This document shows positions 1 through 64,000 of a stretch of DNA of 64,000 nucleotides, piece after piece (within the stretch, counting starts at the first letter, position 1; every line of letters begins with the position of its first letter). The notes beneath the pieces were generated by a model that was not told the DNA's origin, did no database searches, and saw nothing but the letters and a program-made list of their open reading frames with translations. Source of the stretch: Lucifuga dentata (lineage: Eukaryota > Chordata > Actinopteri > Ophidiiformes > Bythitidae); NCBI GenBank assembly GCA_014773175.1, contig VXCM01001530.1:1-64000 (forward strand). The letters run 5' to 3'. The translations under genes and the position numbers were made by a program.

Positions 1-358
1 TGTTTTTCCTACCTTCCAGACCACCACTGGTTTCAGTTCATTCTGGTATGCTATTAAAATCAACTTCCATCCATCCATTTTCTAAACCCGTTTGTCAACT
101 TGATACTTGAAATGTTCTGCCTTTATCAAAAAATTTTAACACCCTTAATAATTTTGCATAACTATCTGCAGGTGAAACAATTTTTTTTTTTTAAGGTGGG
201 TGTATCACTTGAATATTTGATTTTGAAAGATTAAGATTTTGCACAATATCAGGAAAGCAGAAATATGGTTTTATCCTTTGGGGAATGATTGTCAATAAAC
301 TTGTGTCTGAAAATTTAATATATTAGGCTCAAACATGCAACATGAATGGTATGGTCCT
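1..358. mobile_element. MITE copy A, cut by window edge
   Basis: Right-hand part of the TTAA miniature transposon that recurs through the window. It ends with GGTATGGTCCT followed by TTAA at 359-362. The terminal 100 bases (TTTGGGGAATGATTG... to GGTCCT) are the inverted complement of the left ends seen in the other copies. A short CCATCCATCC-containing insertion interrupts the internal part near 67-100. Confidence 0.85.
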
Positions 359-528
359 TTAATAAAAATAAAATGTGAAAGTTCTTAACTAATCAGGCAA
401 ACCTTTTTGGTGCCATTTTCAAAGAAAATGTGACTCATTGCGGAACTGGATTTTCTTGGCGCATTATTTATTACTGGGCGCATTAATATTAAATTAAAAA
501 CAAATGGCTGACATCGAAAGTCATTCAG

Positions 529-574
529 CCAATCAGAAGTGAAGACGGAACTCGCTGTTTGGGCAGAGGCGGGC
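529..574 (+). promoter_or_regulatory. RNF212B: Candidate RNF212B promoter (CCAAT and GC boxes)
   Basis: A CCAAT box (GCCAATCAG, CCAAT at 529-533) is followed about 30 bases later by a GC-box-like AGAGGCGGGC. A possible 5'UTR donor (GATAG/GTAATG) lies near 613-620, and the coding exon has an acceptor (TTTCCAG) just before its ATG, which implies an upstream non-coding exon. Promoter function is inferred from these motifs and their position. Confidence 0.4.
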
Positions 575-1047
575 TAATCAAGAAAAGGAAGGAAAAAAAA
601 TAACTCAGCGGATAGGTAATGTCAGAAAATTAAAGAATATTAAAACAGTTTTTATTTATTTTTGCTAACACGTTCTGAAAAGTGTTTGTTTTGCTAATTT
701 TAAGCTCGATTTTGTATGTTTGCGATTTATAAGGACCAGTAAAATATCTCTACGTAGCAAATAATTATAGGATAACATTAGCTTAACCATTGTGGAAACT
801 ACCGTGCGTGCGTGCGTGCGTGTGTGTGTGTCAAACGCACCGGTGTGGTAATAATAGTGGTGACTTAGTTCCATTTAGGTGTCGGTAAGCCAACAGGCAA
901 ATACCAGGAGCCTGAAACTGTCATACCCGTATGAAATGCAGCGAGTATTAACGTAATTAATTTCACCTGTGCCTTTGCTTCAATAAACCCGCATTTATCC
1001 TTTAATTTTATGGACATTTCCAGACAAGGAAGAAACAAGGACTCCAA

Positions 1048-1377
1048 ATGGACTGGTTCCACTGTAACCGATGCTTCAGAAGCAGTGGAAGCAAGTTTGC
1101 CGTTTCCACCTGTGGTCACATCTGCTGTGAAGCATGCATTAACTCTAGTATGACAATTATAAGTTATATTTTGTATATATACATCTGCTTTTCCTCTTAT
1201 AACTCTAATTCCTAAAATTTCACTTTTCAGTCAAGTGTTGGACCAACCATTTATCAATGGTTCCATATCTGCAGTATTTTGAGTCCTTTGGGGTTTTACA
1301 ACTTGTTTGGAGAAAATAAATCAGAGGAAGTCATTTATCTTGGACTCTGGGAAATTGTGATAGGGATTTAGCACCTT

Positions 1378-1412
<35 letters not shown>

Positions 1413-1445
1413 NTCTGGGAAATTGTGATAGGGATTTAGCACCTT

Positions 1446-1480
<35 letters not shown>

Positions 1481-2139
1481 CATTTTATACACAAAACCAT
1501 GCATTGATTAATAAAAATAATAGATTAATTGATAATAAATAATTAGTAATCATTAATAAAAGCCCTCAGACAGAATCCTTGCCAAAATGGTTGTTTATTT
1601 TATGTTTGTGTAAAAAAACAAAAAAAAAACAAAAAAAAAAAAAAAANAAAAAAAAAAAAAAACAACTAAATATTGGCCACTTGCTTTCACATGCCAACAT
1701 CAATATTAGCCTCAAACATTCTCTATCAGGTGGGGTCTTCTCTCAATATTTTGCCTTGTTTTTTCCACAGAACAGTGCAACATATGTGGGTCCAGTTGCA
1801 GTTATCTGCCCATCACAGATAAGGTTGGTCAGTAATATTATATTCACTGAGTGTTACGATATCATCACAGAGAATAACTCTGTAGCCAACATGTTTCCAC
1901 AAATTTCTATTTTAGATGAAGCCTCAGGAGAAAGTGTTTTTCAAGGAACCCGTAAAGCTGATCCAGTCTCAGCTGCAGCACATAGCTCAGGTTTGTTTCC
2001 TGCATTTTCAACATTCATGCAAAGCTCCCTCTGACACTCTATGTTAATAATGGCTGCACTGTTATTGCAAATATCAAAAGCAGTCAGTTATCCATGAGTT
2101 TTACAAGACATTTCTTCAGAGTGGTATATAATAATAATG

Positions 2140-2181
<42 letters not shown>

Positions 2182-5100
2182 GTGTTTATATAGCACTTTT
2201 CAAGCAAATTGCATAAAAGGGAAGAAAATAAAACATAAAGGGGACATAGGAGAACATAAAACATCAGCAGAAAATAAAAGAGCAGAAAAATTATGACAGC
2301 ATAATATCAAAGAGCAAATAGACTTGCATAAAAGGATGAAATGTATATACTGTATATAGAGAGAGAGAGGTTAACACAAGGCTGAGAAAATGGGGTAATT
2401 AAAAAAATGATTGAGGCTATTAAGATGACAACATAAGTTGCTACAAGTTATCAGTTAAGAAAAGCAGCTCTGTAAAAATGTGTCTTTTTAAAGTTAATTA
2501 CAAGTAGAGACTGTCAACTGATCTGATACTAAGTGGAAGCTGTTATCAGAGCTGAGGAGCCAGTACAGCGAAAATTTTATTGCCTTTTTTTTAAAAACCT
2601 GGACTCTGGAACCACTAGAAGTCCCAAATTGGCACACCTAAGAGGCCTCTGAGGACAGTAGGGTATTAATACTTCAGAATTATATTCAGGCACCAGATCA
2701 TGTAAGATCTTGTATGTAATTAGAAATACTTTAAATTTTAAATGAGGCTGAGCCAGTGTAATGAGCCAAAATAGGGGTGATGTGGGAAAAACACTCGGTA
2801 TGCTGACTGCAGGATTCTGCACAATCTGAAGCTGATGAGCGCCCTAGTATTAAGTATCTGACATGACTTCACCAAGTCATAATATCACATGGAAATCCAA
2901 CAGTTATTACCCAGTAGCCGCAGTTTATTTCGCAGTCATATTTGGGTTTTCATGTTCCCCAGATTGCGCTGTTCCAACGGGCACAGATGGAGAGAGTCGC
3001 GGCCCATTTCAAGCACAAATGTATTGAGTTGGAAAGGTGTCTGACGGAAATCACAGAACAGGGTTACAGGTGATTTGACAGTATTGTTGCACTGATCCTT
3101 GTGTAAGGATTGCTGTTTATTACAACACGATTCTCCACGTCTGTCCTCACAAGACAGCTGTCAGAGCTTAAAAGAGAGAATGCTGAATTTAAGGAACAAC
3201 TTTTGGAGCTGAAAAGAGAGAATGCGGAATTAAAAAAGCCTCTTTCTCAGAGGAGGGTAAGTCTTCCAAGATCCTAATGTCAAAAAGTCGATGTTACATA
3301 AATGCTAGATAACATAATATACATCTAATTTAACCTGCACTTATTTCTTGCCACAGGTCTCACCAGGACAGTTTTACACAGATGGGTATTGTTCAAATTA
3401 CATTTCAGGACATCATATTTCATAACAAGATTTCCAGCATTTCAGTTTGTTTTAAATGATTGAGGATTTATTTTTGTCTCTCATATGCAGTACTCATAGG
3501 ATGTCACTCCCAGTTGCTGTCACCTCCCCAGGTAAGCCTACTGATATTGACATGATCATTGGTCCATGCATTTTTTTTTTAACTCAAGCTTGTGATTGTA
3601 AACTTATGTCTCTGCATGTTTTCAATTTTTAGTTACCCCCCGCTCACGAACTGTAAGGTACAGTATGTAACACAGTAACATGTTGAAGTCGATTTCATTC
3701 ATTTCATCTTTGCATTTCTACAGATCTTTATCCATTAAAATGAAGCCACAGAGCCTTAGGAACCCTATTTTGCTAAAATATTTAAACATTTTGTCTGTGC
3801 CTCAGTCATGCAGGCTCACCTGAGTCTCATGGATGGACCAGAGACAGAGCGCGCAGTCTCTCCTCCCTCACAGTAAGCCTCCTAATTATACTTATTACAC
3901 ATGATCCAGGTTGGTTTTAGTCATATTCGTACACTTCATGGCCAAAGTATGTGAAAGATTACAGCTGTGTATCATTGTTGCAGATCTAATTTCAAAACCA
4001 TGGGCATTAATTTAGAGTTGGTCTCTCTCCCCCCCCANCCCCCCCCTCATTTGCTTTCCACTGGATTTTGGAACATGGCTGCAGGAATTTGTTTCCATTC
4101 AGCCGTAGTTTTGGTGAGATGTTGGGTGATGAGGCCTGACACACAGTCTGTTCCAATTCATGCCAAAGGTGTTCAGGGTGGGGGAGGTCAGGCTCTGTGC
4201 ATGCCAGTGGAACCATTTCTTTATTGACCTCACTTTGTACACGGGGACTTTGTCATGTTGAAACAGGAAAGGGCCTTCACCAAACTGTTGCCATAAAGTT
4301 GGAAACACGTTGCTGTCCAATATATTATATCCTGTAGCATTACGATTTCTCTTTACTGGAACTAAGGGTCCCAAACAATGAAAAACAGCCGTGCTAATTT
4401 GTACAAACGTTCGTCCGTATAGTGTACCTATGCTTAAAATGACTGCTCTACTTTTGATGTAATTTTTGACAAAAATCATTGCATATTCATAGACTGGATC
4501 TTCTTGCATTGTTTTAAACATGTAATGTAAAACTTTTGAGGAAATTACTTTTCGCTACAGTCTGATAGATTATGTAGCATTTTAGAACAGAAATTTAATT
4601 TTAACATTAATTGTATAAAATTAAATAAGCTTTTTGGTATTCTTTCTCTTCTTCTCAGACTCCTGGATCAGCCACGTCTGTTTCTAGTCATAGTTCTTTT
4701 CATGATCGTGGAGTCAGTAAGTAGTTTCAAGCATGTTTTTATATGTTTAGCATATGAGTTCTGTAATTAAAGGACCATACCAGTGGTTTGGCATGTTTGA
4801 GCCCAATATATCCAACCTGTATACATGTTATGTTGCTGACAAGCATTTCCCAAAATAACTGCTGGAGCAGTAAATATAATTGCTTTTTCCTACCTTCTAG
4901 ACTGCCGTTGGTTTCAATTAATTAAAGTACACTATTAAAATCAACTTGTAAAGATTTGAAACATGCTTGAGATAAATAATCCATCACAGCAAACATGACA
5001 TCTATCAAATGTTTACATCTCTTCCAAGTAATATAGTCCCAGGAAAAGATGGCTTTTACAGAAAAAATAAAAATGATCTCTTTTACATTTGGAAATATGT

Positions 5101-5522
5101 GTTAATGGGCAAAACATTGAATTTTAAGGTGGGCGTATCACATTTTGAAAGATTAGGGAATTTGGCAAAATAACAGAAGAAATAAAATATGGTTTTATGT
5201 TCTGGAAAATAGTTGTCAGTAACAATGTGTACGTATGTGGGTAGTAGTTATTGGAGTCACTGGTATGGTCCTTTAAGCTGTACAACACTTGAAATACATT
5301 CCATGTTGAATCAAATTTGTCTCATCTTCCTGTTTTAAAAAGGAACACCCACATTCTTTAATACTCCTGTAAGGTAAGAAATGCTTACTTAAACTTGCCA
5401 TTAGGCAGTTTATCATGTTTGCACATTTTGATGGGATGATTCTCATGTAATTTATGTGCTTGTTCATTTCTCCACTCTCAGGACTCGGCATCAGACTCCA
5501 AATGTATTCCCCTGATCTTTAG
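1048..5522 (+). CDS. RNF212B: RNF212B-like RING-finger meiotic crossover factor, 11 coding exons
   Basis: Spliced reading gives 232 residues. Exons: 1048-1147, 1771-1823, 1916-1990, 2963-3069, 3154-3256, 3357-3385, 3491-3531, 3633-3657, 3806-3872, 4659-4716, 5482-5522; all have GT/AG ends and phases that join. The N-terminus MDWFHCNRCF carries a C3HC4 RING: C6, C9, C22, H24, C27, C30, C36, C39. A coiled coil with repeated LKRENAE follows (exons 4-5), then a short Ser/Thr-rich tail. RNF212 and RNF212B act with the SUMO/ubiquitin systems on meiotic chromosomes to stabilise crossover intermediates (family knowledge). MDWFHCN and the HOMEZ neighbour favour RNF212B over RNF212. The tail is shorter than I recall for mammals (about 300 residues), so a further or alternative last exon is possible. 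Introns contain a LINE relic, a Tc1 relic and a MITE. It is convergent with HOMEZ. Confidence 0.85.
1345..1482. repeat. Unmerged contig overlap around N1413, with (TTTA)n
   Basis: The segment starting TCTGGGAAATTGTG occurs on both sides of the single N at 1413, each copy ending in a TTTA tetranucleotide run. Two contig ends that overlap in a microsatellite appear to have been abutted, so one copy is probably false. It lies in RNF212B intron 1. Confidence 0.8.
2129..2180. repeat. (TAA)n microsatellite
   Basis: About 50 bases of nearly pure ATA/TAA trinucleotide repeat in RNF212B intron 3. Confidence 0.95.
2577..2822 (-). pseudogene. LINE reverse-transcriptase C-terminal relic
   Basis: The minus-strand translation contains KFKVFLITYKILHDLVPEY, then a PYCPQRPLR segment and GLLVVPESR. 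This is the conserved stretch just beyond the polymerase core in fish non-LTR retrotransposons (pattern: LTYKALHGLAP, PY.P.R.LRS, GLLVVPRSR). It is a fragment of about 80 codons without the catalytic domain, in RNF212B intron 3, antisense to the gene. The clade is not assigned. Confidence 0.65.
3932..4424 (-). mobile_element. Deleted Tc1/mariner-like element
   Basis: Flanked by TA at 3930-3931 and 4425-4426, with end sequences CACTTCATGG and its inverted partner ATAGTG. The minus strand still encodes the C-terminal half of a Tc1 transposase: LGPLVPVKRN, then PTLWQQFGEGPFLFQHDKVP and a VRSIKKW segment. The catalytic triad region is incomplete and frame-disturbed, so it is inactive. A poly-C tract with a single N (4038) lies in it. 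Located in RNF212B intron 9. Confidence 0.75.
4771..5272. mobile_element. TTAA MITE copy B (complete, 502 bp)
   Basis: Begins AGGACCATACCAGTGG and ends TGGTATGGTCCT, with TTAA at 4767-4770 and 5273-5276. Long terminal inverted repeats of roughly 100 bases; no open reading frame. Located in the last intron of RNF212B. Confidence 0.9.
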
Positions 5523-7689
5523 AAATCAGCACCAGACTCCTAATAATGTTTCCATTTCAGCTCTTGAGTGGACAGCAATAACCTAGGCCATTATGAAGTG
5601 GCTACTAGCAATTTTTGAGACTTTTTTTTTTTCAGTTTATGAGTAAGTAGCTACAGATGTGTGCATGAGGAATGTCTAGTGTCTAGTGGGAGACCTGTTC
5701 TTGATTTTGCTTTGTTGCTGCTCAGAAGAGACACTGACTTGTTTTGCATTGTTGAGTAAATGTGCTTTCTGTTGATGTAACCTTTAAGGATGTAATAATG
5801 TTACACACGGTTCATCTGCTGAGGAATTAAACTGCCACATAAGCTTTGCTGGATATGTGTTATTTTTTTCTGTGAATACACTTTTAACAGTAATGTGGGC
5901 ATGCTACAACTATTTGATTTTATATTAATTATTTGAATTGTAAATGTGATAAATCTGAATCATATGGGAAAAAAAAAACGCAGTTATGAAGGCAATTTTT
6001 TTTACTGGTTTCCAGTGACACAACTGTGCAAATAAGACAATATAATTCATTTTAAAAACAGGAAGAACTCATTTGAAAACATCTGTAAAGAGATCTACAG
6101 TGGAAGCAAAGGAAAACAACTCAGATTTTTCCACACAACATAATACTTGCAGTAACATTTTATGGCTAACAGAACAAAAAACTTAATCCATAGCACTGCT
6201 GCTCAGTGATTTTTAGTCCTCCAACCTATGTCACAACCTTGACATAGGGCCTTCTTAATTGTGGTGTAGATGGTGAGATGTACTTTAAAAAGTGATGCTT
6301 TACCCAAAGTATATCTTAAGAATATCAAAACGCCCCCTGTAAGCTTCAAATGTGGCCATAAAAAACTTTGTAGTTTCACAAAGAACAGTTTGCTGAGGTC
6401 AGCTTTAATTCAGTCAGTTACAATGAATTCCAATAGATTTCATAGGAAAAAAAAAAATAACATCCATAGATATTTCTCATACCACTCTATCATAATTTGT
6501 CTCTGCTGTTACTATGTTTCAAACACTCTATACTAAAAAGACCCTGGACAGAGTGTCACTTCATGGACCACTTCACCCCCTGTGGCATGACTTAAGAAGG
6601 TCTTGAGTGTGCAGGTTGTTTCCTCCAAATAAAAGCACAGTGCATGAACAGGTTTCATAAATGCATGTACTGGCACCTGAACATGATACGTTCGTGCCTG
6701 AATAACAACATTTTGTGGATTTATAAATCCATCTCTATGCTACTTAGTTTCATTTGGAGCCTCAGACATCCTAACTCATCTAAATTCAACACTAGACAGA
6801 AGTCCTGTTTTTAAAATATAAATGTATAACATAACCTTTACCCTCGACGCCTATTAATGCTGAAAATTAAGTTTACAACTTCCGTCACCTGTATAGAGGT
6901 TGATGTGTTTGCTGTTTTTTAGTATTTTTAAATATAACAGAGGTGCAGGTAAATACATATTATATGTAGAGTAGTCCAATTATTTAAGCATAACATCTAA
7001 AAGATAACAGGGGAATGCATTTCAGGAATCAGTAGTAGTATTTTTTGATTGTACTATGTCAGAATGGTACATGGTTTTGATATTAAGCTATCAAAAATGA
7101 CACTGTATAGTAGAGAATTCAGTTTTTGAAAAAGAATTGTATTAATGAGAATCACGGCAGCAGGTTCTAAAGACCAAAGTGCAACATGTCAATTTAAAGT
7201 GTACATGTCCAATGTGCTTTTTTTTTTTTGAGAAGGAATTATTGGCTGTAAAGGAATGATTAAACACAGTGGTCAGTCAACAAACGCATCAATAGAGAGC
7301 TTTTCTGAGCACTTTCTTGCCTGCTACACTGAAGTACCAAATATATAACTAGTTTAAATTATAACTCTACAATGAAATACTAAAAAACTGTAGTAGTGAT
7401 AATCTAAACACAGTAAGACCAAAAAGATAGCAAACCAGTGTAGAGGGTGTACAGTTTACTTTCCTATTTATAGTAACACAGGCAGCAAAATTATATTTCA
7501 AGTCCAATTACATTAGGATAAGCAGGAAATGCAGCATACATAAAACAACAAACCCAATTTTGGGCTTGTGTCAGGAAGACTGGATGTCACAGACCTGCTT
7601 CAATTAAAGCAATTCTAACCAAAATAATAACTATGCTTGTTGCCATGTAAAGAACATCGGCACGCCACCAGCTGGTTCCAGTGTCTTAT
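5523..7689. other. 3'UTR/intergenic zone between convergent RNF212B and HOMEZ
   Basis: AT-rich sequence between the two stop codons with no coding signal recognised. It presumably holds both 3'UTRs. ATTAAA at about 5826 could serve RNF212B. No repeat family was identified. Confidence 0.5.
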
Positions 7690-9705
7690 TCACTCACTAA
7701 CATTAGGTTCTTGGTCAGTTTCTTTAATATCCTGAGCTGCAAACCAATCTCGCACTTGCTGATAGCTCATTCTTGACTTCTTGCATAAGGAGTCAAGATC
7801 TTTTTCATGTAGTGAGCCTGTTGAATGGTAATAAATTACCAGTGGTTGGACATCAGGAGAATCTGAACTTGTTCCGTGTGCTGGAGATTTTCTTTTGCGA
7901 CTGCCTCCACCCCGAGAATGTGCCCCAGAGCCACTTCCATTTGTTAAACCACTGCTACTTTGCTGGTTAGCAAGTTCAGCCAAGAACTGTTCACGCACCC
8001 CCTTCACCCAGCGCAGCTGATCATTTTTGACAGCATACCGTGTGTCCCCAAACCACTGAATAACATCTGCACGGGGTAAACCTGTAAGTTTAACAAGTTC
8101 AGTGTAATCTTCACTCGTAGGCCACTGGCAGCGCAAGAAGTGCTGCTTTAGCACATCCAGCTGATCCTTGGTTTTCCGTGGTCGCCCAGCAGGAGTGAGG
8201 GCAGGGGATTTGGATGTGGAATTCCCTGAGAGGCGTGTGTGTTTTTGTGAGGGACTGGCTTTGGGTGAGAGGGTGGACTTCTTTGATGTGCTGGCACAGT
8301 CCGAACGTCGTTTATTGGATGAAGCTGTCGGTGGTGGACTGCCAGAGGGGGAAACGCACGGAGAGGATTTTAATGATGGCTGCTGTAGAACATCTGGCTC
8401 CATCTTGCTGGTCTTGGTCAATTGTAAGGGTTTTTCTTCATTTTGTTCCTCATTTTGTTCCTCACTTTTCAAATTGTCTCCATTAACAGGAAACTCCTCT
8501 TCAGGCTCATACCCTACTGTATCTGCCTCTTGCAGCCTTTCCCCAAAAGCTTCCAGGCTATTTGTCAAAAAGGTCTGAAAGAAATGTGAACTTTTAGTCT
8601 CATTGGTACGGGCTGCCTCTTGGACCTTCCCACCATTTAGCTGACGTGTCTTTTGAGAAATTAGCGGCAGAGGCTGAATTTGTTGATCATCTTTACTTCC
8701 TGTTGCAATGTGGTGAGAATAGCTCTGTGCTGCTGCAAGAGTTCCTCGACCAGCCCTAAGTTGGTAACGGCTGTCACTAAACCATTTACGGATGTCATTA
8801 CGGCTCAGGCCAGTTTCCTCCTGCAAACGCCTAAGTTCTGCCTCTGCAGGCCAGTTCTCCCTCAGAAAGCTGCTGCGGAGGGCAGCAAGCTGAGCTTTGG
8901 ATTTTTTGTAACGCCCATGACGACGCTGTTGTGTAGAAGACTCCGAAAGGTCTAGTGTGACATCAGCTGCAGTACCTGTGGATGTGTCCACTGGGGGGCG
9001 GTAGTAGTACGAATCCTCAGGGGGTGGTAGGGTAGAGCTGAAACATGGGGTAAAGGATTTGGCTGGTTTATAAGTTTCTGGTGACTTAAACTTTGGCTTT
9101 TTCTTTTGAGGAACCAAGCTGGAAAGTGCACCCTCTACTTGATCACTGTCCTCATCATCTATTACCAGTTCCTCACAACCTTTGCTCTTACTCTTCATCT
9201 TAGCTTCCTCATTGGTTTCTGTAAAGTCAGCAGAAAGCTCAGGCACTGACAGCTTTCGTCGTGTCTCCTCTATCTCCTCTGAAGACCAGCTAATACCATA
9301 CTTAATCCTCTGCACCATAAACCACACCTTAACTTTGTCCAAGGGCAAGGCACATACTCGTGCCAGGACATTAACCTCACAGGATGTCGGGTATGGAAAC
9401 AAGTTAAAGGCTTGGACCAGCTCTGGGATGGTATCAAGTTCACGAGTCTGATCAGACTGTGTCCATACCAATTTCAGTCCCTCTGACACTAGAGGCAGGC
9501 ACACGACAGAATTGTGGTTAGTGGTGAAGCTAGCCACATTGTTTGTATTGCTGTCAGCTGAGCTAATGGGGTGGTGCACATCCTTGGTGGAGCGATGAGC
9601 TGCATGTTGTTCTTCACATTCTATCTTCGTTGCTTTGCCTTCCAAAGGCTCCTTCATGTCCACAGTTAGTCCAGTTCTGCCATTGTGTTCACTGTAGGAT
9701 GCCAT
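7690..9705 (-). CDS. HOMEZ: HOMEZ, multi-homeodomain leucine-zipper protein
   Basis: One uninterrupted 671-codon reading frame. Atypical homeodomains: about residues 76-140 (KVKVWFMVQRIKYG), 263-322 (GRYKKSKAQL to IRKWFSDSRYQLR) and 506-566 (GRPRKTKDQL to VIQWFGDTRYAVK). A fourth, degenerate one at about 617-665 ends in VRDWFAAQD. Acidic/Gln-rich SEEQNEEQNEE lies near 415-425 and a Ser/Pro-rich basic linker near 430-500. HOMEZ is a vertebrate nuclear protein of the ZHX/HOMEZ type, presumed to regulate transcription; its targets are not known to me. A single coding exon and the RNF212B neighbour agree with HOMEZ. An acceptor on the minus strand at about 9734 shows that at least one 5'UTR exon lies upstream. 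It is larger than I recall for the mammalian protein (about 550 residues), mainly in linkers. Confidence 0.93.
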   Translation of the reverse strand: MASYSEHNGRTGLTVDMKEPLEGKATKIECEEQHAAHRSTKDVHHPISSADSNTNNVASFTTNHNSVVCLPLVSEGLKLVWTQSDQTRELDTIPELVQAFNLFPYPTSCEVNVLARVCALPLDKVKVWFMVQRIKYGISWSSEEIEETRRKLSVPELSADFTETNEEAKMKSKSKGCEELVIDDEDSDQVEGALSSLVPQKKKPKFKSPETYKPAKSFTPCFSSTLPPPEDSYYYRPPVDTSTGTAADVTLDLSESSTQQRRHGRYKKSKAQLAALRSSFLRENWPAEAELRRLQEETGLSRNDIRKWFSDSRYQLRAGRGTLAAAQSYSHHIATGSKDDQQIQPLPLISQKTRQLNGGKVQEAARTNETKSSHFFQTFLTNSLEAFGERLQEADTVGYEPEEEFPVNGDNLKSEEQNEEQNEEKPLQLTKTSKMEPDVLQQPSLKSSPCVSPSGSPPPTASSNKRRSDCASTSKKSTLSPKASPSQKHTRLSGNSTSKSPALTPAGRPRKTKDQLDVLKQHFLRCQWPTSEDYTELVKLTGLPRADVIQWFGDTRYAVKNDQLRWVKGVREQFLAELANQQSSSGLTNGSGSGAHSRGGGSRKRKSPAHGTSSDSPDVQPLVIYYHSTGSLHEKDLDSLCKKSRMSYQQVRDWFAAQDIKETDQEPNVSE

Positions 9706-9745
9706 CTGGGATATTAAAGGTGGCTTCTCTTACCTGTAAAAGAAA
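9706..9745 (-). promoter_or_regulatory. HOMEZ: HOMEZ 5'UTR splice acceptor fused to a donor-like sequence
   Basis: On the minus strand a pyrimidine tract and TTTTACAG (plus 9734-9741) are followed directly by GTAAGAG (from plus 9733 down), then the HOMEZ leader and ATG. It is read as the acceptor of the coding exon. A strong donor lies immediately behind it, which is the layout of a recursive (zero-length-exon) splice point. Confidence 0.45.
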
Positions 9746-10080
9746 CAAATACAAGCACTGATTTAGCTGCTCATGCTTTTGCTTGTCTCAGCTGCAAAGT
9801 TGTTCTAACTTCCCTGGTAAAAACCTTTGTGTGGAGCAGGAAGATCTCGTATGAAAAACACATCTTACAGACTGATGTTTTAAGAACTTTCTGTTCTCAG
9901 CTATTCTCAGTCAATAATCTGACAGCTGTTTCCCTTCCCCCCTACTTTGCACTCCTTATTCTGAACCTCGCAACGAAACCAGTCGTATACTCTGTCCAGA
10001 ATGAGTCCCCCTCCCCCAAAGTGACTGACTTGTTTTGTGAGAGTGGGGAGTGGGTGGCAAAGGGAGGGAGCTTGGGGGAA

Positions 10081-10209
10081 TGGGGTGGGGGGTAGGGGAT
10101 CCATAAGAAATCCATCACAATCTACTTTCTCACCCCTTCCCAGTNGGGGTGGGGGGTAGGGGATCCATAAGAAATCCATCACAATCTACTTTCTCACCCC
10201 TTCCCAGTT
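10081..10209. repeat. Unmerged 64 bp contig overlap around N10145
   Basis: Bases 10081-10144 and 10146-10209 are identical and separated by one N. Best read as an assembly artefact, not a real tandem duplication. It lies upstream of HOMEZ. Confidence 0.88.
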
Positions 10210-10332
10210 GGGCTTTGTTGCACATCCAAGTTCTCAGTTCAGTAAGATAAACGTAGCCCCTTCACCAAGGCAGATACTCCAATAGACCTGTGGAAAGAGA
10301 ATGAGCTGCATTAGTTATACACACAGTCTTAA

Positions 10333-10878
10333 AGGATCATTCTGGTGGTTTGCATGTTGTGTATGTGGGTTGTATATATTGGGCTTACTATATACATATA
10401 CAACCACATACCCAACCATTTCCCAAAATATACCACTGGAGTGATAAATATTAAAACTGTTTTTCCTACCTTCCAGTCTACCATTGTTTTCATTCATTCA
10501 AATACGCAATTAAAATCAACTTGTAGAGACTTGAAAAGTGCTTAAGATAAGTAATACATCACAGCACGCACAACATCTATTAATTTTTTTTGTTTAATTT
10601 TATTTAATGGCTCTAACATGGAACTGAATGGAAACAAATATATGGCTCCGCAGGGAATGTAGTCCCTGGAGAAGACAGCTTTTACCGAGAAATTTAAAAA
10701 CAACTGTTCCTTCTACATTTGGATGTACCTCTTAGCGGGTAAAACACTGGTGGGTGTATCACTGGCATTTGATTTTGAAAGATTAGGGGATGTGTGTTTT
10801 GAAAATGGTTGGTATTAACCTAACATGTATGTCAGTAGTAGTAGTTTGTAGGGTTCAAAAATGCAATTCTCCGGTCCT
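10333..10878. mobile_element. TTAA MITE copy C (546 bp)
   Basis: Complete copy with TTAA at 10329-10332 and 10879-10882. Its left end is diverged (AGGATCATTCTGGTGG). Non-coding. It probably lies in the HOMEZ 5'UTR intron or upstream region. Confidence 0.88.
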
Positions 10879-11599
10879 TTAAAGTTAAGATACATGAGCT
10901 TTTCCTTGCTAAAGAAGAAACCAACATTATTGTGAACAGGATGTCAAATTATTTGTTATGCAACAGGTATAAGGAATAGCCAAAACTTTAAGATATCATA
11001 ATGTAAATGTCACTTTTGCTGTTAGTATGCTAAACAAGAAATTGCGTTACAATCCACAGTGTCTATTGATTGTTGTACCTTGTTTCAGTGACTAATTAAT
11101 CGTGAAATCAGGTGTGCATCACTGTTTTGCTGAGGGAGAGCTTTACGAATACGTGTACACTTCATGTTTGAGGAGCTATTTTTAATTTGGGACAGCGAAG
11201 GAAATGTTGCATTCAGTTTGGAGATTACGCCATGGCCGACGAGTTTGGTCATTTAAAGACACGCAAGACAAACGCATTAAGCAAGCCAAAAGACCATTAG
11301 CTAATAATTCTCAAAATGTTTTATTAGCCATACGTGACGCGGTGAAAACACCTAAGAGATCACAGACAGTCGCCTGTTTATTTTGTTTTTACTTTGATAA
11401 GTAGTAGGAGTTTATTACTTTTGATCGTGTTACAGCTCAACAAAAGGCTGAAAAGTTGCCCACGGTCCCTGTGACAATAGCAGTCCAGCGTGTCCCCCTT
11501 TGTGGCGTACTAACTAAAACGCTTCAGCCTGCACAGGCGCACTTCGCCTTTGGGCACGCTTCACTGAAACATAAAAATAAACTTACCGAAAATCCCCAA

Positions 11600-12080
11600 A
11601 CCACCCTTTGTACCCGACCTCCGAGTAGGCGAAAAGATACAGCACAAATCCAGCGTCCTCCTTCTTCCAGTCCGGTGATTATGGCCGAAGTTTAGGGAAA
11701 GACCACGGAAACAATACCGTCTGCCTGTTTGACCCTTGTCTTATTTATCATCCACCTCAACGGATTAACGTCGGGATACAAAGATGCGAAGTCGCCAAGT
11801 TTGTCGTCTTTCGTAACAGTTGAGCCGTCGGTTGATACCCGTTATATCGAACACCAATCTCTAATCCGTGAGGTTTAGCTGTGAACTTGAGTCGCCGTTA
11901 CTTCGTCCTCGTCGGTTCGTCCGTTGTTGCTTTTGTTCTGAAACTGAGAAGCGTTTCCCCTGTCCGGCCAGATCGAGGCTAGGCGGAGCTGAGGACCAGG
12001 AAGCCCTGCAGGCCGCACTGACTCTCCGTGACGGAGGGTGGGTGTGCCGGTCCGGCAGAGCAGGCCAGGGATTGGAGGAG
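11600..12080 (-). promoter_or_regulatory. HOMEZ: CpG-rich candidate HOMEZ promoter
   Basis: A run with many CpG dinucleotides (for example GTCGCCGTTACTTCGTC and CGTCGGTTCGTCCG at about 11890-11925) in an otherwise CpG-poor region. It is the only such stretch between HOMEZ and DHRS1, so it is the likely HOMEZ promoter, about 2 kb upstream of the ATG across a 5'UTR intron. Inference from composition and position. Confidence 0.5.
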
Positions 12081-12454
12081 GCGCCTCTACAATGAATGCC
12101 AGGTGGTGGGCTAATGCGGGGGCTCCCAAATACGATCAGCCACCCCCACCCCCACTACCCTCACTCCTCCAGGGCCAGACTCATAACAATATTAGTGCAA
12201 TAATTAACTCTTACGTGTGTAGTACTTTTTTCTAAAGACGGTTTAGAAAATACTTACACAAGGAGATAATTTGCGAAAACAGGAGTAGTCAAAAGCACTT
12301 TTGCATAGCTATAAGAATATAAAACATGAAAAATCTTTTTTAAAAATTAAATTTAAAGCACATTTGAAATAGTTTGTAGAAGAGATGTAGATTATTCCAG
12401 GTTCTGAAGCCTTCAATCAATGGTGCATGTTTGAGCAATTGATAAGTCAGAAGT

Positions 12455-13356
12455 AGTAAGTACAACCCTGTCTATTAAGAAAAACAGTTTTTACTTTCTG
12501 TAGGCAATGTCTAGCCATTTGGATCTGTTGAGCCTTTATTATAGCATATTTAACAATAACTGAAATTGGGAAAATACTTCAAACAGAATTTTTATTAACT
12601 AATATTCCACATAACATAGTTTCACAAATAAGTACACTCCTAAGTCAATACAAAGCAGCATGTGTCAGTAGAATAAACGCCTTTACTACAGACACTGCCT
12701 GTTTTAACACCATATCACCTGTGACGTCAAGGGTGGGAGAGCTGAGAGCTGCAGTTCATTGATGGAATCATGAATGCCAGCAGTTATTGCCAAATACTGG
12801 AAGAGAAGATGCTCCTTCACTGAGAGGGCTGGGATGGGGCTCAAGATTTCAGCACAACAATGACCCTGAACACCGTGCCAAAAAGACTTCTGATTTTTTA
12901 AAGAGAAAGAAGGTGAAGGTACTTGACTGGCCCAGGAGGTCTCCAGACTTGAATCCGATAGAACACCTCTGGAATGTGCTCAAACGAAAAGTGGAGCAAC
13001 AGCAGCCATCCAACCTTCGAACCCGAAAGAAATCATAACAGAAGAGTAGGCTAACATCTCTCAGAGTACCTGTGTTGATCTAGTTCATTCAGTGCCAAGA
13101 CGTGTACAGTGCTGGTGAAGAATGGTGGCTCTACAAAATATTAACATTTTTGGTAAGGGGTGTACTTGCTTGTGAAACTATGTTATGTAGAATATTAGTT
13201 AATACAAATTCTGTTTGAAGTATTTTTCCAATTTCAGTTACTGTTAAATGTGCTACAATAAAGGCTCAACAGATATAAATGGCTACCCAACCTAGACAAT
13301 GCCTACAGAAAGTGAAAACTCTGATTTTCTTCCTAATAGACAGGAGTGTACTTACT
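12455..13356 (+). mobile_element. Tc1-like element with long IR/DR ends, internally deleted
   Basis: About 900 bp with inverted repeats of roughly 200 bases (12455-12646 against 13150-13356). Each inverted repeat holds an outer and an inner copy of a short AAGTACACTCC-like direct repeat, the IR/DR layout of Sleeping-Beauty-type Tc1 transposons. Between them a shortened plus-strand transposase remnant remains, including VLDWPRRSPDLNPIEHLWNV, which contains part of the DDE catalytic domain. Much of the N-terminal DNA-binding domain and the first catalytic part is missing. The sequence around it resembles a TTAA MITE (copy D). Confidence 0.78.
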
Positions 13357-13368
13357 CCTAATACTGTA

Positions 13369-13658
13369 TGGTAGGTTACTGACAACCAATTTTGAAAACA
13401 TAAAACTTATTTTGGTTTTCCTGTTATTTTTTTTCAAATCCTATAATCTTTAATAATCAAATGTTAAAGTGAACCGTAAAATTAAGTGTTTTGCCTTCTA
13501 ACACTTGTGCACAAGTAAGGGACGGTCAAAAAACAATTCTAAAATTTACCGCTAAAGTAGTATATTTTGGGAAATGGTTGTTGGTAATGTAACATTTATG
13601 TGCATTGTACTGTATATATTGGGCTCAAACATGCACATGATGGCCAGTATGGTCCTTT
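13369..13658. mobile_element. TTAA MITE copy D, partial
   Basis: Sequence from TTACTGACAACC to GCCAGTATGGTCCT matches the family, with an internal deletion joining the two halves near 13520-13550. The right TTAA is mutated to TTTG. MITE-like GTGCATGTTTGAGC at about 12423-12436, on the other side of the Tc1 element, may be its left end. Confidence 0.7.
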
Positions 13659-15021
13659 TGATTTTTTTTTTTTTTTTTTNTTTTTTTTTTTTTTTTTAGT
13701 CAGATCTGATCTTTTTGTCTTGAAGGTTTACAATCATGTTTGTATGGCCTGTCTGTGGCACAGGTGTGAACACAGCTCTGCCTTAAAGGGCCACACATGC
13801 GCACGATAGCAAAAAAATAAAACATGATCCCCATGCGCTCATGAACAATAAAAATGGAGCCCCACTTGGCCATTTTTCACACAATTTATTTAAAAACTGC
13901 TTGCTTCCAATATGGTCTTCTAGCTTAGCTTGGATGAAATCCTCTCTATATGTATATCTAACAAATCTGGAATGTCCTTGTATCTCCAAGGACTCATTGT
14001 GCTGTTGTAGCTGTCATCCATATTTATTTTTATCAGGCTGCAAGGTAACAGCACTGAATGATGGCAACAGTGAAATGCACCAATACAGTTCTGATCTGAC
14101 CATTCCCACAGCAGTCACATTGCCAGAAATCATTCTGAGATATGACACTGATCTAGGACCACATATGCAAGTGGCCAAAATTTTATATGGTTTGCTCACA
14201 CTGCTCAGAAAAAAATCAGATCTGGCCGCCTGTATGTGAAGGTAGCACAAGTCTTTAGAATCAAAAAAAAAAAATCTGGCCAAGACAATAGTGCATTCTG
14301 GCAAATAAAGAANAAGTCTTTAGAATCAAAAAAAAAAAATCTGGCCAAGACAATAGTGCATTCTGGCAAATAAAGAATTACAAATTTGGAATATGTACAA
14401 AGCCAGACTGCTTTGTAAGTTATTTATAGAATCTTAAAATCAACGCTAAATTCTGTGTAACATCATGTAAAAAGATATCAATCCTTATGCAAAACTTTTT
14501 GTTTGTTTGTTTGGAGATTTTATGTTTTACGTGTCAGATACAGTGAAGAATTTTTCTTACAAAGCAGTAAGCGCATTTAATATAAATATTTGTAAAGTAC
14601 AAAAGTTCACAAATAATCTATAAACCACGCTGTTTGTGAAATCTCCCGGATTTATTCAAACTTTTTTTAAATTCTGGATACTGCTTGACAAAATACGTAA
14701 ATGTACAGTATGTTCATAACAGAATCCAATTTTCATATTTCACATTAGTGTTAATATTAAAATACAAATAAAATGCTGGAACATCCTTCATATTTACTTC
14801 TGTCATTATGTAAAAACACAAGTAGGAATCATATACAATTTAAACAATATCCCTTCAATCATATTTAGGCCATTCAAAATTGTTATGCCTTCTTTGTAAT
14901 GTGGAGAAGTGTCAGACTGAAGTCATTAGTCATGGATATGAAATCCAAAACCACTGACCTGGCTGTTAGACCATCCAGTAGAAATACATGTTACTGCCCT
15001 TCAGTCTGATATTGGAAGTGC
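13659..15021. other. Intergenic HOMEZ upstream / DHRS1 downstream
   Basis: No coding signal recognised. Contains a poly-T tract broken by N13680 and an unmerged 64 bp contig overlap (14249-14312 equals 14314-14377 across N14313). The 3'UTR of DHRS1 presumably ends here. Confidence 0.5.
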
Positions 15022-18000
15022 TTAGAATTTGCTAGCTGCAAGGGCCAGCATAAAGCGTGGCATCCGTATGAATGACGGAATAATAGGAGCAAGCCAGGAG
15101 AGGTACGGGACCTGGGTCAGGATAAACTTTAGGGAAGTGTAATCAGCTATACTCTGCCCTGCAAATAATGAGATAAAATTATTAAAATGACATGATAGAG
15201 CATAATAGTTCAAATCTCCAATCTCCAAATCTTGAATCAGAAAACCTAGGAAACCAAGCAGACATTTACCATCAATGTCTTGTATCCCATAGCGTCTTGC
15301 CAGGTCACAAGTCATTAAAACTTTCCCAGTCAGTGACATCAGATTTTTATCTTTAAAACAGAGAGAGAATCCACTGTAAAGTATGCTTACACTGCAAATA
15401 AAAGAGGCAGGCTAAAATAATTTGGACCAAAAGATGTTTCTCAGCAAGTCAATGCACTTTCCTAAAGCGTGCGCACAATTAACCAAAAGCTCACCTACAG
15501 TATATAAAGGCTTTCTGGCTGAAGTGTACTGAATGTCAGGAGTTCATGTTATTACAAGTAATTATTCTTATTGTAAGGTAAGTATCCTCATATAATCTTA
15601 CCTTTTGCCAGATTGACAATGCACTTTCCACTCAGCTCGGTGGTTTCTCCATTAGCAAATAGCTCTTTGTGCTGAGGAAAAGGCATAGTATTAATTAAAA
15701 CAAAAAAACAAAAGAAAATGTACCCACTGTTGGTAAGGATCTAATAAAGTAAAGCGTGTACCTTAGACATGATATCCAGTTGTGAGTCACTCTCCAGTAC
15801 AAACTTAGTGATCAACTCTGTCTGTACAGCTCCTGGCCACAGGCTAACAGAAGCCACTCCTCTGCTTTTCAGCTCAATAGCCATGTCCACTGCCAGTCTG
15901 TCACACTGCAAAGAAAATACACTTCAAAACAGCTTTCTACAACAGATATGATTTAGATCTAACTTAAAAGCATGCTGTACTGTATGTGCTTAAATGTGTA
16001 TGTGACCCAGCTTGTGTCTTCATTATGTTAATCTATGGCCCAGTTCCAATGTCAAAGCTAAGCCCTAAACACTGACAGACATTATTTTAGGACTGAAACA
16101 ATTAAAACACTGTCAACTGACAGAAAATTAAACATTTCAGTTATTTGTCCAGTCCTATTCCTCCTGATCTTGTCACACCTCAAACTCTATGAATCCATAA
16201 AGGGTGACTCTGGAACTGGGACTTTGAGCGCAGGACTTACTGCGGCTTTACCAACTCCATACGGCACATTGAAGAGATATTTAAGTCCTCCCGCAGATGA
16301 AATGATGACTATCAAACCTCGACCTTGAGCCACCATCAGCCGGGATGCATAAACTGAGAAGAAGTAATGGCCCCTGACAGATGAAGAAAAAATAAAAGAA
16401 GTCAAATAAATGTTTGTTAGCTAAATTTAAATGGATTTTAATCGATCAAAAGTATAAACACATGGTACATTAATAATAAAGTCTATATGGAAACTTTATT
16501 GTTATGCATTCTGAAAGAGTTAATTCCAAAGAAGGGAAAGATTCTGCTTCCTCTCCAGGAAGTTGACAGTAAACAGTAGGAAGTGACTAACCCGTCAGCT
16601 GGTTGTGACTAATCAGACATGACTGAGCACAAAAATTACCTGAGGCCTGTGTTGTTGATGGAATCCCAGATGGATGGATCGGTTTCCCAGAACTTCTTTC
16701 CTGTACTCTCAAAGATATCCTGGGATAACACGTCACATTTAGAGTCATCAGGTAACTGTCAGGCCACTGTTAGGTAAATCACTGCTTTACCTTTCATTCA
16801 CACAGCTTTACATTAGCATAGCTCCATGATCTCAAATAGCCATGGTTGAATATTACTAGATTATACGCTGTCCTAATACATGTTCTTGCTTCCCCACATC
16901 ACAAGTATGAAGTATCTTGTGTAACTTGGCTGTTTTGTTGTGTGTGCTCCTCTCTTACCTGACATCTTAAAGGGACTGTACTGGTAATTTTGAATGTTTG
17001 AGCCCAATAAATATGATTCGCATACACTAACTATTATCCAAAACATAAAACCATATTTTTGTTTTTGTGTTATCTTGTGAAGTCCCCTAATATTTTGAAA
17101 TCAAATGTTCAGGTAATGCATCCACCTTAAAATTCAGTTTCACCTGCTAACATGTACACATGGTTGTTTTAATTTCTCAGCAAAAACGGTCTTCCTCCTG
17201 GGTCTACATTCCCTGGCGGAGACATATATTTTTGTCATGTAGCTGTGTTGACTCTATTCAAATGCTACGTTTCTTCGACAAAAAAATGTAATAGACTTCT
17301 TGTTTGCTGTGATGGATTACTTATCTCAAGCATGTTTCAAATCCCTACCAATTGATTTTAATATGTATATGTATATGTATATACATGTATATAATATGTA
17401 TATATATATATTAACGAATAGGGTTTAATAGTATACTGAATGAACTGAAACCAATGGCAGTGTGGAAGGTTTTTAAAAAATATATAAAATTTACCACGCT
17501 TGAAGTATGTTTTGGAAAATGGTTGGTAGTAATGTAATATATATATGTATCTTGGGCTAAAACATGTAAAATCACTGGTATGGTGCTTTAATTAAATTCA
17601 TCTTGGACAATACATACGTTTTCACCAAAAATTACTCAATACCTACCATTACCCCAGCATAGGCATTGTTAACAAGGATATCCAGCCTTCCATTTTGTTC
17701 ACGTTTAATCTGTTCAAAGAGATCTTCAATGTCTTTGTCCTTCGTAGAATCACAGACAACCGGCACACAATTCCCACCCTTCTCTTTAACCTGAGAACAC
17801 AGACATGATCTACAGTATGAACTGCATAAACAGAGCCCAACCAAAACTGTATAGCAGGAGCCTGCAAAAATTCAGGGTTTCTGAGGGAGATACCAAGAGG
17901 AGAAAAATCCAGCAACAATAGCTGATTAGTTTTCTAAATAAACACATATCATAAATAAGTGTTTCTGGCAAGATTATTCAAATTCTGTTATTAAGGAGTT

Positions 18001-18381
18001 GTGACAACTGTATTGCAGAGGTAGGAAATAGTATGGAAACCGTATGATAAAACATTTTTATAAGATTTATGTACTACAGCTTATGTACTGCATTTAGTTT
18101 TTGTATATTTGCTAACATATATGCAATACTGATAAATCTATGTGGTAGTGGGTGTATGGTCAGTGTATCTATCTGGGGAGACAAGTCAGTGGACAGAGTT
18201 TAGATTGCCTCATCTGTGTTCTGACTGAATATCGTTTTGTTAGTATTATTACACCATTTTGTCTCTTTAAACCTGGTCAGGTTAATAAAAGTCTAGTGTG
18301 CATCTGACCTTACCTTGTGTGTGTGTNGTCTCTTTAAACCTGGTCAGGTTAATAAAAGTCTAGTGTGCATCTGACCTTACC

Positions 18382-18419
<38 letters not shown>

Positions 18420-18844
18420 GTGTGCATACAAACCTGGCTCCTAACATCAAACTTGTTACAATCTGTGATAAGCAAATATTGGCAATATCAACCTGCTGAT
18501 AGATAAGTCAGGCTGTAATCAAGCAATAAAAGGTTTGAAAAGTGTGAACAGCAACTATGATTATTTGACTTTTGTTGCTTGATCAATTAATTTCTTTTGT
18601 AAATAATTAAAAGAAACGCCTATCCAGTGTCTGCGCCTGAAAAAAAATATTTTACCTTTTTATCTAGTAGCAGTCTATTTGTAAAAGCTGAAAATGTCAC
18701 CTGTGCTGCAGTTTGTTTGAGAGTCTTCTCCTGGCGGCCGGTGATGTAGATGGTGGCTCCTGCCTCGGAGAGCTGAAGGGCGATTCCCCTGCCAATGCCT
18801 CTTGAGGCTCCTGTCACCAAACACACCCAACCGGACAGGGACAT
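15022..18844 (-). CDS. DHRS1: DHRS1, short-chain dehydrogenase/reductase, 8 coding exons
   Basis: Exons in transcript order: 18844-18701, 17790-17647, 16719-16640, 16373-16241, 15905-15762, 15671-15602, 15350-15270, 15158-15022. They total 933 bases, 310 residues (human about 313). The Rossmann cofactor motif TGASRGIG is at residues 11-18, NNAYAG closes exon 2, serines near 148-149 (ISSAGG) and YGVGK (Y161, K165) complete the SDR active site. The C-terminus ends ALAASKF. DHRS1 is an ER-associated NADPH-dependent reductase reported to act on steroids and xenobiotic carbonyls (family knowledge). The start was chosen because MSLSGWVCLVTG matches the family N-terminus; an acceptor (TGTTTTTAG) just upstream implies a 5'UTR exon. 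Intron 2 carries MITE copy E and intron 1 a TG microsatellite. Confidence 0.93.
16981..17587. mobile_element. TTAA MITE copy E (607 bp) in DHRS1 intron 2
   Basis: TTAA at 16977-16980 and 17588-17591. Ends AGGGACTGTACTGG and GGTATGGTGCT. Contains an extra TATATG-rich run near 17362-17412. Confidence 0.88.
18261..18424. repeat. Unmerged contig overlap around N18327 plus (TG)n
   Basis: 18261-18326 recurs as 18328-18393 across a single N and leads into a TG microsatellite of about 40 bases (18383-18424). It lies in DHRS1 intron 1. One copy is probably false. Confidence 0.82.
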
Positions 18845-19689
18845 TTTCTCAAGAAGAGACACGCCACCTAAAAACAGGTAAGAGCTGAAATAAAAACATA
18901 AATAACATAGAACTTCATTCATGCTGAATGGAACTGTTGTGCCTAGTTGTTCAAGCAATACACACAAGAACGAGGTACATAAAAGATATAAAATTACAGA
19001 TAAAACTATTCACACATGAATGAATGAAGTACAGATATAGATATGTACAGAATAGGCCATGTGTACAGTTAATCCATTAAAACACAAGTTTAACTTAAGC
19101 TGAACAGTTTAACTTAATAATTGCAATAAATAAATTATAATATAACACATAAGTCTAAATAAAACGTAAATAAATATAAACATAAGATAAATATGAGCGT
19201 GAACGTTAAGATGAACAAAGACAAGGAGGTAAGTGGAAAACGTTGCAACAGGTCTACAATATCGCCATCTAGTGTGCAAAGTTCACTGGACAATTTAGAT
19301 GATATCATTTTTATAACTTTTTATTACGTAACAAAGTGTAGTCGTACTTCTTCAACATTACATGACGTTAAGAATGCAATAAAAACTTAATCGTGCAAAT
19401 TTAGAAACACACAAATACTGCTGTACTACATTAACTTGAATATGAACGGAGATGAATACAAAATTAAAGCACCACAAATATAATAAATGCATCACAACCG
19501 CAAATGAACTCACGTTTCAATCTCAAAACAAAAACATGTTTAGTGAATCTACAGAATTCCATTCAACATCATTTAGAAACAGAAATGGTTCACCTTATTC
19601 CACAGAAAGAAGTGGATCTAGATTGTTAAACCTTAAAAGAAAACCGGACAAACAGGAATGTAGTACGGGTCCGAAGTTCACAGCTCGTT

Positions 19690-19880
19690 TATGATGCCTC
19701 TGACAAAAAAAAAGTGTGGCGTTACAGCACACAAGCGATGTGAAAACGGTATCATCAGATCTCGTTTATCAAAATATCGCGATAAGATCCGAGATGAAGG
19801 AGGCATCGGCGAAGTCTTCAGTCCAGATCAGAAAGAAGAAGAATTTGCGTCCGCTCACTTCCGGTTTAGCTTTGAACACG
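19690..19880 (-). promoter_or_regulatory. DHRS1: Candidate DHRS1 promoter
   Basis: Locally CpG-enriched block with a perfect palindrome TATCGCGATA at about 19774-19783 and an ETS-type CTTCCGG at about 19858-19864, both common in TATA-less promoters. It is about 0.9 kb upstream of the DHRS1 ATG, consistent with a spliced 5'UTR. Inference. Confidence 0.38.
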
Positions 19881-20061
19881 GTTTAGTTTAGTTTAGTGGA
19901 CAGCTTGAGAATACTATACTAAAAACTCTCCATATCAGCAAACAAAAGTAATACAATAGTTAGTGAAGAATGTAATGAGCTTACTTAAATTTCTCAAGAT
20001 CCACAATTAGATTTTTTGTTTTTTAAACAATTAGTTGCTTATGTTGTTAATGTGCAAAGGT

Positions 20062-20201
20062 AACTTATTCCATTCATGCCTTTGGGCTGTATCCTGCGGA
20101 AACCCACGCAGACAACATACACAGGAAAAGGAATTTGAACCCAGCACTTGCTTTCTGTGAGGCAACAGTGCTAACCATTAAACCATAATGTCATCCACTA
20201 C
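20062..20201 (-). repeat. tRNA-like SINE fragment
   Basis: On the minus strand an A-box-like AATGGTTAGCACTG is followed by a B-box-like GGGTTCAAATTCC and then GTCTGCGTGGGTTTCC. This order resembles a common teleost tRNA-derived SINE-like repeat. No intact tRNA fold or anticodon arm is claimed. Confidence 0.45.
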
Positions 20202-20246
20202 ATTGTCATCCACAGTAGTGGATGACATTGTGGTTTAATGGTTAGC
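20170..20246. repeat. Near-perfect 32 bp inverted repeat (hairpin)
   Basis: Left arm 20170-20201 and right arm 20215-20246 are inverted complements at 31 of 32 positions, around a 13-base loop. The arm is the head of the SINE-like fragment, so the right arm is a second head in the opposite orientation. Confidence 0.92.
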
Positions 20247-22440
20247 ATTCATATAGATAAATTAACTGCAATTTAAAAAAAAAACAAAAACCTTTGGATG
20301 TGATTTTCTGGTAATACTGTTATGCAAAATTAGTCTACAAATGTCTACTAGGGTTGAAAATAAAGGGATGAAATGTGTATATTAGGGTTGGGTTTATGGA
20401 GTTAGAATTTGTATGAGGTTGGTTTTAAGTTTTAAAGTTATGATAGGGTTACATATTGTCTATATGCATAACAAATCAGCAAGTGACAGTCTGTAAAATA
20501 GGCTAAATACTTTATCTTATGTAAACAAATTACTACATTATTCTGCAGTCTTCCTCAGCTACTTTGGACATTTGACCAGTTTTCTAACCTCCCAGTTGCT
20601 GGCAATCCATTTCAAAAAATGACCTAGATAGAAAATATTTGGTCAATCATTATCCAATCATTATCCAACTTACAGGAAGGCCTCACATACAAGAAGTACT
20701 GGAACATCAGAACCTCAAACACATTTTATGCCAAACTAAAAAAACATTACAAAGTTCACTCTGGATGTCAATAGTATTCTTGATAATTTTATGTTATGCA
20801 CAACTCTTTTTAATGTGTCCAAGTTTTTTTTGTTTTTTTTGTTTTTTTTGCATTAGCAACCCTTTAAAGTGGTTGAAAAGGGGTTTTTTATGTTTTTGTT
20901 TTTGTTTTGTTTGTTTTTTTGAAAGCACCATCAGGTTGCACCTAAGTGTCAATGTTTTCTCATGCAGAAAAATGATTTGCTTTTTGAAATTATGGTGAAT
21001 TCATTTTAACCACCAAGGCTTTAGCAGTAACCTGCACCTAAGCATAATCCTAAATATGGTTACAGAATGTACATTTTTAGGCTTACAGGACATTTCATGA
21101 ATTCATTTTTAATTTAACTGTTTCATACCATTACAAAATGAACTCATTTTAAGTCACGAACACAATTAAATACAAATGTTTCTCCATTTCATTTGTCAGT
21201 TCCAGAATTTTTGATCATGATTTCAGCATTCTTACTTAAAAGTTTAAGTTAAAAGCAAGGATGGGATAAATAAGCCTTTTTAAATATAGTTGCAGATTTA
21301 AGAAATGTTATGATTTTTGAACAAAGTCTTCTGTACTATTTCAGTCAAAATTCATTTTTTAAGGAGCAAGAGAGCTTACAAAAGGCTTTAATAATCCCTG
21401 TGCTTATTAGTGAGTTCCATTAAACCTAAGACTTCTGTCCTGCACTGTTGCCGCGGTTACTGGACTAACATACAGTGCTCCTTTGTTTAACCTTCATGAA
21501 TAACAGGAAGTCATACAGACTTGAAATTCAATTTGATTTTCTTCCTTCATGTTTCCAGGATCTTCTGGTGTCACAAAAATTGAGGTTTATATATTTCCAT
21601 GATGCCAAGAAAATGTCAGAAAGTTTAAATTTTTCTGTGATTTCATCAATTGAAACAGTTCTTAAGAGCTAACTCTCCAGCTTGGACATTTTAACTGAGC
21701 TATTCCTCTGACTTTGACTTTGTGGACATGACTTAAAGAGATTATGAATACATACCATGACATTATTTTCTATTTGATCTGCAAAATCAGTCACTAATGA
21801 TGATGATGGAGGTTTTTTTATATTTTAAAATTGTCCTGATTCAGTTGCCCAAAATAGCTGGAAGATGACAAATTATGGTTTTATTTGCACCTTCATTTCA
21901 AAATTCCCTCATATCTTGAATATCATCATTACGCCAGGGTGATATGGGAGGGATAGCTCAAACCTTTAAATTCTTCCCTGTGAGACTCAATTCTGGTAAG
22001 GGAAAAGAAGCAGAAGAAGGTGAAAAGAAGTAACTATGACAAGGCACAACTTAGAAGAAAAGCAGGAAAAATAATAGAAAAATATGAAAGGATTGGAAAA
22101 ATGCATAACCATTTGCAATTACAAATAATGCTTTTGGATGGCAAGAGACAAAAAAAAAAGAACCTTGGTGCGTGAGGGCCTCCAGGAAATTGACAGATTG
22201 TCAATGCCACAGGCCGTCCTTGTTGACAGCTAAAAGAAAATCTGGCACATTGGCAAAGTATTGATTGATTTCTATGTTAGTGTTGCCACAGTGTTTGCTA
22301 AAGATAAATAATAATGCCTGCAATGCTACAACTACTAAAACCTCTTCTCCTCAGTGAGCTTAATCTGAGCCCCATCAACTCACTGATCGCTCCTCCTTTT
22401 AGTCAGTCTGCAAACATAAATTACAAGGACGAAAGGTGTG

Positions 22441-22447
22441 TATAAAA
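22441..22447 (+). promoter_or_regulatory. TATA box of the coiled-coil PRY-SPRY gene
   Basis: TATAAAA lies 50 bases before the chosen ATG (22491). A start of transcription 25-30 bases downstream would leave a leader of only about 20 bases. A TATA promoter suggests regulated or tissue-restricted expression, unlike the CpG-type promoters of the neighbouring genes. Confidence 0.55.
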
Positions 22448-22490
22448 ACCATTAAGACTGTTCAGAAGGTTTTTATGACCAAACAGCGCA

Positions 22491-25400
22491 ATGGCTGGAG
22501 GTTCACAGTCACTGTGGATTTACCTCCTCCTCTCCTCCGTCTTTCAAGTTTCTTACCACAGACACGGTAAGGCACCGTAATCTGTCCTCATATTGTTCTG
22601 AGTGTGACTTTAGTTTATCCCTTAATACTTCTATGCAGTAATAATTTCAATTCTTACAATTCTTTTCAGTCCATCCAGGAGATGTGAAAGATTTAATCAG
22701 TCATACAGGAAATCCACATGTAGACCAGATCATTTCACAGATCCCAGTGAGTCCTAACAACTCTGACTTATCAAAATAGATGAATTGATTCATAAATCCT
22801 AATCCTGATCTACTCTGTGTCCTGTTGATCTCAGATAACACTACCAGCAGGAACTGACCCCAATAATGTAAATGTAACGGTATGTAATGAATATTTTTCA
22901 GGCTTATACACAGTTCCTGTAGTTTGTTTTTACTTTTGTCAGCGTTTTGATTTTGAGAATCAATTGTTAAATACAGCTTTCATTTCTGTTTCATCCAACA
23001 TGCTTTTATTCTCTTGCAGGCAATTATTATCAAAACATGTGTTGGTAAGTGCTGAAGTTTTCATGTCTGTGTGCACGTGAAAAAAAAAAAAAACAATCAT
23101 TCATTAATCATTTGTATTCATAATAGGTGAACTACTCCAAGCAGTGGTGATGAATTATTTTAGGAGGTTTTTGGATTTGTAGAAGTGAACATAGCAGGAT
23201 TAGGTGAGGTGGGGATTAGCTATGGAAACAGTATGAAATCATAATTCTTTGCTGTTCCTGATTTTACCAAATGCTGATTTGTGTTTGTCAGGTCTGAAGG
23301 AACAGCTGACGATGATGGACAGGCAGCTTCAGCAGAAGATTACCCAGAACAATCAACTGAGTATTTTACAATAAGGATTTTGAGCATGTTTCCATCATTA
23401 TCACCTAAAAGGAATTGAAATGACATGGGATATGTCAGTGGAAGCAGTGGTCTGTTTCTTGTTGCTCCAATACTGTTTTTGTTTTTTATATTTTTGATAG
23501 ATGAAGAAGCATTCAGTCTGAGGAGTGAAGTCAGGCTGCTGAAACTGAAGCTGGCCACCTGCAGTGCAACAACCTCAGCTATCAGTAAGCCTTCTTGCTG
23601 TATCCTCATGTGAAGATAATACATGTGGAATAAAAGCAACACTTTAAAAAAATTAGGGTTTTTGTTTGTTTTTTTTTTTAAAGGGGGCATATTATTATTT
23701 TATTTTGTTACTTCCCCTAATTTTGATAGTGTAATCTAGTAGGGAATGTGTGTTGAAAAATTGAGGTTGATACCTATAGAAATGCATCCAGTAACACAAA
23801 CCTATAAGTCCTGATTTTGATTGGTCCTTTACTTCTGCAACATGTTGACATCAACATGTTTCACATATTGGGAGTTAAAATATTCCACGCCTGGTTAAAC
23901 ACACCCACCACGTACGATGCTTGTGAGCCAGTGTTTGGCCAGTATGTTTTGGGGGTGATGTGTGTTGCCAGCTCAGGCCTGATGTAGTTGACCAATCAGA
24001 TGAGGGTTGGATGATTGGAGGGGGGCCTTAAAGAGACAGCAACAGCACAAGTGAATCAGTGGGGAATTCCTAAAACACAGCGGCAGACATAACATATCGA
24101 TAAGGACAAATATCGCTAAGCAACAATGTTCTCTCATTCATAAACATCTGTTAAAGTAATCTTTTAGCATTTGCCTTGAAAAAGATGTTACGACGATATT
24201 TCCTTATTTATCACGCCACTTATTTACCATGATAAAAGTTATCATGATTTATTTTAATGAATGCTCACCATTGTGTTTTTTGCACAATAAAGCATTGCAA
24301 AGGTTTCAAAATATGCCCTACATGAAAATAAGAACATGGAAATCTGTATAACATGTCCCATTTAAAGTAAGTTTTCTTTCTCATCAAAAAGTGAGTTGCA
24401 TACAGAATTTTATTGTAATTGTAAATGACAATGAATATTCTGATTCTATTCTAAAATGACAGCTTATCAAAACCAGCTGCGCAAGAAAATGGAACAGCTG
24501 CTGGAGACGTTTGATAGCGACACGTTCTTGAGTAAGTTACCCTGACTTGGAGCAAACTACAAAACCAGAAAATCACTTATGATTTATGATTTATGGTTTT
24601 GCAATATGTCAAAACTCCCTTCAGTTTTTTATTGTTTATCCAGAGTATCAGCTAAATGCTTAAAAAAGTTTTTTTTTTTTTTTTCCTAGTTCTGAAGATA
24701 ATTGAACTGACTGGCGAGGTCAATGCATTTGAGAAGAAAAAGAACGAAATTGTTGGGAATTCTACTGAAACTACCAATGAAATCAGTGGTGAGTGATTTA
24801 TTCTTCGTGCTCTGAGTTATTGTTAGTAAATAAAGATTATTTGTGTGTCTGTTACTTTCAATTCAGCATAAAAATGTATGTCTGTGTGATATTATCATAC
24901 TCTAATAATCAGTTTTTGTGAGAGTACCTTTGTAAGCGTCAGTTAAATGCCCTCAAATGACAGTTTTCATATCTAAAATTGTCCCACAGAGCTGCAAACA
25001 GAGCTGAGAGAGAAGATCAGTGAACTGAGGAATAAAACTGAGCAGATGAAAAAGAGCCACGAAAACTCCCACCTCAGTAAGTTAAAGGACCATACTGGTG
25101 AATTTGCATATTCCAGCCCAATTAATACTACCATACTACCTGCCTGCACATTACATTATGTTGGTAATTACAGTACCACCAACCATTTTCCAAAACATAA
25201 AACCGTCTTTTTAGTTTTCCTGTTTGCCCAATCACTTCACAATCACAGTCTTTCAAAATCAAATATTCAGATACACCCACCTTAAAATTCAATGTTTCAC
25301 CTGTTAACACTTAAACACAATTGAAGGCATGGTTGTTTTAATTTCTCAGTAAAAACAGTCTTCTCCTGGGACTATATTCCCTGGTGGAGATGTCTTCTGT

Positions 25401-26481
25401 GTAGCTCCATGTTGAATCTCTGTTGAAATGCTAAAATTACATTACTTTGGCAAAAAACTTCAAATAAGTCACGTTGTGATGGATTATCTTAAGCAAGTTT
25501 CAAGTCTCTACAAGTTATTTTTTGTAGTGTGCTGGAATGAACTGAAACCAGGTTGTATTTGTATGCAGGTTTATTTCTGTATGCAGGTTGTATTTCTTGG
25601 GCTCAAACATGTAAAATGACCATTATGGTCCTTTAAGAAGAGAACTCACAAGATGTTAATAAAACAGCTGAATAGTAGCAGTGAACATTTGTAAAGTCTG
25701 CACATTAAAGAGGCTGATCCTGCTATGATTTGTGCAGCCTCAGTCATTACTGGTTCTAATTTGACCTTTTTATGTTTGTTCAAGTTCTTCAGATCATCAT
25801 GCTGCAAAATCAAATCTGGGATTTACAGCAAGCAGAATCAAAAAGAGGAGAATTCAGTCAGCAGAGCACCAAGCAAATTCTGGGTAAAGAAAAATCTATA
25901 ATGTGACTACCTCCATGTTTAGATTTATGTTTAATATCCATGTGACTTCATATCTTTTTCAAGTGTAATACATTTAATATATTAGTTCTGAGTCCATCCA
26001 AAATGTGAGTTTTAGTAAAAAAAAAAAAAAAANAAAAAAAAAAAAAAAAGGAAAAATATTTATCAATTAAACATTTCATTTCTTCATATACAAAATTCAA
26101 ACCATAAAAAACATTTAGTGTTAGATTTCAATTAACCGTGTTTTTGTGACATTTAACATAAATAACAGGAAATGTGCAGTTGAAAAACACATTCTCACTC
26201 TTTCCTGTCAGCGCTACAAAAACAGCTGGACATTAAGATCGACGAGCTGTGGAGCACAGGAGACGCCGAATCCTCAGGTCACTATCATCTCTCTGCATCA
26301 GTTAATATTTTCTTTTTCATCTTCAGAATATTACATTTTCTGATGAACACTTTCTGTTGGCGCTGTAGTGCTGCAGCTGATCTCAGTTCAAAATAGGATC
26401 ACATTGATACAGAGACAAATCAGTGTCCACATTCAGAAATCCAGATCACAGACTGTTGGTGAGTTTCTGTGTTGACATATC

Positions 26482-26542
<61 letters not shown>

Positions 26543-29500
26543 ACAATGTGAATCCAAGATTAGAAATATGAGATGAACCCACATATCATTTTATTTTTCC
26601 AAACCAGATCTACACTAATATGTCTTTGTTCCCTTTTCAGATTTACAAAAGCAGTGGAGGCAAAAGCTTGATCTCCTTAAAAAGAAGATTTTACAGTTGA
26701 ATCGTGAGGAGAAGAACACAGCGATTAGTGAGTGTGCAGATTCAGCTTTACCTGCCTCAAAATAGAAGTTAGAGGTTCAATTTATTTGTTTAATAAGACA
26801 ATAATTTGACATGTTCTTTTTGTTTTGTTCAGCCCAGGAGATTCTGAGCCTGCAGCTTGAGGTGGAGCATTTTAGAGTGTTAATGTCCAACGCCAAAAAT
26901 ACATCTGATGTCTTACTAGCAGGTATCAGCTAACTGAAACGTTTTAGACTTGTTATTAAATGGACACACAGTAGAGTCACTCTTCTGTTTGTCTTGTCTG
27001 TGATATTGTGATTTTACCAAAAAAAAAAACAAAAAAAACCCCTTCAATAAATGTTATGATATATGTTATGATATCAGTGTCAAAAAGGCATGAATCCATG
27101 ATTGTCTTTTCTCGTAGAGCTTAGAGCAACTTTGGAGAAGGAGATGAAACTGCAATACGACCTACAGAAACAGATGGAGGAAGCAGAGTTTGCTCAAACA
27201 CAAGTCGGTGAGTAGGAGTGGCTCTTTTGTCTTAAAGGACAATACCAGTGTTTTTGCATGTTTGAGCTGAATATATATGATCCGCATACATGTTACATTA
27301 CTGACAACCATTTCCCAAAATATACTACTTGAGCATAGACACTTGAAGCCTGCTTGAGATAAGTAATCCATCGCATCAAAAGCTATGTCTATTAAGTTTT
27401 TTGGTTGAAGTAAGTTTTTTTTTTTTTAATGGGTCCAACACAGAGTTGCACAAAGCAAATATAGCAAATATATACAACAGCAAATATAGTCCCAGGAGAA
27501 GGTGGCTTTAATGACAAATTAAAAATAACTGTCCCTTCTACATTCAGATGTACGTATTAGCAGGCGAAACATTGAATTTTAAGGTGGGTGTATCTGAACA
27601 TTTGATTTTGAAAGATTAAGGGATTTGGCAAAATAACAGGAAAACTAAAATACGGATTTATGTTTTAGAAATTATTTGTCAGTAAGATAACTTGTATGCA
27701 GGTAGTATTTATTGGGCTTAAACATACAAAATCACCGGTATGGTCCAGAAGGCAGATTATACATCATATTTACATAGTGCTTTTCCCATGAAAAATTACA
27801 AACATAAAAACAAGATTAAGAATGGAAATAATACATGTCAATTAATACATGCAAAATACAGAGGTGAAACAAACATGTCACAGCCATGTTGTTACTCCCA
27901 ACAGGCAAAAACTGTTTGTCACCTTAACTCAAAAACTGATAAATGAATGTTTATTTTTTGCTGGAATCAGCCATGAAGATCATCAGCATGATGAAAGAGC
28001 TGAGGGAGCTGCAAGATGACAAACAAGAACAAACAACGACGACGACAACAAGTCAAATTACCCGTGAGTGCAGCCTGAAAATCCTCAAATTCTCTTTTTC
28101 TTCTTTTCTTAATGTCTTATGACTTTACTTTACATTACTTTAGAACTTCAGAATCTACTTGAAGCTAAAGAAAAGGAAAACACTAAAGCTCGGGCTGAGA
28201 TAAAAGGTCAGTCATGTCAGAAAAACTCTAGAAAGTACAAAGCTCAGCTGTGAGAGGTTTTGATGACCTGTCTTCCTCTTTCTTTATACGACAGAGCTGC
28301 AGAGGAAACTCAAATCAAAGAGTGATGAATGGTCTGAGCTTCAGGACAGATATGACAGTAAGCGCCGTAAATCTGAGTTCAGCTCAAAAGCTCTGATGCT
28401 TCATGTTTGTGTTTCAGCCGTGATATGGATTTTTTGTCTGTTTTTATCAGAGGTAAAGACTGACCTTGAAGAAAAGATTGCAAAACTGAACAGAATTGGA
28501 GAATCCAAAGTGGCACTTAGTGAGTGAGGTTACAATGCTGTGGCAATATTCTCATTAGGTGCCTCTGGCTAGTTATGTTTCATACAGACTGTTTGCTTCA
28601 GATTTGTAAACTATCTTGTGACTTGTCTCTGTTCTCTGGTTCAGTTTTGACCATCATAACTCTGAATGATGAGCTGAAGGCACTGAAGGGTCTGATTGCT
28701 GCCACAGAAGACCCAGACAAAATCTCAGGTAAGTAGACATAATGAAAAGTTTGACATGGTAAAAACCTGTAATAATTTTCAAAAAGATTTGCTAGCGAAA
28801 TGAAGTCATTTCATTAATTTATTTGCAAAGTAATGTTCTGTATCTCTTCACAGAGCTGCAGAGGCAACTGGAGGAGAAGAAACAAGAACTGGCCTCCAAG
28901 ACAGCAGACATGGAGAAAGTGATTTCCAACCCCAAAATAAGTGAGCACATTGACTTGATGCACATGATGATCTGAGTCACTGTTTTAATCAGAATGGGTG
29001 TAACTTCAAACCTGTGGTCAGATTCATCATATCCAAAGTTTAAAGTCTCATGATGGTGCCATGGCAACTGTCTGAAATGTTGAACATTCATTATTTCATG
29101 CTGAGTTTTATCACTTTTACCAAAGCGTAAGACTCAGTTGGTGAGAATGTGTCAAACACAGTTACCCAGTTATCCATCTCTTAGCCTTCACTCCTTTCCT
29201 CTCATCTTAAAGGACCATACCAGTGGTTTTGCATGTTTAAGCTCAATATGTACAACTTGCATGCATTACTGACATCCATTTCCCAAAATATTTTAAAATA
29301 TACTGTCAGGTACAAAGCCATTTCCACATAAAATTGCTTGAAGCTTACTGTGTATAGTTTAGGTACATATGAACAATAAGTAAATGGATTAAATGGACAC
29401 ACTGTGCTGTTGACTAAAAGCAGCACTGACTGGTTTCTAAAGGAACATATTCAGAGTCACTGCATGTGTTTCTTTCAGTTTTATCAATCATTGAGCTGCA

Positions 29501-32500
29501 GAATGAGATCTGGGACCTTCAGAAAAACACTACCACCGAGACCACAGATCACCATGTGGAAGGTCAGTCATATAAAATGCCAATGTGCCATAATTTGAAA
29601 GTCAAATTATGTGGAATAATTTTGTTAAAACAGTTTTACATTAACAACTTTACTTTCCCCAGAGCTGCAAAAGATGCTGGATCAACATATTGGCAAATTG
29701 GAAGACAAAGGCAATGAAAACACAAAACTGAGTGAGTCTGATTAAAAAAAAAAAAATCTATTGTTATTGACATTTTGCACAGCGTCTTATATTTTTGTCA
29801 TAAGCTACAATTTTGCCAAAAGGAAAATTCAACTGTGTGTTATATGTGTTTCAGTGTTGAAAATTATGACACTGCAGAGTCAGAAGGAGCAACTGCAGAA
29901 GCAGCTGTCAGACCTCCAGGCATTACAAGCCTCTGAGGTAACCAGTAAGTATCTCCAGCAATCCAGAACAAATCTTTATCTGATGGTTCACCACTTTGCT
30001 GATGTTGAGGGCAAAAAGTCACCCTCTGATAAAACGTTTGAGTGTAATGTTGTTAGTAACACATCCTGATTGACTACATCTAACGTCTGACATTTTCTTT
30101 TTCTCAGAGTTTACAAATGAGCTTACAACCAAGACGAAAGAGCTGGAGAAATATATCAATGAGCTGAATGAGAAAAATCAGACAAATGCCAATTTGAGTA
30201 AGTACAGATAAAATATGTGTTTACATATTCACCATCAGGGAACAGAAAGAAATGTATTTGTCTGCATAATGTATTCTCTCTGTGTTCCTCAGTTTTGACC
30301 GTCACTAATCTGCAAAACCAACTCAGAAACATAACGACAAAAATGCACAAAGCTCACGAAACATCTTCTGTTACAATTGCTAGTGAGTGTTAAATTTCTC
30401 TTTGCCATTACTGAATTCATCAATGATAATTAGCTCTTTGATAAGCTGAAGCCCTAAAGGACAAAACCAGCCATTTGAGCCCAATATATACAACCCGCAT
30501 ACATGTTACATTCCTGACAATCATTTCCCAAAACATACAACTGGACCAGTACATTTTTGAGTTGTTTTTCCTACCTTCCAGACTATCAGTGGTTTAATTT
30601 CATTCCAGCGCTATAAAAATCAACTTGTAGAGATTTGAAACTGCTTGAGATAAGTAATCCAGCATATATCTATTAAGATTTTTTTTTTTTTTTGTCAATA
30701 CAAAGCTGCACAAAAGACATTGTATGTTTCCGCCAGGGAATATAGTCCCTGGAGAAAACGGCTTTTACCGAAATGGGTATATCACCTGAACATTTAATTT
30801 TTTTGCAAAATTAGGGGATTTGGCAAAAAAAAATAAACAAATAAATAAATAAATAAAATATATGTTTATGTTTTGGAATGGTTGTCAGTAACATAACACG
30901 TATGCAGATAGTATTTATTGGGCTTAAACATGCAAAATCACCACTATGATCCTTTAATTATTTTTGTAGAGCTGAGGGAACAGCTGGCTGCAAAAGCGAA
31001 GGAGCAGGCTCACGATCATGCTGAAATCCAATGTAAGTTATGAAGGCTTGGTCTCATTGTTGGTCAAGAAAAAGAACATTAAGTTCACTATGGTTTGTTT
31101 TTTATGTTAGTGCTGCAGAATAAACTGGCAGAGATGGAGACACAATGTTCCAGTGTCGGGGAGAAAGTTGACGGTGAGTTTAGTCGCTCTTAAAGTGCAG
31201 CTAAAGTTTGACTCTACAGGACTGACAGTTGTGTTTGTGTCCCTCTCAGATCTGCAGAACAAACTGGATGCTAAAGTGAAGGAACTGGAGGCCAAATCTG
31301 ACACTGTTACTTCCCTTGGTGAGTCGTAAACTTCCATCTCAGTGAGTGGAAGCAACAAACGATCATTTTCAATGCAGATTTTTTGTTAAATGATTAATCA
31401 TTTATCATCAATAAAATGTTCAGCAGTAGGGGCAAATACCTGTTGGAAATTTCCAGAGACTAAGGTAACGTCCTCAAATAGTTAACAGTTTAAAAAAACC
31501 CAAAGATGATTCAATGTGTTGTTAATTATTTATTACATTTACCATTTATCAATCCTGATAGATTTTCCTTTATATACTTTGTCCATTAACTAATAGTTTT
31601 GCTTTGACCACTAACAGTAATAAGTTAAAAAGTTTCACAGTTATGCACACTGATGTTTATCTGGTGAGATGAATTGTGCTGGTCAAAATCATATTCTTTG
31701 GTCATGAAGGAAAAACTTCCAGCTGTAAAATGAATCTTTCAGGCCATTTTCCTCACTGCTAATGAGAATGAGATACAGAGCATTACGATCTGCATAATTA
31801 ACTTAGTAATAATTGGTAATAACTGAATGATTCTTTTAGCTCTTCGGGTTTCCACATTAAACCTCCAACTAGAGGCACTAAAAAAACAGCTAGAGAACAC
31901 CGACGCAAAATCCAAGATCAAAGGTGAGTTATTATCATTTTATGTCAAGTGTTGCCCAACTACATATGATTACTGAAAGGGCCATCCAGTGGTTTTGCAA
32001 GTTTGAGCCCAATAATTACTATCCCCATACATGCTAGTTTACTGCCAACCATCTTCCAAAACACAAAACCATATTTTAGATTTCATATTTGTTTGCCAAG
32101 TTCCCCAATCTTTCAAAATCAAATGTTCAGGTAATACACCCACCATAAAATTCAATGCTTTGTTTGCTACTTACACAGGATTGTAGAAGACACAGTTATT
32201 TTAATTTCTCGATAAGCAGTTTTCTTCTGGGTCTATATTTCCTGGCAGAGACATACATTTTCTTTCATGTAGCTCCATGTTGGAGCTAAATTAATAAGTT
32301 AAGTAACTTCAACAACAAAATAATAATGGCGTGCGGTTCACTGTGATGGATTTATCTGAAGCATATTTGTCTCTACAAGTTTATTTTAATAGGTTACTGG
32401 AAATAACTAAAACCAGTGGCAGTCAGGAAGGTAGGAAAAATAAGTTTAATATTTACTGCTCCAGTAGTATGTTTTGGTAAATGGTTGGCAATAATGTAGC

Positions 32501-35500
32501 ATGTATATGTAATATATAACGGTTGTGTTTATTGGCAAAATTGCAAAATCACCAGCAGTGTAATTATATTTCATCATTGCCTTGATTTGAATTTATATCC
32601 CAGGCTATTTAGTGACAGTTTCCATTTCTGATATATTTTGTTTCCATTTTGTTTAAATTAATAAGTTTTAGTTTTTCATGTTTCTTGTTAAAAAGACAAA
32701 GAGCAACCACACCGATAATTTTTCTCCACTATGGCAGCTCAGCCCTTCCGTACATAAATAAAAAAGAAAGAAAGAAAAAAGAAGGCTGCACACAGCTCAG
32801 TATCAGGGAAAAGCTACAACAGTGATGAGAGATATGAAGAGTTGAGGAGGTTTATAGACACACAAATGAGTTTTTGTCTTTGTTCCACAGAGCTACAAAA
32901 AATAATAAACGACAAGAATATTGAGTTGGCCAACAAAACAGAAGAGCTGAAGTCAAGAAGTGCTCAGCCACTAAGATGTGAGTGTATCAACAGAAGAACA
33001 TACATTTTAATTTTGTTTGCATTAATCTGAACAATAAATCTTTTCTCAGATTAACAGCAACCACATGAAATAATCTAAATCAGTGAATTACACATACAGT
33101 CAAGGTTGAAATTTGTACATGTTGGAGTAAAACTGTGAAAGTTTAACCCTCCTTTCAGTTCTGCAGATTTTTGCTATCCAAACAGAGATTGAGAAGCTGG
33201 TAAACACTGGAGCAAATGAAACAAATTATTATAAGATCACAGGTGAGTGGCATTAAAAACATATGCTGAGGACACCAAACCAACAACAATGTCAAATAAT
33301 CAAGTTTATCTCCTGTATAAACAATAAATGTTATTTTCTTTGAAGCTTGAGGCTCACATTAAATTATAGTTTTCCACATCTCTTGTCCATAGCACTTCAA
33401 AATCATCTGAATCATTTGATAGATGGGATTCAAGATGAAAAGAATGAAAATACTAAACTGAGTGAGTCATAATTAAAATGGCAGTAAATTTCAGTGATTG
33501 GTTCCAATGGGTAACAAATAACAAACATAACCATGTTTTTTTTTTTTTTTTTTTTTTTTCTGGTAGTGTTTAAGATCTTGGCTCAGCAGGATGAAGTAGT
33601 AAATCTGAAGAAGCAAAGAGACAAAGAAAACCAGGCAGAGCTGGATAAAATTAAAGGTAAGACACATTTTTAAAAATGCTCAAACTTGTGCTAAAATGCT
33701 TTTTCATATACATAAATAACAAACTTTGCATTTCCCACAGAGCTGGAGGATGAATTAGAGGACACAAGAAATAAGATAAAAGAGAAAACAAAGGGGCTGG
33801 ACACAAGTGAGATGAGGATTGCTAATCTGTGTAAGTTTTTTTTTTTCCCCTAATCTTTTATGAGACAATATCATAAATTATAAAAATTGAAGTAGGAAAA
33901 GAATGTTTGAAATAATATCATGTCAGAATCACAAAAGTAGCTCGCTTATGATTCTAGCGGCTCAGATTATGGAGCTTCACAAGAAAATCGATCCACTGGA
34001 GACTGAAATATCACAACTCAAAGAAACATACACTGAAAGGAATGCAGGTTTTTAACATTTGCCTCGTCATGACGTGTTATAAAAAAAAATATATATATAT
34101 ACTCAGATGCAGAGTTTTGTTTTATTGTTCTCTATTTAACCACACTTGATATCATTTTCAGAGCTTCAAAAGAAACTGGCTTTTAAAGAACAGCAACTGC
34201 AAGACAGTCACCAGATGCTCAACGACGAAAATACAAAGAATTATGACTTGAGTATGAAAATGTCTTATTTGCAACTGTTTATTACCAGCCGTCAGTTTGT
34301 TTCCTTTAACACCAAAATGACCATTTGTGTTGTGTTTCTGTCTCTGTTAGTAATGCAAGTCGCTGATCTCAGGAACAAGCTGACGCAGGCTCAGAGGAAG
34401 ACATCCAAAGCTGATGATATAAATGCAAAAGGTTTGTCAGTCTAATTTTTCCCCAATGTCACATTTCTAATGTCATTCAACATATAATTTCATATTGTCA
34501 GCATGAGAAAATACTTTTAAAAAAATCTTCCTAAGACTAACAGTGCAGCGACTAAATCTTTTGACAGCTTTTTATGAAGTCGTGGTGTCACTTTCATCTT
34601 CTTCTCTCTCAGAACTGAGAAAGCAACTGAAAGCTGAAAAGCAAAATACCAAACAACTTGAAGAAGTAAATCAAGGTACATGCCACACAAAAGAAGACCT
34701 TTAAAGGACCATACCATCCATTTTACATGTTTGAGCCTAAGATATTCAATTTTCATACATGTTACATTACTGACAATCATTTCCCAAAGGATAAAACTGT
34801 ATTTCAGCTTTCCTGATATTTTGCAAAATCTCTTAATCTTTCAAAATCAAATATTTAACGATACACCCAATGCTTCACCTACTAATAGTTATGATAGTTA
34901 AGAGTTATGCCTTATGAAGTCACGGTCGTTTAAATTTTTCGATAAAAGCAGGCCTACTTTTGGGACTACTGTATGTTCCCCAGTGGAGACATACATTCAC
35001 TCCACGCTTTTTGTTGCACGTAAACACTAAAACTACAAAACTCTGTAAAAACCTGCATATACGTATGTTCGTGATGATGGATTGTCTATCCCAAGAATGT
35101 TTCAAGTATCAACAAGTGGATTTTAATAGTGTACCAGAATGAATTGAAACCCAATGGCGGTCTAGAAGATAGGAAAAACATTTTTTGACTCACCGTTCCA
35201 GCAGTATGCTTTGGGAAATGATTGTCAGTAACCTTACGTGTATGAAAATTGAATATATTAGGCTCAAACATACAAAATGGCTGGTATGGTCCTTTAACTT
35301 GTCATTAAAGATCAGCTTGTTCTCAAGTGATCTAAACATATCACCGTCTCAACCGCTTCCCTCCATCAGACTTGAATCAAGAGATCAAGGACCTAAAAAT
35401 GTGCTGCACTGACATCGACAACCAATGTGAAGGTGAGATGCCCATGGCCTCTGCGTGACTTCACACTACAGATATCGTGGAAATCATGCGAGTCACTTGT

Positions 35501-38030
35501 TTATAAATTGAATAATTTTGCAAACAGATTTACAAAGACAACTGGAACAGAGCCAGGCGGATGCCGATCGCCTGCTGCTGCAGCGGAATGAGAAAGATGC
35601 CGACAACAACCGACAGCAGGAGCAGCTGCAGGAGCTGATCGCTGAAAATAACAAGCTGCAGGACCAATATCAGCGTATGTTCCACAACAGAAATACAATG
35701 TCAATTCATCTATAGCAGGAATAGGCAACCGTTTTAATGTCCTGTGCAAGGTCGAGAAATATACTGTCAGCTGTGCTAAGCCTTTTTGGTGTGACTTTAA
35801 TGACTTATGGACCCCACTTCTGGGTGGAGGTGCATGCGTAGCAAGTCAACTGCTCTGCATCTCTGTGGAAGTGAAGTGTGATCCATAATAACACAAATTT
35901 TACCACTGAATCCACATCACAAATTATCTTACACGCACACATACACACACACACACACACACACAGAGACAAACTGTATTTCTGACAATATTCAGATAAT
36001 ATTTCCTCCAAATATTTGAATTTTGCTAAGGCAGCAAATATAATATAATTCAAGGGTCATACTGAATTAGATCTTTGTTTCTGCTAGCCACTGTTTGCTT
36101 GGTTCACGTTTGTAATCCATTGCATATTTTCCAGGTCAGGGTCATCTTGTTCTTCTCCCATAGAAAGATCTTGATTGCACCCAAACACCCCACAAAGTCT
36201 TCCCAAACATTTCCACGTCTTATACAGCAGGGATGGGCAACTTTGATGAGGATAGAAGCCAATAGAATTTCATTTTCACAGTCAAAGGGCCACATATTAA
36301 ACAAAAAATAAGGGTGATTTTCTGGGACATGACACCCTCACCNCCCTCAATTGGTTCAGGCCAGACCCGATCGTATTCTCTCATTAAAAGCTTTGCTACC
36401 ATGGAATGGATTGTAGTAAATACCGCATTACTAATGACTGAGCTACCTCTGCTGAATAATAAGAAAGTAATAACAAAGAAAAACACTTTTTATTATTTTC
36501 ATTTTTAGGGCCGTAGCCGGACCGTGGGCCGCCAGTTACCCATCCCTGTTACACAGCAAAGTTGTCCAAATGAAAACTTTCCATCCCCTTCCAGAAACAG
36601 CAGATTCCTGGTCCTTCCACTTAATAAATCCAAATGTGTTTGTTCAATATGGTTGAAATTGAGAATTAGACCTGCTTTTCTTCTTATCTGACATTATGCA
36701 GCAGTTTTGACAACTGGCTAGTTGAAATTGACTCACGGTTCTGGTAGCACGCATAGGGGAGTTCTACACACACACTCCTGTAAAGACCTTACCTCTGACT
36801 TCAATTATGAATTATGTATTGCNCCACCACACACACACACACACACACACAGGGCAATGCATGTGTGTGGGTGCTTTGTGTCACTGACCTCTGCTCTATT
36901 GTATAAAGTAGAGGAATATCTGTAATTTCTTTTGAGATACTTGATGAAATGTAGAAAACCTGTTCTCTTTTCTGTCTCAATGCTAGTCTTAGAAGATTAC
37001 AAGAACAAACTTGAGGAAAATATACAAGGTAAGTGAGTATTCAGCCATGTGAGCAGAGTATGCTGTTATTTTACCAAACTCTCCTTTCTGACAATATGCA
37101 TTTTTACTGTATTCTTAGATCTTCAAGACAAACTAAACATCGTGGAAAACAGGACTATTCACACTAGTGAGTCAATCAGAAATTCAACTCATGAAGCAGA
37201 TGAAGAAATAGTGAAAATGTTAAATAAGTCTGTGCTCAAAAACAAAGAAATTAAACCAAATAATTTGGATCAATCTAATTATGGAAAACAGGGTTAAAAT
37301 GTGGACTTCTTGGTTAGGTTGAATTAGAAAAAAAAAAAAATCCCTACACTCTCCTCTTTAAGCCACATGAAACACATTGACCTGACAAGACACTTTATAA
37401 ATCAATGGGACACACAACTTTTAGATATCCTGTGTCAATTTCTGTGTAATGTGATGGAACTTTTGTCTGTTTGCAGGAAGGATCACCTTTGATCCAAGCA
37501 CAGCAAATCCGAGAGTAATCTTGTCTGAGGATAACACTGAAATGTCCATTGGCGAGGAAGAGCAAGATGTCCCTCACCATCCAGGTCGGTTTAATGTGGC
37601 TCTAGCTGTGCTTGGCAACACTGGCTTCAACAGCGGCAGACGTTACTGGGAGGTATCTGTAGCTGGGAAGCTGTGCTACAACATCGGGATGGCCAGCGAA
37701 TCTGCAAACAGAGGGAGAGCTGTTCCAATCAGGCCTGTAAACGGTTTCTGGACTATAATCATGACCAAACAAGGTCAATTAAAAGTGTTGGATACAATAC
37801 CTACTACTATTCCAATTCAGACTCAACCTCTAACACTTGGTATTCTGCTGGACTACAAAAAGGGTGAGATCTCCTTCTATGATGCTGGTAAAAGAGCTCA
37901 TATCTACACATTTTTGGGTCAAAGGTTTACAGACAAAATCTATCCATTTGTCAATGGTTGCGTTGAGGATGCTGCGAATCGGACTCCAATTGTTTTACTT
38001 TCTCCTGGATCAGTAGACTGGATACGGTAG
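22491..38030 (+). CDS. Secreted-type long coiled-coil protein with C-terminal PRY-SPRY, 44 coding exons
   Basis: I do not recognise a named gene. My splice reading totals 3,912 bases, 1,303 residues. Exons 1-6: 22491-22566, 22670-22746, 22835-22879, 23020-23044, 23292-23360, 23501-23584. Exons 7-40 are listed in the block entries. Exons 41-44: 35528-35674, 36987-37028, 37119-37166, 37477-38030. The start MAGGSQSLWIYLLLSSVFQV is a classical signal peptide; the upstream ATG at 22475 is in another frame. Residues about 40-1118 are Leu/Glu/Lys-rich heptads, mostly opening with ELQ or ILxI. The last exon encodes PRY (RITFDPSTANPRVILSEDN) and SPRY (GRRYWEVSV, LGILLDYKKGEISFYD). No membrane segment, RING, B-box or Ig domain is seen. 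From exon 4 on all introns are phase 1 and internal exons from exon 5 are multiples of 3. Secretion and ligand recognition by SPRY are inferences. Confidence 0.82.
23682..24361. mobile_element. Second TTAA-flanked MITE family (680 bp) in intron 6
   Basis: TTAA at 23678-23681 and 24362-24365 flank ends AGGGGGCATATTAT and AACATGTCCCAT, an imperfect inverted repeat unlike the AGGACCATACC family. No coding capacity. Confidence 0.6.
25086..25632. mobile_element. TTAA MITE copy F (547 bp), intron 9
   Basis: TTAA at 25082-25085 and 25633-25636; ends AGGACCATACTGG and CATTATGGTCCT. It starts only 5 bases downstream of the exon 9 junction, directly behind the GTAAG donor. Confidence 0.9.
26488..26541. 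repeat. (TG)n microsatellite
   Basis: About 27 TG units in intron 12 of the PRY-SPRY gene. Confidence 0.95.
27236..27746. mobile_element. TTAA MITE copy G (511 bp), intron 15
   Basis: TTAA at 27232-27235; left end AGGACAATACCAG, right end GGTATGGTCC, where the copy is cut off before the final T and TTAA. Confidence 0.85.
29221..29305. mobile_element. TTAA MITE copy H, left end only, intron 21
   Basis: TTAA at 29217-29220, then AGGACCATACCAGTGG and about 85 bases of left terminal repeat before the similarity is lost. Confidence 0.8.
30458..30953. mobile_element. TTAA MITE copy I (496 bp), intron 26
   Basis: Left flank mutated to CTAA (30454-30457), right TTAA at 30954-30957; right end CCACTATGATCCT. 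Its right end stops about 12 bases before exon 27, so the element supplies part of that splice acceptor neighbourhood. Confidence 0.85.
31978..32561. mobile_element. TTAA MITE copy J, eroded, intron 30
   Basis: Left end AGGGCCATCCAGTGG, right end decayed (ACCAGCAGTG); neither TTAA survives. Among the most diverged copies, so probably older. Confidence 0.78.
34705..35293. mobile_element. TTAA MITE copy K (589 bp), intron 39
   Basis: TTAA at 34701-34704 and 35294-35297; ends AGGACCATACCATCC and GGTATGGTCCT. It shares the variant left end with copy M, which suggests a common subfamily. Confidence 0.9.
35943..35964. repeat. (CA)n microsatellite
   Basis: Eleven CA units in intron 41. A similar run lies at about 36829-36851, next to N36823. 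Confidence 0.9.
36228..36548. mobile_element. hAT-type MITE (321 bp), intron 41
   Basis: Terminal inverted repeats CAGGGATGGGCAACT and AGTTACCCATCCCTG, flanked by an 8 bp target duplication TTATACAG / TTACACAG (one mismatch). Inside it are AAAGGGCCACAT and GGGCCGCCAGT, typical of non-autonomous hAT elements. A single N at 36343. Confidence 0.85.
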
Positions 38031-38919
38031 AGAAAATGGTTTTGAAAGTACAAATATTAGCCCTACTTCCTCTCAAGATCTTTAGTCTGCTGTATTCAGT
38101 TGTGCCAAGTATTTCAAAATCATTTATGCTTATCTCATTACGTACTATCACAAACCCTGGAACACTGCTGCTGTGCCTGTCTAATAATGAATGAAGGAGT
38201 GTAAAAATGCAAAATCTGTTTATGTGCAGTTATTTACTGTTACATCTTTCAGACAATAAAGCAACACAACTCTACAATGGTGTGTTTTATTTGTGTATTG
38301 TACAAAAAAAAAAAAGAAATTGATGTTAAATTTATTTTCTCTCCTGTCAATGCCGCTCCAGGTGCTTTAACCATTAGGCACTATATATATATATATACAC
38401 ATATATACATACACAAACACACAACACACACACAAACAAATATAAAAACAGTTAAGTCTTTAAATTTAATCATTGTATAGTAAGATGTTAAACAAGTTCT
38501 CAAGTTTATACTGTTGTATTAAAGGCAGAGCTTCAGCCATGATCAAAAGCATATTTTACAAAAAGCATTATAATCACATAAATTCCCGAAGAAACCAGCT
38601 TTGAGGAAAAACAAAAAACAAAACAAAACAAAAAAAAAAAACAGCCCTTACTCAATGGTCATTTTGAAACTGATTACCTCCATGTCTTTAACTGACAAGT
38701 GTGATCAATAAGAAAAAGAAAAATTTTAATTCCATCTGTGTTGTAACTCCAACGAACATTCTTCTCAAGAAAGAACTCTCATTGTTAATACACACTTTAG
38801 ACACATGGACGTTCCCACCCCATATCCCTTCAAGTTGCTTTTGAACATAATTTCTGTAATCACCTGCTTTTCAGTTGCATACAGAGCAATCAATGGAGTG
38901 CTATTATTCTAATCACTAT
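38031..38919. other. 3'UTRs of convergent PRY-SPRY gene and C14orf119
   Basis: No coding signal. Contains a TATA/CACA-rich low-complexity run (38382-38440) and an A-rich stretch (38609-38641). Confidence 0.6.
38255..38260 (+). terminator. Polyadenylation signal of the PRY-SPRY gene
   Basis: AATAAA 225 bases after the stop codon; the following CAACACAAC and GTGTGTTTTATTTGTG give a suitable downstream GT-rich element. Confidence 0.65.
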
Positions 38920-40000
38920 TCAGTCCTTTCCTGCTGTACCAGCTACACTCCGGTAAAAGTGGGCAACAAAAACAGAGTCCCGTTCTTCCAGAATGTGTAG
39001 GAAATTATTCCTCTCCTCTTCGCTCCACGAGTCAAACCACTGGGTCCACAGGCGCAGCTGGCACTCAAAAATGTTTGGTAGATTGTCTTTAACCTAGACA
39101 TGGGACAACACAGAAAAGCTGTTATAGCCAGGGAAATAATGTAGTTAGTATGAATGTGATTTCTTGTCTATTTAGAAGATTTAGAAAATATTGTTTAAAA
39201 AAAAAAGTGATTTTAGTCTGTTTTGTAGTTTGGGATTATTACGTATAAAACCTCCTGCCCAATGAATGAATGCTGAAATTCACTCCAGCCTCCTAAATCT
39301 CTGCACAGGATAAGGCAGAGAATGAACAGATGAATGGATGGAAGGATGGATGAAGTCTATTTAGCAGTTACATTATTAAACTGATCTTGATTTGTTTAGC
39401 AGTTTGAGCCCTGTCAAGAAAAGAATCACCATTCATCAGACACGTTCTGAACAAGCTTTTAGATATTAAAGAAGAAAGTAATGAATTACTTTCCTTTTGA
39501 GTAATGTATCCTCATTACGTGCTAGTAGTGGGTAGAAACTTTCCAAAACTGCACCAACCAGCCTACTGGATTATCTGAGCATGAAGTACCTGAAGAGTAC
39601 TGAGTGAATCCAGGAGGGTGCACACTTTCCCGGGCACAGCTTTCCCAAGCAGATCCTGCAGGAATCGCTCCCTCTGGGTGGTGTTCCAGCCCTGGAACCA
39701 GCTCAGGACGCACCGCTGCTCCTGGAGAGTAACATAAGAGATGGGTTCCGATTCTGTGCCTGAACCTGCACTCGGAGAAACACAGGACACGTTCTGAAAG
39801 CTGGAAGGGCCTGCTGCTCCACCCTGGGGTACTGATGGAAACTCTTCCGGGCTGGGTGAAGAGTAGACTGATCCCTCTCTCGGACCCCTGAGATTTGAGT
39901 AGTAAGAGCCACACAAACTACCTGTGGCTGTGCTCGGAATGTTGCCAGTGAGCTGCTGCTGTGAGTTTGAAGTATGACTTGCGTGAAAGAACCACGACAT
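38920..40000 (-). CDS. C14orf119: C14orf119 homologue, two coding exons
   Basis: Exon 1 is 40000-39590 and exon 2 is 39093-38920, giving 194 residues. After a Ser/Gly/Pro-rich N-terminus (about 85 residues), the conserved part begins ISYVTLQEQRCVLSWFQGW, continues TTQRERFLQDLLGKAVPGK, and in exon 2 NIFECQLRLWTQWFDSW with the ending AGTAGKD. These are the hallmarks of the C14orf119 family. Its molecular function is not established, so none is given. The ATG at 40000 has A at -3 and was preferred; an in-frame ATG at 40129 would add 43 residues. It is head-to-head with ACIN1, as in human. Confidence 0.88.
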
Positions 40001-40602
40001 TTTGGAAAGGCTGGTGTGTTTGAGGCTGATATCAGAGCAGAGAGGCTTTTCATCCGCTATCCAAACGCGGACATCAGACGCTAGAGGGAATCCTCTGGTT
40101 TGACAATGTAAACATACAGCTTGTATCAAAGCCTAACCTATCTACCGCCAGAGCCAAAATTTAACCCCAGCATCAATGTTTCCCGTTTTTTAACACGAGT
40201 GGCTGTTATAACTCGTCTTCTCTGAGCGACAACCGACGTGTTTTCAGCATGTTTTAAATGCAACGTTATTCGATTTCGAACGCGAAGCTCTAATCTTTCT
40301 AGCGAACATAAAAACTACGGGAAGTAGACGCAGACAAAAAGGTTCTCCAGCATGAGAGCCTGCGCAGGATCAAGCCTGCGCAAATAGTGCGCAGTTCGTT
40401 CTTGACTATCTAAAAATGCTTACAGGAGTAATTAGGATATATCAAATCGATGAATCAACATCGTTAAGATTTGTTTTTCTGAAAGTGAAATAACGAAAAC
40501 ATTTTTTTACTTGATGTTTTTGGATGAAAGGGAAGTTGTCAACGATTACGTCAATGTGGGAAGGCGTTGCTTGTCGCTCTCGCTGGACTAGAGGATCGGA
40601 AA
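40001..40602. promoter_or_regulatory. Shared divergent promoter of C14orf119 and ACIN1
   Basis: The start codons are 602 bases apart in opposite directions. The interval is CpG-containing, lacks an obvious TATA near either start and holds no repeat. Human C14orf119 and ACIN1 are also divergent neighbours, so the arrangement is ancient. Confidence 0.65.
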
Positions 40603-43600
40603 ATGGCGGACCTCGAAGACGTTACGCTGGATGGGAGACCGCTCCAGTCTCTTCGGGTAGCGGATTTAAAAGCTGCTCTAGAAGAGAGAGGACTCTCGAA
40701 AAGCGGCCAGAAAAATGCTCTCATCAAAAGACTCAAAGGGGTGAGTCCTGCTGCGAGCTAACGTTAGTGAAGAGACGGGCTGATTCTCTCGAGGGCCAAC
40801 AACTGACTAACATTATTGCCGAACAGCGTAACAGAGTTAGCTAGGTCGCTGCTCTCTAACCATCTGAAAATGTGTTTATTCGCCTTCTGCTGTGATTGAA
40901 TGGTGTTTTCGTCACGCAGAAACACACCAACCGCAGCAAGGCCGAGAGTTGGGTCAAGTTAGCGGCTAATCTCGAAGTGGTAATGTTGTCCTGTTAGCTG
41001 ATTAGCTCCGTTGGGCTAACGATGTGAGTTGAGCGGTGGCCTTGGCGACTGGTTGGCTTGCTGCTGTGTACGTTAGCGGTGGTTTCTCCCAAAATCTGTC
41101 GGTGTGCACGAGTTTGGCGGAGAGTTTGCGTTACGCGGTTTACATTAGCAGTCAACAACTTCTGTCGATCTCCCAGAATGTCTGCATAATGTAATTTGTC
41201 TAAATAGGCAAATTGTGCTGTGCTAATAATACAAGGATAATTAGTTGTAGCTCAGACATGTGAGACTCTGTGTGTGCTTGTATGATTAGTTTTGTGTACA
41301 ATGAGGCAAACAAGTACGTAACTTTAACTCGGTCATTTAGGTTAGGCCATCCGATCTTTTACCTGCGAAATGTGAACCATTTTAACGTTTGCCCGCTAAA
41401 TTTCTGCATAAAATCAGCAACTGGTGTTTACATTTGCCTTATTTCCTAAAAAAATAAATAAATAAATAAATAACAGTTTTAACGAGAGTGGCAGGTTTAT
41501 GCGCTAACAGCTCAGTTGTGCATAACATGGGCACAACGCTCAAGAGTAAATAAACACTTGTTGCTTCAGTATCTGTAACATTTTGAATTGTTACTTATTG
41601 CTTAATGTGGAAGCTTTGATTAGGCCTGATTCTATCAAATACAATAGAAAAATAGACCTTACCTGTAGTGAGCTCTGAATGGGTACATTAATGATGATAT
41701 TAGGTATGTAGGGTTGCAGCTTCAGATTGTATATTGCAGCAGTACCCTGTTCAGAAAAGAGTCATAAAATTCTAAATGTAATCCACTTAGTTCTGTAACA
41801 GCCATCAATCAGTCAATTAACAGAGACCTAACTGAGGAAAAAAAAGATCATCCATAAATTGTTTAAATACTTTATCTGTCTTCTCATGTGTGAGGATTTA
41901 CTGCTTTTTTTGTTGTCATATCTCTTATTTCAGAAAAAAAAATAAGTATTTAAATATGTCACCTTGGATTTCTGGGATCTTATGACGGGGTTTTGTCACC
42001 ATTTCTTTGACATCTTAAATGGGACACAATCAGTTAATTGAAAAAAGTAATGGATAGATTAATGAGTTATGAAAGAATCATTAGTTGCTGCCCTAAATCC
42101 ACAAAAATATATGGTTTGCTTTTGTGCAAGATGTTTGGAGATTTAGATGTGCTTAAATGTCACTTTCATTCAGTTTCAAGCTGTAAGGTATCAAATGCAA
42201 AATGCAAAGCAGCAAGACTGAATGACGGTTGTTTCTCCCATTGATGTTGCTGATATGACAGAGAATCATAATACTTCACTTTGTGGGGGATGGATATATT
42301 AACAATCAACATGAAAATTTTAACTAAATACAATCAGAATAACTAAACTGTAAAACAGATGCAGGTATTTATTTTCAAAAGTACCAAACCAGCACTTGGT
42401 CCGACAGAATACCTGCCTGTTATTTGGACTGAATGAAAAAGATAAAACCTCTCATCTCAATAACAGGCTCTCATGTTGGAGAACCTGCAGAGGACCTCCA
42501 CTGCTCATATTGGACTGCAGCCAAACTCTCAGGTTGGTCCCTCATAGTTTAATTTACACACATTTCAAAGACTGAAGGCCCTTTATGCAGATAGATCACT
42601 GAATTGTAAAATGACAGAAGGAGAATCAGTTCAATTCTCATAAATCTCTGTCGCATGGTACCGTGGAATTGAACACTTGCAGCCTGTTTTTAACAGTGTT
42701 TTGTGTGTTTAGATTGGTGAGGAAATGAGCCAGAACAGCTTTATCAAGCAGTATCTGGCCAAACAACAGGAGCTCCTGAGGCAGCGTTTGGAGAGAGAGG
42801 CTCGCGAGGCATTTGAAACTGATGGTAAGAGGAAGTTTGAGTCCACTCCTACAAGTGACAGAGATACTATACACATCTCTATTCATAATGGAAAAACTTT
42901 TTTTTTTATGCAGACCAAGATGACCACACAGAAGTCAACAACAGCACCTCACATCCTGCTGCAGCCCAGGTGAGATATATTTTTGTTTTCTGTTTTTTTA
43001 TCTTTCATTGAGAAGTCATGTTTTCTAACCTGCTGCATGCCCTGACACACTGAAAAGAATTTAATCTCATAAGAAAACTTTTGTCAGGACATTATGCATG
43101 GGCTAAAGTGGCACAGTCCCACCACAAACTCAGTCTCAGCTCCCTCTTTGTCCTTATCAGGATGTCACACCACATTTGGCTGACCAGCAGAAGCCACCCG
43201 GCCCCTCTGATGGAGAGGGACTGTCAGGCCCAGTAAATGAGGGAGAGGGTAAAAGGAACCAGGAGGCTAACATGTCAAGTCCTCCTTCAGCCTCTTTATT
43301 ACCTGGTTCTGGCCCAGCGGCCATGCGCTTTGCTGGTGATGACGATGGGCCAGCTGACAGTGACGATGAGGACAGCGAGGATGGTGAGGAAGATGGCGAA
43401 GATGATGACTGGGACAGCAGTGCTCAGAGGAGGCGGCTTGGAGAGCCAACCAGAAGACCTTTGACCAGGGAGCGGTCTGCAGCATCCCATCAACCTCAGC
43501 AGCAACACATCCCTTCTCTCTTGTCTCCTCAACTCCGTCAGCCAACACCCCCTCCCTCCCCTCTTCCAGAGTTATCATTCCCCCTGCCGGATACCCCTAA

Positions 43601-46600
43601 ACAGAGCCCCCCTAGTCCAGATGAAGACCCAGCTAGGCATCGCTCACCTAGTTCATCTAGCTCTGGTTCCTCCAGCAGCGGCAGCCGCAGTAGCAGCCCA
43701 GAGCCGCAGAGGAGTGGACACGCTGAGCGCAAGCCTGGTCCACTTACTCTTCTGGCGCGTAAAATGGCGTCAGAAGGGGCTTTCTCTGGAGCAGGTTGGC
43801 ATGGCGGTGACGGGGAAGGTGATAGACAGGACAACAGTTCCCTCTCAGCTACGTTTCCTGGCAGAGCGCCTCCAGAGGCTGTGGTGTCTGCCATAACTCA
43901 CACAGCCAACACCGCAGGCCATCTGCCATTTACCATGATTCCAGGCACCACCCAGGGTGTCACAGGAGCACCTTCGTCTCTCATTAAAGTACCTGTGAGC
44001 GTGCTCAGGGCCACTGCAATAGAAGACAGGGAGAGAGAGGAGGAGTCTGAGATGGAAAGAGAATATGCCCGTGAGCTGGAAAGAAAAGAGAAGCAGAGAA
44101 AACTGGAGGAAGAACAGGAAAGAGCTCTTGTGCTGGAGAGAGTGGAAAGACAGAGAGCCTTGGAGCGCGAGAGATTTGAGCAAGAGCAGGCCTTAACAAG
44201 AGAGGAAAGGGAAAAGGCTTTGCAGCGGGAGAGGGAACTTTCTCTAGAACGAGAGAGGAAGGAGAGGGAACAGGCTTTGGCTAAAGAGAGAGAAGAGAGG
44301 GAGCAAGCCTTGGCAAGAGAGAGGGCTCTTCAGCTGGAGAGGGAGAAGGAGCTTGAAAGACAGAGAGCTCTGGAGCAAGAAAGAGCTCTGCAGATAGAAA
44401 GGGAAGAGAGGGAGAGGGCTCTGCAACGAGAGAGAGAAGAAAAAGAGAGAGCGATGGAGCTAGAAAGAGCAAAGAGGGAAAGGGAGGAGAGAGAGAGGGT
44501 GCTTGAGCAGGAGAGGTTAGAGAGGGAAAGAGCATTGGAAGCTGAGAGAAAAGAGAAGGAAAGAATTGAAAGAGAAAAGGCACTGGAGCAAGAAAGGTTG
44601 GAAAAGGAAAAGGCACTGGCACAAGAGAGAGAAAGACTGGAGAAGGAAAAAGCTTTGGAGCGAGAGAGAGTAGAGAGAGAGAAAGCTTTGGAGAAAGAGA
44701 GAGAAAGACTAGAGAGAGAGAGAGCTTTGGAGCAAGAGAGAATAGAGAAAGAGAAAGCTTTAGAGCTAGAGAGGATGGAGATGGAGAAGGCTTTAGAGCT
44801 GGAGAGGTTGGAGAGGGAGAAGGCTTTAGAGCAAGAGAGGTTTGAGCTTGAAAGGAAGGAAAATGAAGGACTAGAGAGAGAGAAAGCCTTGGAGCAAGAG
44901 AGGATAGAGAAGGAAAGAGCCTTGCAACAAGAGAGGGAGGAAAAAGAGAGAGCAGAGAGAGAGGCTGCTCTGGAGAGGGAGAGGATAGAGAAGGAAAGAG
45001 CCCTGCAACGAGAGACGGAGGAGAAAGAAAGAGCTGAGAGAGAGGCTGCTCTGGAGCGGGAGAGGATGGAGAGGGAAAGAGCTGAAAAGGAGAGGAAAGA
45101 AATAGCTTTAGTACAAGAAAGGCAGGAGAGGGAGAAAGCTCAGGAGAAAGAGAGACTTGAAAAGGAGAGAGCTTTGGAGCAAGAGAAGAAGGAGAGGGAG
45201 AGAGCTTTGGAGGAAGAGAGGAAAAGGGCTCTTGATCATGAAAAATTGGAGAAGAAGAAAGCCTGGCAGAAAGAAAAGGAGAAACAGGAGAGGGCACTGG
45301 AACAAGAGAAAGAGAGAGCTCGGCTGGCTGAAAAAGAGGAAGTGAGTCACTTTCCTCCCTCCAGGAGTGGCTGCGAGATTGGTCTCACCCCCCCAGCAGA
45401 ACAGAAAGTCCCACTGGCCCAGAGAGACGCACAAGCAGCAGAAACCAGTCAACCAATGTCACCAACAATTCAGACCACACCTCAGTCTTCATTCAAGAAG
45501 TTCCGTTTTTTCAGGGACTCCCTGATCCAGTCCCAGTCCCCTTCCACTTCCTTGGTGATTAAGCGGCCCCGTACCTTCTCTGACAGCCCCCAGCCTCAGG
45601 CTCCCCGCGTCACCTCACCCATCAAAGCTGTTGAGCGAGTGCAGGAAAGACACCAACCCTCCGCTGAACAGGAAGTCCCAAGCCCCCAAAAAGAAAGGGG
45701 CTCAAACCTGATGCCAGAAGACAAAGCTCAAGCAGCTTCAGTGGAGACGGAGCAACATGCTGCTAAGGAGTCAGCCCATAAAGCAAAGGAGGCGGATGAA
45801 GGAAAGCCCGTTTTAAGCCCAGTTGGCGCTGCCCCGCGGAGTGAAGGAGACGCACAGAAGGAGGAAAAACAAGCAAGACGTAAGTCGTCTTCTAACGATT
45901 CCTCCTCTTCAGATTCTGACTCTGGGTCCTCTTCATCTCAGTCCTCTGACTCGTCCACATCTTCACGAGAGACAAGAGAGAAATCTCGCTCCTCTTCTAG
46001 TAGTAGGAGGGTAAGTGGTTTTTATGTGACCAGTGAGAGAGGATACATTAAAATATATTTAAGTCTTTAGTAATCTATGATCTTTTGGTTAATGTTAACT
46101 GTAGCAATGTTCTTCACCTCTCTCCTTTACAGGAAGGAAAGTTTGAGAGAGATCCCTCACCTCAGCACAGGATGGCAGTAGAGGCCGAAGTTGAGGAAGT
46201 AAAGGAAACTCCAAAAGCCATTCTGAGCAAAAGAAGGATGTCTGTTGAGAAGAGTAGTACAACTGCTGATGAAGGCATCAAGGTCAGCTACTAATAAGTC
46301 AACGCAGGACCGTATTCTTTAATGTTTGTGTTCTGGCGAGACCACTATGCATACCCACGTTTTGAAAAATCTAAATTCTTAAAGGACAGTACTGGTGATA
46401 CTGCATGTTTGAGCCCAATATATACAACCCACATACATGTCACATTACTGACAACCATTTCCAAAAAATATAGTAGTGGAGCAGTACATTTCAAAAATAA
46501 AAAATCTTATCTTGCCATTGGTTTCACTTAATTCTAGTATACTAAAAAAAGTCAACTTGTAGAGACTTGAAAGTGTTCGACATAGGTATTCCATCACAGC

Positions 46601-49600
46601 AAAAGCTGTCTATCAAGTTTGGTTGACTTAGCCGACCCAAAATGGAGCTGCACGGAAGACAATGCATGTCTCAGCTGGGGAATATAGTCCCAGGAGAAGA
46701 TGGCTTTTACCAGGACATTAAAACAATCGTGCCTTCTACAGTCGTGGTAAGTGTTAGAAGGTGAAGCAGTGATTTTTAAGGTGCGCGTATCAGCTGAACA
46801 CTTGATTTTAAAAGATTAGGATTGGGAGACATAACAGGAAAATTAATTATACATTTTGATGTTTTGGAAATTGGTTGTCAGTAACGTAACGTGTGTGAGT
46901 TGTAAGATATGTATATTTGGGCTTAAAGGACCATACCATCCATTTTACATGTTTCAGCCTAATATATTCAATTTTCATACATGCAAGGTTACTGACAATC
47001 ATTTCCCAAAGGATACTACTGTATTTCAGCTTTCCTTTACAAAATCTCTTATTATTTCAAAATCAAATATTCAAGTGATACACCCACCTTAAAAATCCAT
47101 GTTTCGCCTGCTAATAGTTACGCAAAATTATGAAGTCATGGTCGTTTAAAATTTTTCGATAAACGCAGGTCTTCTTTTGGGACTGTATTTCCTGGTGGAG
47201 ACATACATTCACTCCACGCTTTTTATTGCTCTTAAATGGTAAAATTACGAAACTTTGAAAAAACCTGAATACATGTCTTGTTCATGATAATGGATTATCT
47301 ATCCTAAGAATGTTTCAAATATCAACAAGTTGATTTTAATAGCATACCAGAATGAACTGAAACCAGTGGTGGTCTGGAAGGTAGGAAAAAATTATTTAAC
47401 TCACCGTTCCAGTAGTATGCTTTGGGAAATGATTGTCAGTAACGTTACGTGTATGAAAATTGAATATATTAGGCTCAAACATGCAAAATGGGTGGTGCGG
47501 TCCTTTAATCATACAAAATTGTCGCTGTGGTCCTTTAAAAAACAGCTTTGCCAAAAATTGAGTCGTTTTTTATAACTGCTTTATGACCTTTGGTTAGCTT
47601 TGGTGGTATCGTTATCGTTTTAACTGCCTCGTCAACTTTGGCACATATTCTTTCCTGACTTAATACCTTATCTGCCATTTTAAATCTGCAGAAACTGCCT
47701 GGAGCACCTTCCAGAGAGGAGACAAATCGCAAGAGAAAGGAAAGGGAAGGAGAAGAGGAAGAGGACAAACATAGGTCTGGCTTTCATTTTTGTGTTTTGA
47801 GACAGAGTTTGTACAGGGTCTGAGCAAATATAGGGTGCATGCGTACACACACATATTTACATACACACACATAAAATTTGTATGTGTGTTGTGTTCTGTT
47901 GTTAAGGTTGTGATTGTGAACAGGGGATGGTCAAACTGATCTGTTGGAAGCATTCTTTAGTACAGTCTGTGCTATGGCTTAGCATATGATGTATCAGAGC
48001 TAGGAACCTTAAAGGATAATGATATTGCATGTTTGAGCCCAATATATACAGTGCTGTGAAAAAGTATTTGCCCCCTTACAGATTTCTTCTGTTTTTGCTT
48101 TTTTGTCACACTTACATGTTTCAGAACATTAAACAAATTTTAATATCAGACAAAGATAACCTGAGTAAATACAAAATGCAGTTTTTAAATGATGATTTCA
48201 TTTATTAAGGGAAAAAAGCTATCCAAACCAACCTGGCCCTATGTGAAAAAGTAATTGCCCCCCCTTGTTAAATGATGAATTAACTGTGATTAACCACAGT
48301 TTTTGGAAAGCTGAGTTCAATTTCACTAGCCACGCCCAGGCCTGATTACTGCCAGACCTGAAGAATCAAGAAATCACTTAAAAAGAACCTGTCTGACAAC
48401 ATGAAGTAGGCTAAAAGATCTCAAAAAGCAATACATCATGCCCCAATCTGAAGAAATTCAAGAACAGATGAGAAACGAAGTCATTGACATCTATCAGTCT
48501 GGAAAGGGTTACAAAGCCATTTCTAAGGCTTTGGGACTCCANNNNNNNNNNNNNNNNNNNNNNNNNNNNNNNNNNNNNNNNNNNNNNNNNNNNNNNNNNN
48601 NNNNNNNNNNNNNNNNNNNNNNNNNNNNNNNNNNNNNNNNNNNNNNNNNNNNNNNNNNNNNNNNNNNNNNNNNNNNNNNNNNNNNNNNNNNNNNNNNNNN
48701 NNNNNNNNNNNNNNNNNNNNNNNNNNNNNNNNNNNNNNNNNNNNNNNNNNNNNNNNNNNNNNNNNNNNNNNNNNNNNNNNNNNNNNNNNNNNNNNNNNNN
48801 NNNNNNNNNNNNNNNNNNNNNNNNNNNNNNNNNNNNNNNNNNNNNNNNNNNNNNNNNNNNNNNNNNNNNNNNNNNNNNNNNNNNNNNNNNNNNNNNNNNN
48901 NNNNNNNNNNNNNNNNNNNNNNNNNNNNNNNNNNNNNNNNNNNNNNNNNNNNNNNNNNNNNNNNNNNNNNNNNNNNNNNNNNNNNNNNNNNNNNNNNNNN
49001 NNNNNNNNNNNNNNNNNNNNNNNNNNNNNNNNNNNNNNNNNNNNNNNNNNNNNNNNNNNNNNNNNNNNNNNNNNNNNNNNNNNNNNNNNNNNNNNNNNNN
49101 NNNNNNNNNNNNNNNNNNNNNNNNNNNNNNNNNNNNNNNNNNNNNNNNNNNNNNNNNNNNNNNNNNNNNNNNNNNNNNNNNNNNNNNNNNNNNNNNNNNN
49201 NNNNNNNNNNNNNNNNNNNNNNNNNNNNNNNNNNNNNNNNNNNNNNNNNNNNNNNNNNNNNNNNNNNNNNNNNNNNNNNNNNNNNNNNNNNNNNNNNNNN
49301 NNNNNNNNNNNNNNNNNNNNNNNNNNNNNNNNNNNNNNNNNNNNNNNNNNNNNNNNNNNNNNNTTTTTCCCTTAATAAATGAAATCATCATTTAAAAACT
49401 GCATTTTGTATTTACTCAGGTTATCTTTGTCTGATATTAAAATTTGTTTGATGATCTGAAACATGTAAGTGTGACAAAAAAGCAAAAACAGAAGAAATCT
49501 GTAAGGGGGCAAATATTTTTTCACAGCACTGTATAGCCCGCATATGTTACGTTACAGACAGCCATTTCCCAAAATATATGACTGAAGCGGTAAATTTTAG

Positions 49601-52600
49601 ATTTTTTTCCTATGTATTAACACAGATCTCCTGGTACTCAAGTTTGTACTGGATGGGACAAAATGACCAGTATGGACACCCCTGCATATCAATCAAAAAT
49701 TTGTCGGTGGCACCATTCAAAGTTGCTATGTTGCATTGTTAAATTCTTATGGAATCTATGCATTTTGGATGTTTGAATGGTAAACTAAGATAAATAATAC
49801 ACTTTCTCAGGGCTTATTGAGAGTGAGTCGTGTCACTAAAAGTGTGATACCTGGGCAACCACAGTGTGCGTACCGTACTGAGTGCACTTGGATTGCACTC
49901 TTCTCTTTGTATTGATGAGACGATGCGATAAATTCTTATGAAAACCTACCATTACACACCTCAGCTCATCTAGAAAGACCTAAAACAAAAAAAAAAGAAA
50001 AAAACATCACATGGTTTGTATAGACGGAGGAAATTAAAGTAAGAAATTTTATCTTTGCTGAGAGGCAGCAGCGAAATGCCATTATGCATTGAGTTATAAA
50101 CATGTTACAGGCACTTTTAAAAGGCCATCTCACCCATATCACATAAACATTTGCTACAGATACCTTATGATAGGTGAGATTTTGCCATGCTACTCATACA
50201 AAGTCAGGGAATCGCTTAAGTGACTGGGGTCCAACCTCTGAATATCTGAAGTGTCTGTAGATAAATTCATAACAACAAATCTAATAGGGTCAAGATATGT
50301 CACTCTACCAAACGTTGGACTAACAGATGGACAGACAGACTGAACAACATTGTCATCCCCAGAGACAAGCAGCTAAAAATTGTGAATTGTGAAAAAAAAC
50401 TGTTGATGATTTGAAGAAAATCTTGTTTTTCAGAGGAATTAAAGTTTCTCTGTGGGAATCTGAAGAGTTTCTGCGAGGAGGCAGATGTAATGCAGCTGTG
50501 CAGTGGAAATGTGGAGAAAATGCAGAAGAGTAGGTTTTTGACTGTCAGCGAAAGCTAACAGATGTTTTGAGATGGTAGTGAAAAGAAATTGCTTTTTAAA
50601 AAAAACCTACAATCGAGTCAGAGTTTTGGACCCCATAGTATTTATGCATGTTTTGCCTTTTAAACATATTCAGCGTAAATATAAAAGCTAATTAAGAGGC
50701 ACTTGTTTATTTGCTGTCAGATTATGTGTAAGATCATTTTCACATTGCTGTCATACGCATAAATTTCCTCCATGTTATCATCCTGTGGAATTGGCACCTC
50801 TTATGTTTTATGAATGCAGTGTTGTTGGCAGGGTATCACAGCAGAATACCAGGTATTTAATTTCCCATCAGGCGATTGATCAGGCTGCCTTGAAGCCGGT
50901 GTGGCTCAGGATATGCGGGTCCTTTCTTTCTTTTTTTTTTTTTTANTTTTTTTTTTTTTTAAGACACGATCGTTTTTTTTTCCTCTTCGTTGAAACATGG
51001 CTGTGGTGCGTCGGTGGTTTTAGCTACCGATGCCAGACCGTTGTTTCCCCCCAGCGGCTCCGCTGAACAGCAGGCAAAGCCAGGCTGCGTTGCTCGCTGG
51101 TTTCTCTTGACAGACGGTGCGGACATGGATGCGGATGCGTTCATTAGGCCGCGCTGAGAGGAAGGTTGGAGGCAGAGGAGAGAAGCTCGGTGCGACGCAG
51201 CTTTTGCAGCCGCAGCCCGCAGGCTTCGCACAGCGGTGTGTTTAACGCTTGCTAATGTGTTTTTTTTTTTTTTTTTTTTTTTTTGTCTGAATGAGGCGGA
51301 ATCCACGTGTGCGCGCGTGAGAGCGACCCCAGTACGGCGAGGAGCATGTTCATTGGTCAGTTTTCGGTTCGGTTTGAAGATCAGGTGTGAAGGAGGACCG
51401 TGGTGACTCCTACTCCACTCGGTCTGGTTGTTGGAACCATTCAGAGAAGCTGTTGTGAAATTAAACGTGATGGTAGTGAGCAGCGAGCACTGTGTATCCC
51501 AGTGGACTATTTTCACATGCGGATGGTTTTTAATTCTGAGTTTTTAAAAGGTGCCTTTAGGTCCTTAAAAATGAAAGTAGGATGTGTTTAAGATTGTGCA
51601 AGATTTTAAGTGTTGGTAAATGTAGCTGTGTAGCTTTTAGCAGTGTAATGACAATTAAAGGACCATACCAATGATTTTACATATCCAGGCCATGTATATA
51701 AAAGTCCATACTGCTGACTTGTTTCCCAAGGTTTTTTTTCTGCCCAGTTTGTCATCCGTTTCCATTCATATGTGAAAATTAACTCGCTGAAACTTGAAAC
51801 TCATTTGAGACAAATAATTCATCAATATGATAATTAGGTTGTAAAGCACTGTCAGTTTTGCCTTATTTGCACAGCATGTAGTGTAACCACAAAGCATCTG
51901 TCTTTGCCTTTACCTATCATTGTCAACTGTAGCATGGTTGGGGTTATTGTTTTTTGCCTTTGCGTCGTCATGGCTGCCAAATTAGAGCGGGTCATCCACT
52001 AATGATGCATTCTTAGCTTTACAATGAGGTGGTGACTCCAGCTACATGGAGGGTTTCTGCATATCAAAACATTTATTTTGTCTTAATTTTAATTGTCTAC
52101 TCATCTCTCCCCTCCTTTCCTACTTTCACATGATGCAGGCAGGAGAAGGAGACTGCCATGACAGAGCCAGAGAAGCTTCCAGAGACCAGCGAGGAGGTAA
52201 GACAGGTTAAGAACCCTGGACAGTATTGGACCTCAAAGTTATCTAAAGTCACCAGCTGAGGACATAGATGGACCAAACCACAGGAGCCTTAATACACATT
52301 ATATTAATTCCCATTTGATTATATGTGATTTTGCACATAGGTTTAATTAACTTGGACACACTCCTGTTGAGGACGTCTGTTTGTTCTGACTGAAAATCTT
52401 GGTTTGAATTTTTTTTTTTTTTTTTTTTAATGTCTCCATTAGATGACTAAATGAGCCTTTTTCAAAAACCATAGACAGTATGAATGCATGTAGGAAGTGA
52501 AATTTTTGATTTGGCTGTTCTGTTGGTGCCTTCTTGGGCAGAAACAGCAGAGATGTTTTTTTTTTTTCTTCACTGTGGCTGATGTTTAAAACCCAATTGA

Positions 52601-55600
52601 TTGCTTTGTTATAAAGGTGCTCATGCTTCTTCTATTGTCCCTAATGGTCCCTGCATACTACTTCTGCCACTGCTACCACTTCTGCTACTACTGCTGCTGC
52701 AACTGTTTCCTCAAGAAACCTGAGTTGGCCAAAGATAAACCCCCAAAGCGGCACTACAGTGGGATACTCCTGGCAACAAACGCTGCCTCATTGTCATGGA
52801 TATGGCTAACAGGAGCTATTGATTGGACTTACAACTTTCAAAGACGTGTATGGGTAGTCATTCTGGCCCATCTCTCGCTCTCTGTTAGCTTGTTGTTTTC
52901 TTTTCGGGCTTCACCCCTACAGTCAGCTCAGCGAAGAGACAAGCAAGGAGCGGTGCAAACATCAAGTCCAAGGACAGCCGCGAAACTCTGTCCACCGTCC
53001 TGTCACTTCAAGACTTTTTTCATCCTCACTGAGCTACAGAAGATGTGGTGCACAAGTTAATGTTTTTCCAGAACTGCACCATGTTTGTTGAAGGACATTA
53101 TGGATTTAAGTCTCAAAGCAAATACTCCTCTTGGATACTAGATGAACTTTCAAATGGCCAAAAGCTTTTATCTGGACTCTAACGGGCTTGACAGTTTTTA
53201 CTTTGCAACAAGCCATCGCTGGAGTTTTGCCACCTTGTGACTCCGAGTATGGCATAACTCCAGACATAACTGAACATAAAGGAAATGTTCTGGCATGGCA
53301 TACTGACTGTTGAGCATTTATCTAATTGGTCTCATCAAGATTTTCTATTGTGATAAGTGCTTGCCACAATTCAAAGGACTAATGCCCGAACACTGGAGGA
53401 CTGCTACTTTGGCCAAAAGCATTTCCAAGCCTCTGCCCCAATGAACTATTGAACCCATCAGCCAGCCAACCAGCTTTCAGATTTCCACCCAAACTTCTCA
53501 GCAGCCTTTGATTGGACCATTGTTGCCTAGATACAGTACATGCAGTCGTGATTGGGCCGTATTCAAACCAGTAAGGATCAGGTGTCAGTGGTACCAGGGA
53601 ATAAGTTGTTTACTAAGTGTTATTTTCCCCCAAGTTTTTTAGAATATGCTTAGTTCTCAGTTTTTCTCTGTGTAGTCTATATTGGGAGAATCCACATTTT
53701 TGGGAAATATTTATTTATGGCTACTGCAGTTTTGATCAAAGATGAGTCTAATCTTCCATATTTTTTTTTTTAAATCTTAAATCTTGACAGACTTTCATTT
53801 TATTTTATTTATTTATTTATTTTTTACCTAATTGGAATTCATTGTTCTCTTCTCCTAAAAGCTAAAAGTAACCAAACTCTTAGCTCGGTAGAAGTTAAAC
53901 TGCAGTATTGCCACCAGATCAATTTGTTGAGGGTTTGATAGAGACTGCAACTACAATTTACTTCAAAAGCAACTTATATCATTAAATTCAAGAGTCTCTA
54001 GGTATGGATTATCAAATAATTACAAATAGCACATCATTTACTACTAGCATGGTAGAAAAAGCAGCAGCACCACGGTGCGCTGCCATCATTAGACTTGAAT
54101 TGGAAAAGGATCTTGCTCAGCAGTTTCTATCATTCACTCTACCCCTCGTAGGCCATCTCCCTGTTATTATTGCACTTTCCTGCACATCTGTCCCTGACCA
54201 TTTGTGTCCACCCAAGTCTGCCTCTCATCTCTCCCATGTATCTTGGGTTGTTTTTATCTTCTTCTGTTTCAGACACCTAAGGCCTTCTCAGCTCGTAAGA
54301 TCTGCCTTGGCAGTAAGTACACCTTTTGGACTTATGCTCCCTTGCACCATCATTTTTGTGTTTGTTAATCAGTGTTGCCCCTGTGTGTTTCCTGTGTTTT
54401 TATACTAGATTTAACTTTACTGATAATGTGTCTATGTCATGGTTGATCCTAGGTTCAGGAACTCCACATAATTGCATCTTAAATAAGCAGTCGGCAGATG
54501 TGTCTCTAGATGGCCCTATATAAGCACGTGCTATGGCCAAGTGACTCTGTTGTGTGTATGGATTTACTCTTCAACATGCCAAAGGTTTTTTTTTTTTTAA
54601 ATCTCACCAGGCAGCAAAGCTTCTCCAGGTTCTGGAAGCGCTGAGGGCGAGCAGGAGTGTGGGGTGGCAGCTGCTCGCAAGAGGAGATGGGGCTCTAGCA
54701 CAGCAGTCACCGCCAAGAAACCTTCAATCAGCATCACCACCGATTCACTCAAGGTATTTGTAAATTACCGTAAATATTCTAATAAAAACGGGTATGCAAA
54801 TTTTGGCTGATATCTAATAATAGCTGGGGGCCGAAGTCAGCGGGAAGAAATAAAGGCCAATCTCAAAGAAAGGTGGGTTTGGTGTATGTCTGTTACTGAC
54901 CAAGGTAAATATTAGTGTAATCTGCTGCTGTCACCAGATGACAGCAGCTATGTTAAACCACTTTAAACGCCTTTCCAGCCGTTGTCCCTTCAGCCTGAAG
55001 GCGCGGCTGGGCTCAATGTGAAACAAAGCCATAAATGTGGAGCCCGTCCCCTGCAAGGAGCTAGTGATGCTCCGCTGTCATCACCAACCCAGAAAAGTAG
55101 GTAACGTGGATGAAAATGAACCTTTATAAAAAGCTACCAGGAGGCATGTTTACACTGAAATGTTTCGCCCTTGTGGCATGATTTTTATGCAGTTATGAGT
55201 TTATCCATCAGCAGTGGGACACGGTTAAAGCTGCTACAAGTTTTTAGTTTCTGTTTCGCTTCACACCACACATCCATATACAGCCGTTATAGGGATGCTC
55301 CTTACTTACGGCACCGCACTCATCGTTCCCAGATTGTTTTAAAGGAAAACTGAAGGACTCTAACTATAACATGGGAAACTTTGGTGAGAAGCATGGAGAT
55401 TATATAGCTTAAAATTAGAAATAAAGGCCTGCCTCTAATAAAGGCCTAGATTTCTGTGTAGTTGAGGGAAATAAAGGCCCCAGCCACTATTTGAGCATTT
55501 CCTGTACCAGTAAAGTTCCTTATAATACGCTGGTGAAGTCACAGAAGCTTTTGCAGCCTCTCTGACTTACGTGTTTTATGTAACAAGCTCACTTGTCCTG

Positions 55601-58600
55601 TGTGTTTGCTTTCAGTCTCTGATCCCAGACATCCGACCACCTCAAGGCCAGGAGGCAGTGGTGGACCTGCACCCAGAGGAGGCTGTCCTGTCAGGGGCTG
55701 AGGACGAAGACAGGAGCCGCCCTGACCAGGACCTCCAGATCCGCCGTACTGTCACACAGGTTGATTCACAGCTCTTACGGCTTCACTGAATAGGATTAAT
55801 TTAAGTAGTGATGCTGTCTCTCAGTTGCAAATCGATTCCGTTGCTGCTTTCCCTCTGCTAAAGGTGGTGCACTCAGACAGTCAGGAGAATGGACAGAAAG
55901 AGGCGAAGAGGAGCAGACGGGAGGACTTGGAGGAGGATGACCTGCGAGGAGAAAGAGAGCGGATACGGGCCCCCGAAGAGAAGACTGACAGCTCAGTTGC
56001 TGACGCCATGGAAACCCAGTCGCCATCACACACGAGTCATGATGTGGAAATCAGCACTGGTAAAAGATCCACTAGATGGCCTTTATGTGTACTTTAGATC
56101 CAGCAAAAGCAGTTTTTGAGAGGATTTTTTTTCCCAAAGTGAATTTAACATTAGATAAGTTTGATAATACCCTGTTTTTTTTCTGAAGACATCGTTAATA
56201 GTTACTTCATCATCATCGTTAATACATATGTTGTGTATTTTGGACGGAGGGAAATGCTATGTTAAAATGGTTTTCCTGTTTTTGTGGCGGCCTAGCTAAC
56301 AGAGTACACATGTTCTGTAGTGAGTAAAGTAAAGTGTCGATTGTTGGTGCAGTTACTTTGATTCCATTGGACTGCTTGCTACTTTTTTCAGTGTGAAAGA
56401 CAGAAAAGTTGGTTATAGAACACTGAAGCATCTCCACAATTTGAGTTTTCCTAGCAGCCCTACTCCTCCTTCCGTGCGTTAGTGTAATAATAAGATACAA
56501 TGCTGATATTCTTGCTTAATTTCTACCCTAGTGACCCCCAGTGAGACCCTCATTCGTCGCTCCATCAGCCAGCAGAAGACTGGTGTGTCCATCACCATCG
56601 ATGACCCCGTTCGCACGGCCCGGCAACCCTCACCTCCACGCGGCAAAGTCTCCAACATCGTTCACATTTGCAACCTGGTGAGAGATTTTTCTAACATGCA
56701 GTCTCTCTTTTATGCAATTTATTTTAAATAGTGCAGGTGCACATGTTCGTCATCATGCTCTGTATGGCAGCACTGATTGGAAAAGATCACTAGACGAATC
56801 TTGATACTGGTGGTCGTACTAATGCATATTTCGTCTCTTTTTGTCTTACAAATGGCTCCACGTGAAGCACAATTTGAGAAACGCTCTCTTCTGTCATTCA
56901 GGTGAGGCCGTTCACTCTGGGCCAACTCAAGGAGCTGTTGGGTCGAACCGGCACCCTGCTGGAGGATGGCTTCTGGATCGACAAAATCAAGTCTCACTGC
57001 TATGTCACTGTAAGTTACTGCAGGAGGTCATCCCTTTAAGAGAAAAGAGATTTAATACTTGTAAGCTACTCCGTACTGCAGGCTGTCCTCTCTGTCTGGT
57101 TTGCAGCAATTCCTTTCATTTTTACTACGTAAAATATGCAGATTGTTAGCTTGATGTTATCCTAATGATAAGAAATGGCTGCAACGGCATATATAATGTT
57201 TGATTTCTCAGGGTTACACGGACCTGCTGTTAACAGGTTTTTTGGGGGGGATTTTTTTCTAAGAAATGTGTATAAAATGTCTGTGCTTTTGCTGTGGCCT
57301 CTGTGCAACCCAAAAAAAACAGCCTGAATTTCTTACTTTAAAATTATGGTCTGATATTATTTGTTAATTTAGTCGGATTCAGAATTTTTCATGAGACCCT
57401 GCTTTGATCCTGTGTGAGTTTCACTCTGGCTTTAGGACGCTTTACGCTTTCTTTTCTTTCCTCCTCTGTTTAGTACTCTAGCCCTGAGGAGGCAGTGGCC
57501 ACACGAGCAGCTCTGCATGGAGTAAAATGGCCTCAGAGTAACCCCAAAGTCCTCAGTGTGGACTTCTGCCAGCAGGATGAAGTAAGACCTTATTGTTTTC
57601 AATCACTTTTGTCTTATTAAGCAGCACAGCACTCAACCTCCTATAACCACGGTGTGTTTGCGCTTGGCAGTTGGACTTCCACAAAGGGCTGGGTGCAGCC
57701 GACAGACCCGGAGCAGATGACCAGGGCCCAGGCTCCGGCCGCGGTNCACAAAGGGCTGGGTGCAGCCGACAGACCCGGAGCAGATGACCAGGGCCCAGGC
57801 TCCGGCCGCGGTCGGGCATCAGGCCTGCCCTCTCTCCTTCCTGAGCGGGACCAGTGGGCTGAGCGTGAGCGCGAGATGGAGCGCAGGGAAAGGGCTCGAG
57901 CAGAGCGTGAGTGGGACCGCGACAAGGTCCGAGAGTTTGAAAAACCTGGAGAAGATAAGGAGGGAGGTCCCCGAAGGTCACGCTCCAGAGAGAGACGGCG
58001 CAAAGAGAGAGGGAAGAGCAAGGAGAAGAAAACCGAAAAGAAGGGTAGGAGTCGTGCACATTGACACCAGGTGCCATTGTTATTGGCTGCAATTGATATT
58101 TGCTTGGTATTGTGTCTGTTTTTACAGAGAAAACAGCTGAGGATCCTCCTGCAAAGCTGCTTGATGACCTGTTCCGCAAAACTAAAGCAGCGCCTTGCAT
58201 ATACTGGCTTCCTCTTACAGAGGAGCAGGTGAGACAAAAACCAGTTTATAATATTTGCAGCTTTGAGCGCACCTCTACAAAAATACATGAGCAAACCGGC
58301 AAACTTTGACATGCTCATTTCTGACATTAAGAATTGTTTCCACGCTACAGTTTGTTCAGCGTGAAGCTGCTCGAGCAGAACGGATGAAGGAGCGCGAGAA
58401 GCGGCGGAAGGAGCTGAACGAGGAAGAGAAAAAAAAGGAAGAAGAGCACAAGGAGAGAACGAAAGGCGGATGTGGTGCAGCAGGAGACCGGAGTGAGGGA
58501 GAGAAGGACAAGGAGAAGGACAGAGACAGAGAGAGGGACAGGGACAGAGACAGAGGGAAAGAAAGGGAGAGGGAGAGGGAGAATGACAAACGCAGGGATG

Positions 58601-58660
58601 GGTACCGTAGGCCAGGGGGCAGCGGGGCAGGTGGGAGCAGACGATCACGCAGCCGCAGCG
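40603..58660 (+). CDS. ACIN1: ACIN1 (acinus), 18 coding exons, 3' end lost at an assembly break
   Basis: Exons: 40603-40740, 42467-42532, 42713-42824, 42914-42969, 43161-46010, 46133-46282, 47692-47774, 52139-52196, 54273-54312, 54611-54753, 55616-55759, 55864-56059, 56532-56677, 56902-57009, 57474-57581, 57671-58044, 58128-58228, 58351-58660 (cut). Once a 67-base artefact is discounted, the phases join for about 1,705 residues. The SAP DNA-binding domain is at residues 10-45 ([20 protein letters not shown]). A Ser/Pro/acidic region and a 440-residue E/R/K helix follow (exon 5), then RKRRWG, the RRM (exons 13-15: [12 protein letters not shown] to VLSVDF), RE/RS-rich tracts, and the RNPS1/SAP18-binding motif [20 protein letters not shown]. 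Acinus is the scaffold of the nuclear ASAP complex at the exon junction complex, acts in splicing, and was named for apoptotic chromatin condensation (family knowledge). Confidence 0.93.
44022..45345 (+). repeat. ACIN1: 1.3 kb polypurine coding repeat in ACIN1 exon 5
   Basis: Continuous GAGAGA/AAGGAG-rich coding tract, about residues 412-851. It encodes repeats such as [18 protein letters not shown] with alternating Glu and Arg/Lys at helix spacing, the pattern of stable single alpha-helices. It accounts for most of the extra length over human acinus (about 1,341 residues). The opposite strand is nearly pure pyrimidine and gives a false LSPSP-type reading frame. Confidence 0.9.
46383..47534. 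mobile_element. TTAA MITE copy L, interrupted by copy M
   Basis: Outer TTAA at 46379-46382 and 47535-47538; ends AGGACAGTACTGG and GCTGTGGTCCT. Its right terminal repeat is split at GGGCTTAA by copy M. In ACIN1 intron 6. Confidence 0.9.
46927..47504. mobile_element. TTAA MITE copy M (578 bp) nested in copy L
   Basis: Flanked by TTAA at 46923-46926 and 47505-47508. Removing M plus one TTAA restores the family sequence GGGCTTAA-CATACAAAA in L, which fixes the target site and the element boundaries. Confidence 0.93.
48049..49531 (+). mobile_element. Tc1-like transposon with an assembly gap inside
   Basis: Terminal inverted repeats start CAGTGCTGTGAAAAAGTATT and end with its complement CAGCACTG, with TA duplicated (48047-48048 and 49532-49533). 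The inverted repeats run well over 100 bases. A plus-strand frame from 48438 ([20 protein letters not shown]) is a Tc1 transposase N-terminus. The rest of the transposase, including the DDE triad, falls in 822 Ns (48542-49363), so intactness cannot be judged. Confidence 0.9.
48542..49363. other. 822 bp assembly gap
   Basis: Run of N inside the Tc1 element, consistent with a multicopy repeat that could not be assembled. Reading frames that cross it are meaningless. Confidence 0.99.
50950..51430 (+). promoter_or_regulatory. ACIN1: Intragenic CpG-rich region, possible short-acinus promoter
   Basis: CpG-dense stretch (GGTGCGACGCAGC, GTGTGCGCGCGTGAG and similar) in intron 7, about 0.7 kb before exon 8. 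Exon 8 contains an in-frame Met ([12 protein letters not shown]). Mammalian acinus has short isoforms lacking the SAP and central regions; a promoter here would produce such a form. Inference. Confidence 0.4.
51659..51850. mobile_element. TTAA MITE copy O, left part
   Basis: TTAA at 51655-51658 then AGGACCATACCAATGA; similarity continues for about 190 bases (ACTTGAAACTCATTTGAGA) and then fades. In ACIN1 intron 7. Confidence 0.75.
57680..57812 (+). repeat. ACIN1: False 66 bp duplication inside ACIN1 exon 16 (N57746)
   Basis: 57680-57745 and 57747-57812 are identical. Exon 16 as assembled is 374 bases; removing one copy and the N gives 307, which restores the phase needed to join exon 17 and a continuous acinus reading. 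The duplication and the frameshift are assembly errors. Confidence 0.93.
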
Positions 58661-58661
58661 N

Positions 58662-58889
58662 CCCCCCCCCCCTCTATTTTCTTTCACCATGTGTACATTG
58701 TTACAACTAAGACCCTCCAGAGGACCAACCGATGTAGTAAACCTCTATCCGATTTTCGCCTTTTTGAAGCACACGCACACCTACACAGTCACGCTTACAG
58801 GGGACCATGGTTATTTTGCAGTGTTGACTCCCAGAGTGCTGTACATTTCTCTCCTGTCGGGCTTTGGTATATTTTACTTTTTGCATTTG

Positions 58890-58928
<39 letters not shown>

Positions 58929-61900
58929 TTTGTCTCGACAGCATAGCAGTGTGGCACACTGGGTAATTTCTAATTTTCTCCCGATGCTCCCCATTCGCCT
59001 TCAGGTGTAGGCGGCAGTTAAGATTTGCAGTCTGTTGTTGCCACCTCAGTGTTTAAACAGCTCTGCAGTTTTAATGAGAAGTCCTTTTTGTTGCTGCATG
59101 CAGTCAGCCTGCCTAAAGAGAAAACGCAGCCCTACGTGCAGAGGCTTCATTTAACTGAAAATATTGGAATAGGTGTGTATGGCATTTTGTACAGACCCGG
59201 GAGATTACTCAAGGTCCAAGTCTGTAAATGAGGCAGCTTAGGGGTATTTTTATTTTGAGGAGGCATGGAGTAACTACTAAGGCAATGCAGTGTTCCTCTC
59301 TCCCTCTGTTAAAGAGACGAGACTGTCTGGCACACCTGACATAAGCTGGTATTGTGTCCTCTTTATCCTTCCTCTTCCTCCCTCCTTTAACTCCTCTTCA
59401 TTAGTGTCTTTACAGGCCCAAGAGGGGAAGTTGCATCATAATGTTTCTCACCAATGGTTTTAATGTTTTTAATCATTATTTTATCATTTTACTACAAAGT
59501 TTTTTCTTTTTTTTTTTTCTTTTTTTTTCTTTGAGTACGCCTANCCCCCCCCCCACTATCCTTCTAAAGTCTTAACGGTTGATGGTTGGTGAGCATCATC
59601 TTATACATAAGGAAGTTTCCTGCATGGCTTTTATCTCACACTTTTCCAAGCAAAACGGTGCTAAATGGTGCTGCAACCTATTTGTACAAAACGTTTGGCC
59701 TACCCCACATTACAGATTTATGAAGTAATTTGAACAGCTGAAACTAACAGATTCAAATCTGTAGTAACACTTTTGGTCCACAAGATGTCAGAATTGCACA
59801 CTGCTGCAGCTCAGCTCAGTCATGACATTTGACAAAAGGATATGGTCAAACTGAGAATATAAAAGAAAGTACTGATGATGCGCTGATAATTAGTAACTTT
59901 GTATTGGAAAATGCTCCATTAAGTCAATGTCATGTAAATGATGACAATTTATTTTCTTGAAATATTTATTTCCTTATGCTTGACTCCTGCTCAGAGTTGG
60001 AGTGTTTACCCTTCCTACCCATCTGCGACTTTGTGACCCACCCATCCCCTCTCAGTCTGTTGTAAATCATGTATTGCACTCTCCCTCTTCTGTTCCCTTG
60101 TTCCATCTCTGCAGTCTTGACGTTCATCCTGCAGAGCTCAGCAGTGCTGCTATGTAATTACTGCCCCATGGTCGCTGAGCAGAACATTTTTCTACCCTGA
60201 TGCAACTCTTATGTGTCTGGACTCTGCAAGGACCAGTGAATCCTTCACCCTGGAAACCCAAGAAAAAATTTCTTAGAGCAACATAGCTGGAATAAGGACA
60301 GCCAAGAAAGATTTTGTCTTATTTAACTTATTTAGTACGCAGTGGGTGGATTTTTGAGAAGACACTGTCTGATGGTGTCTGATAATAATGTGTGGCAGCG
60401 AGTCGGAGCCTTTGAAGATAAGGCAAAGTGATAATGTCTCGACCATATGGAAAATTAGAGGATTTATTGTCTTGTTAGGATGAAACGAGTGCTTTTATTC
60501 CAGAAAACAAGATGGAGTGTAAAAAAAAAAAAAAAAAAAAGGCAGGATGGTGACAACTTAAAGTATTGTAGCAATAAATTCAGCAAAACACTTTTGAAAT
60601 GCAAAACAAGATTAAAGACATTAAGGTTATTAAAAAGGGTTTGTCCCCTTAATATATTTTTTCAGAAAATATTTGATGGCAGTTGTAAGAGTTCATCGTT
60701 GGAGGAGCAGCAAAGTAATAGCAAGCTGCCAGTTCGAGTTTGATATTCCTTGTGTGCAAGTGGCAATTTTGGTCCGATAATGTAGTAGGAAGGAAAGAGG
60801 TCAACAAAAACATTAGGAACTCTTAGTGAGCCCCTTGCTTGAACCATGTTTCAAGGTCTGTGGATACTATGGAAATTGGAGAAAGACATCTGTTGCAGAA
60901 TAACCTCGTCATTTCCTAATACGCCAAAACTTAACCATCACACACAACAACAACAGAAGCAATGGGTGGGTAATTGAGGAAATTTTCTTTGTTTAGCAGT
61001 TTTGTGAATATTCTAATGATAGAGAAGAGATCTGGAGAAAACTCAACATCAGAAAGAACTGCTAATTTCAGAATGAAGATCTGAAAGATGAAGGCTTTAA
61101 AAAAAATGGCAGTAAGCTGTTTGAGTCTGACTAATCAGCAACATTTGGTCTTGCAAGCTCTACCCAGCATTTCTTGAACCATAGAATACCAAGCCTTGAG
61201 TTGGGGCTAAAAAACTGATACCATTTCTGGTACCAAAATGGGTCCTCATTGCTTGGTATGAAACAAAAAGTTCTTAAAAGCTTTTTGTGTTCCTGTAAAA
61301 GTTCATGCACTGCAAAAGGCACTCAAGTCCTAAAACCGGAGTTACAGCTCATTGCCATATGGGGCCACAGGTGTTCAAACCTGCCTGCTGCAGCTTTAGC
61401 CAGGATGAGGAGAGGATTTCTCTGGTACAACTCACCACGAAGAAGGCTGATCAGGTCCATGAATCTGGGCCCGCCCAGCTCTCTGGATTGTTAAACCCAG
61501 CAAATCTCCTGAAGAACCTACAGACAGCAGTGTGTCTACAGCTGTGGAGATGAATCAACACAAACTTTCCACACTTGTGGGTCCTAAAAACCACTACGAT
61601 GAGTGCTGGAGGACCACAGTAGACCACCTGCATATGGGGGTAGAGCTCAGGTCAAGGCTACAAGCCCCGTGAGTTCTCCTTGATCAGCCAGTCAGCTGAC
61701 CAAGGCTGCGCTGTCTTGATGAATGGGCATTAAAAACAAAAGATTATGGCTTTGTAAGCAGTCTCTCCCTCTTCTTCTCCTCCCCTCCTCGGTGTAACCA
61801 CATCAGGTTTTGTGTCCAACTCTGAAGCCCACTGAGCTCAGCTTTCAAAGGGAACCTCTGATGTGGCCTTTCTGAACTCTGCACGTCTCACTGTCTTTCC

Positions 61901-64000
61901 TTTTACTCGCTTCTGACTCGAGTTTTTCTCGCTCTGTATCCTATTTATCCACAGTTTCCCTCACACCTGCATACTTTCTCTGATAGATTTCCTTTTATTC
62001 TCTGCTAAAGAGAAGCTGTTTCGTGTCATGAAAACATATGCCAGCAGAGTTTTGAGAGATGATGAAAGACAGCAATAGCTTGACACTCAGTCCTACCCCT
62101 CCTAAAGCTTCAAACTTCACTTGATATATACACGCCCTTCCCCCTCCTCCTTTTTCAATCTCCCCCCCTTCTTCTTTGTTGATGACATGTACATGCTNCG
62201 CCCTTCCCCCTCCTCCTTTTTCAATCTCCCCCCCTTCTTCTTTGTTGATGACATGTACATGCTTATGGAAATCAGATGTGGCCTGTTTCAATGAAAGGGA
62301 GATGGGAGACAGGAAAAACCGAGCATGATGCTTTATTAACAGACTGCAAGAGATCTGGGGTGAGTTAGGAGGAAGAGTAGGAGGTTTGGAGGTCTCTTTG
62401 CTCCTCTCTTGCTGAGACAGCAAGTCTCAGCAAGACTTGTTCAGACAGTTATATATTTAGATGTCAGATGAAACGTGCTCACTATCCTGACCTGGGTCCT
62501 GAGCAAAGCCGGGGGGGGNGGGGGGGGGGGGTTCCTTGTGGCTATGCCTAGGTCAGGGCTAGCATAGCTGGGCCCGGAGCAGCGTCATGATAGGAGAGCC
62601 TGAATCAGCATCTCCTCTGAGGGAAGTCTTTTCCTGCCAGACTTGGGAAACCATGCCATGTGTGAGAGGAGTAAAAAAAAATAGTTTGAAATGTTGATTG
62701 TTCAACTTCCTCATACCTGTATTATTTTCGCCCACAATAGCTTCTTTAGTCATTATAAAGAGCTCCCACTGTACCACACCCAGTTTAAAGTTCAGACATT
62801 GTGTCCTGAAACTGATGCCTTGATGCAGATTCAGTGCTGAGGGGCAAAGCCACATGGCTGAGAAAACAAAGCAAAAGATCAAGAAAAAACAGTTGGCGAA
62901 ATTCACGAGGAAACAGAAGAAAGAGTGAGATTAACATATCTGCAGCACGCACACACACATTCACACAAACATTATGTTTCACTAATAGGGAAGGGATATT
63001 TTCCATGCATATTTCCTTGTGTGGGTAAATGGAATAATAAGTCACAGGCATAAAGGAAAAAAGCATTAGGTATTGATCCCCTGTTCCCTCGCAGTGTGTA
63101 CCATGAATAAACTGTGCATGCGTGTGTGTGTGTGAGAGAGAGAGAGAGTAAAACAGCTGATGCTCTACTCTTGCATAAGAGACTATGGTTTCCTGTTTGT
63201 TTGAATAAATGTCAACACATTTTCAATATTAGAACTTTGACTAGGAAAGCAGTTAACAAAGTGCAGAACTTCCTGCATAGTTCAGCAGATCTCAGCTGTA
63301 GATGAAATCCTCTGAAAATCACATTTTTATATATGAAATGAAAAGGCCAAACAGCCATCTATTAACCTATTTGGTAAACTTTATTCAGGTTAACGATGCA
63401 GTTATTTTGGTTATTGTTTAGTAACTATTATCAATATTTAAAGTGAGATCAGACTAAATAGTCAGTAGTTTGCTGTAATATGTGAGTATCATATACCGTA
63501 TCCATATCAAATCCATTACTTTTGTGGGTGGGAGAGTTTCTTAATTAAAAAAAAAAAAAAAAANTAAAAAAAAAAAAAAAAGCATTGTTTCATTTGAACT
63601 CAATGGAACAAATAAATAGATTTCAAGAATTAGAAAATTTGATCAATGAATCAAACAACTAAACCTGAAGTAAAAGATAAATGCCACATGTAGAAGATAT
63701 TTTTTATGTTTATCTTTGTATTCTGACACATTTTTAGCTCTGTGCTGATAAAGAGAGAGCATATCAAGAATTCAATGATGCATATGTTATATTTACAGAT
63801 TAACAAATCTATTTTGCCAACATGGGAATGGAGCCAAAATGGAACTGGTATCAGAACTCAACTCAATGCACAAAAAAATAAATAAAAAATAAAAAATAAA
63901 AAAAATAAAAGGCCATGAGCCTCCAAAATCTTTTTCTTTTTTTTTTNTTTTTTTTTTTTTTTAGGTGCATAAATATTTGAAGGGATCGCTTGCAAAAACA
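58662..64000. other. ACIN1 3'UTR/downstream region, no gene recognised
   Basis: Starts at poly-C after N58661. Contains homopolymer runs (T at 58891-58926, A at 60521-60540), a 65 bp unmerged overlap (62133-62197 equals 62199-62263 around N62198), a poly-G break (N62519), a GT/GA run (63119-63148) and poly-A/T breaks (N63564, N63947). Short frames here show no family resemblance. Confidence 0.6.

What the first reader, a model, noticed from the sequence alone, without database searches (positions are those of the whole stretch)
24463..35432. Three tandem 10-12-exon blocks inside one gene, visible as a repeated string of exon lengths
Exon lengths run 69,99,87,99,66,90,87,90,90,93,63,63 (exons 7-18), then 69,84,87,84,69,90,90,90,63,63 (19-28), then 69,84,87,84,69,90,90,90,90,81,63,63 (29-40). 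Blocks 2 and 3 match exactly in their first eight and last two exons; block 2 lacks one exon pair. Residues agree at the matching places: LQNQIWDLQ/LQNEIWDLQ in exons 10/22, NENTKL with the same donor in 23/33, and ELQxxLxEKxxELAxKT-like starts in 21/31. Exon length has been conserved better than protein sequence. I know of no described gene with this architecture.
Basis: seen in the sequence. Interest (0 to 1): 0.85.

Follow-up and report, generated by a model that had tools for sequence, protein, structure and literature searches.

The report
Fish gene built from exon blocks
A cave-fish gene for a long rod-shaped, probably secreted protein is made of three old tandem copies of a 10-12-exon block whose exon lengths barely changed while the protein sequence did, and predicted proteins of other fishes carry different numbers of the block; the architecture resembles known cases such as nebulin.

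Summary
The gene runs 22491-38030 (+): 44 coding exons, 1303 aa, all introns after exon 4 in phase 1. The blocks are real: positional partners are more alike than same-type exons for blocks 1-2 and 2-3, marginally for 1-3. In a tree of block copies from salmonids and spiny-rayed fishes, blocks 1 and 3 each form one group, block 2 less surely, so the layout probably predates their split. Block number still changes between species; a period of about 260-345 aa shows in 11 of 11 species scanned. Introns keep no trace of the duplication. Exons carry a fixed heptad phase and a weakly helical tail, a plausible reason for rigid lengths. The claim that no such gene is described is wrong: nebulin and CR1 have repeated multi-exon blocks. 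Function, probably a secreted leukocyte rod with a PRY-SPRY head, is inferred.

The parts
22491..38030 (+). whole coding region, 44 exons, 1303 aa, stop TAG 38028-38030
   Evidence: which prints the end one base too far, 38031; identical to P0001
22491..22566 (+). exon 1, hydrophobic N-terminus that looks like a signal peptide (read by eye, no predictor run)
22670..23044 (+). exons 2-4 (22670-22746, 22835-22879, 23020-23044), non-coil N-terminal region
23292..23584 (+). exons 5-6 (69 and 84 nt; 23292-23360, 23501-23584), same 69,84 start as a block; possibly a truncated earlier block (weak)
24463..28357 (+). block 1, exons 7-18 (69,99,87,99,66,90,87,90,90,93,63,63)
28451..31173 (+). block 2, exons 19-28 (69,84,87,84,69,90,90,90,63,63)
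31250..35432 (+). block 3, exons 29-40 (69,84,87,84,69,90,90,90,90,81,63,63)
24463..24531 (+). exon 7, block position 1, type Y
24690..24788 (+). exon 8, position 2, type X
24990..25076 (+). exon 9, position 3, type Y (3' end set by hand)
25785..25883 (+). exon 10, position 4, type X, LQNQIWDLQ
26212..26277 (+). exon 11, position 5, type Y
26369..26458 (+). exon 12, position 6, type X
26641..26727 (+). exon 13, position 7, type Y
26833..26922 (+). exon 14, position 8, type X
27118..27207 (+). exon 15, position 9, type Y
27971..28063 (+). exon 16, position 10, type X
28144..28206 (+). exon 17, position 11, type Y
28295..28357 (+). exon 18, position 12, type Y
28451..28519 (+). exon 19, position 1, type Y
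28645..28728 (+). exon 20, position 2, type X
28854..28940 (+). exon 21, position 3, type Y
29479..29562 (+). exon 22, position 4, type X, LQNEIWDLQ
29663..29731 (+). exon 23, position 5, type Y, NENTKL
29855..29944 (+). exon 24, position 6, type X
30108..30197 (+). exon 25, position 7, type Y
30293..30382 (+). exon 26, position 8, type X
30970..31032 (+). exon 27, position 11, type Y (positions 9-10 absent)
31111..31173 (+). exon 28, position 12, type Y
31250..31318 (+). exon 29, position 1, type Y
31840..31923 (+). exon 30, position 2, type X
32891..32977 (+). exon 31, position 3, type Y
33159..33242 (+). exon 32, position 4, type X
33393..33461 (+). exon 33, position 5, type Y, NENTKL
33567..33656 (+). 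exon 34, position 6, type X
33741..33830 (+). exon 35, position 7, type Y (3' end set by hand)
33958..34047 (+). exon 36, position 8, type X (set by hand)
34162..34251 (+). exon 37, position 9, type Y (3' end set by hand)
34351..34431 (+). exon 38, position 10, type X (5' end set by hand)
34613..34675 (+). exon 39, position 11, type Y
35370..35432 (+). exon 40, position 12, type Y
35528..37166 (+). exons 41-43 (35528-35674, 36987-37028, 37119-37166), coiled-coil neck; the exon-41 unit recurs in other fishes
37477..38030 (+). exon 44, PRY-SPRY (B30.2) domain

Best explanation
This is one teleost gene for a long alpha-helical coiled-coil rod with a signal-peptide-like start and a C-terminal PRY-SPRY domain. 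It grew by two nested kinds of tandem duplication. First, a pair of phase-1 exons (type X, LxIIxLQ start; type Y, ELQxxL start) was multiplied into an ordered unit of 10-12 exons. Later the whole unit was duplicated, giving at least blocks 1, 2 and 3 before the salmonid and spiny-rayed lineages parted; block 2 afterwards lost one exon pair in the spiny-rayed line. Unequal exchange between blocks keeps changing block number, mostly at equivalent positions, and homogenises recent copies in some salmonids. Because every intron in this part is phase 1, any exon or block can be gained or lost without a frameshift. Exon lengths stay fixed because each exon supplies heptads in a set phase plus a weakly helical tail, so a changed length would shift the register of the coil. 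Shown: gene model, block homology, differences in block number between predicted proteins, heptad phase tied to exon start. Inferred: exchange mechanism, order of events, selection on length, secretion, and a role as a leukocyte-produced rod that presents a binding head.
For: Gene model and lengths, identical deposited protein. Partner tests. Segmentation of 125 proteins; in 31 of those 125, picked by hand because they contain backward steps (26 non-salmonid genera, five salmonid species), 71 of 81 backward steps fall within one exon of register (47 exact) against 18-23% expected; 41 of the 81 are from salmonids, many are label switches between homologous blocks rather than separate duplications, steps to or from exons outside 7-40 were not counted, and shared ancestry makes them non-independent. 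L. dentata block n matches block n of Genypterus and Scatophagus at 52-61% but its own other blocks at 24-34%. Tree of 41 blocks: block 1 99/96, block 3 95/91 across salmonids and spiny-rayed fishes. Inner salmonid block-3 copies are 95-100% alike within a species; the last copy is 85-90% to them but 91-99% alike between the six species. A period of 260-345 aa in 11 of 11 species, each above its one shuffled control; it is the top period in 10, second in Hemibagrus (top 25). Four bonytongue blocks: 63-74% between Scleropages and Arapaima at the same position, 41-51% otherwise (Arapaima blocks 3-4 cut by assumed spacing). Modal exon length shared by at least 20 of 25 colinear proteins in 27 of 34 exons at mean 53% identity. 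Heptad pattern tied to exon start, helix propensity lowest 2-6 residues before the last residue; 17 of 17 predicted helix breaks lie 4.5-11 residues before an exon start.
Against: Partner is the best match in only about half of positions, 2/12 for blocks 1-3. Block 2 is one group in only 52% of bootstrap trees, and the program warns of long branches (Lampris, Gambusia and others) whose joins may be false. My first structural test, unsigned distance of helix breaks to exon boundaries, was not significant (p 0.63); the signed test was chosen after seeing it (circular-shift p 0.024), on a model of mean pLDDT 66.7 and pTM 0.38, with exon boundaries of that killifish protein projected from L. dentata. 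Homogenisation is clear in Coregonus (95% within, 90-93% to other species), slight in Oncorhynchus and not seen in Salmo trutta (98% within and to S. salar). Block numbers of other fishes rest on predicted proteins. The 25 colinear proteins were picked by hand and include three of turbot. No genomic DNA of another fish and no transcript was seen. Glycosylation sites are not enriched in the L. dentata coil (10 v 9.2 expected), so they do not support secretion. Bonytongue blocks show no preference for L. dentata blocks 1, 2 or 3 by position.
Confidence: 0.85

Rival explanations
1. Only the two-exon X/Y unit was duplicated, many times; the repeated length string arose because coiled-coil heptads allow few exon lengths.
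For: X/Y alternation is clear (mean Z XX 2.70, YY 1.64, XY 0.99); lengths fall in a small set; positions 7-9 show little partner similarity.
Against: Length matches and, for blocks 1-2 and 2-3, residue similarity exceed a null that keeps the X/Y types; whole blocks recur at 95-100% identity in salmonids and as in-register units in some flatfishes; exon offsets of 10, 12 and 22 score highest.
Confidence: 0.07
2. The three blocks are recent in L. dentata (segmental duplication or assembly artefact).
For: The assembly has single-N joins flanked by 63-67-base perfect repeats at 6 of 19 N runs, so local duplication artefacts do occur.
Against: Blocks are only 24-34% identical, introns share little but a dispersed repeat, none of those six joins lies in the blocks, and positional relatives exist across fishes.
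Confidence: 0.01
3. Extra blocks in other fishes are alternative exons used one block at a time, so the array is mainly a device for making isoforms.
For: In 4 of 4 species pairs checked, annotated isoforms differ by exactly one in-register block (281, 282, 284, 264 aa); introns in this part are phase 1.
Against: The isoforms come from database annotation, probably computed; short reads from similar blocks can create false block-skipping junctions. The four pairs were chosen because their lengths differed. L. dentata itself has one deposited form among my hits.
Confidence: 0.15

Closest known systems
Nebulin (NEB) triplicate region, exons 82-89, 90-97, 98-105
   Same: Multi-exon block repeated three times in one gene, variable in number (PMC9109913, passages).
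   Different: The nebulin copies are highly similar (same passages); here the three blocks are 24-34% identical in protein and recognisable mainly by exon length. Different protein.
Complement receptor 1 (CR1) long homologous repeats
   Same: Block of several modules repeated four or five times, allotypes differing by one block (PMC7487969, passages).
   Different: SCR modules in a receptor, not a coiled coil.
si:ch211-14a17.10, zebrafish name given to the medaka and opah relatives
   Same: Same family by the database names of P0122 and P0084.
   Different: The zebrafish protein was not among my hits; the link to zebrafish rests on that name.
TRIM and butyrophilin PRY-SPRY proteins
   Same: C-terminal PRY-SPRY; best solved relatives by sequence BTN3A1, pyrin, TRIM21; Pfam PRY and SPRY over cut-off.
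   Different: No RING, B-box or Ig family listed for L. dentata at E <= 0.01; a secreted-looking start and an about 1000-residue repeated rod instead.

Membership tests
Genes with tandem multi-exon block duplication (nebulin-like architecture) | Two or more consecutive runs of the same ordered exons within one gene | tested here: met
Genes with tandem multi-exon block duplication (nebulin-like architecture) | Homology of blocks shown by sequence, not length alone | tested here: met
   borderline for blocks 1-3 taken alone
Genes with tandem multi-exon block duplication (nebulin-like architecture) | Copy number varies | tested here: met
   between species, on predicted proteins; within a species not tested
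PRY-SPRY (B30.2) proteins | PRY and SPRY profile matches over cut-off | tested here: met
   60.4 and 60.9 bits
TRIM proteins | RING and B-box before the coiled coil | tested here: not met
   no such family in P0001
Nebulin | Nebulin repeats | tested here: not met
   no nebulin family in P0001
Intermediate filament proteins | Filament domain over cut-off | tested here: not met
   none in P0001; 66.5 bits in trout P0074, probably a coiled-coil cross-match; none of the 146 listed genome matches lies on the window contig
Secreted proteins | Cleavable signal peptide | not testable with these tools
   hydrophobic start seen by eye and in orthologues printed

The most novel reading that the evidence does not exclude
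A teleost family of neutrophil or other leukocyte proteins, secreted as very long coiled-coil rods with a PRY-SPRY recognition head, in which rod length is tuned in evolution, and perhaps by block-skipping splicing, through whole 10-12-exon blocks whose exon lengths have been held fixed since early teleosts. Support, all read as passages: si:ch211-14a17.10 is listed with icn, mmp13a.1, lect2l, lyz and grn2 (PMC12163001) and with grn2 and icn (PMC9653411); lect2l is called neutrophil-specific in PMC10411971; lyz marks neutrophil clusters and mmp13a.1 is high in one of them in PMC10948150. Against: the first two papers label the cells lymphocytes and microglia, and one search also lists lect2l and mmp13a.1 in a B-cell cluster, mmp13a.1 in dendritic cells and icn in NK progenitors.
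Probability: 0.3. Interest if true: 0.7.

Novelty: new member of a known kind. Interest (0 to 1): 0.5.

Why it matters
Exon length here keeps a record of duplication that protein identity of 24-34% shows only weakly, and the same unit is still being copied in some fishes. That makes the family a good case for asking how unequal exchange, phase-1 introns and coiled-coil register shape a repeat gene, and it flags a widespread fish protein that database entries call by names of unrelated proteins (myosin, golgin, interaptin, DDB_G0290503).

Tried and rejected
Intermediate filament guess: PF00038 over the own genome listed 146 matches (127 of 222 candidates scored), none on contig C1269 of the window. 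Inter-block intron similarity was rejected as evidence of duplication: the longer matches belong to a dispersed repeat that also occurs outside the gene and on both strands; the rest is short and mostly at exon ends. Glycosylation-site enrichment: none in L. dentata, no consistent excess in nine other proteins. Self-BLAST of proteins returned nothing in two runs, trout with its near-identical copies included, so I treated it as a failed run and used offset scanning. Lampris block 2 was mis-cut (570 aa) and is to be ignored there; re-cut. The first structural test was negative. Function papers: seven papers hold the ch211-14a17 string; I read the matching passage of each: four concern another gene of that clone name.7, a zona pellucida gene, three name .10. 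Searches meant to find a description of the family (listings only) showed no paper on it; this covers only the open-licence library. PMC7826195 (passages) says a transcriptome and a GFF3 exist for L. dentata; I did not see them. A count of paralogues in the own genome was not obtained.
Full report
What is there. The result has 44 coding exons at 22491-38030 and 1303 residues; one search prints the last exon one base too long, the stop TAG being 38028-38030. Introns after exons 1 and 4 to 43 are phase 1; those after exons 2 and 3 are phase 0. The protein database returned an entry identical over its full length, LDENG_00292660 of Lucifuga dentata, a cave fish of the order Ophidiiformes (order recalled).

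Two levels of repeat. Exons alternate between type X, starting like LxIIxLQ after one residue, and type Y, starting like ELQxxLxxK. On top of this, the ordered lengths repeat three times. Keeping the X/Y types fixed and permuting partners, equal lengths occur 6/10, 10/10 and 7/12 times against 2.3, 3.7 and 2.2 expected; residue similarity is above the null for blocks 1-2 and 2-3 and borderline for 1-3. Profiles built from 25 colinear fish proteins agree (p 0.0009, 0.0009, 0.04), but also show that single exons are often not best matched to their partner (5/10, 5/10, 2/12) and that positions 7-9 carry little signal. These 25 were picked by hand out of the 111; they include L. dentata itself and three proteins of turbot. 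Similarity by exon offset is highest at 10, 12 and 22.

Other fishes. The first search listed 111 proteins at E <= 0.001, of which 109 look like this family and two are weak SPRY hits. The second added 14, among them Arapaima, the characin Colossoma and two anchovies, and one TRIM-like protein that matches only in part. The third added a mormyrid and then weak coiled-coil cross-matches. In each search only the roughly 8000 candidates sharing most words were scored. I segmented the 125 proteins against the L. dentata exon profiles; bonytongues, anchovies, catfish and characin segment poorly. Genypterus and Lampris have three blocks. Seventeen of the 26 non-salmonid genera step from exon 27 back to 17 or 18, that is, have one more copy of block 2. 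Hippoglossus, Pleuronectes and Limanda repeat the block-3 unit (39 back to 27 or 28). Salmonids run through positions 1-12 in order, with one (Salvelinus) to four (keta, salar) copies of block 3 in the proteins compared. For register I took 31 of the 125, chosen by hand because they contain backward steps: 71 of 81 steps lie within one exon of register (47 exact) against 18-23% by chance; non-salmonids fit in 32 of 40, salmonids in 39 of 41. The steps are not independent, steps to or from exons outside 7-40 were not counted, and genera without backward steps, such as Scatophagus, Gambusia and Sparus, were left out.

Age and turnover. L. dentata blocks are 34% (1-2), 32% (2-3) and 24% (1-3) identical to each other but 52-61% identical to the same block in Genypterus and Scatophagus. 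A maximum-likelihood tree of 41 blocks (two of the six salmonids left out) puts block 1 (99/96) and block 3 (95/91) each on one side of a branch across salmonids and spiny-rayed fishes; block 2 is one group in 52% of bootstrap trees; the program warns of several long branches. Block 2 of salmonids is 315-316 aa against 261-263 in the spiny-rayed fishes with a whole block 2, with room for and matches to one more exon pair, so loss of the pair in the spiny-rayed line is the simpler account. In salmonids the inner block-3 copies are 95-100% identical within a species, the last copy is 85-90% to them, and last copies are 91-99% identical between the six species. Within-species likeness exceeds between-species likeness clearly in Coregonus (95 v 90-93%), slightly in Oncorhynchus, and not in Salmo trutta (98 v 98%), so homogenisation is partial. 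A period of about 260-345 residues stands out in 11 of 11 proteins scanned, each above one shuffled copy; it is the strongest period in ten and the second in Hemibagrus, whose strongest is 25. In Scleropages an IW[DE]L motif recurs every 279-286 residues, like the IWDLQ of exons 10 and 22. The four bonytongue blocks resemble each other (41-51%, 63-74% at the same position of the two species) more than any L. dentata block (23-35%; Arapaima blocks 3-4 cut by assumed spacing), so either they multiplied separately or were homogenised.

DNA traces. The longer matches between introns of different blocks belong to a repeat of about 530 bases that gives 29 further matching pieces in the window, inside and outside the gene and on both strands; what else matches is short and mostly at exon ends. 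The block duplications are therefore too old to be seen in introns.

Why lengths stay fixed. Averaged over the 25 proteins, hydrophobic residues sit at fixed distances from the exon start (X: residues 1, 2, 4, 5, 7, 11, 14; Y: residues 2, 6, 13, 20), and helix propensity is lowest two to six residues before the last residue. A structure prediction for a killifish relative (P0090, mean pLDDT 66.7, pTM 0.38) shows long helices with short breaks. The unsigned distance of breaks to exon boundaries is not special (p 0.63), but 17 of 17 breaks lie 4.5-11 residues before an exon start (sd 2.0 v 7.6, circular-shift p 0.024, a test chosen after the first). So an exon looks like a helix segment in set phase followed by a hinge. 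Twenty-seven of 34 exons keep one length in at least 20 of 25 proteins at 53% mean identity to L. dentata.

Function. Pfam finds PRY and SPRY over cut-off, and two families below it; the closest solved structures by sequence are butyrophilin BTN3A1, pyrin and TRIM21. The start looks like a signal peptide; no predictor was available. Medaka and opah relatives carry the zebrafish name si:ch211-14a17.10. That gene appears in two lists together with leukocyte genes and as a detected embryo protein, F1R4U6. Companion genes are tied to neutrophils elsewhere, though not to them alone. I therefore favour a secreted or granule-stored leukocyte rod, at moderate confidence; this is inference.

Known or new. 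Repeated multi-exon blocks are described: nebulin, eight exons three times (PMC9109913, passages), and CR1, four or five long homologous repeats (PMC7487969, passages). The architecture is thus a new member of a known kind. Less usual, as far as I know, are the age of the blocks, the survival of the length string, and the two-level order. The searches showed no paper on this gene family.

Open. No transcript, no second fish genome and no paralogue count could be obtained (genome search answered only). A near-identical extra block collapsed in this assembly cannot be excluded.

Noticed in passing
window 1413, 10145, 14313, 18327, 57746, 62198: Six of 19 N runs are a single N flanked by perfect 63-67-base direct repeats: probably contig ends joined without merging their overlap.
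   Followed up: yes
window 48542-49363: An 822-base run of N, which makes all six frames look open.
   Followed up: yes
window 27232-27760 and 29 further matching pieces on both strands: A dispersed repeat of about 530 bases (TTAAAGGACCATACC...), many pieces in this gene's introns and around it; not identified.
   Followed up: partly
window 7690-9726 (-), 39563-40132 (-), from about 40604 (+): Neighbours: a Homez homeodomain gene and a DUF4508 gene (C14orf119-like by recall), and an acinus-like gene with a long RE-rich repeat (by recall from the sequence; its ORF had no Pfam match). The set recalls human 14q11.2.
   Followed up: partly
P0016/P0038, P0025/P0042, P0031/P0048, P0039/P0053: Annotated isoform pairs in four fishes differ by exactly one in-register block of 264-284 aa.
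   Followed up: partly
exon 41 in orthologues: The unit at the start of exon 41 is itself repeated in many of the segmented proteins.
   Followed up: no
P0066 (Thalassophryne), P0122 (medaka): Predicted proteins with an integrase domain (P0066) or an extra N-terminal part (P0122) joined to this family, possibly gene-model fusions.
   Followed up: no
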